The position numbers were made by a program, and so were the translations under genes. The notes below the pieces were generated by a model. It was not told the origin of the DNA. It saw only the letters and a list, made by a program, of their open reading frames with translations, and made no database searches. Below, one piece after another: positions 1 to 64,000 of a DNA stretch of 64,000 nt. The DNA comes from Odiellus spinosus (Eukaryota > Arthropoda > Arachnida > Opiliones > Phalangiidae), in assembly GCA_963920705.1 (NCBI GenBank), contig OY987227.1, positions 7,543,602 through 7,607,601 of the forward strand. The letters run 5' to 3'. Within the stretch, counting starts at the first letter, position 1. The number at the start of each line of letters is the position of its first letter.

Positions 1-1026
1 TATTTTCCGCTTATGTTCATTTAGGCCGCTAAATAGCGTCTATAAATATGTACAAAACGAAAATCCCTTTGTATAATTCGTTTGACTGTACAATTTGTTT
101 TGTACAACGTCGTCTGCTAAGTTAGAAAAGAAGGCGACTTTAAAGGGGATTTGAAAATCGCAGATAGTCCCTTTAAAGGCCCTATCTGCTCTGAAATTTG
201 CCCCTTTAAAATGTTCTTCCCTTATGCACACAATTTAGATTTGACTGTACAATTTGTTACGTTCAACGTCGTCTGCTAAGCTAGAAAAAATGGAGATTTA
301 AAAATCGCAGAGAGTCCCTTTAAGGAGCCGCTTCGTTTAGTTTAACATATTCGTAATCCCTGTAAATGTAATTTACATATAAATGCCTTGATTGAAGGTT
401 AATCATAGTCAGCCATTTGACTTGGAAAATATTGTTTCTTTTACTGTTTCCCGTATCCACGAAGTGGTCCGTGTCCAAATCGTATTTCGTTTAATAAGAT
501 ACGCTTGGAAAGAATTGGGAATAATGCTTAAAGGCTCGAAATGATCACTTCATTTCCATTCGATACGACTTATTATAGAAATATCCTTCCGCCGTATCTT
601 CCTACACGCTGACAATTTAAACTGACTTTTGTCGTGTCAGATCTTTAAATAAAGATTTTTATTCTTTCTGATGCTTGGCGCGCTTACGTGCGTGTAATAT
701 AACCGCCTTTTAATGATCTCTGTCAAGGGCTTGATGTTTTTCCCTTTTCATTTAAATTTTCAAGGCGAAACTCAACCATATACGGGTACAGTTCTAGTTT
801 TCAACACGTTTAAATCAGTTAAACGCCTAGTCTTCTCTGTTAAATCGGACTAGGTATATAGATAGCTTTCTCCCTTGTTGACTATTCGTACTGTTGATCG
901 CGAGGTTTTGTAAACGAAGCCTACGATTAAAACGAGTTTAAAAGTACACCTACATTTATTACGCCTCATTAACGACTCGGACTTTTAATAACGTCAGTGG
1001 TATTTGTTTTATTTTTGGTTTTTTAG
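1..1026. other. Non-coding sequence upstream of the first visible ZC2HC1 exon
   Basis: No recognisable gene is seen. The stretch ends in a splice acceptor (TTTTTTAG at the 1026/1027 boundary), so at least its right part is probably intron. Earlier exons of the gene would lie to the left of the window. The only structure found is the local repeat pair at 81-330. Confidence 0.6.
81..330. repeat. Local direct repeat with an internal hairpin
   Basis: A segment beginning TTTGACTGTACAATTTGTT occurs at 81 and again at 240. Each copy continues through CAACGTCGTCTGCTAAG to an AATCGCAGA..AGTCCCTTTAA block, for about 85-90 bp. In the first copy, 139-209 also forms an imperfect inverted repeat: TTTAAAGGGG...GCAGATAG pairs with CTATCTGC...CCCCTTTAAA. 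It may be a small transposon remnant; no family is recognised. Confidence 0.6.
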
Positions 1027-1125
1027 GTTACGGTGGAAACTATTAAAAAGGCCACGCCACCGTCATCTACCGGTCACAGCGTTACTACTACTGTCAAGAC
1101 TACGATTCACAAGAGAACTATAACG
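1027..1125 (+). CDS. ZC2HC1-family protein, internal exon (upstream Thr/Lys-rich part)
   Basis: This is a 99-bp open exon of 33 codons, framed by an acceptor (TTTTTTAG) and a strong donor (ACG|GTATGTAT). Both ends are phase 0, matching the phase-0 acceptor of the exon at 3793. The peptide is low complexity, rich in Thr, Lys and Ser (it includes VTVETIKKATPP and TVKTTIHKRTIT), with no domain of its own. Assignment to the gene rests on strand, spacing and phase only. It is present once and has no counterpart in the duplicated copy. The first coding exon must lie left of the window if this call is right. Confidence 0.55.
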
Positions 1126-1156
1126 GTATGTATAAATTACAATTCCAAAAATTTAA

Positions 1157-3720
1157 GTTGTGATCGTGAGAGATAAATCTCGCAGTTGTGATCGTGAGAG
1201 ATGTCTCGCGGTTGATCGTGAGAGATATGTCTCGCGGTTGATCGTGAGAGATATGTCTCGCGGTTGATCGTGAGAGATATGTCTCGCGGTTGATCGTGAG
1301 AGATATGTCTCGCGGTTGATCGTGAGAGATATGTCTCGCGGTTGATCGTGAGAGATATGTCTCGCGGTTGATCGTGAGAGATATGTCTCGCGGTTGATCG
1401 TTAGAGATATGTCTCGCGGTTGATCGTTAGAGATATGTCTCGCGGTTGATCGTTAGAGATATGTCTCGCGGTTGATCGTTAGAGATATGTCTCGCGGTTG
1501 TGATCGTGAGAGATGTCTCGCGGTTGTGATCGTGAGAGATGTCTCGCGGTTGTGATCGTGAGAGATGTCTCGCGGTTGTGATCGTGAGAGATGTCTCGCG
1601 GTTGTGATCGTGAGAGATATGTCTCGCGGTTGTGATCGTGAGAGATATGTCTCGCGGTTGTGATCGTGAGAGATATGTCTCGCGGTTGTGATCGTGAGAG
1701 ATATGTCTCGCGGTTGTGATCGTGAGAGATATGTCTCGCGGTTGTGATCGTGAGAGATGTCTCGCGGTTGTGATCGTGAGAGATAAGTCTCGCGGTTGTG
1801 ATCGTGAGAGATATGTCTCGCGGTTGTGATCGTGAGAGATATGTCTCGCGGTTGTGATCGTGAGAGATATGTCTCGCGGTTGTGATCGTGAGAGATATGT
1901 CTCGCGGTTGTGATCGTGAGAGATATGTCTCGCGGTTGTGATCGTGAGAGATATGTCTCGCGGTTGTGATCGTGAGAGATATGTCTCGCGGTTGTGATCG
2001 TGAGAGATATGTCTCGCGGTTGTGATCGTGAGAGATATGTCTCGCGGTTGTGATCGTGAGAGATATGTCTCGCGGTTGTGATCGTGAGAGATATGTCTCG
2101 CGGTTGTGATCGTGAGAGATATGTCTCGCGGTTGTGATCGTGAGAGATATGTCTCGCGGTTGTGATCGTGAGAGATATGTCTCGCGGTTGTGATCGTGAG
2201 AGATATGTCTCGCGGTTGTGATCGTGAGAGATATGTCTCGCGGTTGTGATCGTGAGAGATATGTCTCGCGGTTGTGATCGTGAGAGATATGTCTCGCGGT
2301 TGTGATCGTGAGAGATATGTCTCGCGGTTGTGATCGTGAGAGATATGTCTCGCGGTTGTGATCGTGAGAGATATGTCTCGCGGTTGTGATCGTGAGAGAT
2401 ATGTCTCGCGGTTGTGATCGTGAGAGATATGTCTCGCGGTTGTGATCGTGAGAGATATGTCTCGCGGTTGTGATCGTGAGAGATATGTCTCGCGGTTGTG
2501 ATCGTGAGAGATATGTCTCGCGGTTGTGATCGTGAGAGATATGTCTCGCGGTTGTGATCGTGAGAGATATGTCTCGCGGTTGTGATCGTGAGAGATATGT
2601 CTCGCGGTTGTGATCGTGAGAGATATGTCTCGCGGTTGTGATCGTGAGAGATATGTCTCGCGGTTGTGATCGTGAGAGATATGTCTCGCGGTTGTGATCG
2701 TGAGAGATATGTCTCGCGGTTGTGATCGTGAGAGATATGTCTCGCGGTTGTGATCGTGAGAGATATGTCTCGCGGTTGTGATCGTGAGAGATATGTCTCG
2801 CGGTTGTGATCGTGAGAGATATGTCTCGCGGTTGTGATCGTGAGAGATATGTCTCGCGGTTGTGATCGTGAGAGATATGTCTCGCGGTTGTGATCGTGAG
2901 AGATATGTCTCGCGGTTGTGATCGTGAGAGATATGTCTCGCGGTTGTGATCGTGAGAGATATGTCTCGCGGTTGTGATCGTGAGAGATATGTCTCGCGGT
3001 TGTGATCGTGAGAGATATGTCTCGCGGTTGTGATCGTGAGAGATATGTCTCGCGGTTGTGATCGTGAGAGATATGTCTCGCGGTTGTGATCGTGAGAGAT
3101 ATGTCTCGCGGTTGTGATCGTGAGAGATTTGTCTCGCGGTTGTGATCGTGAGAGATATGTCTCGCCGTTGTGATCGTGAGAGATATGTCTCGCCGTTGTG
3201 ATCGTGAGAGATATGTCTCGCGGTTGTGATCGTGAGAGATATGTCTCGCGGTTGTGATCGTGAGAGATATGTCTCGCGGTTGTGATCGTGAGAGATATGT
3301 CTCGCGGTTGTGATCGTGAGAGATATGTCTCGCGGTTGTGATCGTGAGAGATATGTCTCGCGGTTGTGATCGTGAGAGATATGTCTCGCGGTTGTGATCG
3401 TGAGAGATATGTCTCGCGGTTGTGATCGTGAGAGATATGTCTCGCGGTTGTGATCGTGAGAGATATGTCTCGCGGTTGTGATCGTGAGAGATATGTCTCG
3501 CGGTTGTGATCGTGAGAGATATGTCTCGCGGTTGTGATCGTGAGAGATATGTCTCGCGGTTGTGATCGTGAGAGATATGTCTCGCGGTTGTGATCGTGAG
3601 AGATATGTCTCGCGGTTGTGATCGTGAGAGATATGTCTCGCGGTTGTGATCGTGAGAGATATGTCTCGCGGTTGTGATCGTGAGAGATATGTCTCGCGGT
3701 TGTGATCGTAAGATATATCT
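1157..3720. repeat. Intronic minisatellite, 26/28-bp units, copy A
   Basis: About 90 head-to-tail units fill most of the intron between the exons at 1027 and 3793. Units at about 1202-1499 are 26 bp (GCGGTTGATCGTGAGAG...), and the rest are mainly 28 bp (GGTTGTGATCGTGAGAG...), with some 26-bp units lacking AT around 1500-1620 and near 1750. Each unit has an imperfect palindrome, GAGAGATATGTCTC. Variant units (AGATTTGTCT at about 3127, CTCGCCG at about 3170 and 3190) are shared with copy B. The long reverse-strand open frames here are repeat artefacts. Confidence 0.95.
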
Positions 3721-3792
3721 TGAAGTCGGTCGCAAGTTATACTACGCGAAAATCTGCTTATTTGGTCCATCTTAATGTTTATTTCTCATCAG

Positions 3793-4197
3793 CCAATCAA
3801 AACAACTCCTTCGTCGCGCAATGGTCATTCTGAGAGCAACGGTACCAAGTCCTCCCTCGTTAACTCGACCCCTAAATCAACCCCGACCGCTTTATCCCGT
3901 CGCGTCTCTTCGGGTCCACCTTCGTTATCCAAGAGTTCCTCGACGCCCATTTCCGGCAGAACTTCCAGTTCGGCTCCCGTTGCCAAAAAGAGCTCGCCAC
4001 CGACTGATCCCAATATGTCCCAGTGCGCGATTTGCGGTAGGAATTTCGCCAAAGACCGAATCGAGAAACACGAGGTCATTTGTCAGAAGACGTCCATCAA
4101 GAAAAGGAAACCTTTCGACGCCACGAAGATGAGGGTCAAAGGGACCGAGGCCGAACAATTCGTGCGACGAGGTGCCCACAAAAAAGAGGACCCCAAG
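3793..4197 (+). CDS. ZC2HC1-family protein, exon with first C2HC zinc finger (copy A)
   Basis: The acceptor is TTTATTTCTCATCAG|CCA and the donor is AAG|GTTAGTG; both are phase 0. The first 75 residues are Ser/Thr/Pro-rich and probably disordered. They are followed by a C2HC finger, spaced CX2CX11HX3C (from CAICGRNF to HEVIC), and then QKTSIKKRKPFD. That order and wording are typical of the ZC2HC1A/B/C zinc-finger family, where a finger is followed by CQKT..KKRK.FD. Family members are small proteins with two such fingers and poorly known function. An identical exon lies at 21055-21459. The reading frame continues past the donor to a stop at 4275, but the splice site and family alignment favour ending at 4197. 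Confidence 0.88.
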
Positions 4198-5146
4198 GTT
4201 AGTGTGAGTAATAGCTATTGCAAATGGAAAATTATAAAGAGGGTGGATTTTAGAATGACCTATAAATCTCAATGAGTTATCGCGTGGCGGTTGAACCCAC
4301 GGACGGGTGTGTCCCCGATATTCCCCGTCGAGATTATTTCTAATCATTAAACGCCTACTTTATCGTCAAAACCAAAATATATAGAAAGTTCAGAGACATT
4401 GTCATTTGAAAACATAAGGTATCCGTGTAATAGTGAGTATTAAGAAACCCTTCAAAGCCCGCTTTGAACTACCCATTCTGTGCTCCAGCCATCCCGTGAG
4501 GTTTGATGTTCAGAAGAATTTTGGCCATTTAGTAGTATGCGTACACCAAGTTCAATAATTTGCAAGCAAACACTAATTTTAACTCTGCTTGTTACGAGTC
4601 ATGTGTAAGAAAGGTGACGTTTTGTGATGTACTGTTGCTACTAAATTACTATAAATTGTTTGTTAAAACTCTCTACTAGCACATTCACTCTCTCCAACTT
4701 TAGTCAGCTGAGAGTAATTAATTTTAGAATCGTCTACTATAGGCATAGTTATTTTTAGGCTTCAAGGTCCATGGGATTTGGGAATTTTTTCCTCATTTAA
4801 TTTTAAGTTCGTTGCAAGGGAGAGCTCGGCTAAAGGAAGTTTATCTCTATGGAAATTTTTTTCAAAAATTATAAATGAAAGGGAATCAAATTGCCAACTT
4901 CCAAAAATGTATTTAATGACATTCTTGGTCCCATTTTAACAACCTCTTAATGATTCGTTCGAGTTGTTCTAAGAAATTATCATTAATATTAAAATGTTTT
5001 CTCGTGAAGTCTGGTATACTAAATATTATAAACCAAAACATTTCTTAGGGAATTAGTCTTAAAGAGGTAGATGTTAGGCTTAATGATGTTTATCATAAAC
5101 TAAATAACATCTCATATCTTATTTTTTTTTCTTCTCGCTGCGTTAG
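4198..5146 (+). other. ZC2HC1 intron, copy A
   Basis: This 949-bp intron runs from GTTAGTG to a T-rich tract and GCGTTAG. Phase 0 is kept on both sides. No gene, tandem array or palindrome was noted inside. The same sequence recurs at 21460-22408. Confidence 0.8.
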
Positions 5147-5401
5147 TTGAACAAGAAAAATAATTGGAGAAGCAAACACGAAGAATTCATCAACAGCATT
5201 CGACAAGCCAAAATGGTCCAAAAACATTTGGAAGCCGGTGGAAAATTATCCGATTTACCACCGCCTAAACCGTCTGAAAACCCCGATTACGTCCCCTGTC
5301 CTCATTGCGGTCGCAAGTTCAATGAAGGCGTCGCTGAAAGACACATTCCAAAGTGCAAAAATATCGTTTCTAATAAGAAAACACCCATTAAGAAGAAATA
5401 A
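5147..5401 (+). CDS. ZC2HC1-family protein, terminal exon with second C2HC finger (copy A)
   Basis: This exon begins after CTGCGTTAG at the TTG codon (Leu, not a start) and ends at TAA. It reads NWRSKHEEFINSIRQAK, then a Pro-rich hinge, then a second CX2CX11HX3C finger (from CPHCGRKFNEG to HIPKC) and a Lys-rich tail ending TPIKKK. The NWR.KHEEFI motif followed by CP.C.R.FNE...RHI..C is the hallmark of the ZC2HC1 family, and it joins in frame to the exon at 3793-4197. Vertebrate homologues extend well beyond this finger, so this protein has a short C-terminus. AATAAA overlaps the stop codon. A full copy lies at 22409-22663 and a 5'-truncated one at 17300-17433. Confidence 0.9.
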   Translation: MNKKNNWRSKHEEFINSIRQAKMVQKHLEAGGKLSDLPPPKPSENPDYVPCPHCGRKFNEGVAERHIPKCKNIVSNKKTPIKKK

Positions 5402-6928
5402 ACTTAGTGGGGACCTTGATAGTCGAGGCCGAGGCTTAGCCTTTAGGGTTAAGTTAGTATAATTTTGAAAGGAAATCAAAAATTCTGAGAATAATTGCGA
5501 TGTATGTTCGGATTGAGACTAATAACTATATAATTTATCAATCAATAACAAAGTTTTAATTACTGTTTACTTTCTCTAGTACCATACCAGCTGGGTGGAT
5601 TAAGGGAATTTATGAACCCCTAATCCACCCCAGTTAGTACTTAGATTATTTAAAAACTATTGATGGGCTCGGTCTTTACTTTGGTAGGATATTAGACCAA
5701 GACCTCTGATTGTGCCTTTTATTACTTTGACCTTTATCATACGAATAGGTTGATCTCTATTTCAAAAACAAGTTGTGCCATGTGAAAAAAAAATCTATCT
5801 CGAAAATATCGACATTTTTAAACTCGTCCCCAGCTTTTCATCTGAAATTAAAGGAACCCATGGCTCCAAAATTTCGCCCCTGTAAGTAGAATCTTGTCAC
5901 GAGAGATCATCAATGCTGTTGGACGGCCAACATAGTTGGAGCCCAGCTTATGATCTTGAAAGAATAGAAAACAAGTAGCTAGTTCTCAAGCCTAAGATTC
6001 CTTTATAGTGTGCCGAAATTAATCCGTGTCCTTGTAGGACCTAAATAAACATACGTCCCAAAAATTTAACCACATCCTAATATTCCTATATTAGGGGGAC
6101 GAAATTAATCTACGTCCAATTAGGCCTAAATTAATCAGGTTCAGTTAATTTTAATTATTTTCGTTAATTTTAGAATAATTATTTGAACTTCTTTAACAGC
6201 ATTACACTTTTCAGTTGTTAATTCAAGTTGCCGGTGTTTTTTATGAGCCTCCGAATTTGTTTATTGCCGTATAAAGATGCCATAACAATACAGTGATGGG
6301 AATAGGATGGTTCTCTTAATTTTTCTCATTTATCTCTGACGTTATTATTATTTCTGGCATTTATTTTGAAGGGTTTAATTTTTTATTTTTATATAATTTC
6401 GTATTATAAATTTTAGTCTTAGTTTTATACCCAAAACTAATTATTTTCTTACCGTACTACAACTTTTAAAAATTGTCGTTTATGATACATGTATAAGAAT
6501 TTTGTAAATATTTAGAGAAAGGACCAGTGTTATCCATTTTAAAGGATAAAATTTTTTTCTATCACGTTAACTGTTAACTGAGGGGTTAACCACTAACGTA
6601 AAATCTGTACCGCAACAATTACTGTTACGTAATTGATTACGGCTTTGGTAATGCGCTATAAACGTACTCAGTTACGTAATCACTTAGTACACGTACAGGC
6701 TTGTACACTGATTACCGTTATCATACCCCTTGTAATACATAAATATTAATACATTGTTAAAATGTTAAAACTCTTCGGGAGCAGCTCTGTCTGGTTGTTT
6801 TAAGACACTTCAAAAAAATATGGTGGTTTCTAATTGTTAAATTTATATATTATTATAATAATCTAACAGGGTACAAATAAAAGTTCTACGTTCGTAATAA
6901 ACTTTAATTTTTTTCAGGTTTTTGAAAA
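5402..6928. other. 3' flank of ZC2HC1 copy A
   Basis: No further gene is seen. AAATAAAC at about 6038 could be a poly(A) signal. The segment 5403-5570 holds all seven substitutions seen between copy A and the other two copies. A short local inverted repeat (GGGTGGATTAAGGG..CCCCTAATCCACCC, about 5593-5630) and a run of ACGTAAT-type words (about 6620-6690) are the only other structures noted. Confidence 0.6.
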
Positions 6929-7116
6929 AGGCTTAACATTTTGTAAATTGAATTAGGCGCGAAGAAGAACCGCCAATCACGTTACGTGTAGTTTGAAACG
7001 TTTGACCTTGGATTAACATTATTAATCCAAGGTTTTACAGTCTGAATAAAGCACGTGGTTCTCGCGAGACTCGCGTGATTGGCTCATTTGGCTGAAGACT
7101 AATGGTGAGATTTGAA
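6929..7116. mobile_element. Palindromic MITE-like element, right end truncated (copy A)
   Basis: This equals the first 188 bp of the complete element at 24191-24403, which starts AGGCTTAAC and ends GTTAAGCCT around a central palindrome (CCTTGGATTAA..TTAATCCAAGG). In copy A it is cut after GATTTGAA at 7116 and joined to retroelement sequence. The right arm resembles dispersed copies at 42409-42525 and about 60926-61015. Confidence 0.7.
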
Positions 7117-7643
7117 TGGTTCGGAGGCCACCAGGGTAGCCCTTTGTCAGATCCCAATTAATAGATTGATGGTAGAGTCAAACGCCCCCATGATCAAACC
7201 TATTGGATTATCTATTCCCGATCACACTCCTTCTACTCCAGGAGTTATACATCCCCTCTTACATTTGATGGCTTCCATCCGAAAAGAACAGGTTTCCCAA
7301 CTGGCTTATCATATTAGGGACAATACTTATCGTGTTTTGGGAGTTTAAGTTGTTTTGTGATATTTCTTTCTGTTAAAGAATTTAGTGTCGACTTTGTTTC
7401 GGGTAGAAGCAGTTCTTTTTTTTTTGTAAGGCAGTGCCATTCTAGATCTTTTTTTTTTTGTTTTTGTTGTTTGTTTGCTTTACTGATTTTTTTTTTTTTT
7501 TTTTTTTCTCTTTTCTCATGATATGAAGTTCTTGCTCCATTTTGTATTTTGTCATAACCCACATTAAACCCTTGGTGTTCTTCCTTGCTGTTTTTATTTT
7601 TTTTTTTTCCTGATGATCTTTCATTATTTGTGGGGGGGGGTAT
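7117..7643 (+). mobile_element. Truncated 3' tail of a second copy of the retrotransposon
   Basis: This sequence matches 16386-16916 with no substitution that I could find, only homopolymer length changes (527 against 531 bp). It contains the last 77 codons and stop of ORF3 (stop ending at 7348), the T-rich 3' UTR and the G9 polypurine tract just before the LTR at 7644. It is therefore the 3' end of an upstream element sharing its LTR with the full element (tandem arrangement). Its 5' side is cut at the host MITE junction 7116/7117. Confidence 0.8.
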
Positions 7644-8026
7644 TGTAATGGGGACCCCTTTTACCCTTATAATGAAAGATCCCAAGCTTACCTAGGTTAA
7701 TCACTGCATGCTGTCAAATGGGACTTAAATATGCTTACAACCCCAGAGGAAACCTTCTATAGAGGGCGCCACCTAGAAGTTCATTATCACCAGGAATGTC
7801 ACATGACCAGGAAGACCTATAAATTCATGAGAACTCTACAGATGGGGGCAGATCGTAACCCTTGGGAATTGGTGGATGTTTGAACTCAGGATCGCTTGTT
7901 TTGGGAATTGATTAATTTAAAGTTATTTGTTGTATGATATATTTACTTTGAGATTAACCTTATTAAATTATATTTAAAGTGAACCTCGTTTGGTTATTAA
8001 CTAGTATACGAACTCACGCAGTTACA
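7644..8026 (+). repeat. 5' LTR
   Basis: The LTR is 383 bp long with TGTAA/TTACA inverted ends. It directly follows a G-run polypurine tract and is followed by AA and the primer binding site. A TATA-like box lies at 7818-7824 and an ATTAAA poly(A)-like hexamer at 7962-7967. The direct repeat shared with the 3' side is longer (from 7117), but the extra part is ORF3 tail, UTR and polypurine tract and does not belong to the LTR. Confidence 0.9.
7818..7824 (+). promoter_or_regulatory. Candidate TATA box in the 5' LTR
   Basis: TATAAAT lies about 175 bp into the LTR, and the same motif is at 17091-17097 in the 3' LTR. It is a plausible RNA polymerase II promoter element for the genomic transcript. 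This is by sequence match only. Confidence 0.45.
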
Positions 8027-8028
8027 AA

Positions 8029-8044
8029 TGGTGCCCCGGATGAC
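8029..8044 (+). other. Primer binding site (PBS)
   Basis: TGGTGCCCCGGATGAC starts two bases after the LTR end. The leading TGG is complementary to a tRNA CCA 3' end, and the position is where minus-strand priming occurs in LTR elements. The tRNA species is not assigned. A match to the 3' end of a host tRNA would settle it. Confidence 0.75.
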
Positions 8045-9082
8045 TTTTTGTTTTTGCGCCCATTTTTGTGACTATTTCGCGCCGTTTTTCCCGTTTTGCT
8101 TTTTCGCTGGTTGCTTTCGTTTTTTCGCGCCGCCGTTTTTCTTTTTCGGTCGGGGGTGTGTGCAGCCCCATCAGCTGTGAACATAGTTTTCCAGGTGACT
8201 TATTTTCCGCGCCTTCTATTCAACCCCATGTGTTTGGGCAGCAATTGAATTACCATCCCAGGAAGTGCTACAATTACGTTTCTACCAGTGCGTTCAGGTT
8301 GTTGGTTCAATTGAGTTTTTTTTTGGAGTATTTGGGGTTCTTTGCCTTTGAGAAGTGCGGACCTCCATCAACGCTCGCGGAGGCCTAAATGCGCTCATTG
8401 CATTGTTTCCCTTAAATTCTCCCTTCAGAGGAACAAATTCCTCTTTTTGACCGACATATCCCTGACTTTTATTGTGAAACTCCCGTGTGGTGCATCGTGT
8501 TATGCAACGGTTTCTGGTGGTGCGCTTTATGGACACATCAACCTGGAAATTTCATTTGTTGGTACTTGTGGCTGAACACATGAAGAACAAACCTTAAGTA
8601 TCATATTTATGTTTTGTGTATGTTCTTAAGGGGATGATTATTCTTTTTGCACATTCTATCGTTTGTTCTATTTATATCTGGTAATTTAGATGAATTGTCC
8701 CATTTTTTTTTGAGGGTACCGAGTTTTTGGTTTTGCAATGACCTCACATGTTAAGTAGTGGCTAATCCATACTTGAATACTCCTTGGTTTCTCACGTGTT
8801 TAAGAGAGGGCTTTTTCTCGTTGATGGTTTTAGAATCGTTCTTTTCGAGACGCCTAACAAGGAGCCACGTTTTTATAAAGCTAAAGTTTTTTGAGAATTA
8901 ATTTTTTTTTTCCTCTTTTCGATTTATCGACATTTTGGGAAGGCTAAGGTAAATCACCTTGAATCATTAACTTAATTATTATTACCTATACTTTTAACCC
9001 TAATATTAATATTTTGTTACTTTTTTTTACTAATTTAAAATTCAGGTGTTAGGCCTTAGTCTTTAACAAGCCACCATTTTGT
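8045..9082 (+). other. Retrotransposon leader between PBS and gag
   Basis: This is about 1 kb of T-rich untranslated leader. Open frames here (for example 8068-8388) lack an ATG start and resemble no Gag or accessory protein. The length leaves room for packaging and splice-donor signals, none of which I can identify with certainty. Confidence 0.55.
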
Positions 9083-10582
9083 ATGTTAAGATTTTTTGGG
9101 ATATTAAGCCCTTTAGTGTTAATCATGTTTGGATTGTCGAATTTAGATTTGGGACTTTTAGTAGGGGTTTTGTGTTTCATATTAATGCTCTATGGATGTT
9201 TTTTCTCGGGGATGTATTCACATACTGATCCCATTCGAAAGGCTGGCATAATACCACCTGTATATCAGACCCCAGAGGAGACTGATTATCATACCCCTGC
9301 ACCAACTCCTCGTAGAACCCCTTTACGTAGGGCAAGATTTAGAAGTTTATCTGATTTAACTGATAGGAATACCGTTCAAAATGCTGAGAGAGAACTGTTT
9401 AATGAGGAACGATTAGTTGAGGCTATTTCTAATAGGGTTTGTGACAAATTTAGTAATAGACTAGAACATACAGAACAGGAGCTTAGGTTATTGACACAAG
9501 CAGCTCAAGAGAAACCTGTAACTAATCCTACCCAAATAAATACAGCAACTAATCCTAGTATGATAGACAAGGATATTCAGGCTCAGTTAGAAAAGGAACG
9601 GGAAGAGATTATTAGAGACCGTTGTGAATTGGAACAACAACACGTACTGTTAAGGCAGGCTCGAGAAGCCTTGGAGCAGCAAACATTGGGTGTTCAGAAT
9701 AGAATTATCCAGGATAGAAAGACACTTAATCAGGAACGATTGTTATTTGAGGATCAGGTACATGCGCATTTGCAAAGTAGATTACAACAGTTTAATTCTA
9801 TTGAAAGAGACCCTCCTCTGCCAGAACGAATGGAAATTTCAACTAGTGAAGGAAGTAATAATGACCCACAGGAAAATGAAGGGAATTTACCCCAGAGTTC
9901 CTGTGAAAGGGCTAATTGTGTCATAATAAGACATGTGGGAACTGACCCCGACCCTATATTATCGGGAGATGTCAATAGTGTAGTCCATCAAATTCCTCTG
10001 TCCTCTGCATCCCTGAGTTTAGGAAACCCTATCAGTTTACCCATTTCAAGTGGGGTAACAGTTAATTTAACTAGTTCAGGTATTTCGTCCTCGACGGGAA
10101 TAATATATTCTGTAGCCACTACTTCTCAAAATGCTAGTATAGTTAGCTCAGGTATGGGGGGTCCTATTTTACATTCAATTCCAATTGTTGCAAATACTGT
10201 TAGTGGAACGTCCGGAAGTTTTATACCTGCTCCTCTTAATATCCCTAGTTCAAGTATACAGACACCCACTGGGTTGGGAATGGGAAGTCCAATGTCTCCC
10301 CTAACCGTAGCGTTACCTGGTTCAATTCCCACAACAACATCGATTAGTTCAATGCCAATACTTAGTAATATACAGTTAGGAGGTCAAGCTAGACAACACT
10401 TGGGAGCTCATTATATTTTGAGTAAACAATTCCAAATGCCATCCTTTTCGGGGGAACCTAATGAAGATCCCAAGTTATTCCTACATACGTTGAGCGAATA
10501 TGTACAGTTTCATAACATACATTGCATCTTTTATTACCCAGGGTATTTACTAAAGGAGCTCAAGTATGGATTATGGATTTAA
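9083..10582 (+). CDS. gag: Gag, N-terminal part (membrane-like segments, coiled coil, start of capsid), frameshifted
   Basis: The frame opens at an ATG and reads for 499 codons. Residues 4-21 and 24-46 are strongly hydrophobic and could form a membrane hairpin, which is unusual for a Gag start. Residues about 105-245 are charged and heptad-like (RELFNEERL; QLEKEREEIIRDR), suggesting a coiled coil. A Ser/Gly/Ile-rich linker follows, and the capsid begins near residue 450 (FQMPSFSGEPNEDPKLFL). The capsid similarity leaves this frame near 10516-10535 and resumes in the -1 frame at 10522. The last 15-20 residues here are therefore out-of-frame, and the gene looks broken by a small indel. Gag would normally form the particle and package element RNA. 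Confidence 0.75.
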   Translation: MLRFFGILSPLVLIMFGLSNLDLGLLVGVLCFILMLYGCFFSGMYSHTDPIRKAGIIPPVYQTPEETDYHTPAPTPRRTPLRRARFRSLSDLTDRNTVQNAERELFNEERLVEAISNRVCDKFSNRLEHTEQELRLLTQAAQEKPVTNPTQINTATNPSMIDKDIQAQLEKEREEIIRDRCELEQQHVLLRQAREALEQQTLGVQNRIIQDRKTLNQERLLFEDQVHAHLQSRLQQFNSIERDPPLPERMEISTSEGSNNDPQENEGNLPQSSCERANCVIIRHVGTDPDPILSGDVNSVVHQIPLSSASLSLGNPISLPISSGVTVNLTSSGISSSTGIIYSVATTSQNASIVSSGMGGPILHSIPIVANTVSGTSGSFIPAPLNIPSSSIQTPTGLGMGSPMSPLTVALPGSIPTTTSISSMPILSNIQLGGQARQHLGAHYILSKQFQMPSFSGEPNEDPKLFLHTLSEYVQFHNIHCIFYYPGYLLKELKYGLWI

Positions 10583-11190
10583 TGTATAAAAATAACCGTA
10601 GATTGACCTGGAAAAATTTCATGACTGAATTTCATGTTAAATATTTATCCGATGACAGAGAAAGTTGTTTAGAGATGGCTCTTTTTGGAGCTTTAGCCCA
10701 GGATAATGATGACCTTTTGGATTTTAGACATAAGATAGTGAGATTGAATTGGTCATTGCGAGAACCTTTAACCGAAGATAGACTGGTTCGATTACTTGTG
10801 TCGAAACTCCCTCCGTCAGTTAAAATGTTATTACCTAGAAATACCTGTGGAACTATGGCACAATTTGATAGTGAAATACTAAGAATCCAAGAGTCACGAA
10901 ATAGTGGTGCTGCGTTACCTAGTCACATCATGGGTACAGTAAATCAGGGACGATATATTCCCCCTCCTTCGCCACGAAGATCAAATTCTTTACAAAGAAC
11001 GAATAATCCCCGACCTACTGGGACATCTAATTTTACTCCCACGTGTTTTAAGTGTCATGAAATTGGGCATATAAGTCGAAATTGTCCCAATGTAACACCC
11101 CAAATTAGTGCAGCTAATATAGTACAGCCAGGTTCACGGAGGATTGCTCCAACTACTAATCCTTCGGGAAACGAAACTCCAACTCTTTGA
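10522..11190 (+). CDS. gag: Gag, C-terminal part (rest of capsid and CCHC zinc knuckle)
   Basis: This continues Gag in the -1 frame relative to 9083-10582. It carries typical capsid wording (KGAQVWIMDL; TWKNFMTEFHVKYL), then a basic Pro/Asn-rich linker and a nucleocapsid knuckle CFKCHEIGHISRNC (CX2CX4HX4C) at about 11043-11084. It has no ATG near its start; the first codon is only the beginning of the open stretch. No canonical slippery heptamer lies in the overlap, so a mutation is more likely than programmed shifting inside the capsid. It ends at TGA, 16 bases after the GGGAAAC heptamer. Confidence 0.75.
   Translation: MHLLLPRVFTKGAQVWIMDLMYKNNRRLTWKNFMTEFHVKYLSDDRESCLEMALFGALAQDNDDLLDFRHKIVRLNWSLREPLTEDRLVRLLVSKLPPSVKMLLPRNTCGTMAQFDSEILRIQESRNSGAALPSHIMGTVNQGRYIPPPSPRRSNSLQRTNNPRPTGTSNFTPTCFKCHEIGHISRNCPNVTPQISAANIVQPGSRRIAPTTNPSGNETPTL
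11166..11172 (+). promoter_or_regulatory. Programmed -1 ribosomal frameshift heptamer (gag to pol)
   Basis: G GGA AAC sits exactly in gag phase (X XXY YYZ), shortly before the gag stop at 11188-11190. A -1 slip enters the pol frame, which is open from here to 15257. GGGAAAC is a known retroviral frameshift heptamer. A possible stem pairs ATGGACC (11191-11197) with GGTCCAT (11226-11232). Its 18-nt spacer is longer than usual, so another structure may be the stimulator. Confidence 0.8.
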
Positions 11191-14100
11191 ATGGACCGCA
11201 AGGAGCTGGGCAGGGACAAGGACAAGGTCCATCAATCAATTTAAATATGTACCAAGCCAACCAATCTAGATACAATTCTCTACATGGTATCAAAATAATA
11301 ATATGTAATAAAAATATAGTGGCCTTCCTCGATTCCGGTGCTGATAAAAGTGCTATTTCTGAAGAGTTCATTTATGAACTTGGGGTACCAACATTAGTAG
11401 AATACAAGCCTAGGGTTGTACAAATGGCAACCGATACTTTAACAGAAGAAACCTTGGGACATGTTACGCTTGAAATAGATTTGGGATTGAACATGGGCAT
11501 TATTCCCGTAAAATTTCATGTAATACCAGGTTTACGTCATCCCCTTATTTTGGGTAATGAACTGATTAGAGATATGAAGGCAGTTATTGATTATGATAAA
11601 GATACATTTTCTTATTGTGGGTTTACCTTGCCTTTAATACCTTTAAGCTCCAGTCAACCAACTCCAGTTAAGAACTTAACTGAAATTCCTCAAATAGATG
11701 TAAACCAATTAAACTTGGGAGAATCATTATTAGAATCTGAAACCAATGATCTGTTGTCTTTAAGTCAAGAGTTTCATACATTGTTTTCTGGAAAACCTGG
11801 AAGAACCCATTTGGTGAAACATCACATCAGACTTAAACCCGGCACGATACCTGTTAGTAAACAACCCTATTCTCATAGTCAATTTGTTAATGAGGAAATA
11901 GACAAGCAGATTCAGGATTTGTTACGACAGGGTATGATACGTCCCTCAGAAAGCCCCTGGGCTTCACCCATAATAATGGTAGATAAGAAAGATGCAAGGA
12001 AGGGAGATGGAAGAGATAGACGGATGTGTATCGATTTAACCGCATTGAATGCTGTAACAATTAATGACCCCTATCCTATCCCCAAGATAGATGAAATAAT
12101 TGATTCAATGGGTAAACCTAAATATATTACTAAATTAGATCTAAAATCAGGGTATTGGCAGATTGAAATGGCCCCTGAAGATATCGAGAAAACAGCTTTC
12201 GTAACTAGAGACGGTAAATATGAATGGTTGGTCATGCCATTTGGCCTCAAGGGGGCACCGTCCAGCTTTATGCGTTTAATTAATAGAGTTTTAAGGTATG
12301 CCAGAAGATACGGGGTTGGAATTTACCTAGATGACATAATTATTGCAAGTCAAACCTGGTCGGATCATTTGATAGCTTTGCGCTATGTGTTTTCCCAATT
12401 GAAACATGCTGGCCTTACTCTTAATCTAAGCAAAAGTTATTTTGGTGTAACGCAGGTCTCAGTATTGGGATATATAGTTAGTGCCCAGGGAGTTCAAATT
12501 GATCCTGACAAAGTAAGAGCTATTATCGAATTCCCAACCCCTCGAAATGTTAAACAAGTGTCTTCCTTTTTGGGTATGTGTGGCTATCACACTAGATTTA
12601 TTCCCAGATTAGCCGATTTTACGGCTCCATTGAATAAATTAAAAAGGAAATATCATAGATGGCGCTGGGGCGAAGATGAACATAATGCTTTTGAGGAATT
12701 GAAATACCTAATAGCCAATGCAGCCATGCTTCAGGTACCTACACCTGATGGAAAGTATATCATAACAGCTGATGCTAGTGGGACAGGTATTGGGGGCATG
12801 CTAAGTCAAATCCAGGATAAAAATGAAGTTACCTTAGCTTATTTTAGTAAATTGTTGACCCCTGCACAGCTAAAGTATAGTACCCCGGAACAAGAAGCCC
12901 TTGCAGTTATTGAAACCGTTAGGAAATTCCGACATTATATAGAGGGAAGAAATTTTGCAATAGTATCAGATCATCGTGCCCTTTGCTGGTTACTTAAACT
13001 TAAAAATAAAAAGAGCAGATTAATGAGATGGGCCCTAGAATTACAAGAATTTATGCCCTTTGAAATTTTACACAAATCTGGTAGTGAAAATCATGTAGCT
13101 GATGCCCTATCTAGATGCCCCGTATCAGATTTACATTCTGTTAGTCCCAAGAATATTGATATGCAAGAACCCGAGGATTTAAGACCTATTAATTTCAATA
13201 CCTTAGCATGTAATCCTGGTCTTAATGTGTCACATTTGGATTTTGTTACCATGGATGAAATCAAAGAAGCTCAAAAATCTGATCCCAAATGGATTGATTT
13301 AAGAACTAGGTTAGATAACAATGAACCATCAAGAGTATATGAAATTAGAGAGGACCTAATCTATAGAAAACCTGAAGGATTCCAACCAGCGAAGGTGGTG
13401 ATTCCTAGTAATTTAATACCGAGGTTACTACAAGCCTATCACGATCATCCCTTGTCAGGTCATCGAGGCAGAACCGCTACCTATGCAAAAATTAGGGCTC
13501 GTTATTATCACCCCCAATTATATACACTGGTTAAGAAATATGTTAAAGAATGTGAAATTTGTCAGAGATATAAGAGTAGAAATACAAAGCGCCCAGGTCT
13601 TATGATACCTTCATATAAGATACACCCAGGAGATTTGGTGGGAATAGACATTATGGGTCCTTTACCTTGTACAAAAAATCAAAATCGATTCCTGGTAGTA
13701 ATGGTTGATTATTTTACGAAATATGTCGAAGTTTTTCCCGTTAGAAGTACTACGGCTCCAATATTATGTAAGGTGTTACTTCAGTATATTTCTAGGCACG
13801 GTACTATGGCTGCTATTTTGTCGGATAACGGACCCCAATTTATATCTAATCTTTGGAAACAGTTATGTCATAAATTGAAAATTAAGGTTAAATTTACTTC
13901 TCCTTATCATCCCCAGGCCAATATGACAGAACGAGTAAATAGAGTTATGGGAGAAATTATGAGTATATATACTGGAAATGTACATACGAAATGGGATGAA
14001 AATTTACCATTAATTCAGTTAGCCATTAATAGTACAGTACATATATCCACTGGTTATTCCCCATTTTATCTCCATCACGGTTATGAACCCACATTGCCCT

Positions 14101-15257
14101 GGGATGAAAGAAGTTTTGAGGGTGTTCCTGTTAATGTAGAGACAGTTCTAGAGTATGAGAAAGGACCTATTTACGATTGGCAAATAGCTATAGATTTTGC
14201 ACAGGAAATAAATGAACTAGCTAGTATGAAACAGAAGTACTTTTATGATAAAAATTATACCAATAGCGAACTTGAGGTGGGACAGTTGGTATGGAAGCTG
14301 GGACATAGATTGTCGAATGCCGCAGCTAAATTTTCTGCTAAGTTTGCACCTCGTTGGGAAGGCCCCTATCGAATTGTAGAAAAGATTTCCCCGGTGAGTT
14401 ATGTAATAATGGAGATGAGTACAGGAGCCCTTGCTGGTACCTGGCATATTAACCAATTAAAATTATATATGTGTACTGCATCCCTAGACACACAGGAAGT
14501 CTTGGAACCTGAGGTTAACCCTACTGTTGTTATAGAGCCCGTTGCTGAAGAACCCTCTATAGATCCCGATCAAACGTTTGTAATGTTCCCCTCAAGTAAC
14601 ACTGCTCCGGTAGAAATTGAAGAGGATTCAGAATTAATAGAAGTTATTGTGATACAGGATAGTTTGAATTCTGTCGGACAAAGAGAATCTTCCTCGTCCT
14701 TGGTCCCTTATTTTAACCAACCAGATACCAGTTTAGAAACTTTAGATGAGTCTATGGTAGATAATACAGAGGAACTATTGAATGAAAGAAATTTAATTGA
14801 TCAAACAGGCAGTTCGGTAATTGTTGAGGAACCTTCTAGTGGTAGCGAGAATGAGGAACCTCCTCGGTATAACTTAAGGCCTAGAGTCAGATTTTCAAAT
14901 CCCCTCATAGAGGAAATACCAGTTGTTTTGCATCCAGTTACTGATCAACAAAACCCAGCTTTTACTACTGACCTTGGGGAAACTACGGATAAGAATGAAG
15001 TTGAAAACCCGTTATTAAAACCTTTTTCTTATGGTTGGCATAGGGAAGTGGTATTCCGTAGGTCTCAAGCTTCTCGTCTAGGCGACGTTTATTATTATAC
15101 CCCAGGCCCGAATGTTAGAAAGTTGCGTTCGTTTAATGATATTGAGGATTATTTAATATTACATACAGTTGCACCCCAGATTCTGAATAGGTCTAACTTT
15201 ACTATGAAACCTATACCGGTTGCTTCTCCCCCATACGAAATAGTACGCCATTCGTGA
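11187..15257 (+). CDS. pol: Pol polyprotein: protease, reverse transcriptase, RNase H, integrase, MBD-like C-terminus
   Basis: This intact frame of 1356 codons is entered by a -1 shift at 11166-11172; the TTG at 11187 is not a true start. Residues are counted from there. The protease has FLDSGADKSA with D49. The RT has D318 and YLDD (380-383). RNase H has D529, D595 and D639 (HVADALSR). The integrase has an HHCC zinc motif (H754, H759, C789, C792) and catalytic D821, D880 and E915, with 34 residues between the last two, then a GPY module (1059-1061). A low-complexity acidic region and RYNLRPR (1227-1233) follow. Residues about 1277-1325 match methyl-CpG-binding domains: GWHREVVFR, GDVYYYTP, LRSFNDIEDYL. 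That domain sits where chromoviruses have a chromodomain, suggesting a role in integration targeting. No stop or frameshift was seen. Confidence 0.93.
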   Translation: MNGPQGAGQGQGQGPSINLNMYQANQSRYNSLHGIKIIICNKNIVAFLDSGADKSAISEEFIYELGVPTLVEYKPRVVQMATDTLTEETLGHVTLEIDLGLNMGIIPVKFHVIPGLRHPLILGNELIRDMKAVIDYDKDTFSYCGFTLPLIPLSSSQPTPVKNLTEIPQIDVNQLNLGESLLESETNDLLSLSQEFHTLFSGKPGRTHLVKHHIRLKPGTIPVSKQPYSHSQFVNEEIDKQIQDLLRQGMIRPSESPWASPIIMVDKKDARKGDGRDRRMCIDLTALNAVTINDPYPIPKIDEIIDSMGKPKYITKLDLKSGYWQIEMAPEDIEKTAFVTRDGKYEWLVMPFGLKGAPSSFMRLINRVLRYARRYGVGIYLDDIIIASQTWSDHLIALRYVFSQLKHAGLTLNLSKSYFGVTQVSVLGYIVSAQGVQIDPDKVRAIIEFPTPRNVKQVSSFLGMCGYHTRFIPRLADFTAPLNKLKRKYHRWRWGEDEHNAFEELKYLIANAAMLQVPTPDGKYIITADASGTGIGGMLSQIQDKNEVTLAYFSKLLTPAQLKYSTPEQEALAVIETVRKFRHYIEGRNFAIVSDHRALCWLLKLKNKKSRLMRWALELQEFMPFEILHKSGSENHVADALSRCPVSDLHSVSPKNIDMQEPEDLRPINFNTLACNPGLNVSHLDFVTMDEIKEAQKSDPKWIDLRTRLDNNEPSRVYEIREDLIYRKPEGFQPAKVVIPSNLIPRLLQAYHDHPLSGHRGRTATYAKIRARYYHPQLYTLVKKYVKECEICQRYKSRNTKRPGLMIPSYKIHPGDLVGIDIMGPLPCTKNQNRFLVVMVDYFTKYVEVFPVRSTTAPILCKVLLQYISRHGTMAAILSDNGPQFISNLWKQLCHKLKIKVKFTSPYHPQANMTERVNRVMGEIMSIYTGNVHTKWDENLPLIQLAINSTVHISTGYSPFYLHHGYEPTLPWDERSFEGVPVNVETVLEYEKGPIYDWQIAIDFAQEINELASMKQKYFYDKNYTNSELEVGQLVWKLGHRLSNAAAKFSAKFAPRWEGPYRIVEKISPVSYVIMEMSTGALAGTWHINQLKLYMCTASLDTQEVLEPEVNPTVVIEPVAEEPSIDPDQTFVMFPSSNTAPVEIEEDSELIEVIVIQDSLNSVGQRESSSSLVPYFNQPDTSLETLDESMVDNTEELLNERNLIDQTGSSVIVEEPSSGSENEEPPRYNLRPRVRFSNPLIEEIPVVLHPVTDQQNPAFTTDLGETTDKNEVENPLLKPFSYGWHREVVFRRSQASRLGDVYYYTPGPNVRKLRSFNDIEDYLILHTVAPQILNRSNFTMKPIPVASPPYEIVRHS
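15015..15161 (+). other. MBD-like domain segment of Pol
   Basis: These codons encode the C-terminal domain with the MBD signature: GW, REVV.R, DVYYY.P, and LRS followed by a helix ending in YL. By alignment to MBD1, the Arg of VFR, the Asp and Tyr of DVYY and the Arg-Ser of LRS correspond to the methyl-CpG contact residues R22, D32, Y34, R44 and S45. The loop between DVYYYTP and LRS is two residues longer than in MBD1 or MeCP2. Binding to methylated DNA is inferred and untested. Confidence 0.75.
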
Positions 15258-15270
15258 TTTTATTATGGCA

Positions 15271-15285
15271 CATATATTTTTATAG
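15271..15285 (+). promoter_or_regulatory. Candidate splice acceptor for ORF3
   Basis: CATATATTTTTATAG ends directly at the ATG of ORF3 (15286). A T-rich tract closed by AG in the env position is the arrangement used for spliced subgenomic messages. No matching donor was identified in the leader. Reinitiation after the Pol stop 28 nt upstream is an alternative. Confidence 0.35.
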
Positions 15286-16617
15286 ATGCCCTTATCTAGA
15301 GGGAATTATAGAGGAATGCTGCCTAGGTCGGTGGGTCATTCGCGGCCCCCAGTTCCTTCTGACTATGAACAACAACTCCAAGATGCAATTAGACGTATAC
15401 AAGCTTTGGAAGCTATACGCATCGCTGATATTACTAATGGGCAATTAGCTACTACATCCACTTTGCAGTCACATGTGATGGTGGCTTCTGTACGTACAGA
15501 GGAAACTGAGGAACCTTCTATACCGGAGACCGACAATTCTTCCTCAATCCAGTTAACATCCCCATCATCTATGATAATGGATGCCGTACCTCCATTACCT
15601 GTGAATGAAGGTCGTACTACATCCCTGGAACAATTATCGACAGCTTCGGGAGAAAATGTACCTGGTACTACAGTGGTACCTACTACGGAGATCGTCCAAC
15701 CAGTCAATTCTTCTGGGGCCACATCGGCTACTGATGCAAGTTCCGAAACTCAAGCAATTCCCATAAATATCCCACCAGCGCAGGACAGCCCGGTCATCCC
15801 ATATGTAGACATTCTATTTTCATTAGGACTTTTCACACATGAACAGAAATTAACGATTCCATTCCACAAATACGTTGAATCACACCCCAGGTTATTCCCC
15901 GGAAATTTTGAGGGATGTATAGTCCATGTGGGATCGAAACCGGAAGACTTGAATTCCTCCATACTCCTCCAGTATGGCAAAACCCCTGGAGTGTTTATGG
16001 TAGTGGGGATTTCCCCCATATTTTCCCAGGCATTTTGTAGTGGAAATTTGGGTCCCATAGTAAAAGATTGCCTTGGCTATTCAGGTGTTAGAGGCGTGGG
16101 AAATATCGGGCTGGACTATACACCCTCGGTACTGGCATCATGCTCTCAAACCCAACAAAAGTTTGCATTCAGTAAACAGCTCCTTATTGCTAAAGAAAGG
16201 GGCCAACCAGTATTTATTCATTGTAGGTTAGCCTTTAACGATTGTATCACAATCCTGCAACAGGAACTTCCTACGAATCATCCCATTATACTCCTCACTT
16301 TTACGGGCAATGTTTCTCAGGTTAGACAATGTTTGGGTTCATTTTCGCGAATCTATTTCGCATTTAGTCCCTTATTAGCCCGGTTTGGTTCGGAGGCCAC
16401 CAGGGTAGCCCTTTGTCAGATCCCAATTAATAGATTGATGGTAGAGTCAAACGCCCCCATGATCAAACCTATTGGATTATCTATTCCCGATCACACTCCT
16501 TCTACTCCAGGAGTTATACATCCCCTCTTACATTTGATGGCTTCCATCCGAAAAGAACAGGTTTCCCAACTGGCTTATCATATTAGGGACAATACTTATC
16601 GTGTTTTGGGAGTTTAA
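15286..16617 (+). CDS. ORF3: Ser/Thr-rich leader fused to a TatD-like hydrolase fold with degraded active site
   Basis: The frame has 443 codons from an ATG 28 nt after the pol stop. Residues 1-165 are low complexity and rich in Ser, Thr, Pro and Glu, with a short helix-like start (YEQQLQDAIRRIQALEAIR). Residues about 170-443 follow the TatD metal-dependent nuclease family (TATDN type): GVRGVGNIGLDY, Q..FAFSKQLLIAKERGQPVFIHCR, LTFTGNVSQV, IPINRLMVESNAP, and a helical tail ending NTYRVLGV. Six positions that bind metal in TatD (HxH, E, H, H, D) read L177, S179, N273, H312, L337 and N389, so only one is kept. The fold is probably retained without hydrolysis. The last 77 codons recur in the tail at 7117-7348. 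ORF3 takes the place of env; no signal peptide or membrane segment is evident. Confidence 0.85.
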   Translation: MPLSRGNYRGMLPRSVGHSRPPVPSDYEQQLQDAIRRIQALEAIRIADITNGQLATTSTLQSHVMVASVRTEETEEPSIPETDNSSSIQLTSPSSMIMDAVPPLPVNEGRTTSLEQLSTASGENVPGTTVVPTTEIVQPVNSSGATSATDASSETQAIPINIPPAQDSPVIPYVDILFSLGLFTHEQKLTIPFHKYVESHPRLFPGNFEGCIVHVGSKPEDLNSSILLQYGKTPGVFMVVGISPIFSQAFCSGNLGPIVKDCLGYSGVRGVGNIGLDYTPSVLASCSQTQQKFAFSKQLLIAKERGQPVFIHCRLAFNDCITILQQELPTNHPIILLTFTGNVSQVRQCLGSFSRIYFAFSPLLARFGSEATRVALCQIPINRLMVESNAPMIKPIGLSIPDHTPSTPGVIHPLLHLMASIRKEQVSQLAYHIRDNTYRVLGV

Positions 16618-16901
16618 GTTGTTTTGTGATATTTCTTTCTGTTAAAGAATTTAGTGTCGACTTTGTTTCGGGTAGAAGCAGTTCTTTTTTTTTTGTAAGG
16701 CAGTGCCATTCTAGATCTTTTTTTTTTTTGTTTTTGTTGTTTGTTTGCTTTACTGATTTTTTTTTTTTTTTTTTTTTTTCTCTTTTCTCATGATATGAAG
16801 TTCTTGCTCCATTTTGTATTTTGTCATAACCCACATTAAACCCTTGGTGTTCTTCCTTGCTGTTTTTATTTTTTTTTTTTCCTGATGATCTTTCATTATT
16901 T
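16618..16901 (+). other. Retrotransposon 3' UTR with T-tracts
   Basis: The region between the ORF3 stop and the polypurine tract contains three long T runs (about 10 to 23 T). The duplicate at 7349-7631 differs only in the length of such runs. No coding potential is seen. Confidence 0.7.
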
Positions 16902-16916
16902 GTGGGGGGGGGGTAT
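16902..16916 (+). other. Polypurine tract
   Basis: GTG10TAT lies immediately 5' of the LTR start TGTAATGGGG, where the plus-strand primer is made. The equivalent before the 5' LTR (7632-7640) has nine G. It supports placing the LTR start at 16917. Confidence 0.65.
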
Positions 16917-17299
16917 TGTAATGGGGACCCCTTTTACCCTTATAATGAAAGATCCCAAGCTTACCTAGGTTAATCACTGCATGCTGTCAAATGGGACTTA
17001 AATATGCTTACAACCCCAGAGGAAACCTTCTATAGAGGGCGCCACCTAGAAGTTCATTATCACCAGGAATGTCACATGACCAGGAAGACCTATAAATTCA
17101 TGAGAACTCTACAGATGGGGTCAGATCGTAACCCTTAGGAATTGGTGGATGTTTGAACTCAGGATCGCTTGTTTTGGGAATTGATTAATTTAAAGTTATT
17201 TGTTGTATGATATATTTACTTTGAGATTAACCTTATTAAATTATATTTAAAGTGAACCTCGTTTGGTTATTAACTAGTATACGAACTCACGCAGTTACA
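16917..17299 (+). repeat. 3' LTR
   Basis: This LTR is 383 bp long, TGTAA to TTACA, and identical to the 5' LTR except for G to T at 17121 and G to A at 17137. It ends directly against ZC2HC1 exon sequence (AACCGTCTG), equivalent to position 5268 in copy A, so the element entered a coding exon. Confidence 0.9.
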
Positions 17300-17433
17300 A
17301 ACCGTCTGAAAACCCCGATTACGTCCCCTGTCCTCATTGCGGTCGCAAGTTCAATGAAGGCGTCGCTGAAAGACACATTCCAAAGTGCAAAAATATCGTT
17401 TCTAATAAGAAAACACCCATTAAGAAGAAATAA
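17300..17433 (+). pseudogene. ZC2HC1 terminal exon fragment, 5'-truncated by the LTR
   Basis: This holds the second half of the terminal exon, including the whole second C2HC finger and the stop at 17431-17433. The NWR.KHEEFI part and the splice acceptor are absent, replaced by the LTR. The frame is still open but it cannot be spliced normally. Bases after the stop match copy B, not copy A. Confidence 0.9.
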
Positions 17434-19140
17434 ATTTAGTGGGGACCTTGATAGTCGAGGCCGAGGCTTAGCCTTTAGGCTTAAGTTAGTATAATTTTGA
17501 AAGGAAATCAAAAATTCTGAGAATAATTGAGATGTATGTTCGGATTGAGACTACTAACTATATAATTAATCAATCAATAACAACGTTTTAATTACTGTAT
17601 ACTTTCTCTAGTACCATACCAGCTGGGTGGATTAAGGGAATTTATGAACCCCTAATCCACCCCAGTTAGTACTTAGATTATTTAAAAACTATTGATGGGC
17701 TCGGTCTTTACTTTGGTAGGATATTAGACCAAGACCTCTGATTGTGCCTTTTATTACTTTGACCTTTATCATACGAATAGGTTGATCTCTATTTCAAAAA
17801 CAAGTTGTGCCATGTGAAAAAAAAATCTATCTCGAAAATATCGACATTTTTAAACTCGTCCCCAGCTTTTCATCTGAAATTAAAGGAACCCATGGCTCCA
17901 AAATTTCGCCCCTGTAAGTAGAATCTTGTCACGAGAGATCATCAATGCTGTTGGACGGCCAACATAGTTGGAGCCCAGCTTATGATCTTGAAAGAATAGA
18001 AAACAAGTAGCTAGTTCTCAAGCCTAAGATTCCTTTATAGTGTGCCGAAATTAATCCGTGTCCTTGTAGGACCTAAATAAACATACGTCCCAAAAATTTA
18101 ACCACATCCTAATATTCCTATATTAGGGGGACGAAATTAATCTACGTCCAATTAGGCCTAAATTAATCAGGTTCAGTTAATTTTAATTATTTTCGTTAAT
18201 TTTAGAATAATTATTTGAACTTCTTTAACAGCATTACACTTTTCAGTTGTTAATTCAAGTTGCCGGTGTTTTTTATGAGCCTCCGAATTTGTTTATTGCC
18301 GTATAAAGATGCCATAACAATACAGTGATGGGAATAGGATGGTTCTCTTAATTTTTCTCATTTATCTCTGACGTTATTATTATTTCTGGCATTTATTTTG
18401 AAGGGTTTAATTTTTTATTTTTATATAATTTCGTATTATAAATTTTAGTCTTAGTTTTATACCCAAAACTAATTATTTTCTTACCGTACTACAACTTTTA
18501 AAAATTGTCGTTTATGATACATGTATAAGAATTTTGTAAATATTTAGAGAAAGGACCAGTGTTATCCATTTTAAAGGATAAAATTTTTTTCTATCACGTT
18601 AACTGTTAACTGAGGGGTTAACCACTAACGTAAAATCTGTACCGCAACAATTACTGTTACGTAATTGATTACGGCTTTGGTAATGCGCTATAAACGTACT
18701 CAGTTACGTAATCACTTAGTACACGTACAGGCTTGTACACTGATTACCGTTATCATACCCCTTGTAATACATAAATATTAATACATTGTTAAAATGTTAA
18801 AACTCTTCGGGAGCAGCTCTGTCTGGTTGTTTTAAGACACTTCAAAAAAATATGGTGGTTTCTAATTGTTAAATTTATATATTATTATAATAATCTAACA
18901 GGGTACAAATAAAAGTTCTACGTTCGTAATAAACTTTAATTTTTTTCAGGTTTTTGAAAAAGGCTTAACATTTTGTAAATTGAATTAGGCGCGAAGAAGA
19001 ACCGCCAATCACGTTACGTGTAGTTTGAAACGTTTGACCTTGGATTAACATTATTAATCCAAGGTTTTACAGTCTGAATAAAGCACGTGGTTCTCGCGAG
19101 ACTCGCGTGATTGGCTCATTTGGCTGAAGACTAATGGTGA
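17434..19140. repeat. Third copy of the ZC2HC1 3' flank, ending in a truncated MITE
   Basis: The sequence repeats 5402-7109 and 22664-24371. It carries the copy-B alleles at the seven variable sites. The palindromic element that starts at about 18961 is cut after CTAATGGTGAG, and the minisatellite of copy B follows at once. The junction has no more than one or two bases of shared sequence. Confidence 0.88.
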
Positions 19141-20982
19141 GTTGTGATCGTGAGAGATATGTCTCGCGGTTGTGATCGTGAGAGATATGTCTCGCGGTTG
19201 TGATCGTGAGAGATATGTCTCGCGGTTGTGATCGTGAGAGATATGTCTCGCGGTTGTGATCGTGAGAGATATGTCTCGCGGTTGTGATCGTGAGAGATAT
19301 GTCTCGCGGTTGTGATCGTGAGAGATATGTCTCGCGGTTGTGATCGTGAGAGATATGTCTCGCGGTTGTGATCGTGAGAGATATGTCTCGCGGTTGTGAT
19401 CGTGAGAGATATGTCTCGCGGTTGTGATCGTGAGAGATATGTCTCGCGGTTGTGATCGTGAGAGATATGTCTCGCGGTTGTGATCGTGAGAGATATGTCT
19501 CGCGGTTGTGATCGTGAGAGATATGTCTCGCGGTTGTGATCGTGAGAGATATGTCTCGCGGTTGTGATCGTGAGAGATATGTCTCGCGGTTGTGATCGTG
19601 AGAGATATGTCTCGCGGTTGTGATCGTGAGAGATATGTCTCGCGGTTGTGATCGTGAGAGATATGTCTCGCGGTTGTGATCGTGAGAGATATGTCTCGCG
19701 GTTGTGATCGTGAGAGATATGTCTCGCGGTTGTGATCGTGAGAGATATGTCTCGCGGTTGTGATCGTGAGAGATATGTCTCGCGGTTGTGATCGTGAGAG
19801 ATATGTCTCGCGGTTGTGATCGTGAGAGATATGTCTCGCGGTTGTGATCGTGAGAGATATGTCTCGCGGTTGTGATCGTGAGAGATATGTCTCGCGGTTG
19901 TGATCGTGAGAGATATGTCTCGCGGTTGTGATCGTGAGAGATATGTCTCGCGGTTGTGATCGTGAGAGATATGTCTCGCGGTTGTGATCGTGAGAGATAT
20001 GTCTCGCGGTTGTGATCGTGAGAGATATGTCTCGCGGTTGTGATCGTGAGAGATATGTCTCGCGGTTGTGATCGTGAGAGATATGTCTCGCGGTTGTGAT
20101 CGTGAGAGATATGTCTCGCGGTTGTGATCGTGAGAGATATGTCTCGCGGTTGTGATCGTGAGAGATATGTCTCGCGGTTGTGATCGTGAGAGATATGTCT
20201 CGCGGTTGTGATCGTGAGAGATATGTCTCGCGGTTGTGATCGTGAGAGATATGTCTCGCGGTTGTGATCGTGAGAGATATGTCTCGCGGTTGTGATCGTG
20301 AGAGATATGTCTCGCGGTTGTGATCGTGAGAGATTTGTCTCGCGGTTGTGATCGTGAGAGATATGTCTCGCCGTTGTGATCGTGAGAGATATGTCTCGCC
20401 GTTGTGATCGTGAGAGATATGTCTCGCCGTTGTGATCGTGAGAGATATGTCTCGCGGTTGTGATCGTGAGAGATATGTCTCGCGGTTGTGATCGTGAGAG
20501 ATATGTCTCGCGGTTGTGATCGTGAGAGATATGTCTCGCGGTTGTGATCGTGAGAGATATGTCTCGCGGTTGTGATCGTGAGAGATATGTCTCGCGGTTG
20601 TGATCGTGAGAGATATGTCTCGCGGTTGTGATCGTGAGAGATATGTCTCGCGGTTGTGATCGTGAGAGATATGTCTCGCGGTTGTGATCGTGAGAGATAT
20701 GTCTCGCGGTTGTGATCGTGAGAGATATGTCTCGCGGTTGTGATCGTGAGAGATATGTCTCGCGGTTGTGATCGTGAGAGATATGTCTCGCGGTTGTGAT
20801 CGTGAGAGATATGTCTCGCGGTTGTGATCGTGAGAGATATGTCTCGCGGTTGTGATCGTGAGAGATATGTCTCGCGGTTGTGATCGTGAGAGATATGTCT
20901 CGCGGTTGTGATCGTGAGAGATATGTCTCGCGGTTGTGATCGTGAGAGATATGTCTCGCGGTTGTGATCGTAAGATATATCT
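19141..20982. repeat. Minisatellite, 28-bp units, copy B
   Basis: About 65 units are of the same family as 1157-3720, but without the 26-bp block and without exon 1027-1125. It shares the AGATTTGTCT unit (about 20334) and CTCGCCG units (three here, two in copy A), so units were gained or lost after duplication. Confidence 0.95.
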
Positions 20983-21054
20983 TGAAGTCGGTCGCAAGTT
21001 ATACTACGCGAAAATCTGCTTATTTGGTCCATCTTAATGTTTATTTCTCATCAG

Positions 21055-21459
21055 CCAATCAAAACAACTCCTTCGTCGCGCAATGGTCATTCTGAGAGCA
21101 ACGGTACCAAGTCCTCCCTCGTTAACTCGACCCCTAAATCAACCCCGACCGCTTTATCCCGTCGCGTCTCTTCGGGTCCACCTTCGTTATCCAAGAGTTC
21201 CTCGACGCCCATTTCCGGCAGAACTTCCAGTTCGGCTCCCGTTGCCAAAAAGAGCTCGCCACCGACTGATCCCAATATGTCCCAGTGCGCGATTTGCGGT
21301 AGGAATTTCGCCAAAGACCGAATCGAGAAACACGAGGTCATTTGTCAGAAGACGTCCATCAAGAAAAGGAAACCTTTCGACGCCACGAAGATGAGGGTCA
21401 AAGGGACCGAGGCCGAACAATTCGTGCGACGAGGTGCCCACAAAAAAGAGGACCCCAAG
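21055..21459 (+). CDS. ZC2HC1-family protein, exon with first C2HC finger (copy B)
   Basis: This is identical in protein sequence to 3793-4197, with the same acceptor (CTCATCAG) and donor (AAG|GTTAGTG), and it contains the first CX2CX11HX3C finger. No copy of the upstream exon (1027-1125) precedes it, so copy B lacks its own 5' part. It could be used only by long-range splicing from the exon at 1027, by a new start, or not at all. Its frame is intact. Confidence 0.8.
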
Positions 21460-22408
21460 GTTAGTGTGAGTAATAGCTATTGCAAATGGAAAATTATAAA
21501 GAGGGTGGATTTTAGAATGACCTATAAATCTCAATGAGTTATCGCGTGGCGGTTGAACCCACGGACGGGTGTGTCCCCGATATTCCCCGTCGAGATTATT
21601 TCTAATCATTAAACGCCTACTTTATCGTCAAAACCAAAATATATAGAAAGTTCAGAGACATTGTCATTTGAAAACATAAGGTATCCGTGTAATAGTGAGT
21701 ATTAAGAAACCCTTCAAAGCCCGCTTTGAACTACCCATTCTGTGCTCCAGCCATCCCGTGAGGTTTGATGTTCAGAAGAATTTTGGCCATTTAGTAGTAT
21801 GCGTACACCAAGTTCAATAATTTGCAAGCAAACACTAATTTTAACTCTGCTTGTTACGAGTCATGTGTAAGAAAGGTGACGTTTTGTGATGTACTGTTGC
21901 TACTAAATTACTATAAATTGTTTGTTAAAACTCTCTACTAGCACATTCACTCTCTCCAACTTTAGTCAGCTGAGAGTAATTAATTTTAGAATCGTCTACT
22001 ATAGGCATAGTTATTTTTAGGCTTCAAGGTCCATGGGATTTGGGAATTTTTTCCTCATTTAATTTTAAGTTCGTTGCAAGGGAGAGCTCGGCTAAAGGAA
22101 GTTTATCTCTATGGAAATTTTTTTCAAAAATTATAAATGAAAGGGAATCAAATTGCCAACTTCCAAAAATGTATTTAATGACATTCTTGGTCCCATTTTA
22201 ACAACCTCTTAATGATTCGTTCGAGTTGTTCTAAGAAATTATCATTAATATTAAAATGTTTTCTCGTGAAGTCTGGTATACTAAATATTATAAACCAAAA
22301 CATTTCTTAGGGAATTAGTCTTAAAGAGGTAGATGTTAGGCTTAATGATGTTTATCATAAACTAAATAACATCTCATATCTTATTTTTTTTTCTTCTCGC
22401 TGCGTTAG
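21460..22408 (+). other. ZC2HC1 intron, copy B
   Basis: This is the same length (949 bp) and sequence as 4198-5146 by eye, with donor and acceptor intact. No other feature is seen. Confidence 0.8.
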
Positions 22409-22663
22409 TTGAACAAGAAAAATAATTGGAGAAGCAAACACGAAGAATTCATCAACAGCATTCGACAAGCCAAAATGGTCCAAAAACATTTGGAAGCCGG
22501 TGGAAAATTATCCGATTTACCACCGCCTAAACCGTCTGAAAACCCCGATTACGTCCCCTGTCCTCATTGCGGTCGCAAGTTCAATGAAGGCGTCGCTGAA
22601 AGACACATTCCAAAGTGCAAAAATATCGTTTCTAATAAGAAAACACCCATTAAGAAGAAATAA
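22409..22663 (+). CDS. ZC2HC1-family protein, terminal exon with second C2HC finger (copy B)
   Basis: This exon has the same protein sequence as 5147-5401: the NWRSKHEEF motif, a Pro-rich hinge, the second C2HC finger, a Lys-rich tail and a TAA stop. The acceptor GCGTTAG is kept. The bases after the stop differ from copy A at seven sites within about 165 bp. With 21055-21459 it forms an intact two-exon 3' half of the gene. Confidence 0.82.
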   Translation: MNKKNNWRSKHEEFINSIRQAKMVQKHLEAGGKLSDLPPPKPSENPDYVPCPHCGRKFNEGVAERHIPKCKNIVSNKKTPIKKK

Positions 22664-24190
22664 ATTTAGTGGGGACCTTGATAGTCGAGGCCGAGGCTTA
22701 GCCTTTAGGCTTAAGTTAGTATAATTTTGAAAGGAAATCAAAAATTCTGAGAATAATTGAGATGTATGTTCGGATTGAGACTACTAACTATATAATTAAT
22801 CAATCAATAACAACGTTTTAATTACTGTATACTTTCTCTAGTACCATACCAGCTGGGTGGATTAAGGGAATTTATGAACCCCTAATCCACCCCAGTTAGT
22901 ACTTAGATTATTTAAAAACTATTGATGGGCTCGGTCTTTACTTTGGTAGGATATTAGACCAAGACCTCTGATTGTGCCTTTTATTACTTTGACCTTTATC
23001 ATACGAATAGGTTGATCTCTATTTCAAAAACAAGTTGTGCCATGTGAAAAAAAAATCTATCTCGAAAATATCGACATTTTTAAACTCGTCCCCAGCTTTT
23101 CATCTGAAATTAAAGGAACCCATGGCTCCAAAATTTCGCCCCTGTAAGTAGAATCTTGTCACGAGAGATCATCAATGCTGTTGGACGGCCAACATAGTTG
23201 GAGCCCAGCTTATGATCTTGAAAGAATAGAAAACAAGTAGCTAGTTCTCAAGCCTAAGATTCCTTTATAGTGTGCCGAAATTAATCCGTGTCCTTGTAGG
23301 ACCTAAATAAACATACGTCCCAAAAATTTAACCACATCCTAATATTCCTATATTAGGGGGACGAAATTAATCTACGTCCAATTAGGCCTAAATTAATCAG
23401 GTTCAGTTAATTTTAATTATTTTCGTTAATTTTAGAATAATTATTTGAACTTCTTTAACAGCATTACACTTTTCAGTTGTTAATTCAAGTTGCCGGTGTT
23501 TTTTATGAGCCTCCGAATTTGTTTATTGCCGTATAAAGATGCCATAACAATACAGTGATGGGAATAGGATGGTTCTCTTAATTTTTCTCATTTATCTCTG
23601 ACGTTATTATTATTTCTGGCATTTATTTTGAAGGGTTTAATTTTTTATTTTTATATAATTTCGTATTATAAATTTTAGTCTTAGTTTTATACCCAAAACT
23701 AATTATTTTCTTACCGTACTACAACTTTTAAAAATTGTCGTTTATGATACATGTATAAGAATTTTGTAAATATTTAGAGAAAGGACCAGTGTTATCCATT
23801 TTAAAGGATAAAATTTTTTTCTATCACGTTAACTGTTAACTGAGGGGTTAACCACTAACGTAAAATCTGTACCGCAACAATTACTGTTACGTAATTGATT
23901 ACGGCTTTGGTAATGCGCTATAAACGTACTCAGTTACGTAATCACTTAGTACACGTACAGGCTTGTACACTGATTACCGTTATCATACCCCTTGTAATAC
24001 ATAAATATTAATACATTGTTAAAATGTTAAAACTCTTCGGGAGCAGCTCTGTCTGGTTGTTTTAAGACACTTCAAAAAAATATGGTGGTTTCTAATTGTT
24101 AAATTTATATATTATTATAATAATCTAACAGGGTACAAATAAAAGTTCTACGTTCGTAATAAACTTTAATTTTTTTCAGGTTTTTGAAAA
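22664..24190. other. 3' flank of ZC2HC1 copy B
   Basis: The sequence equals 5402-6928 apart from the seven clustered substitutions. No gene is recognised in it. Confidence 0.7.
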
Positions 24191-24403
24191 AGGCTTAACA
24201 TTTTGTAAATTGAATTAGGCGCGAAGAAGAACCGCCAATCACGTTACGTGTAGTTTGAAACGTTTGACCTTGGATTAACATTATTAATCCAAGGTTTTAC
24301 AGTCTGAATAAAGCACGTGGTTCTCGCGAGACTCGCGTGATTGGCTCATTTGGCTGAAGACTAATGGTGAGATTTGAAACTTTCCATGCCCCTTGTTAAG
24401 CCT
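24191..24403. mobile_element. Complete palindromic MITE-like element
   Basis: The element is 213 bp, from AGGCTTAAC to GTTAAGCCT. Arms share CCAATCACG/CGTGATTGG blocks, and the centre is a perfect inverted repeat around CCTTGGATTAA. It is the only untruncated copy in the locus; both duplication junctions (7116 and about 19141) fall in its right arm. The right-arm sequence GAGATTTGAAACT...TTAAGCCTAC is echoed at 42490-42530. Confidence 0.7.
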
Positions 24404-24509
24404 ACATTCGGAGTGAGTTAAATATTGATTACTATTTAAAGAGAGAAATCAACCAAAACAAAATATTATTTCAATATTTTTTAGGACTTGGTTTGCAGAA
24501 ATAAAGGCA

Positions 24510-24639
24510 ATTTTGAACAACAGTCCTCGGACGCCATTCACTATATAACCTAACCTAACCTAACCCAATGTTCACTTTTTGTGGGGAAAATAGAAAAATA
24601 AATAAAACAAAATGGCGTCCGGGGACTATTGTTCAAAAT
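24510..24639. mobile_element. Small MITE with a TTAGG-type core
   Basis: Inverted arms of about 29 bp (ATTTTGAACAACAG.. and ..CTATTGTTCAAAAT) carry two mismatches. Between them, 24547-24565 reads as four CCTAA-type units, the arthropod-type telomere word on the reverse strand. Flanking TSDs are not clear. Confidence 0.65.
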
Positions 24640-25565
24640 AGCCGAAATAAATAGTCCTTTTCTTAATAGATACGGTGATTTCTACTTTATACCTGTAAGT
24701 ACGTAGGCTTATAGTACATATAGGCCTAATATGTGTGGGTTGTCAATTTATTCATAAAGAAGATAAAGTTTTTTATTTAAAAGTAGCGATTTTGATTTAT
24801 TGGTCCGCGGGGTGCCCTAGAATTGATATACTTTTTTTGGCCCTTTCTAAATTCAAAATAAGGGGAAAAAATCTTGATTTATGAACCTTAAAAAAACGTG
24901 GGATCAGAAAAATGCTTCAAAGGCGGCGGCGTCGGGTCTTAGGCCTAATCTATTTTAAAACGCCTTTCAAATAGTTTCAATTTCATCCTACAAAATATTC
25001 AACAGCGAATTTGAATTTCACATATTTTATCTTCCACTACTATGTAAAATCAACCAGCTTACTAGGAATTCAAGTGAGGATGAAAGAGACGCTCGTCACG
25101 CTCTACATTTTTTCTCTTTCCCCACCATTGAACTCTCTGGCGAGATTTAAAACGATGTTAAAAGTATTTATGTCGTGACCTAAGCCTCATGTTTTAATTT
25201 TAGGACTTAAGGAGCGCTTGTTAGGTGATGAGTAAAATATAGACAAAGTGGTGAAGATAAGTCACGTCATATGACGTCACACTGGGACACCGTGGATGCG
25301 CGATCCGATCACGTGGCTCATTTCCACACTCGGTATAAATTTCACTGTGTTTAGGTGGAGTTCAAAGGTGTAAATATGACTAATCAACTCATTTACAGTT
25401 CCAGAAGGGCTCTGTGTGTTTTTTGAAGACCACAAAAAAAAGTAGACGTGAGGAAAATACCTCCCCAAAAATAGTGCCGCCTGCGCCCGGGGAGGCTCTC
25501 CCCCTGCCCCAGGTACACCGTAAGCCACCGCCACTCTACAATTTTGTCTTCATTGTGATCGGTTA
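24640..25565. other. No gene recognised
   Basis: This is AT-rich non-coding sequence with one GC-rich patch (about 25480-25535). Short open frames here (for example 25277-25534, minus strand) match no known family. Confidence 0.5.
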
Positions 25566-25623
25566 GTTGAATCATGGATGTATAAAGAACTAACGTTAGT
25601 TCTTTATACATCCATGGTTGAAT
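25566..25623. mobile_element. 44-bp perfect palindrome flanked by a 7-bp target duplication
   Basis: Positions 25573-25616 form a perfect inverted repeat with no spacer (CATGGATGTATAAAG..., centre AACGTT). Both sides carry GTTGAAT (25566-25572 and 25617-25623). The duplication suggests insertion of a tiny foldback element, or the ends of one after internal loss. Confidence 0.7.
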
Positions 25624-26138
25624 TTTCGCGCTGTCTCGCGTAATTGTTTTAAGCCTTGGCGATGCGTTGTAATGACATTTTTACGAAGGGAGATGTAGAG
25701 AGACGTGGATCAAACTCAACAAGCCTGGATTATTTCATGAACAGTTTAACCTTTTGAGAAAACGAGTAAGTATTTTTTTATTAACGTCTGAAGGTCTTCG
25801 ATATCTTCTCACACATCCCCAAATCTCTTTCAATGTAGTAATAGTACGTGGGGAAATGGATTTAGGCATTTTTTACGAATGAGTAATTACGTATAAATAT
25901 GGTTGCTGGGAATACTGAAAAAGCGGTATACACGTATATATAACCAAACCAATTTCTATGGTAGTTAAGGATTATTACCAATTCAATTTTCCATTCCGAA
26001 ACTAAAGTACTTTCGGCTCCAGCTTCTACGTACTTTATTGCCTTTTCAACTTCAAAATTTCTTTGAAGTTTTTTGTTTGTTTTAGTAATATCATGTACTA
26101 GTATTTTATATGAACGACAGAACAAGTACCTGCCAGTA
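25624..26138. other. No gene recognised
   Basis: The short minus-strand frame at 25862-26125 is unrecognised. No other structure is seen. Confidence 0.5.
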
Positions 26139-26185
26139 CTTATACCAAAAGGGGATAGAAAGTATTCTATCCCCTTTTGCTTATA
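26139..26185. repeat. Short hairpin with possible 6-bp target duplication
   Basis: Arms CAAAAGGGGATAGAA and TTCTATCCCCTTTTG (26146-26179) are separated by four bases. CTTATA occurs on both sides (26139-26144 and 26180-26185). It may be a miniature foldback insertion. Confidence 0.5.
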
Positions 26186-27380
26186 CTGTCTACTGATATT
26201 ATCGAATATTCTCGAATTGGTGTAACATCGGGTCTTTTATTGAAGATACCAAGTGGGCGTGTTGGGAAATTGACCCAATATTAGTTGGCTAGTACTGTAT
26301 TTTCTATTTTTTTTCTTGTACCCTTGGCGATCTATTTCTCAATAAGCTAAAAATGGAATTTCTTTTTCTTTGTAGATCTAAATAGGCTTAGATTATATTT
26401 TTCCAAACCTTTAAAATAGCTAGAGGGTGGACAGCCAAGGGGAACGAACACCTGACGTCAATTAACCGATTTATTAGTGAGTGTTTGTCACGATGAATAC
26501 CTTAATTCACTGACTTAGGGGATTACACCGAGATAAAAAACTGGCGTGGCGAGTTCAGGGTCGCCTGTTTACTATTCCCGACCAAAGTGATATTCTTAAG
26601 AAATGCATAATGTTTTTTTCTCCATAGTAAGCTGCCGCCATGAATTTATAAGCCCCAAAAATGAGCCTCAGAAGGCCCCTAATATTGATAATTTTACACC
26701 TCAAATTGCGAGACCTACTTAAATTTCGTGTAAGGATAGAACTATTTTATCCTTAATTTATAAATTGCGTCAACGTTTCCGGTACAGATTATTATATCTA
26801 TTTTTTTGCATCTAGTTTAAGAAAGTATAACTAGATGGCGCCAGGGGTTCTATAAGTTAAACTATTTCCCTTATTGATATTTTCACGCCAAATTTTCACA
26901 ACGAAATGGGGGTGATCCTTTCTAGAGTATCAGCGGTAAATTGTAAATATTTTCTCAACACCTTGCCTTTGGCCAAATTAATTAGAATATAGAAAAAGGC
27001 CAAATGTAACGTCAAAGGCCGAATAATATTTAACGAAATAGGAAAGCTGAGGCTTAGGGTACGTCTCTGTGATTACCCGTAGCCTTACTCTGTACAGTAT
27101 ACAGTAGATTAAAAAATAGGCTTAAAAGTACTGAAATTATTTTTGTACCTCGTTTTCCCCCTTTTAGCCTGATTTGTTTGAAACTATTTGATCGATTGCG
27201 GCTTTTTAACAACCTCGGACTAGAAAACAACCCTAACGAGAGTAGGATATTAAAGTAAAAGGCGTAATTTGGCCGAGCCGAGTTGTCACTAATGAATCTT
27301 TCGTCAGCGCGATTGTTGTCTTAATTAGTCGCGCTAGTGATTAATCGCCGCTAAATGGGGAGAAGCCCTGTAAAAAGAGA
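26186..27380. other. No gene recognised
   Basis: This is AT-rich non-coding sequence without arrays or long open frames. Confidence 0.5.
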
Positions 27381-27545
27381 CAGGGTTGCCACAGTGAAAA
27401 GTCGGGGAATTGAAAATGAACCAAAAATGTCAGGCAAAAGTAAGGGAATTTTAAGATATTTTAAAAAGTCAGGGAATTTAAAAATCTTTCAAGAAGCCAG
27501 GAAATTACAATCATTATTTGCAGAAAAGATTTGAAGCTGACATAA
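27381..27545. mobile_element. Dispersed repeat, CAGGGTTGCCAC family (left end)
   Basis: It starts CAGGGTTGCCAC and continues with AAGTCGGGGAATT, CAAGAAGCCAGGAAATTAC and AAGATTTGAAGCTGAC. The same order is found at 31171-31325, giving about 165 bp of diverged homology. The CAGGG start and GTCAGGGAATT words link it to the element at 35531-36180. Confidence 0.6.
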
Positions 27546-28960
27546 CCTAAACGATTACTATGTTATTGAAAGGTCGATGAACCCAGGGAATATCTTTATG
27601 AAATACTAAGTGTTTTTAAAATTAAAAATAATTTACATATAGCAAGCTTTATTATCAAAAATTATAAGTATATTTTTGGGTAAAAACATTTCAAGCATTC
27701 GAAGATTAAAATTTATTTTAATAAAGCTCAATTATATTAAGTGTTACAGTTTAAATATTTAATTAGGATACTAATTAAGCCTCGAGGATATAGTATTTAT
27801 CTTAAAAATATTTAGATATGCTTAAAATGGGCAATTTCAAATTTACGTCGTGTGTTTCTGCCGATGTTACGAATTAAAAAATTTATTTTCTTTAACTGAT
27901 GACCTGTTTATATGAAACGTAACTTCCTTTATATTTAATTCTAGGTAATTAGGAGAATAATTTTAGTCTCTTAGCTCGTAAAAATTATCTTTCATCGTAA
28001 TCTGTGATTGTTAAAAAATATGTAAAATTGTCTACGAAGCGCTTATCAAAATTAACAAATTGATTTTGCCAGAAATAATTTATCCTAAATGGTTTTTAAT
28101 ACTAATAAGAAGTATGCTTAAGGTTTTTTAAACATAATTTTATTGTATTCGAAATTATTTAATTGTAACTTTAAATAATTAATTCCTTAGGCTTGTAATA
28201 ACAGATTTATATCCTATGGTTAGGCCTAATTTGAATTTTTCAAATGAATTTATAGAACGGTAGGTTTTGAAACAACCAATAATTAGCTGCCATTTTTAAG
28301 TAAGGGGGCGAGCTACTGTAACTTCTATTCAAAAATGCTAAACAAAGTGAACTAAGTTGAGGCGGATTGATACACAATGCTACACCCAGGCGCAGCGCTG
28401 ACAGCGCCTCTTAATTTCTTAAACACTAGCGCTTAGTTCGCCGGTGAAGGGAAGACGGGAAGGTTCGCTGACAGTTATGCCAAATTTTTAATCCCCGTGA
28501 TTAACGTAAATTAAACGCGATTATTAGAGAAAATATGAAAATTGAATAATATTTAGAACAATGTATACGAATTTCGTACAGAAAACTACGCGGAAATTGA
28601 AGGTAATTTGGATTTTTGATGATTTATGGGTTTACGCAAGGTTTACGTTAAACCGAGGCCTCGTTGATTTGACAAAATTAGGCTTAGGGAGCGGCCACGA
28701 AATTCGAAATTTTTGTCGCTTCGCGATAGGCGCCTTTGGAGGAGAGGGCCTCCTTGGCTTTCGGCTTTAAGTGTACAATGCAATTTAAGTAGAAAATAAT
28801 GTGGTACACTATATTTTATTTAACGTAGCATGCTTTTCGGGTATTATTTTTATTTTGTTTTAATTACAGCTTAATTTTAGTGCTCAAATATTTTTGGCTG
28901 TATAGTAGCTAGTTGTTTTAAGCATAAATGTATTTGGAATACATTTAATAGCGATTGTGC
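27546..28960. other. No gene recognised
   Basis: The ATG-started 69-codon frame at 28561-28770 has no recognisable domain. GC-richer stretches occur at about 28380-28470 and 28690-28760. Nothing else is supported. Confidence 0.5.
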
Positions 28961-29140
28961 TCTCTTATGAAGATTAACGAGGATCATGCTTATTGGAGTA
29001 AATTTAACGAGGTTTTAGCTGTAATTAAGATTTAAGTGGGATTAAATTTCTTTAGCTTTAATTTTTATTAAGTTAACGGAGGTTTTAGCCTAACGTTTTA
29101 ATTAAATTTAACCAAGGTTGAGCTCGAATTGTTAATAATT
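28961..29140. repeat. Degenerate left edge of the 34-bp array
   Basis: Diverged units with TTAACGAGG, GGATTAAATTT and TTTAACC words run into the regular array. Confidence 0.5.
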
Positions 29141-29924
29141 TAAACCATCTTTAACCTTTAATTGGGATTAAATTTAAACCATCTTTAACCTTTAATTGGG
29201 ATTAAATTTAAACCATCTTTAACCTTTAATTGGGATTAAATTTAAACCATCTTTAACCTTTAATTGGGATTAAATTTAAACCATCTTTAACCTTTAATTG
29301 GGATTAAATTTGAACCATCTTTAACTTTTAATTGGGATTAAATTTAAACCATCTTTAACCTTTAATTGGGATTAAATTTAAACCATCTTTAACCTTTAAT
29401 TGGGATTAAATTTAAACCATCTTTAACCTTTAATTGGGATTAAATTTAAACCATCTTTAACCTTTAATTGGGATTAAATTTAAACCACCTTTAACCTTTA
29501 ATTGGGATTAAATTTAAACCATCTTTAACCTTTAATTGGGATTAAATTTAAACCATCTTTAACCTTTAATTGGGATTAAATTTAAACCATCTTTAACCTT
29601 TAATTGGGATTAAATTTAAACCATCTTTAACCTTTAATTGGGATTAAATTTAAACCATCTTTAACCTTTAATTGGGATTAAATTTAAACCATCTTTAACC
29701 TTTAATTGGGATTAAATTTAAACCATCTTTAACCTTTAATTGGGATTAAATTTAAACCATCTTTAACCTTTAATTGGGATTAAATTTAAACCATCTTTAA
29801 CCTTTAATTGGGATTAAATTTAAACCATCTTTAACCTTTAATTGGGATTAAATTTAAACCATCTTTAACCTTTAATTGGGATTAAATTTAAACCATCTTT
29901 AACCTTTAATTGGGATTAAATTTA
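29141..29924. repeat. 34-bp tandem array, about 23 units
   Basis: The unit core is CCATCTTTAACCTTTAAT followed by TGGGATTAAATTTAAA. Units are near identical; single variants lie near 29309 (GAACCATC, AACTTTTAA) and 29486 (CCACC). The edges decay into diverged units on both sides (from about 28961 and to about 30060), the usual picture for an array homogenised in the middle. Confidence 0.95.
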
Positions 29925-31170
29925 ACCAGATTATGGCTTTATTTGGGATTAATTTTAACTATATTGAGGCTGTATTTAGGATTTATTTTAACCACATTTA
30001 TGCTTTATTTTGGATTAATTTAAACCAGATAATGCCTTTATTTGGGATTTGATCTAATAAAGTTTGGGATTTTTAATTAACCCTTCAACTTATCACGCCA
30101 ATAAACAAACAAGTTAAGAGAATAATTATAAATAATTCATTTCAATAACAAGCAACAAATTACCATTCTTAAATAAATTGACCTCGGGAATCAATAACTT
30201 GAGGGGGGGGGTCTAATTTGGGGGATGCAATCATCTGCTGTGCTGTAGCGACCAAATCTATTTTGTTCCTAGTGCACTGACATAATATAAATAGACTAAT
30301 AGTATATTAGAGACGCTAAAGAAATGACCCACGTGGGTGGGCGTATGTTAGGGTTTCTATTTGACCATAAGTCACGTGATCCTTTGAGCTCAAGCTTTGT
30401 TCTTGACCCGAGAAAAGTCATCAGAGAAAGTTCGAGTTGTATTGTAGTGGAAAATATCATCACGCCTCACTCGTAATTCAAATTCTATTTGAACCAATGT
30501 TACTTGACCATAGATTACTAACTGTGAAAGGCAGGGCTGTAACATGTAGAAGGCTAACAATATTTGATTCTGTAGTTAGAATGTTACTTGACCATGCATT
30601 TATTATTGAATATATCGTCAAATGGTTTAACTCTTATAATATTGCCAATATAAAACGTTTCTTCTCAATTAATTAAAGGGGTGATGTCTAGGGAAGGCCT
30701 AGGGATTATATTTCTTGTTTTTTTTCATGAAATTCAGATTCTTAAGATAATTTTTATAACGATAATTTATGTTCATTCGAAGGTTGTAAATAATTTTGAT
30801 ACCAAACCGTAATTTTTTTTAATTTAGTATTTTTTTTTTCGAATTTGAAAGGAAACAGTTTTTTTTATTTTGGGTTTTTTTTATTCGTTTTCATTTCTTA
30901 GAATAATTTTGTTTTGTACATGAGGATGAAATGCTCGTTTCTTTTATTCTTGAAACTTATTTATTTTAGAAATGGCCCATTTTTAGTACACATTTATTTA
31001 TAAATAGTTTTGGGATGTCTTTTTTAATCTTTTCCTCTATTTAAAGGGTGGTTAAAAGTGAAAAGCGAAGTTAAAAGGTGAAGGAATAGTCTGGGGATTT
31101 AAAAATTTGGGTGAAAGGTCAGGAAACTATATAAATTAGGTTAAAAGGTCAGGGAATTGTTTGGCTAAAA
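29925..31170. other. Degenerate right edge of the array, then sequence without a gene
   Basis: Positions 29925-30060 hold diverged array units (AACCAGATTATGGCTTTATTTGGGATT and similar). Further right, the 79-codon frame at 30437-30676 is unrecognised. Positions 31040-31160 contain AGGTCAGGGAATT words like those of the neighbouring elements. Confidence 0.5.
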
Positions 31171-32600
31171 CAGGGTTGCCACGGGTCAGGGAATTTGAAA
31201 ATTAACCAAAAAAGTTAAAAGTCAGGTAATTTGAAAATGAACCAAAAAAGTTGAGGAATTTAAAGATCTTTCAAGAAGCTAGTTAATTCCAATCATTATC
31301 TGCGGAAAGATTTGAAGCTGACCGTGTCAGTTGTATCAAAAGTCTGATAAGACTTCATACAAAAAGTCCTTAACTGGCGCCCGGTTCTTGCTTTGGCTAT
31401 AGAAAACATGTAATTTACAGTGCAGACGACGCTAGTCTACAGCACTCAATGAGAACGAGATAGCTAAATTCAAAACTAGCCAATAGCTAGGCGAATTATA
31501 CGGAAGTCCTGAAAATAGTACGAAAGGAGGTTTCTTTATTTATTAGGGGGACAACGTACAAGGGGCCTTGAAGGCCCTTAGTGCACGGGAAGTGCAGGAT
31601 AGTAAAACATTGACAAGTTTCGGGGAATGGAGGTTTCTTAAATGTAAACAAACGTTTAAAACTCGGGCTTTAGGTCTGTTTTCCTAAACATTTCATAGCA
31701 TCAGGTAAATAATTAATTGCGATTTAAAAGTTTAAATAGTACGAAGTGAGGTTTCTTAAATTTAAATAAACGATTAAAACTCGGGCGTTAGGTCTTTAAA
31801 CGATTTTTTAAATCAAGATGTTTCCTTAAACATTTCTTAGCATCAGGTAAATAATTGATATTTCAAAGTTTTTATTCAAACCCAATTCAATAGTTCAAAA
31901 AACTTATTACATTTCATTTAAAATTAGTTTAAAAGTAAAATAGGTTTACTTACAAAGTTTTGGGAGCCATAGTGGTGAGAATACCAAAACAATGCAGCAG
32001 ACGAACTTAGTGAAACAACCAACAGCGATTCATGTGGTTAAATCTGGCCAATAATGGTTTAATAATTAATATTGCTAATTAATTCTTGACTTAAAAACTT
32101 TCTATCGGAAAAATTGCTTTGAATTTCATTTCTTATTTGTTACCATGACTTTAAAAGTGCTAAAAGATGTCTTATATGTAAAAACCGGGGAACTACTTTT
32201 TGCAACGCGTAGCCACTAATTTCATTAGATGCTTGGTGAAGTGGCGCAAAAGTCACGTGATTTTAGATGCCGCTTTACAGAGATATCTGAATACGCGTAG
32301 AAAGGGGAAAGCACTGAAAACAACACGTTTCAGGCCCCTGCGCCATTTAAGAACTTTTTGTATGAAGTCTTATCAGACTTTTGGTTGTATAGATTAGAAC
32401 AAAGATACGCGTGCAAAAGGTTTGGCGAACGCAATTGCCAAATTCGTAGAGCTTTTTATAAAATATATATCGGCTGAGGAAAATACCGACAAATTAGTAT
32501 TAGCTGAAACGGTCAGGGAAAATCGTTGGAAAAGGTCAGGGAAAAAACCTGGAAAAGTCAGGGAATTTGAATCTGAAAAAACTGTGGCGAACGAGACAGT
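31171..32600. mobile_element. CAGGGTTGCCAC-family element carrying a nested insertion
   Basis: The left end CAGGGTTGCCAC at 31171 and a degraded matching right end (GTGGCGAACGAG at about 32582) enclose GTCAGGGAATT-type sequence on both sides. The sequence between is taken up by a second inverted-repeat element (31337-32384). Confidence 0.5.
31337..32384. mobile_element. Nested inverted-repeat element, about 1.05 kb
   Basis: Its ends are inverted copies of CAAAAGTCTGATAAGACTTC and the following ATACAAAAAGT, about 45 bp in all with few mismatches. No transposase-like frame is visible, so it is non-autonomous. It interrupts homology to 27381-27545 immediately after GAAGCTGAC. Confidence 0.65.
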
Positions 32601-35525
32601 GAGGAATGAAGGAAATAATATATAGAGAGAGAGAAATGGATGGTCGTCAACAACGACCTTTGTTTTTTATTTGTTAAAATCTATAGGACTAACTATAGTG
32701 GATGGTGCAGGCTCAGTAACCCTTATTCTACGCTTAATAATAGCGTGTCCCATCAGTGTATTAACGTTTAAACTTTCTAAAACATTATAAATAGATAATA
32801 GCCACTCTTTCTGATGAGTGAATTACCAAAAACATTTATATTTTTGTTAATATTGCTAAATAATCAGGACCATTACTACCGCATATAGTCTCTTTTCGAT
32901 ATACGCTAAGCACAATTGGTACTTTTCAAATTAGTAAAAAAAACATGTATTAGCAAATAACCACAAATGGTCACTTCCACTTCGTGAAAGACAAAAAAAG
33001 CTATATCGAACACAGTATTATTATAGGGTTAATTTAGTTCATAATCAGGACTATTAAGATCTCGAGTAGTTTCACTGGAGTTAGAACAGTGAATGGTAAT
33101 GGTACCATTATGTCGAGAGGATCGTCTGCTAGGGATACCCTGCCTTTAATGTTTTATTGTTTTTCTTTAGTTTCTTGTTACGCACGGATACACACTCTAA
33201 CCAAAGGGTACTTTTAAACTTATTATAAATTGAAACGCGTAAAATTCTAAGCTCAGCTGTTTTGGGTGCCATTTTCTTTTCTACAATTTCATAACCTGAT
33301 TAATGCATGGTTTTCATCAAGGGAATAATGATGTTTCCCTAGTGTTACCAATTTATTGATGAGCCGAACTTGTTGCGGATAGAAACATTAATAACAGTTC
33401 AGTTCGGTTCTTGGTTCATCACGAAACTGATGACAAAGAGTTAGGAGTGTAATATCTTTTTTTCGGAAACCATTTGTTTATACACTAATTATCATTTCAA
33501 TTGAAAATGACTCCACTTTGAACACTTTCTCCGGGTACACCTTAACCCTTGGTCTCATCGGGAAGAGATCCACTATACCATTATGAAACATACGCTTAGA
33601 CAGGGAAACAATATATTCCGTAGTCTTACCTTTATAACACTAAGCCTATTTTTGGCAAATGGGCGTGTGCGCTGGTCCGTGCTTCGCGGTCCGGTCCTAA
33701 TGGTTAGATTTTTAATTATTAATCTGACGCGAAGCTAAGAAAACTGGTAGCTATACCCTCGATTAGGCGGAGGCCACTCGAGCCCCCAGAGAAAACGAAC
33801 CCACTCTGCCCATTCAGAGTGATTCAAAGTCGCTTAAGACTACCGCCGAAGTGTTACGATGGTACCCCACGCCTTTAGTAGTAGTATCGAGATAAGATGA
33901 TAACTAAATATATCACCAAACGCCCCTCTATTCCATCAAGGATAAATAATAAAAGTCAAGTATATGGTACTACAATTCGTTCCCGTAATTACAACCAACG
34001 CGTACGATGCTACGAATAATGGTATTTCTTATAAGGAGTTCTCTTGTTTTTCTACTCGAGTTACTGTTGCCTCAAATATCCGGTGAATTCGAGACTATAA
34101 GAAACCCTAGGAGCGAGTCCGCTTTAGTGTTGTTCACTCTAGGAAGAAACTTATTGCTTACTGTTAAAATTCCAACCTAAATGTTTACTGGAAACAAAGG
34201 CTATATATATGTATTTTCAACGTATCTTTGTTACTCGTATCTACTCGTATATTGGTGACGTTAAACTCCGCTCTTATCTCGTGTTGGGAATTAAACGTAT
34301 GTTAGTTTCGGGTTAAGATTTCAACGCGTTCGATGTTAGGCTTAGCGACGCGTTGTTATTTATAAGCGTTAGAATCGTAAAAAACAAGCCAAGTAACTTA
34401 ATATGATAAAAAATAGTTATATAGCGATATTCTTCATATTTAATAAAGTAGCCAGCAATTTCTTTCGATGCAAGTAAGAGGCGCCCTCTTTTATTCAGAC
34501 ATAGAAAACATTTTTGTAGGCTTACTTTCCCGAATCTGCAAAGTGCGCGTACGTCCTGAAATAATAACTGTCTCTCGATCGCGAAGGTACATTTCCCATT
34601 TTGTTGAAATAAGGACCCTGTACCTGTTTATCTTAGAGCAAATTATTATTAGACGAAATAATTATTCAATCCTCTCGCTCTCATATTACGTTGATTAAAA
34701 AAAATTTAATATACTTATTTTTATCGTTATTTACTTACGTTCAACCGTGGACGCGAAATTTAAGTTAGCTTAAGTTTAGTGCATTTTGAGATAGGTTTTC
34801 TCTGCTATTTGACCCCCTCTTTCTTAGCCCCATAGAATAGAGCTAAAGAGGACGATGGGGGTTTTATCTCGTTAAGCTGAGGTCAATTTGGTGCTAGGAA
34901 CGTGACACGCTCCGAGATTAAATATTTTCTTCTTTCTTCGGGTATATACCGTAATCCTCTCTCTACGGGGCCACCCGGTGGCGCTGCTAGCCGCCGTTCC
35001 TTCTCTCATTTCTCCATCTCTTACGCTTTTCTTTATATTAAGTTGGTATCACGTTAAGTATTCAGCTGACCTCAATCTATAAACTCCATCCCTTGTCTAA
35101 GAAACCTACCCGCTAAAATTAAATATCTTACAAATCGTATCAACAGTTTTTTCCGGCTGATTCTAGCGCTAGCACAAAAAAAGGGCTAAAGGACGGATAA
35201 AATAAAAAATAAAGTGTATTTGGTAATGTCGACTTCCTCGTGTAAGGTCCGGTTTCTTAATTCGGAAGTCCTAAAGGTCAATATGTCAATAAAGTTAGGA
35301 CCAACCGGAGGAACGTCGCTTTTCCTAGTTCCATCTCATTAGGTTTTTCTCTCGATTCTCTTGGACACCCAACAGCGCGACGTTCCAGCAACATTTCTCT
35401 CCTTATCTAATAAGAGTCCAATGGCTTACTGCCGGGCTTACGATATCTGTCAATAGACGAGCGAGTGGCTGTGTTAGAAAGTAACTAATTTAAAAAGTGG
35501 CGAGTTTTAAGATACAAAGGAGAAT
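32601..35525. other. No gene recognised
   Basis: This is non-coding sequence of about 2.9 kb. A short inverted repeat (GATGAGCCGAACTT .. AGTTCGGTTC..TTCATC, about 33358-33420) was noted. Open frames are under 80 codons and unrecognised. Confidence 0.5.
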
Positions 35526-36185
35526 TCAAACAGGGTTCGTACACGACCTGTAAAACCTGGAAAAGACAGGGAATTTGGACATTGGCTAAAAAAGTCAGGG
35601 AATTTGAAGTGTCCCCAAAGGTCAGGGTAAAGTCAGGGAATTTGAAAATAGCCCATATGGTCAGAGAAAATAAATATTTTGGTATGTGTCAAGGAACTGT
35701 TTATGATTGGTTTACCAATCATTTGTAACGTAATTATTTTAAACTGAAAATATTTGCCTAAAGATTCAAATTGTTTATCATATTCTGAGTAAATTATCCT
35801 GACCCCGATTGATAAACTATGTCAGATAAAATGTGGGAATTTCCAACAGCTCGCTCGTAAGAATATATTCATGAAAAAGATATTAAAATTGGTCAGGGAA
35901 ATTATTTGGAAATGGTCAGGGAAATTATTTGGAAATGGTCAGGGAAATTATTTGGAAATGGTCAGGGAAATTATTTGGAAATGGTCAGGGAAATTATTTG
36001 GAAATGGTCAGGGAAATTATTTGGAAATGGTCAGGGAAATTATTTGGAAATGGTCAGGGAAATTATTTGGAAATGGTCAGGGAAATTATTTGGAAATGGT
36101 CAGGGAAATTATTTGGAAATGGTCAGGGAAAACCTGGAAAAGTCAGGGAAATTAACTTCCAAAATTTTGTACGAACCCTGTCAAA
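35526..36185. mobile_element. MITE with CAGGGTTCGTAC ends and an internal tandem array
   Basis: The element 35531-36180 begins CAGGGTTCGTAC and ends GTACGAACCCTG, with a possible 5-bp duplication TCAAA on both sides. Inside are GTCAGGGAATTTG words and, at about 35890-36130, a 23-bp tandem array. It has no transposase and is therefore non-autonomous. Confidence 0.75.
35890..36130. repeat. 23-bp tandem array inside the MITE, about 10 units
   Basis: The unit is GTCAGGGAAATTATTTGG plus AAATG. It is clearly derived from the GTCAGGGAATTTG sequence of the host MITE. Open frames across it (94 codons) reflect the repeat and do not indicate a gene. Confidence 0.9.
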
Positions 36186-37542
36186 AGTAGGTCCGTTTTG
36201 ATTAGGAAAATGTTAGGTTAAACTTCACCAACAAACGGAAAAATTAACCTTAATATTAATTCTCATTAAATTGCAATGAATTATATTTTTAGTATTTCTT
36301 AATATTAAAAACATATATTCAAAATTTTGAACCTCTGGGTTGTCGCGTTATCAAAATTCAAATGACAAAAAAAAGGTATTTTTTCCGAGCTTTATGACGT
36401 GAGATTTCATGAATTAACTGTAAGTACTTTCACGAAAAAGATCACGTGAAAGTGGTATTCGTATCACGTACCAGAATGGGTTATGAAAGAAGTAAATAAG
36501 GATATTAGGTATTTTGGTCTTTTGACTGGAAGATAATGACGTGTTATCTCTCCATGGATCCTTGTTAAGCCTACTCTCCTAGTAATTTAATTATTGTAGC
36601 TCAAAATTTGTTCTCAATTTTAACGATTTACAATCTACATTATATAAAAACTTGTTCTCACGCTTTATTCTCTCTTTAAATTAAATTTCACCTACAAAGC
36701 CTGACTTTAGGAAAAATCTACTTAATTTTTGGGTTCACCCCGTAAAGAAAAACACTAACAAACGGTTAAATTCGCCGAAACGGAGGTATGAAATAGTATA
36801 ACTTATAAGAAACCGTTCTTACGCAACCTCGCGTATGTTTTGCTCGAACTTTATCCGAAATGAACCCACGCAGGAATAGATTGATCATCTGACTAGAGAA
36901 ACTTGGCGTGTGTCATTCAAAAGGGTGTTATACGCTTAATCCGAATCACTTTGAAGTATTCAACGCGTACCGAGCAATGTTTGACGTCATTTTTGATACT
37001 CTACTTATTACGGCAAATTGCGGGAAATCTAGTTTCGTTAGCTCTGTTACGTCTAACTGGGTTTCATCTTCTATCAGGCGGGAGTCGCCCCCGTCGTTTA
37101 ATTTGGTTACGCGACGTAGGAAAAGGAGGAGGGGGGGGGGGGAGAAAATTACTCGTTGCCTCAGGGAAACTACGACCACGCATCACCACGCGTGCCATAT
37201 ATTGTAATAAACTTACTCCGGAGACTATTTAAAAATATTTCCCCAGTGTAATTTTGCCTATGGTCGAGATGACGTAAGTTTGAATATAGGGATGAGAATA
37301 CGTGATTAAACCCCAGGGAGATTATACTACATCCTAGTTTCTCCCTCCCACTCAAAAGATATATACCAATGTCAAACACCGACACTAGTATTCGTATATT
37401 ACATTCATTGGTTTAGAAACAACGAAGTGAAAGGTGTACCTTTTCTATATTAAGGGAGAAAATTGTGAAGTTTCGATAACTCCACCCGAGTGGCTTTTAT
37501 TAATTGGATAGTTATTATATTTATTCGTTATTAACAAAAGTA
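36186..37542. other. No gene recognised
   Basis: Positions 36545-36590 resemble the right end of the palindromic MITE family (GATCCTTGTTAAGCCTAC). A G-run of about 13 lies at 37127-37141. No coding region is supported. Confidence 0.5.
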
Positions 37543-37918
37543 TATCACTTCATTCCATAAAAGTAAACGACGCCCCGTATCTTAATACTGTCAGCAAAGT
37601 TCCGGGTAAATGTACCGGCAGATTCTGATTCGAGACACTCTAGCGGCTGCAGACGGTGTAAATAGTGAACGGAGGAAGCGCCACTCTTTGGAGAAATTCC
37701 AGAGTTGGGGGAGGAAGACAATATAGACAAGCGCGGCACGTCTAAATTCTGTCCCTCTCTCCCGACTCAAAATAAGGAGTCCAAATTACTCGAGTCAGAC
37801 AGGGGTGATGACTTTTTTGTCTATTTTTAATTAAGTGATGGGATTTGACGGAAATTTTTACCTTTGCTGATAGTAATAAGGTACGGGGCGTTGTTTACTT
37901 TCACGTAATAAAGTGATA
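37543..37918. mobile_element. MITE, TATCACTT-ended family, copy 1
   Basis: The 376-bp element has inverted arms of about 60 bp: TATCACTTCATTCC..AAAAGTAAACGACGCCCC pairs with GGGGCGTTGTTTACTTTC..AAGTGATA. The interior (AGCGCCACTCTTTGGAGAAA) recurs reversed in the copy at 60187-60536. Confidence 0.75.
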
Positions 37919-37966
37919 GACTTTTGCTATTAATCATATACGTAATATTCAGGATCTCCTTGAATT

Positions 37967-38077
37967 CAGCTAAGCCTAATTTTTAAATCTTATTTCTAGT
38001 TTAATATTGGCTAGACCTATCGAGGCCTATTTAAACGATAAGTAATCGCTGTTATTAGGTTGCATTCTCCCTTTTAA
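37967..38077. mobile_element. Right half of a TTAA-type MITE
   Basis: TAAGCCTAATTTTTAAATC...GGCCTATTTAAACGATAAG...AGGTTGCATTCTCCC matches the right arm of the complete element at 41369-41814. A clear left arm was not found. Confidence 0.6.
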
Positions 38078-40381
38078 AGTGGAAGAGATACGAGACTTCA
38101 AGTTATTTTTATCGCAATTTTGCATCTTATATGGTCTCATATCACTAATATTCTTATGATATTAGGATATACCATCAATTCTGAATTATCAGGGGAAAAA
38201 CCGATCACATTTATGACCAAAAATACAAAACAAGTTCGCAATGAGTACGATACGAGAGAGCTAGTTCACCACAAATGATTCGATATCAATGATACGGAAG
38301 GGGAGCCTGCCTTTATACGCGTGGAACATTCCAACTTAGCATTTATATATCTATGACATACCATTATTTCCTTATTCGTATATTTTTCATAATAAAATTT
38401 GGAATAAAACAAAAAATCTCGGAGAATAATAAAACGTTACGTGTTGAAACGCGATTGCCTTCTACATGACGCCATCGAAAGAATGGTTTTTACAGGGAGA
38501 GCTATATACGCGTATAGTAGATGCTGAGAACAAATGGCTTGGGCGCCTTATCAGGCACCTCGAGGGAAAAGATGCCTAGACCCAGGTGTCCACTTAAGTT
38601 TTTTCTTCAGGAAAACTTTTCATCCCTTCCTATACTCCGGCTACCTTCTAATATATCCTTATAGCCACGCGCATTAAGCCCTATTTCCACGATTGAACTT
38701 TTTGAAAACCATAGTGTTTGGCTGGATTAAAATAAGACTCGATACAAATGTGGTAATAGAAAAGCACCTTGCTGTAACCAAATGTTTTGGCCGTTAGAGG
38801 ACGCTTATGAACCTCACCAGGGTTCTAAATCATAGGTAATAAGATGGACGTTTATTGTTAATAGGCTTAGATGGAAAATATACCTAAAAACCTATTCAGA
38901 TGGAAAAGAACAACAGCTCTTCTCTAGGGAACAGATACTTGCCATTATTGTATACGGGATTTCACGATTTTTGAGAGATTTTGAGATTTTAAAGCTGTTT
39001 TTGGAAGTGATTTTGAGATTTCAAAGTTTATTTCCTGTATAGAACGTTCAGATATTTTGGATTTTAGCCGAAGTCGGATTTTGACAAGTATCCGACATTA
39101 AAAAAAAAAATGTTATTTTTGGAATATTATCGCAAAATTAGGTTTTTTATCTTTTATAAATTCAAAAACCGGTTTTCTGTGGTTAATTATAAATCAAAAA
39201 TAGTTTAACTATATGAATAGTTGCTATCATAAAAGAGGAGCTTACTAATGGCATGTTTCCGTCGACGTCATAGTTTGTAAAGCTCAAGCGCTCGTGAGTA
39301 CCGAGCATTTCTTAAGCTTCTTTAGTCTATCCAGGTGTCAGCATTCAAGGTCTGGTCTCTCCCGAGTGACTTCTGAGCCCTCTGACCCCTAGCGTTTTAT
39401 GAAAACGGAGATAACTGCCCCGTATAACCTTAACGCCACGTGATTTCGTGACGTAGTTAGCAACATTCCAACAAGATGTCGCACCCACAACTTCTTTTAT
39501 AATATCAACTATTGTTTACTCAAAAAATGGTTTTCTTTGGGTTATTAATTGAAAAACCTTTTTCTATAGTCAATTTTCTTCTTAGGTAGATAGTTTTCTA
39601 CCATAGTCTGCTATGATATTATCCCTATGGAAATAAATACATTTTTATCTAAAAATCTAAGTCGAGTTACAATCAAATAAGCGATATACAATCCCATTGC
39701 AAAAAAAAACTGTTTATTCTAAATATTTTAGGTCCCTTTCGTGCCTTATAATTAAGCTTAGATTCGAAGTTTGAATCAAAACTATCCTAGTTGCTATAAA
39801 AAAAGTTGGGTCGTGTGAAGAGGACTTGTGTAAAAGAGGGCTGGGGTTTTGGGGGTTCCCCAAGCCCCTCGTGGCATCTATTCGATGTAATAATATCTAT
39901 CTCGCTATCGGCTCTCTCTCGCGTGGCGGTGGGCTACGGAGTAAAAACAAATAGCTTGGCTTTGGAAGTGTCAAGGCGTTTCGAGAGAAAAGTCGGAAAC
40001 CCTAATCTCCTCAAAAACCTTATTTTTTTCTTCGAAAGATGTTTTCCTCCGTTTTTTGGTAGCGTGGGACTTTATGGAGTTACCGAACGAGATAGAGGAC
40101 GCCCTATATACTCGCTTACATTGCAAATTGAACCAATCAAAAAAGACGTTAAAAAATATTTTATTTTAAATACTGGTATATTTCTTGAAGAAAAGCCAAA
40201 AATACATCGAATAAGGTACAAGGCCCTAAATAATTTAAAGTATGTCTCTTAATAGGGCTTTCTTAACACAAAGAGGTTAAGCCTTTGCTATTTGTTAACT
40301 CTAACTCACGGCCGTTAAGCCTTGGCTAATTTCTAACTCATGGCGATTAAGCCTTGGCTACTTACTAACATTATAAATACT
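38078..40381. other. No gene recognised
   Basis: The longest frame outside repeats here (39806-40252, 148 codons) starts with TTG and has no recognisable domain, so it is not called. No array is seen. Confidence 0.5.
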
Positions 40382-40485
40382 ATTCGACCAAATAGACCAA
40401 ATGAAATGAATTCAACAAAAATGGAACTAATGTATTTTAAATTTTGGTACACTTTTTTTATTTCATTTGGTTAATTTGGTCGAAT
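40382..40485. mobile_element. Small inverted-repeat element
   Basis: Arms ATTCGACCAAATAGACCAAATG and CATTTGGTTAATTTGGTCGAAT (each about 28 bp with few mismatches) enclose about 50 bp. A related but diverged sequence lies at about 42320-42375. Confidence 0.6.
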
Positions 40486-41212
40486 TCTGTTAAAATTTTA
40501 CAATTTGGACCATTTTTGACAAAGATATTTTGATTACTTGTGAAAGCCGATTTCTTTCGTTATTCTACCGGAATTGAAAGTATAACCATGTCACAGCCTG
40601 GAGATTTTTTTCAGTCTCTGCGGATTAAATTCGCAAGATCAGTTTGTCGAGGCTCAAATCGATTTAGGTTGCGTCTCTACTTTAAATTTCATTTGAAACT
40701 CGTGAAAAAATGGTGACATCCTCATGCTTTATAACCAGTTTTTGTCGATCATCTCTTTGTGTCGATGTATAAATCATCCTAAGTGTAACACTTCTCTCGA
40801 AGGAAATTTTTACGCGCTTCTGGAATGTCTATTTTGATTCTTTCGCTGTCTCGAGAGGGAGAGAGAGAATCAGCGGTAGGAAGAGCGAGGGTCGGTGAAG
40901 GCCTAGCTTTAAAAGAATAACGTATATGATGATCTCGCCGTTCGAAATCCTCCCCCTTAACTCGAAACGAAATGGGCCCCCCGGAACCCTGTTTTCCCCG
41001 CACGATCGTAAATTATAAGGGACGAATTATGACTTCCACATTGAGAAAATAAACCCATTTAACACGAGTAAATAAATAGGTTACGAAGAATAAAAATCCA
41101 ATCGATTTGGAACAACCAGTAAAAAAAAAAAAAAAAATACTGATGACATGTATATTAGTCCGTATTCGTATATAAGTTACGTATATATTCGGATATTAGA
41201 TTTTCTTTCCTT
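40486..41212. other. No gene recognised
   Basis: Non-coding. An A-run of about 18 lies near 41120. The short minus frame at 40779-41003 is unrecognised. Confidence 0.5.
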
Positions 41213-41361
41213 AAAGCTACATTCACACTAAAGACTTTAAAAATTTTAGTATTAGAAGAGTCAATAAACAACCACTTTATTTTCCTATTCAACCTCCCTT
41301 TAGCAAGTTAATCGGAACGGTTTGAAATATATCTCAAAGTCTCCACTATGAATGTAGCTTT
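41213..41361. mobile_element. Small MITE, AAAGCTACATTCACA ends
   Basis: The inverted arms AAAGCTACATTCACACTAAA and the reverse complement at 41336-41361 span about 26 bp with three mismatches. It lies 8 bp from the next element. Confidence 0.65.
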
Positions 41362-41368
41362 AGAACAA

Positions 41369-41814
41369 TTAAAGGGAGAATGCATCCTAACAACAAGTGA
41401 TTTTTTTTATCGATTCCTTATTGTTTAAATAGGCCTAATCCACTAGTGAAAAAATTGACGAAACAAATATTAAACTAGAAATAAATTAAAAACTTACCCG
41501 GAAAATAGGCTTAGCGGGATTCGTCTAGATTCTAATTTCCTCCCGTGTAAGGTCTAGCGACCAATCGAACGCGATTTTAAGTCTCTTGGGGATCTGGCGT
41601 GAACGACGGGCCTTTGCTTATTGGTCGCTAGAACTTACACGGAGGCAATTCAGCTGATCTCCATGAATCCCGCTAAGCCTATTTTCCGGGTAAGTTTTAA
41701 ATTTATTTCTAGTTTAATATTTGTTTTGTAATCTTTGTATCGGTGGATTAGGCCTATTTAAACGATAAGGAATCGATACAACACACTTCTTATTAGGTTG
41801 CATTCTCCCTTTAA
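41369..41814. mobile_element. TTAA-flanked foldback MITE with about 165-bp arms
   Basis: The element starts TTAAAGGGAGAATGCA and ends TGCATTCTCCCTTTAA. The arms include GGCCTAATCCAC/GTGGATTAGGCC-like blocks and a perfect 34-bp inner palindrome stretch (AACTTACCCGGAAAATAGGC and its complement). A TTAA target and terminal CCCT/AGGG resemble piggyBac-type non-autonomous elements. That assignment is by resemblance only. Confidence 0.78.
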
Positions 41815-42408
41815 GGGGCTTCAATTCGTTCTTGGTTTTAAACCTTAATTAGAATGCTTTTCGCAACTGTTTATGGTTGTATCTTACTTATTTACGCTAG
41901 TAATAAACTTATGATAGAGTAATATCTATTCTCAATCTTTGAAACGTCTTTTTTTTTTCATCAAAACTGGGGTTTTCTAAAATATGGTAATTCCAAGCCC
42001 GTTACTATACACTTTAAAGATTATATAAAGCTATTTTACATATTATCTTTAGCCTACAGATTGCGTGGTTTAAGGGATTACTACAAAAAATGTGGTCCTC
42101 GAGAGAAATATTTAAATTGAGATTAGTTTTATCGCTCGTATTTTTTTCTTTCTCCCTATAACTGTTTGTCATCGTGGTTGATTTATAAGGGTATTATTTG
42201 TATGTTAAATTTGGTTAGAGATCATGTTACTTGTATATTTCCCAAGTGTGAAATGGTAAAGCTCCAAGATCTCACTTGTTAAAAAAAAAAAAAAAAAATA
42301 AAGGGTGAATGCAACACAAAGGCATTTTAAATTTTGGGTCCACTTTTCATTTGATCTATTTTGACAAATTCTGTTGCAATTTTCCAATATTTAACTTTCA
42401 TTGAAATT
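41815..42408. other. No gene; diverged inverted-repeat relic at the right
   Basis: Positions 42300-42375 resemble one half of the element at 40382-40485 (TTTTAAATTTTGG..CATTTGATCTATTTTGAC). The rest is AT-rich without features. Confidence 0.5.
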
Positions 42409-42525
42409 AGGCTTAACAAGGATCCACGGGAAGTTTGATATCTCTCCGTTAAACTGTTTCGCGTGATTGGCCGGAGACTGATTAACAGCGAGATTTCAAA
42501 CTCTCTACGGATATTTATTAAGCCT
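42409..42525. mobile_element. Palindromic MITE related to 24191-24403
   Basis: The 117-bp element runs from AGGCTTAACAAGGATCC to TTATTAAGCCT. Arms of about 36 bp pair imperfectly, including AAACTT/GATATCTC against GAGATTTCAAACT. The middle CGTGATTGGCCGGAGACTGATTAAC is shared with the reverse copy near 60960. Confidence 0.65.
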
Positions 42526-43544
42526 ACTTTCTGACTTTGAGTAAGTTAAAAATTGATTTCTAGCTTATGTTTGTTTCTAATAAGAAATCGGTAAAAATTA
42601 TCACGTTATGGCAGGCTATCTTAGAACGTTCTTGGTAACAATTACGCGCGATTTTAAATGAGAGTAGACCTTTAAGATGGCAAGGCGGCTCGAAGAGAAG
42701 CCTTTCTTTATCCAACGGAATTTGACGGGATATAAAAGACATTTATGATAATTAAAATCTTCAAAGTTTTAAGCAGCCAAGCAAATTCACTCAATCATCA
42801 AGAAATGAGTAATTTTTCGATAGGTTATGGTTAACGAAATAATTTTTAGCTACACCCCCTAATATGTGGTGTAGGTATTACATTCGTTGCGGCGTTCTAA
42901 AAGACGAAACACAGTCGAATATGATTAATTAAGATAAGGAAATACACTTAACATTTCAAAACTTGACAAAGGGAATTTGTTTTTCAACCGTTAGAGGTGT
43001 AGCTATAGTATGGGCCACACCATCTTGTTTCTAATTATTAAAACTGAAGACTGGTTTATTATTTTAAATCTAAATAACGCTTGTAAAAGTATTCTAACCT
43101 ACGAACTTCCGTGATGGTGGAAAATATAACTTGTAGGGGTAAATCTTACAACTAAAATGAAATTAAAGAATGGTCAAAATTTCTGCTGTCAATGAGTTCA
43201 TCTTTGAACCTTTTTAAAATTTAATTAATCCCAAACCTTTAATTTAATTTAATTCTCCAAATATCTATTTACAAAACCGATAAAAAACAATAAATTCTAT
43301 TTTAAGCAGCCGAAATTAAATTAACATCAAATTTATAAGAATAGCAAGATAATATTATAAAAGCAAATATTAACGTATAATTTATGTAGATTTATTTCAT
43401 TTAAATTTATAATACTTATAAGTTCTAAAGTAGTTCAATTAGAATTGAATTAGAAATCTTATTCTCAACGTTATTAAATCAAAAGAAAAACAAAAAAAAA
43501 AAAAAAAACAAAAAACCTTTTATGTTCAAATGATTTAGAGCACC
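42526..43544. other. No gene recognised
   Basis: This is AT-rich non-coding DNA with an A-rich tract at about 43490-43515. Confidence 0.5.
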
Positions 43545-44205
43545 AGGCTGATTTTGTAGCTTAGACGTTTCTCTTTAAGAATTTAGCCACGATTCAAGCC
43601 TAACCTATAACGATAAGTCGCCAGCTCAGTTTTAGTTCCAATTGAATAAATTAGTTTTTTTGGCAAGGCGCGCTAGGCTCTTTAGTTACCCTTTAAATCA
43701 ATTTTTTCGCTCTTTTTGATGTTGCTTAGAAGTTGCACAAGGCTGATTTTGTAGCTTAGACGTTTCTCTTTAAGAATTTAGCCATTAACGATTAGTCGCC
43801 AGCTCAGTTTTAGTTCCAATTGAATAAATTAGTTTTTTTGGCTAGGCTCTTTAGTTACCCTTTAAATCAATTTTTTTCGCTCTTTTTGATGGTGCTTAGA
43901 ATTGCACCAGGCTGATTTTGTAGCTTAGAATTTAGCCACGATTCAACCCTAGCCTTTAACGATAAGTCGCCAGCTCAGTTTTAGTTCAAAATCAAGAAAT
44001 TCTTTTTTTTTTTTTTTTTTTTGGTAAGGCGCGCTAGGCTTTTTAGTTTCCCTTTAAATATATATATTTTTTTTTTATTCGTTCTTTTTGATGGTGCTTA
44101 GAATTTGCACAACGCTTATTTAGTAGCTTTGACGGTTCTCTCTAAGAATCTAGCCACGGTTCAATCCTAGCCGCTAACGATAAGTCGCCAGCTCAGTTTT
44201 ATTTC
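43545..44205. repeat. Tandem repeat of about 170-200 bp, four units
   Basis: Units start near 43545, 43740, 43909 and 44112 with GGCTGATTTTGTAGCTTAG. They share AAGTCGCCAGCTCAGTTTTA and CGCTAGGCTCTTTAGTTACC, and differ by small deletions and T-run lengths. The fourth is partial. No coding frame runs through them. Confidence 0.88.
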
Positions 44206-45016
44206 TTTCCTCTTTCTCCCGAAAAAAACCGGGTAAAAACACTAATTTCAAATCCTCTTTCCAAGATAACGGTTGGATATTTTTGAGTTCAATTTAGTAT
44301 AGACTTTATTTTAGCTCATTTCAATAGTTTTGGACTAATTTTCTTTTGCCACGTGTCTCCCTTTAATATTCGGTTATGGCAGTAACTTCGCTGTATTTTT
44401 CTCAAGCTTCCTTAATTGAGATATATGTTCCGTAATATAGTATTAATTTGGAAAGAGGCGAGTTGTTCCACGCATAATACGAACCATAATTTATCTGGCT
44501 CAAATATTTTCGAGTCAGAATGTTTAGAAGACGCTCGCTAATCCGTTTTGAATAAATATCTCCTCTCTAGTGCGCTGAAAATTCGTGGAATAATAGGTAA
44601 AGTATTACATAATGCATTAGACATCCCCCTTCTCCTTCTCGCAAAATGAATTCGAAGAGAGAGGAGTGCTTGGACAAAGAGAGAGAGAGAGTGTGTGTTT
44701 GTGTGAAAGAGAGAGAGTGATGTATGAAGGCCAAGTATAATTTGTATCTCGTCCATGCAGCTTTTGCCAAAAGCGAAAGACCAAGTCGTATTCTAACCAA
44801 TTACACTCTTAAAAGGATCTTATTTAAAGAGTATGCGTTTGTATTTCAAAATTCACCACAGATTAGATCAAAATATGAGTAAATTTTTTCGTAATTTAAA
44901 TATATAACTAGACCTGTCATATGTTAAGTTTATCATTATATTTTAAAAACTGCTGGTTAACACTAATACTGTTTCTGTTACAATTTGTCCTTGCTCCCTC
45001 TTTTTTACTATAATTC
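44206..45016. other. No gene; GA/GT-rich microsatellite
   Basis: GAGAGA and GTGTGT runs lie at about 44657-44720. The rest shows no feature. Minus-strand frames across the microsatellite are compositional. Confidence 0.6.
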
Positions 45017-48000
45017 GTCGTTTTTATTATATTTTCGTGTAATTTTCCTGTGATTCAATTTGTATTTTCCTACGGTTCAATTATTCTATTTTTCCACGAT
45101 TCGATTATTCTATTGTCCCACGATTCGATTATTCTATTGTCCCACGATTCGATTATTCTATTGTCCCACGATTCGATTATTCTATTGTCCCACGATTCGA
45201 TTATTCTATTGTCCCACGATTCGATTATTCTATTGTCCCACGATTCGATTATTCTATTTTCCCACGATTCGATTATTCTATTTTCCCACGATTCGATTAT
45301 TCTATTTTCCCACGATTCGATTATTCTATTTTCCCACGATTCGATTATTCTATTTTCCCACGATTCGATTATTCTATTTTCCCACGATTCGATTATTCTA
45401 TTTTCCCACGATTCGATTATTCTATTTTCCCACGATTCGATTATTCTATTTTCCCACGATTCTATTATTCTATTTTCCCACGATTCGATTATTCTATTTT
45501 CCCACGATTCGATTATTCTATTTTCCCACGATTCGATTATTCTATTTTCCCACGATTCGATTATTCTATTTTCCCACGATTCGATTATTCTATTTTCCCA
45601 CGATTCGATTATTCTATTTTCCCACGATTCGATTATTCTATTTTCCCACGATTCGATTATTCTATTTTCCCACGATTCGATTATTCTATTTTCCCACGAT
45701 TCGATTATTCTATTTTCCCACGATTCGATTATTCTATTTTCCCACGATTCGATTATTCTATTTTCCCACGATTCGATTATTCTATTTTCCCACGATTCGA
45801 TTATTCTATTTTCCCACGATTCGATTATTCTATTTTCCCACGATTCGATTATTCTATTTTCCCACGATTCGATTATTCTATTTTCCCACGATTCGATTAT
45901 TCTATTTTCCCACGATTCGATTATTCTATTTTCCCACGATTCGATTATTCTATTTTCCCACGATTCGATTATTCTATTTTCCCACGATTCGATTATTCTA
46001 TTTTCCCACGATTCGATTATTCTATTTTCCCACGATTCGATTATTCTATTTTCCCACGATTCGATTATTCTATTTTCCCACGATTCGATTATTCTATTTT
46101 CCCACGATTCGATTATTCTATTTTCCCACGATTCGATTATTCTATTTTCCCACGATTCGATTATTCTACTTTCCCACGATTCGATTATTCTACTTTCCCA
46201 CGATTCGATTATTCTACTTTCCCACGATTCGATTATTCTACTTTCCCACGATTCGATTATTCTACTTTCCCACGATTCGATTATTCTACTTTCCCACGAT
46301 TCGATTATTCTACTTTCCCACGATTCGATTATTCTATTTTCCCACGATTCGATTATTCTATTTTCCCACGATTCGATTATTCTATTTTCCCACGATTCGA
46401 TTATTCTACTTTCCCACGATTCGATTATTCTATTTTCCCACGATTCGATTATTCTATTTTCCCACGATTCGATTATTCTATTTTCCCACGATTCGATTAT
46501 TCTATTTTCCCACGATTCGATTATTCTATTTTCCCACGATTCGATTATTCTATTTTCCCACGATTCGATTATTCTATTTTCCCACGATTCGATTATTCTA
46601 TTTTCCCACGATTCGATTATTCTATTTTCCCACGATTCGATTATTCTATTTTCCCACGATTCGATTATTCTATTTTCCCACGATTCGATTATTCTATTTT
46701 CCCACGATTCGATTATTCTATTTTCCCACGATTCGATTATTCTATTTTCCCACGATTCGATTATTCTATTTTCCCACGATTCGATTATTCTATTTTCCCA
46801 CGATTCGATTATTCTATTTTCCCACGATTCGATTATTCTATTTTCCCACGATTCGATTATTCTATTTTCCCACGATTCGATTATTCTATTTTCCCACGAT
46901 TCGATTATTCTATTTTCCCACGATTCGATTATTCTATTTTCCCACGATTCGATTATTCTATTTTCCCACGATTCGATTATTCTATTTTCCCACGATTCGA
47001 TTATTCTATTTTCCCACGATTCGATTATTCTATTTTCCCACGATTCGATTATTCTATTTTCCCACGATTCGATTATTCTATTTTCCCACGATTCGATTAT
47101 TCTATTTTCCCACGATTCGATTATTCTATTTTCCCACGATTCGATTATTCTATTTTCCCACGATTCGATTATTCTATTTTCCCACGATTCGATTATTCTA
47201 TTTTCCCACGATTCGATTATTCTATTTTCCCACGATTCGATTATTCTATTTTCCCACGATTCGATTATTCTATTTTCCCACGATTCGATTATTCTATTTT
47301 CCCACGATTCGATTATTCTATTTTCCCACGATTCGATTATTCTATTTTCCCACGATTCGATTATTCTATTTTCCCACGATTCGATTATTCTATTTTCCCA
47401 CGATTCGATTATTCTATTTTCCCACGATTCGATTATTCTATTTTCCCACGATTCGATTATTCTATTTTCCCACGATTCGATTATTCTATTTTCCCACGAT
47501 TCGATTATTCTATTTTCCCACGATTCGATTATTCTATTTTCCCACGATTCGATTATTCTATTTTCCCACGATTCGATTATTCTATTTTCCCACGATTCGA
47601 TTATTCTATTTTCCCACGATTCGATTATTCTATTTTCCCACGATTCGATTATTCTATTTTCCCACGATTCGATTATTCTATTTTCCCACGATTCGATTAT
47701 TCTATTTTCCCACGATTCGATTATTCTATTTTCCCACGATTCGATTATTCTATTTTCCCACGATTCGATTATTCTATTTTCCCACGATTCGATTATTCTA
47801 TTTTCCCACGATTCGATTATTCTATTTTCCCACGATTCGATTATTCTATTTTCCCACGATTCGATTATTCTATTTTCCCACGATTCGATTATTCTATTTT
47901 CCCACGATTCGATTATTCTATTTTCCCACGATTCGATTATTCTATTTTCCCACGATTCGATTATTCTATTTTCCCACGATTCGATTATTCTATTTTCCCA

Positions 48001-51000
48001 CGATTCGATTATTCTATTTTCCCACGATTCGATTATTCTATTTTCCCACGATTCGATTATTCTATTTTCCCACGATTCGATTATTCTATTTTCCCACGAT
48101 TCGATTATTCTATTTTCCCACGATTCGATTATTCTATTTTCCCACGATTCGATTATTCTATTTTCCCACGATTCGATTATTCTATTTTCCCACGATTCGA
48201 TTATTCTATTTTCCCACGATTCGATTATTCTATTTTCCCACGATTCGATTATTCTATTTTCCCACGATTCGATTATTCTATTTTCCCACGATTCGATTAT
48301 TCTATTTTCCCACGATTCGATTATTCTATTTTCCCACGATTCGATTATTCTATTTTCCCACGATTCGATTATTCTATTTTCCCACGATTCGATTATTCTA
48401 TTTTCCCACGATTCGATTATTCTATTTTCCCACGATTCGATTATTCTATTTTCCCACGATTCGATTATTCTATTTTCCCACGATTCGATTATTCTATTTT
48501 CCCACGATTCGATTATTCTATTTTCCCACGATTCGATTATTCTATTTTCCCACGATTCGATTATTCTATTTTCCCACGATTCGATTATTCTATTTTCCCA
48601 CGATTCGATTATTCTATTTTCCCACGATTCGATTATTCTATTTTCCCACGATTCGATTATTCTATTTTCCCACGATTCGATTATTCTATTTTCCCACGAT
48701 TCGATTATTCTATTTTCCCACGATTCGATTATTCTATTTTCCCACGATTCGATTATTCTATTTTCCCACGATTCGATTATTCTATTTTCCCACGATTCGA
48801 TTATTCTATTTTCCCACGATTCGATTATTCTATTTTCCCACGATTCGATTATTCTATTTTCCCACGATTCGATTATTCTATTTTCCCACGATTCGATTAT
48901 TCTATTTTCCCACGATTCGATTATTCTATTTTCCCACGATTCGATTATTCTATTTTCCCACGATTCGATTATTCTATTTTCCCACGATTCGATTATTCTA
49001 TTTTCCCACGATTCGATTATTCTATTTTCCCACGATTCGATTATTCTATTTTCCCACGATTCGATTATTCTATTTTCCCACGATTCGATTATTCTATTTT
49101 CCCACGATTCGATTATTCTATTTTCCCACGATTCGATTATTCTATTTTCCCACGATTCGATTATTCTATTTTCCCACGATTCGATTATTCTATTTTCCCA
49201 CGATTCGATTATTCTATTTTCCCACGATTCGATTATTCTATTTTCCCACGATTCGATTATTCTATTTTCCCACGATTCGATTATTCTATTTTCCCACGAT
49301 TCGATTATTCTATTTTCCCACGATTCGATTATTCTATTTTCCCACGATTCGATTATTCTATTTTCCCACGATTCGATTATTCTATTTTCCCACGATTCGA
49401 TTATTCTATTTTCCCACGATTCGATTATTCTATTTTCCCACGATTCGATTATTCTATTTTCCCACGATTCGATTATTCTATTTTCCCACGATTCGATTAT
49501 TCTATTTTCCCACGATTCGATTATTCTATTTTCCCACGATTCGATTATTCTATTTTCCCACGATTCGATTATTCTATTTTCCCACGATTCGATTATTCTA
49601 TTTTCCCACGATTCGATTATTCTATTTTCCCACGATTCGATTATTCTATTTTCCCACGATTCGATTATTCTATTTTCCCACGATTCGATTATTCTATTTT
49701 CCCACGATTCGATTATTCTATTTTCCCACGATTCGATTATTCTATTTTCCCACGATTCGATTATTCTATTTTCCCACGATTCGATTATTCTATTTTCCCA
49801 CGATTCGATTATTCTATTTTCCCACGATTCGATTATTCTATTTTCCCACGATTCGATTATTCTATTTTCCCACGATTCGATTATTCTATTTTCCCACGAT
49901 TCGATTATTCTATTTTCCCACGATTCGATTATTCTATTTTCCCACGATTCGATTATTCTATTTTCCCACGATTCGATTATTCTATTTTCCCACGATTCGA
50001 TTATTCTATTTTCCCACGATTCGATTATTCTATTTTCCCACGATTCGATTATTCTATTTTCCCACGATTCGATTATTCTATTTTCCCACGATTCGATTAT
50101 TCTATTTTCCCACGATTCGATTATTCTATTTTCCCACGATTCGATTATTCTATTTTCCCACGATTCGATTATTCTATTTTCCCACGATTCGATTATTCTA
50201 TTTTCCCACGATTCGATTATTCTATTTTCCCACGATTCGATTATTCTATTTTCCCACGATTCGATTATTCTATTTTCCCACGATTCGATTATTCTATTTT
50301 CCCACGATTCGATTATTCTATTTTCCCACGATTCGATTATTCTATTTTCCCACGATTCGATTATTCTATTTTCCCACGATTCGATTATTCTATTTTCCCA
50401 CGATTCGATTATTCTATTTTCCCACGATTCGATTATTCTATTTTCCCACGATTCGATTATTCTATTTTCCCACGATTCGATTATTCTATTTTCCCACGAT
50501 TCGATTATTCTATTTTCCCACGATTCGATTATTCTATTTTCCCACGATTCGATTATTCTATTTTCCCACGATTCGATTATTCTATTTTCCCACGATTCGA
50601 TTATTCTATTTTCCCACGATTCGATTATTCTATTTTCCCACGATTCGATTATTCTATTTTCCCACGATTCGATTATTCTATTTTCCCACGATTCGATTAT
50701 TCTATTTTCCCACGATTCGATTATTCTATTTTCCCACGATTCGATTATTCTATTTTCCCACGATTCGATTATTCTATTTTCCCACGATTCGATTATTCTA
50801 TTTTCCCACGATTCGATTATTCTATTTTCCCACGATTCGATTATTCTATTTTCCCACGATTCGATTATTCTATTTTCCCACGATTCGATTATTCTATTTT
50901 CCCACGATTCGATTATTCTATTTTCCCACGATTCGATTATTCTATTTTCCCACGATTCGATTATTCTATTTTCCCACGATTCGATTATTCTATTTTCCCA

Positions 51001-52003
51001 CGATTCGATTATTCTATTTTCCCACGATTCGATTATTCTATTTTCCCACGATTCGATTATTCTATTTTCCCACGATTCGATTATTCTATTTTCCCACGAT
51101 TCGATTATTCTATTTTCCCACGATTCGATTATTCTATTTTCCCACGATTCGATTATTCTATTTTCCCACGATTCGATTATTCTATTTTCCCACGATTCGA
51201 TTATTCTATTTTCCCACGATTCGATTATTCTATTTTCCCACGATTCGATTATTCTATTTTCCCACGATTCGATTATTCTATTTTCCCACGATTCGATTAT
51301 TCTATTTTCCCACGATTCGATTATTCTATTTTCCCACGATTCGATTATTCTATTTTCCCACGATTCGATTATTCTATTTTCCCACGATTCGATTATTCTA
51401 TTTTCCCACGATTCGATTATTCTATTTTCCCACGATTCGATTATTCTATTTTCCCACGATTCGATTATTCTATTTTCCCACGATTCGATTATTCTATTTT
51501 CCCACGATTCGATTATTCTATTTTCCCACGATTCGATTATTCTATTTTCCCACGATTCGATTATTCTATTTTCCCACGATTCGATTATTCTATTTTCCCA
51601 CGATTCGATTATTCTATTTTCCCACGATTCGATTATTCTATTTTCCCACGATTCGATTATTCTATTTTCCCACGATTCGATTATTCTATTTTCCCACGAT
51701 TCGATTATTCTATTTTCCCACGATTCGATTATTCTATTTTCCCACGATTCGATTATTCTATTTTCCCACGATTCGATTATTCTATTTTCCCACGATTCGA
51801 TTATTCTATTTTCCCACGATTCGATTATTCTATTTTCCCACGATTCGATTATTCTATTTTCCCACGATTCGATTATTCTATTTTCCCACGATTCGATTAT
51901 TCTATTTTCCCACGATTCGATTATTCTATTTTCCCACGATTCGATTATTCTATTTTCCCACGATTCGATTATTCTATTTTCCCACGATTCGATTATTCTA
52001 TTT
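45017..52003. repeat. 24-bp satellite-like array, about 290 units
   Basis: The unit is TTCCCACGATTCGATTATTC plus TATT. Left-edge units are degenerate. Variant blocks then follow: ATTGTCCC (six units, about 45110-45250), ATTTTCCC, and CTACTTTCC (seven units, about 46165-46320, and one near 46407). From about 46430 to 52000 every unit I read is identical. The right edge is abrupt. All three forward frames are open for 2300 codons because 24 is divisible by three and the unit has no stop, so no gene is called. Confidence 0.97.
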
Positions 52004-55000
52004 TCTTGTAACTCATAAATAATTGTTAACCACCCTTTAACGTCGAACTTTTAAGATTGCAATTTTCTATAGGGGAAGTTCGTGAGAAAACAAAAGCTTA
52101 TTCGGAGTGAGGTGGGCGGACGGTGGGTCTTATCTAGGCCATACATCTATCGCTCTACCGCTAAATGACGCTAATCCTATTTTATATAATTTTAAATTAT
52201 ACGTGTAATATAAAGCGAGATGTGACGAATGAAAGTACACGGTAGAGGAAAGTAGAGATATAAGTTTTGAAATTACTGACCACTACTTAAAACAGACGAA
52301 CTTTATTCAGTTTTGTCGATTAGATTAGACTTTGAGTGAGTAAAATAACGTCACAGCTCACGCTCCGTGGTTAGCTTCTTTTAAAAAAATAGGCACGTGA
52401 TCCGAAAGAGACAATTATATCGCGAAGAAAAACAGTTGGACCTTTCAATGGGAGATATTTTTAATAATTTAATATTAGGGAAAACAATGAAATCTCACCG
52501 AAAGTTACGCGTCAATTTACAATTTATTATAATTATATTATTATTATATTATTAATTTATGATACTAGTCTTTTTTTAATACATTTTAATTCCATTTTCA
52601 AATTTTATACTATGGTTGACGCGTTCGAATGAAACTTAAAAATGGTTTTTAAATACATGACGTAGGTTATTTCTGGAAGGTAATTAACGATAATTATTGT
52701 ACGAAAGGAAGGCTTTTTTACGAAAAAGACAGCGCGAAGGCGACCTTATCACTGGTGCCAGAACGCGGGATAATCAACTGTAGGCTCTATAATAGCCAGG
52801 CGACCATAATGATGACGTAGTATTGCGAGAAATTTTAATTATAAAAAATTTCAAAAATTACGATCATAAAATATTCTTACTCTCGCTGTAATTTTATTCT
52901 ATGATACATGTATATATATTTTAAATCGTTTTTAATGATCTTTCCGAAATTGCTACTCAATTTTCATTTTGAAATTAAGGACCCAAAAAAAAAAAAAAAA
53001 AAGTTAATAACATTATTCGAATATACGAATATTAACTTACAGGGATCCCGCAATTAACTTATGCTACTATAGGTCAATCCGCTCTGCGCAGTTCAACTAA
53101 TATTTCAAAAAGGGGGGGGATTGCGTAGAATTAGATAGATAGAAACGGCGGGGGGAGGCTGTGAGTAGGGAGGTGGTGTTTAGTTGTTAAATTCGCTATT
53201 CAATTTGTCCTGCGCTTTTAATAGGGAAAAATAGGGAGATTTGGCGAAGGATTCTGTATGGGCCATTTTGTATGAGAAATTGAAACCCATTATTTGTCTT
53301 CTCGTCCTAGTCGTCGTCTATTCGGACTGTAGTTTTGGGTTCTCTTTGTTTGTCAGTTTTGCCCCGTCGTCAACGCGTAAAGCTATTATATCTTGGAATA
53401 GCGCGGTGCTGAGGATAGGATTGAAGAGAGAAATTCGCCCTTTGTTCGATGATAGGAAAATCTCGATTTTCCAGCAGGAAATTCAATTCTCCGTTCCGTA
53501 GTTTTGTCACCGTTTGGACCTTGGGCGAATTTAAAATTATACTGACAAACTCCGAAACAGATTCGTTTAGGTTAATTTGTTATATAGTTTAAATATATTT
53601 TGAAATGGGCTTAGGATAAATAAAAGTATTACGAAGTGTATAGGAATTGTGCCTTTACAAAGGAAACGAAATGCGAGTGTTGTTTATTTTTTTTATTGAA
53701 ACGATGATCGCAGTTTCTATATTCAATATTATTTCTCACGGTACATGGTTAGTCACGTGAGCTTAACGAATTATCAAAAGGTCACTTTGGCTGGCAGTTA
53801 ACTTATAGTTATTTTATTATAAGTAAACTATAAATATAATAAAATGGCATATAGTTTAGTTATTACCCATCAAATAATTCACATTAACACCAAGGAAAAT
53901 TTCATACGGATGGATTTTACGCTAAGCCTATTTAGGGACTAATTCCGTTTGAAAGTAATGAACGTTGAAGGCGCGTGCTTTTAGCGCGAGCGTGGTCACG
54001 GTTACCCTCTGATGGACGCTGAGGGTGCGCGCGAAAATTGAATTGTTTTGAAATTTAAATATTTAAGAGATTTGCTTTCGCAGATTTTAAGGGGTAAATA
54101 TTGATATTTCGAACTAACATATCTGGTCGAACTAAATTAAGAAGAAATTAGACATTTGGAAAAGAGATTTCTTTGTAACTTCAATCCAGAAAGTTTATAA
54201 AACTTATCGTTATAAATCAAGTTTTCTTGATTTCTTAGCAAAATATCTTTTACATATATATTTTCTAATCACGTGAATAATTAGTATCCGTCAAAGGCAC
54301 GCTTCTTAATTAATGCACCTTTCTTCCCTCTTTTAAAAGTTCATTTAACAATGTTACCGTTAGGGTTAGTCGGGTGAATGATGTTGGGTTCACGGATAAC
54401 TAGCTTCCCTCGTATTACTTTCACACCACTTTCAAAACCTGTCCGCTCGCGTTTATCGTGACGATACGCTTTCCTTCGAAATAAGAGGGTATTCTACCTT
54501 CGCTGGCGTTGTCAACTCAAATGGAAATAAAGTATATACGAGTAGGTCGCTCCATTTTAAAACTTTCAAATAGTTTGTCGTTAATTTGGGACAGGCTTTC
54601 TGACTTAATCATAATAACGACTTTCGCTTGATCGAACTTCAAATTTAACCCTTAAAAGTTTTCCACCTAGCTTTAACGATTCATCTCGGAATCCGACCGA
54701 CTAGCCGTCCAGTAGAGAGAGATAGAGGGGGGAGAGGGGTTGAAGGTTGTCCGTCCGTCGGAAAGAGTCAATTTTAAGCTTCAACGATCTTTTAAAATTT
54801 AGAAGCCCGGAGGAGAATACCCGATGAAACAAGCTACGGTTTTCGAGGGAGAGGAGAGACAGAGACGCTTCGTGTAAATATTTAGTTCCACCCAAAATCC
54901 CGAAGATTCCACCACGCTAATTTTATAGGGGTCCGAAAAGAGGCCAGTCAGGTCAGGCCACGTACCAATGATTAAAGGGTGGGTGAAATTACGAATTTAG

Positions 55001-57280
55001 TTGATTAAATTCAGTGTCGACGCCAGGGCTTTTTCCCACGTGGGCTGATAACTTTTAAAGGCCCCTATTTAGCTTGTAGCCGACCTTTTTGTTTTTGTTC
55101 GACAGTAATTTGAGATCCACTTTGTGGGAATTTTGATGCCACTTTCATTTGCTTTCTAGGCCCATTTGACTGGACTTTGGGGTATAGTCTACGCAACTTA
55201 TCCTCTTGCAACACCAATGATTAATGTATTTGAAGTTTGCTACGAGGAGTCCGAAACGCCTAATAAATATTTATCCTTACTCACGTATAGAAGTAGTGCA
55301 TAGAATTAGGGTGTTGAAATTATTATCGAGTTTCTTATGTTTATTTAAAGTTTATTTGAACTTTTTCAAATCATTTCTCACTCCTTGGAATCAAACAATT
55401 TGTTTAATTATTTCCCCATATAATATAAAGAAAAAAGGAATAGCTGCTTGGGGTAATTGCTGTCTCAATCCAAACTGGGTCTATTCAACTTCCGGTACTA
55501 AGTACTTCGCCATACGGCGTGTTATATTTCAGGTCCAGCAAGGACTAAAAACGCAAAGTTTATTATTTAGTCTTTACTGTTTTGATTGACTGCTCATTGT
55601 GTCCTGTCCTTGGTAAGTCAGCGTCAAAAGAAGAGCTACCGGAAATAGAGATACCCCACTTTGAGCAAAACCGGTCCGCTAAAAATACATATCACTATAT
55701 TTTCTATGATTTCAATGTCCCTTTAATTAAGTTTGACATCTTTTTCACGCTCTCTTTGCGTAGATACACGGACTAAGATTTAGCGTGTTGTTGTTAGGGG
55801 GGAACGAGGGAAACTGGTATAGAAGAGGTTTGCTTAGAAACGCGCGGCCTTAATGTCATTGGCTTCTATAATGTATTCAATCTTTCCCCGTGGATTGTCT
55901 CGAGAATGTCGATTAGAATAATGGTTCTAGAACGTTAGATTAGTCGAGAATGCGAATCGGTGAATTTCCAAGTATAGGTAAACAAGGGTTTGAGGGAAAG
56001 AGGGAGAGGAGTTGCAGTTGCAGTTCAGCCACTTCGACCTCCCCCTCTGTTTTAAAATGCCTTAACGCGTTGGATACGCCGCGCTCTCTCGCGGAGCTCG
56101 TCAGAATGTGTCACGAAAACTTCCCTCGGAAAAGACTTCGGAAAACCGTCGTGGGGACTCTGGTCGATGGATGAAGCCACCCGGCTAATGGGTCGAATAT
56201 TCCACCATTTCTCTCTATTTTCCTCCCTTCTGTATCTTCAAGATGAATTGTCGAGCCAGTGATAGTGTCGCGTTAAGGGAAAAGTATATGAAAATAAATT
56301 TAAGAATCCTTGTACTAAAGATTATTAGATCTAATATTATAATCTAATATCAAGAGTCTGCGGGCGCCGAGAAAAGAAGGATAGTTTTTCCTCGCTTTGC
56401 CTAAGCTGGACCCTGAACTTTCACACTCGAGATATTCTTGGGGAAAGATTACCTTGATCGAAATGGATTTTTATTGGTTGCCTAAATCACGTGCTTTCTA
56501 CTAGCAGAGGCAGTCTTGAACTTTTCAATATCTGTAGCTCGTAGCGTGCTTTAACTTGGTATGGGGGACCTAACTTGAAAATGCCTAGATACCAACTTGG
56601 TAATGGTGCGCGCGTTTAGATAACCCAATGTGGAAAATATTTAAAATTAGAAATAGTTAAAGGTCACCATTCTCGGTTTTTTACGTTTGTCTTGAATTTA
56701 AACATTAAATCCAATATCACTACGGATTAAATTTTCTTTATCATTCGCTCGCCGGAATCTTCTTCATTTTGAACTAGAGACGAAGGGATGAAACTAAGAA
56801 TGGTATCTCTAACTTAGATAATAGTCTAGGGTTAGATTGACGCAAATGTGGTATATCCTCCTTGGCGCGTTGTTATAGCCTAGCTTACTCTTTCGCTGGG
56901 GTTTTCCCCGTTTCCCATGTTCTGGAAAGTGGGCGGCCAGATTTTAACGAGTCCCTAGAGATTTGACTCTCTTTTAAAGTCCCCTTCGGGCATTTACCGC
57001 CACGAATTTTCCAGATCCCGATTCTCTCCTACCGCCCTTAATTCCTGACGCTATCGAAGCACCACGTGTATATAGCCTTCATCTCGAAGCATTTCGCTTT
57101 AAGATATAGAGTTTCTCTGTACCGGGTCGTCTTGTATCGAAAATCCCCCTTTAAAAGCTTTTATTTTATAGAAATATAGTTATTTTATATAGTAATGTAA
57201 CCGCTGTTTCATATATGTTTACAATATGCTAAAAACTGAGACGAACATTTCGTTACGTAATAGAGAAAAACCTAATGGTA
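52004..57280. other. No gene recognised (5.3 kb)
   Basis: Non-coding sequence with a G-run (53111-53118) and short unrecognised frames (53241-53501 without ATG; 55224-55589 with ATG, 121 codons; 55950-56174). None has a domain, codon signal or splice structure I can support. Confidence 0.5.
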
Positions 57281-57360
57281 CGTTTTCAATCAATATTTTT
57301 TGGCCAAAGGTAAATTTCTAGTTATTATTTTTTTTGGTCAAAACATGTTGATTGAAAACG
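57281..57360. mobile_element. Short inverted-repeat element
   Basis: Arms CGTTTTCAATCAATATTTTT and its near complement ending GTTGATTGAAAACG enclose about 25 bp. This is likely a miniature foldback relic. Confidence 0.55.
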
Positions 57361-57400
57361 CGCCTTGTATACAGCTCCCTGACACATACTAATGAAAATG

Positions 57401-58710
57401 TATTTGGTAAATTTCCACGATATTAGGTAAATTACTGCGAAATTTGGTAAATTACCGTGATATTTGGCAAATTACCGTGATATTTGGTAAATTACCGTGA
57501 TATTTGGTAAATTACCGTGATATTTGGTAAATTACCGTAATATTTGGTAAATTACCGTAATATTTGGTAAATTACCGTAATATTTGGTAAATTACCGTAA
57601 TATTTGGTAAATTACCGTAATATTTGGTAAATTACCGTAATATTTGGTAAATTACCGTAATATTTGGTAAATTACCGTAATATTTGGTAAATTACCGTAA
57701 TATTTGGTAAATTACCGTAATATTTGGTAAATTACCGCCATATTTGGTAAATTACCGCCATATTTGGTAAATTACCGCCATATTTGGTAAATTACCGCCA
57801 TATTTGGTAAATTACCGCCATATTTGGTAAATTACCGCCATATTTGGTAAATTACCGCCATATTTGGTAAATTACCGCCATATTTGGTAAATTACCGCCA
57901 TATTTGGTAAATTACCGCCATATTTGGTAAATTACCGCCATATTTGGTAAATTACCGCCATATTTGGTAAATTACCGCCATATTTGGTAAATTACCGCCA
58001 TATTTGGTAAATTACCGCCATATTTGGTAAATTACCGCCATATTTGGTAAATTACCGCCATATTTGGTAAATTACCGCCATATTTGGTAAATTACCGCCA
58101 TATTTGGTAAATTACCGCCATATTTGGTAAATTACCGCCATATTTGGTAAATTACCGCCATATTTGGTAAATTACCGCCATATTTGGTAAATTACCGCCA
58201 TATTTGGTAAATTACCGCCATATTTGGTAAATTACCGCCATATTTGGTAAATTACCGCCATATTTGGTAAATTACCGCCATATTTGGTAAATTACCGCCA
58301 TATTTGGTAAATTACCGCCATATTTGGTAAATTACCGCCATATTTGGTAAATTACCGCCATATTTGGTAAATTACCGCCATATTTGGTAAATTACCGCCA
58401 TATTTGGTAAATTACCGCCATATTTGGTAAATTACCGCCATATTTGGTAAATTACCGCCATATTTGGTAAATTACCGCCATATTTGGTAAATTACCGCCA
58501 TATTTGGTAAATTACCGCCATATTTGGTAAATTACCGCCATATTTGGTAAATTACCGCCATATTTGGTAAATTACCGCCATATTTGGTAAATTACCGCCA
58601 TATTTGGTAAATTACCGCCATATTTGGTAAATTACCGCCATATTTGGTAAATTACCGCCATATTTGGTAAATTACCGCCATATTTGGTAAATTGCGGCGA
58701 TGTTGGGTTA
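57401..58710. repeat. 20-bp tandem array with ordered variant zones, about 65 units
   Basis: The core is TATTTGGTAAATTACCG plus three variable bases. Degenerate edge units are followed by TGA units (to about 57520), then ten TAA units (57521-57720), then 48 CCA units (57721-58680), then degenerate units. Each zone is homogeneous. Confidence 0.95.
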
Positions 58711-59293
58711 AATATCCGTGAATGGGAGCGTGTAAGTTTCAAAGAATTCGCAAGATTATTGACCTAATAGAAAATTCTTCGAGTTCAATTATATAGGCCT
58801 GGCGACAAAATTTAAATATATATTTTATCTATATGGATAGTGGTTTGGAAATAAGTTTCGTCTTTTATTTAATTTCTGAGAATCTTTGAGCTCCCCTTAT
58901 TTAGAGATCTATTAATAGATTTGGAAACTTCAACCAAGTGGCGACAAAGTAGATTTTAATTAAAGATTAGACGATTGCCGGCCTGGTATAAAAGGAAGCC
59001 TATATCTTAATTAAAGAATTCGAAACCCCCCACAAATTTCTCAAGCGTGTGTCTCTCTATTTGCATATACGTATTACGCGTTTGAAAACTTCCAAAGGTT
59101 GTTTTAAGCTGATTTTTAGTAGAGCTTTAAATCTTTATATTGATTTTTTTTTTAATTCTTACATCGAAATAAAACTGAAAAACAAAAAAAAATCACGATT
59201 TCAAAGACAACCACTCGTTGCTTTTTATATCAATCTGAAATTTCTTCGACCCCAATTTCTATAAAAGGGTTGACGAGTCGTAATCACGTTAAC
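58711..59293. other. No gene recognised
   Basis: AT-rich non-coding. The 71-codon frame at 59049-59264 is unrecognised. Confidence 0.5.
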
Positions 59294-59706
59294 GTTTAAA
59301 GGGAAACTTGGAGCTGAAAGTGGAACAGCTGTTGAATTTATTTTCGGAATCGTCATGCCAAAAAAACGTATTTGAGAATTTTTCCAGAAGTTTTAGACTT
59401 CTATGTATGTTTTTGGTGTTTAAATTAATTTCTGAAGTTTGGTAAAACATGAAAAAAAGTAAATATAAATTCGGACCAATCATATTATTTCAGCCTTCAA
59501 CAGCGGTTGTAATTTTATATTATTAATATGATTGGTCTAAAACTATATTTATTTTTATTAAAATTTTATCAAACTTCAGAAATTAATTTAAACACCATAA
59601 ACGTATCTAAAAACTCAGAAAAAAAATTTTTTTTTGGCACACGGTGATTCTGAAATTAAATTCAAAAGCTTTTCCATTTTTAGGTCTAAGTTTCCCTTTG
59701 ATTTAA
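59294..59706. mobile_element. Foldback MITE with about 190-bp arms
   Basis: The left arm (GTTTAAAGGGAAACTTGG..., through TTTAAATTAATTTCTGAAG, to ACCAATCATATTA) pairs with the reversed right arm (TAATATGATTGGT...CTTCAGAAATTAATTTAAA...CTAAGTTTCCCTTTG). Only about 30-40 bp lie between the arms. The arms are diverged, so it is an older copy. Confidence 0.72.
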
Positions 59707-60186
59707 GAATAATTTTTCTTCGGCTTAAGACGCTAAATTATTTTGTAAATAGGCTTAATTTAAGTTAGTCAGTTTATAGGGTTATTTATAATTTAAAACG
59801 TTGGCTCGAAGCGAGAATGAGTGAGGCCACGCGGAGAGGAATGCACCAACGAGAAAGTCATTCAATATTTATAGAGCCTTAATCAGTATACGGTGTCGGA
59901 TTAATTTTCTCGTCTGAAAGTGACAGTTTTCCGGGAGCCAGAAAGATTTTAGCGCCTCGAGTATCGTTCGCTTCAAACACAGCAACTCAGCTCCCTCTTT
60001 GGATAAAGAGAGAGGTAGATCGAGCTACCGTGATATAAGAGGCTCGGGGGGGGGGGGGGGGTATTCCCCTAACCCGCTTTTCAAAAGGAGGCAAACTGTG
60101 GGAAAGAGGGAAAGGGGTCTTTTGGGGTATCGAAACTAAGCCTTAGACCAATTATTACCCTAAATTACTAGGTAATATCAAAAGTC
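59707..60186. other. No gene; poly-G run
   Basis: A run of about 17 G lies at 60045-60061, preceded by a GA-rich stretch. No coding region is seen. Confidence 0.6.
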
Positions 60187-60536
60187 GATCACATTATTTC
60201 ATAAAAGTAAACAACGCCATTAGCGAAGGTCCCGTTTTACGACATAGCCCATCACTTAAAAATAGCGAAAAACCCTTTCTAGCTCGAGTGGTTTGGCCTC
60301 ATCCGCGATATTTTCAGTCTGGAGAGAGGGACGGAATTTAGGCGGGCCACGCTTGGCTGTATTATCTTCCGCCACTCCGGATTTTCTCCAAAGAGTGGCG
60401 CTTCCGATTTTATTATATACGCGGCGACTACGCCGCTAGAGTGTCTCGAATCAGAATCTGCCGGTACATTTACCCGGACCTTTGCTGATAGTATTAAGCT
60501 ACGGGGCGTTGTTTACTTTTATGGAATAAACTGATA
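60187..60536. mobile_element. MITE, TATCACTT-ended family, copy 2 (inverted)
   Basis: Arms with ATAAAAGTAAACAACGCC and GGGGCGTTGTTTACTTTTAT match the element at 37543-37918 in the opposite orientation. The shared interior includes CCAAAGAGTGGCGCTTCC and GAGTGTCTCGAATCAGAATC. Confidence 0.75.
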
Positions 60537-60925
60537 CAATTTCGTTAGTATCGAGGAAAATCGATACCTTCCTTAAAATATAAAGATTAACAACATAATC
60601 TGGTATTCATAAGCGTCCTCTAACGGCTTAAACAATGCTTGCAAAAGAAAGAGCTAAGAAAACCACAAATTTCAATTTCCGCGTTATTTGGAATTTAGTT
60701 CAATTTACTCAGTTCTCGTTTAACGCGCGTATCGAATTTTCACAACTGATGTTTTAAAACCAATTCGCTGGTTTATATCATCGTCTTTAGGCTGGCGTAA
60801 CCTAATTTTTAATAACATTGCAACGAAGAGGGTTTGGGGGGGGGGGGGGTCCTTATCATTTAAATATGCCCAATCCACGTACTAGTAAATAAACTGAAAA
60901 CCAATATTTACGAACTAAATTTCAA
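60537..60925. other. No gene; poly-G run
   Basis: A run of about 14 G lies at 60837-60850. Nothing else is seen. Confidence 0.55.
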
Positions 60926-61015
60926 GCTTACTCCTAAAGTTGGCTTAACCGGGATTTCATAGAGAGTTCAATATCTCGTCGTTAATTAGTCTCCGGCGAA
61001 TTACGCTAAGTAAAA
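60926..61015. mobile_element. Reverse fragment of the palindromic MITE family
   Basis: On the reverse strand it reads CGCCGGAGACTAATTAACGA, then AACTCTCTATGAAATCCCGG, then TTAAGCCAAC. This parallels the centre and right arm of 42409-42525. Confidence 0.5.
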
Positions 61016-62556
61016 TCGGGTTCACCAGAAGGAGTTATACTAGTCTTCAAGCGGAGTTTGCAATGCATTTATACGAGTTTAAACATTGATTAATAAAACC
61101 GTCTTAGGCTTTCTTGTTAAACTGAACTTAGGGAAAGGTAGGCCCGAGAACCAGCTGCCGTTTTTTTACCGATGAAAACAAGAAACCCAATCGAAACCCG
61201 CTTTACTCTCTCTTTTCTTGTTCTTCTACTTGAAGGATGCTTGGTCTTATCGCGTAGTTCTTGGTAGGAAATATTTGGTCTAAGTTGATGGCGTATCGAA
61301 GCTGAACTGGTCCGCTGGCTTGGCGAATCGCGCTCGCTCTGATAAGTTCATTTATCTTACTAAAATGAAATCCCCCTGGAGATGGCGCTTTCCATATCCC
61401 TCCACCCACTTTAATTCTCCCACCGGCGTTTCCTAACCCTTTGGACAAGTTATTACCGGCGAAACGTATTTTAATGAAGTACGTACCCAATCTTTCCTTC
61501 TCCATTTTACCCCCGCAGCTAGAACAGGATGAGAAATGTATAGTTTACCCCGATCTTGGAAACTACTTATATATCTGTTAAAAACACGGTTTTCCCAAGT
61601 AAATGGTGGTGGTACTGAGACCGCGATAGAATATACGAGACATTGAGGCGTTAGCCTGGAAAAAAGGTTTTCACGCAAATTTTTATACCTCTCATATTTT
61701 CAATAAAAATAAAAGAATTTCCCCTTTCAAAATAGATTTTGTTAATTTCCAATTAAAAAAAACTCGGTCTCTGATTGGTTTTGGAATACTATGGTCTATC
61801 CATTGATTTAGAAACGTTGAAGGGATTCAAGCTGTTTCAAAGAAGATGCTCTTCATAAATACTATAAAATTATCGAATAGAGGTGAAGCCTAGCTTTCTA
61901 CGACTGTCGGGTTTGGGGTCCCCGAAGGAACACTATTCTCTAGATATATCTGTCTGTCCATGTGGAACGCTAAAATATACACTCGATGCTAGATGCTCTA
62001 TGATAATCTTCGTTGCAAACTCCGGTTGAATGTTACAGTTGAATTTTAGTTTTTATTTCAAAACACGCGCCTAGTTTGAATTTGTTTTATTTTTTTTCGC
62101 GCCTGTGATAAGACTCGAATATCCAATTATTTCAGATATTGATTAAGCGTAACTCAAGACCTATGCCTAATTTGATTATATGTTTTCGAGATTAGACAAT
62201 TAGACATAGATTATTTTTGCTTGTTTAGCAAAGAAAATACTAGAAGAAAGTTAAGATAAATTTTATTATATTACGTTTATGATTATGCCTCGTAACCAAT
62301 AACTAATTAATATTCAAAAACTATTAATTTGTTTATATTTTTGACTGGGGTAATAGCTACCACAGAATTTTCGTTATCTACTGTTAATTTGATTTTCCTT
62401 TTCACCCTCCTATTAAATATTAAAAAAAAAGTATTAAAATTCAATCGTTATCATTAAAAAAACTATTTCCTTATCAATTATCAATTTCTTTACAGGCTGA
62501 TTCATTTATTTTAACAACGTCGTTACGTTGAAGGAAGTCGCCTGATATTTCGCTTC
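61016..62556. other. No gene recognised
   Basis: An ATG-started minus-strand frame of 100 codons (61203-61505) is the best open stretch. It has no recognisable motif and no visible promoter or splice context, so it is noted but not called. Confidence 0.45.
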
Positions 62557-62851
62557 GTTTAATCAAGGAGGATCAGAGAAGGAGAGGAAATGTGGGGCTG
62601 CGTTGAGTTAGAGAGAGAAGAGCCAACCTCCCACTCGGGTGGAAAGGGGGGATAGGAAATTCTCGAGGTAAACTGTTGTCACGTGGTCGCTAGCTAGCGC
62701 GTCTCATAAAGGATTCGTTTTACCCACGCGACAACATTTTACCACGAAACGTCTCTACCCCCGTTCTCCCAGAGTGGGAGTTTAGGCCGACGCAGTAGGA
62801 ACCGCGCCGTCCCCACATTTCCTCTCCTTCTCTGATCCTCCTTGGTTTAAT
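62557..62851. mobile_element. MITE with about 35-bp near-perfect ends and a 7-bp target duplication
   Basis: The element 62564-62844 (281 bp) starts CAAGGAGGATCAGAGAAGG and ends in its exact complement, arms about 35 bp. GTTTAAT flanks both sides (62557-62563 and 62845-62851). The interior is GC-richer than its surroundings and has no frame. Perfect arms indicate a young insertion. Confidence 0.85.
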
Positions 62852-64000
62852 AATTATTAAGTACGCAAACCTTAATTTTCTTAACCCTTTGCTTTCATCT
62901 AATTAATGCAAACTTTAATATTGTTCTTAATAGGAAACACCGTCATATTACATTTGAAATCATCATGGATAATTTTACTTGAATCAATTCAACATGCGGT
63001 GAGTTTAAATACATTTTTTTTTTTTTTTTTCAATTTTCTTAGCTAAGTAGCGTCATAAGTATTAAATTAAAGGGTCGCTGACACCTTTTTTGTTATCTAC
63101 CACATTTCGGTGAACTTCAAATTTAAATTCCAAAAATATGTAGGCCTATTTTTAATGTTTTTGAGATCTTTTGAGGCTTCCAAATGCCCCTTTTCTCGCG
63201 TCTATTTAGGGTCCCTTGGTTTAAAAGTACGTGTGCGAGGATCAGGATTGCCCCCTCTTTTCTTCCAGGAGATTGCTAAACCATTAATTTTAAGACTAAG
63301 GCTTCGTTGGCACTTTCTTTTTTGTATCCACCCCACGAACCCTTTTCTTCTATAATTTAATCAAGAAAAGGTGAAGAAACGTACGGTTATCCCTGCACTA
63401 CGTGTACCCCTTCTTATAGCCCCACCCCACCGGGTGTATTCTTTTTCTTTTGTTCATTCCGCCTGGAGCATATACAAAAACAAAAGGATTAAAGGGAAGA
63501 TAAAAAGGAAATTTAAATATTACTTTTATCTTACAAAAATCAAGAAATGCGATTGGTTAAATGACGTCATTGCGCCAATTTTTTTTGTTCCCCATTTTCG
63601 CTTTAGAATTTAATGCAATATGGATTTATATATATATACAGTTGTATTATTTCTTATCCTCTCTTTAAAAGGAGGGTGAAGAAAAAATTAAATTCATTTT
63701 TAATCAATTCAAATAGTAAAATAAGATTTTTTGGCATATTAAAAGTTTTCTGAAAAAATCAAAAAATTTTAAATTTTGGTATTTAATTAAAAGGAGTACC
63801 TCCAGCTAATCAAAAGACGCCCCCTGTACCTTTAGCTTAATAATATCCCCGCGACACGTGCTGCGGCATGCACTGTTTCAATCAGATAATTCTCATGTTT
63901 GATTATTTTAAAGCTCACAGTCGCGCTTGTGACAGGGCGTATCGCTGGTATTTTATTAAACCAAAGTATGAACGGCTTTTGAATGGTTTTAAGGTTCTCT
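62852..64000. other. No gene recognised
   Basis: AT-rich non-coding sequence with a T-run near 63015-63030. Frames at 63110-63355 and 63371-63613 are unrecognised and overlap T-rich, low-complexity sequence. Confidence 0.45.

Follow-up and report, generated by a model that had tools for sequence, protein, structure and literature searches.

Among the closest described counterparts of the locus analyzed here are the LTR retrotransposons of bdelloid rotifers, whose third open reading frames (ORF3s) encode either a GDSL esterase or a DEDDy exonuclease, with invariant residues reported as intact save for a change of DEDD to DEED (PMC5408684). The same source describes Maelstrom and EXD1 as inactive derivatives of DEDD nucleases that retain RNA binding, a precedent for a dead nuclease fold being kept to bind RNA (PMC5408684). 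In the available portions of that text, and of PMC7264820, TatD is not mentioned. TatD proteins fall into a (G/A)xN group, including TATDN1 and TatD, and an HxH group, including TATDN3 and YcfH (PMC10085689), and TATDN2 has been named beside transposon-derived genes in a squid Hox cluster (PMC6962438). We found no literature report of a TatD-type, metal-less ORF3 in a retrotransposon, a passing mention in full texts being possible.

The ORF3 described here lies within a window of 64,000 nucleotides, i.e., the whole stretch of DNA that was analyzed. Like the bdelloid ORF3s, it is a hydrolase-derived frame that occupies the env position and is not an envelope; however, those proteins have other folds, and their active residues are reported as intact (PMC5408684), whereas this one is of TatD type and has lost its metal site. 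Beside the captured-enzyme ORFs described for the env slot of bdelloid LTR elements (PMC5408684), it is a new variant. Maelstrom and EXD1 differ from it in fold and in being host genes.

Two 383-bp LTRs bound one Ty3/gypsy-type element in the window, all of whose features are on the forward strand. The 5′ LTR (7644..8026, TG...CA) and the 3′ LTR (16917..17299) differ at 2 of 383 sites. A putative primer-binding site, TGGTGCCCCGGATGAC, is placed just after the 5′ LTR (8029..8044), and a polypurine tract, a run of G, lies at 16904..16913. The gag region (9083..11190) comprises two overlapping frames (9083-10582 and 10522-11190) and includes a CCHC knuckle (Pfam zf-CCHC, 25.2 bits versus a cut-off of 20.8); a match to Retrotrans_gag is weak, at 17.2 bits under a cut-off of 24.1. 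In pol (11187..15257), Pfam recognizes an aspartic protease, reverse transcriptase, RNase H and integrase, the latter with H2C2, rve and SH3-like parts. Judged from its LTR pair, primer-binding site and polypurine tract, CCHC knuckle and PR-RT-RH-IN order, the element is a Ty3/gypsy-type LTR retrotransposon. The preliminary description had called it otherwise young; the LTRs agree with this, but the gag frame of this copy is broken near 10.5 kb. The N-terminus of gag (9083-9220) is strongly hydrophobic, with 27 19-residue windows at or above 1.6 within residues 1-46; this seems unusual for Gag, and either a membrane-inserted hairpin or a misassigned start codon may account for it.

Some Ty3/gypsy integrases carry a chromodomain tail. 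The C-terminus of pol likewise ends in a module of the chromatin-reader type, which here is instead an MBD/TAM-like domain (residues 1273-1334, 15003..15188; PF01429, E=3.9e-9, 36.5 bits versus a cut-off of 21). Its nearest solved chains are those of BAZ2B and BAZ2A (1.3e-4 to 1e-3), and it is possible that this tail is a chromatin-targeting module that replaces the chromodomain.

The left flank of the element is the 3′ end of another copy. This remnant (7117..7643), detected with blastn (7117-8028 versus 16386-17301, 99.3%), includes ORF3 codons 368-443 with the stop, the 3′ noncoding region and the polypurine tract. Its piece of ORF3, the sole second copy in the window, is identical to ORF3 at 232 of 232 bases. 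The remnant and the element appear, from this arrangement, to have the 5′ LTR in common, and the remnant probably stems from duplication of this insertion rather than being an independent copy. All results on ORF3 thus describe one sequence, that of this copy.

ORF3 itself (15286..16617, 443 residues) was taken from the ORF list and annotated with Pfam. As the preliminary description had noted, it is an intact frame in the env position, open throughout its length; with its base composition, a run of 442 open codons would arise by chance with a probability of about 5e-11. As a candidate splice acceptor for a subgenomic ORF3 mRNA, the AG directly before its ATG has an average score by a simple splice matrix, coming 110th among the 552 of the element. 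Residues 1-170 (15286..15795) form an arm in which Pfam finds no domain, with a basic first 24 residues followed by an acidic, Ser/Thr-rich stretch, and no cysteine. We rejected a reading as retroviral Env, as no 19-residue window reaches a hydropathy of 1.6 (the maximum is 1.45) and neither an RxKR nor an RxRR furin site is present. That ORF3 is an Env-like or capsid-associated structural protein would fit the env position, but the same two absences, along with an enzyme fold, make this highly improbable.

Residues 171-443 (15796..16614) are predicted to form a TatD-type TIM barrel. Pfam PF01026 matches residues 212-441 (profile positions 31-252 of 253) with E=4e-30 and 105.5 bits versus a cut-off of 27; at E values up to 10, the only other Pfam match to ORF3 is to an aminotransferase, at 0.21, and neither GDSL nor DEDDy is found. 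Sequence matches in the PDB include YcfH (1yix, 3.5e-12) and TatD (1.6e-11). Structure prediction, which covered ORF3 from residue 151 onward, confidently yields a TIM barrel in model 2, which was built on an alignment of 81 bacterial rows and places the first strand at residues 173-179; in model 1, for which the rows had been trimmed of the N-terminal metal motif, that strand has a pLDDT below 50. A TatD/TATDN fold had been proposed for the C-terminal two thirds, to be checked by a TatD_DNase profile search and by structure prediction with a look at the metal site. Both bear the proposal out. Going by sequence, we conclude that ORF3 is a homologue with the TatD fold in which the E, H, H and D of the metal site read N273, H312, L337 and N389, and we do not place it among the TatD nucleases.

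The active site was compared with 82 bacterial and phage TatD sequences, i.e., the best 80 of 201 confirmed loci by likeness to ORF3, plus three loci from IMG/VR, less one removed by length; the 81-row alignment omits one further row, which holds an X. In all 82 rows, the columns of N273, H312, L337 and N389 are E, H, H and D, respectively, the conservation of H312 being partly built in, in that the fetch patterns included this residue, while accepting either E or N at 273. The histidine of the GxHP motif, present in 79 of the 82, is S243 in ORF3. At the N-terminal motif, the 82 sequences read HxH (31), GxN (49) or AxN (1), with one unreadable, whereas ORF3 reads L177-F-S179, which is neither. 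ORF3 has therefore lost six of seven active-site residues, keeping only H312; R314, E387, D277 and Q291 are also kept. By contrast, E. coli TatD and YcfH and human TATDN1 and TATDN3 have the ligand residues.

Both of the larger bacterial alignments (82 and 81 rows), as well as alignments with TATDN2 relatives, place L177 and S179 in the N-terminal metal motif. In MAFFT runs with 38 and 31 other rows the motif falls at E198 instead, and in one that used ORF3 at full length it falls at residue 61; both placements were dropped on the evidence of the 82- and 81-row sets and the TATDN2 alignments. Model 2 agrees with L177/S179 but derives from the 81-row alignment. The six residues named in the preliminary description were thus identified correctly. 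Its count of five lost out of six stands for N273, L337 and N389, set against invariant E, H and D, whereas L177 and S179 are losses only if the ancestor was of Class II, because 50 of the 82 TatDs also have no HxH. The loss of HxH is for the same reason ruled out as proof of inactivity, Class I enzymes being active (PMC10085689).

How far the remaining losses would impair catalysis may be judged, in part, from mutants of the human enzymes, with the TATDN1 numbering mapped onto ORF3 by motif order. For the TATDN1 exonuclease, it is reported that H149A, H174A and D222A have little effect, and E112A lowers activity while E112Q raises it; H77A reduces the AP-endonuclease activity tenfold, and in TATDN3 D218A costs 30-fold (PMC10085689). 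Because several single mutants of TATDN1 stay active (PMC10085689), single losses seem often to be tolerated, and by analogy ORF3 may have some residual nuclease activity. A remodelled or single-metal site, formed by H312, E387, D277, N273 and N389, might then still support a nuclease, and the retention of H312, R314, E387, D277 and Q291 is in line with it. Yet ORF3 has lost the Glu, the Asp, the second His and the whole N-terminal motif at once, and none of the 82 bacterial and phage rows is without the E, H, H or D, with the fetch patterns favouring H312; we regard a surviving nuclease as improbable. Six of the seven contacts being lost at once, inactivity is likely, not proven; that is, the sequence indicates that ORF3 likely no longer hydrolyses phosphodiesters. 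The intercalating Arg119 of TATDN1 corresponds by motif order to P280, in a column not conserved in TATDN2 either.

The ancestry of the barrel was assessed against TATDN2-type proteins, some of whose records are named '3′-5′ RNA nuclease TATDN2-like'. This set comprises the 120 listed of 7515 matches, of which 98 were covered over more than 85% and 40 remained for the tree after thinning; bacterial rows were hand-picked, 15 of 82 for the TATDN2 and insertion comparisons and 24 for the tree. Insertions at ORF3 residues 182-192, 218-220 and 353-354 match the TATDN2 Class II pattern (120 TATDN2-type rows listed versus 15 bacterial), and the N-terminal one (182-192) and the two-residue one (353-354) are filled in at most one of the 15 bacterial rows. 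ORF3 thus shares with TATDN2 the fold, the N-terminal insert, an FPxxFxGC motif and the two-residue insert before strand 7, and it lacks the (G/A)xN motif of TatD Class I. The tree groups ORF3 with TATDN2 at 100/100, but the end branch of ORF3 measures 5.1 changes per site, and in AU tests neither a position outside TATDN2 (p 0.24) nor one beside Class I (p 0.08) is rejected. Its best identities are 27% to TATDN2 and 26% to bacteria. On these sequence comparisons we assign the barrel a TATDN2-like, Class II ancestry with moderate confidence. The difference from TATDN2 lies in the active site and the setting: among the 120 matches listed the ligands are nearly invariant (HxH, E, H, H and D, with H in 113 of 114 at each HxH position), whereas ORF3 holds only H312, is at most 27% identical, and is part of a retroelement. 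At least 41 of these 120 relatives carry a CCHC zinc knuckle (PF00098); knuckle-bearing TATDN2-like proteins from corals (Pocillopora, Montipora) and a sponge (Halichondria) are P0029, P0042 and P0109.

On a rival reading this copy is simply mutated: an active TATDN2-like gene would have been captured, have been of no use to the element and be decaying now. Nineteen columns reach at least 95% conservation in the bacterial/phage and the TATDN2-type sets alike, five in the active site and 14 elsewhere; ORF3 keeps one of the five versus 13 of the 14 (Fisher one-sided p=0.006). With TATDN2-invariant columns alone, it keeps 1 of 7 versus 24 of 37 (p=0.019). In these alignments the scaffold is retained while the chemistry is lost, and this preferential retention argues against plain decay. 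Against decay also stand the 443 open codons and the confident fold; neutral drift down to 27% identity should, moreover, bring stops. The out-of-frame gag of this copy and the extreme length of the ORF3 branch are what decay would predict, and on balance we consider it unlikely. The open frame after long divergence, together with the non-random retention, may point indirectly to selection on ORF3. Of the interpretation in the preliminary description, the TatD fold, the loss of the metal site and the kept scaffold are supported; among the roles for which it suggested selection, nucleic-acid binding is in line with the unusually basic barrel, and capsid interaction and interference with a host nuclease are further candidates.

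The net charge of the barrel is +6, which 7 of 98 TATDN2-type domains attain and none of 82 bacterial and phage proteins does, the latter compared as whole proteins and ORF3 and TATDN2 as domains. Binding, not cutting, is probably how ORF3 works, and a non-cutting, nucleic-acid-binding accessory seems the most economical mechanism. A Ty3/gypsy-type LTR retrotransposon would have captured a TATDN2-like (Class II) gene as ORF3, with an N-terminal arm in which no known domain is recognized, followed by a C-terminal TatD barrel. The barrel would have lost phosphodiester hydrolysis and, having become basic, would bind nucleic acid, the likeliest ligand being RNA or else the RNA:DNA hybrid of reverse transcription. 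ORF3 would then persist in the element lineage as a non-cutting accessory, for example by guarding RNA or hybrids while reverse transcription proceeds, and it might occupy substrate and so keep it from attack by a host TATDN2-type nuclease. That ORF3 is a captured, TATDN2-like barrel without catalysis, kept as a nucleic-acid-binding accessory, is the explanation to which we incline, with somewhat more belief than doubt.

An accessory of this kind could also act on the host. The human TATDN2 protein has been described as an RNase that resolves R-loops, and in medaka the loss of tatdn2 leads to more R-loops and to depletion of the primordial germ cells (PMC12709183). ORF3, with its TATDN2-like insertions, might mimic TATDN2 and compete for R-loop or hybrid substrates, or for partners, in germ cells; we hold such mimicry to be slightly less probable than a remodelled nuclease. 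A bolder version, to which we give a little more weight than to either but still deem quite unlikely, is that the env slot houses a pseudo-enzyme shaped by an arms race: a dead decoy derived from a host TATDN2-type R-loop nuclease, shielding the element's own RNA:DNA hybrids or blocking host TATDN2 in germ cells, and accompanied by a methyl-CpG-binding-type integrase tail. Were the binding accessory confirmed, a TatD-type ORF deprived of its metal site would mean that a retroelement can profit from the fold alone, and the idea that TATDN2-type hybrid nucleases may oppose reverse transcription in animal germ lines would follow as one open to testing.

Searches for closer relatives of ORF3 found few. 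In the protein collection, whole ORF3 gave none among 5461 candidates at E 0.001 and its TatD domain none among 404 at E 10; scans of IMG/VR by exact 28-mer, and with ORF3, pol, P0025 and the ORF3 plus TATDN2 alignment, confirmed nothing, and PHROGs held no relatives. The alignment of ORF3 with TatD recovered three IMG/VR loci, whose TatD ORFs joined the reference set, and in BFVD only Yasminevirus A0A5K0U911 scored below E 0.001.

The element sits at a unit junction in a host tandem array with a unit of about 5.2 kb and zf-C2HC_2 exons (3738-7116 and 17299-24378). The ORF list also indicates a minisatellite-like repeat at 19.1-21.0 kb, and the block at 45001-52000, with a GC skew near -0.5, is probably a tandem repeat.
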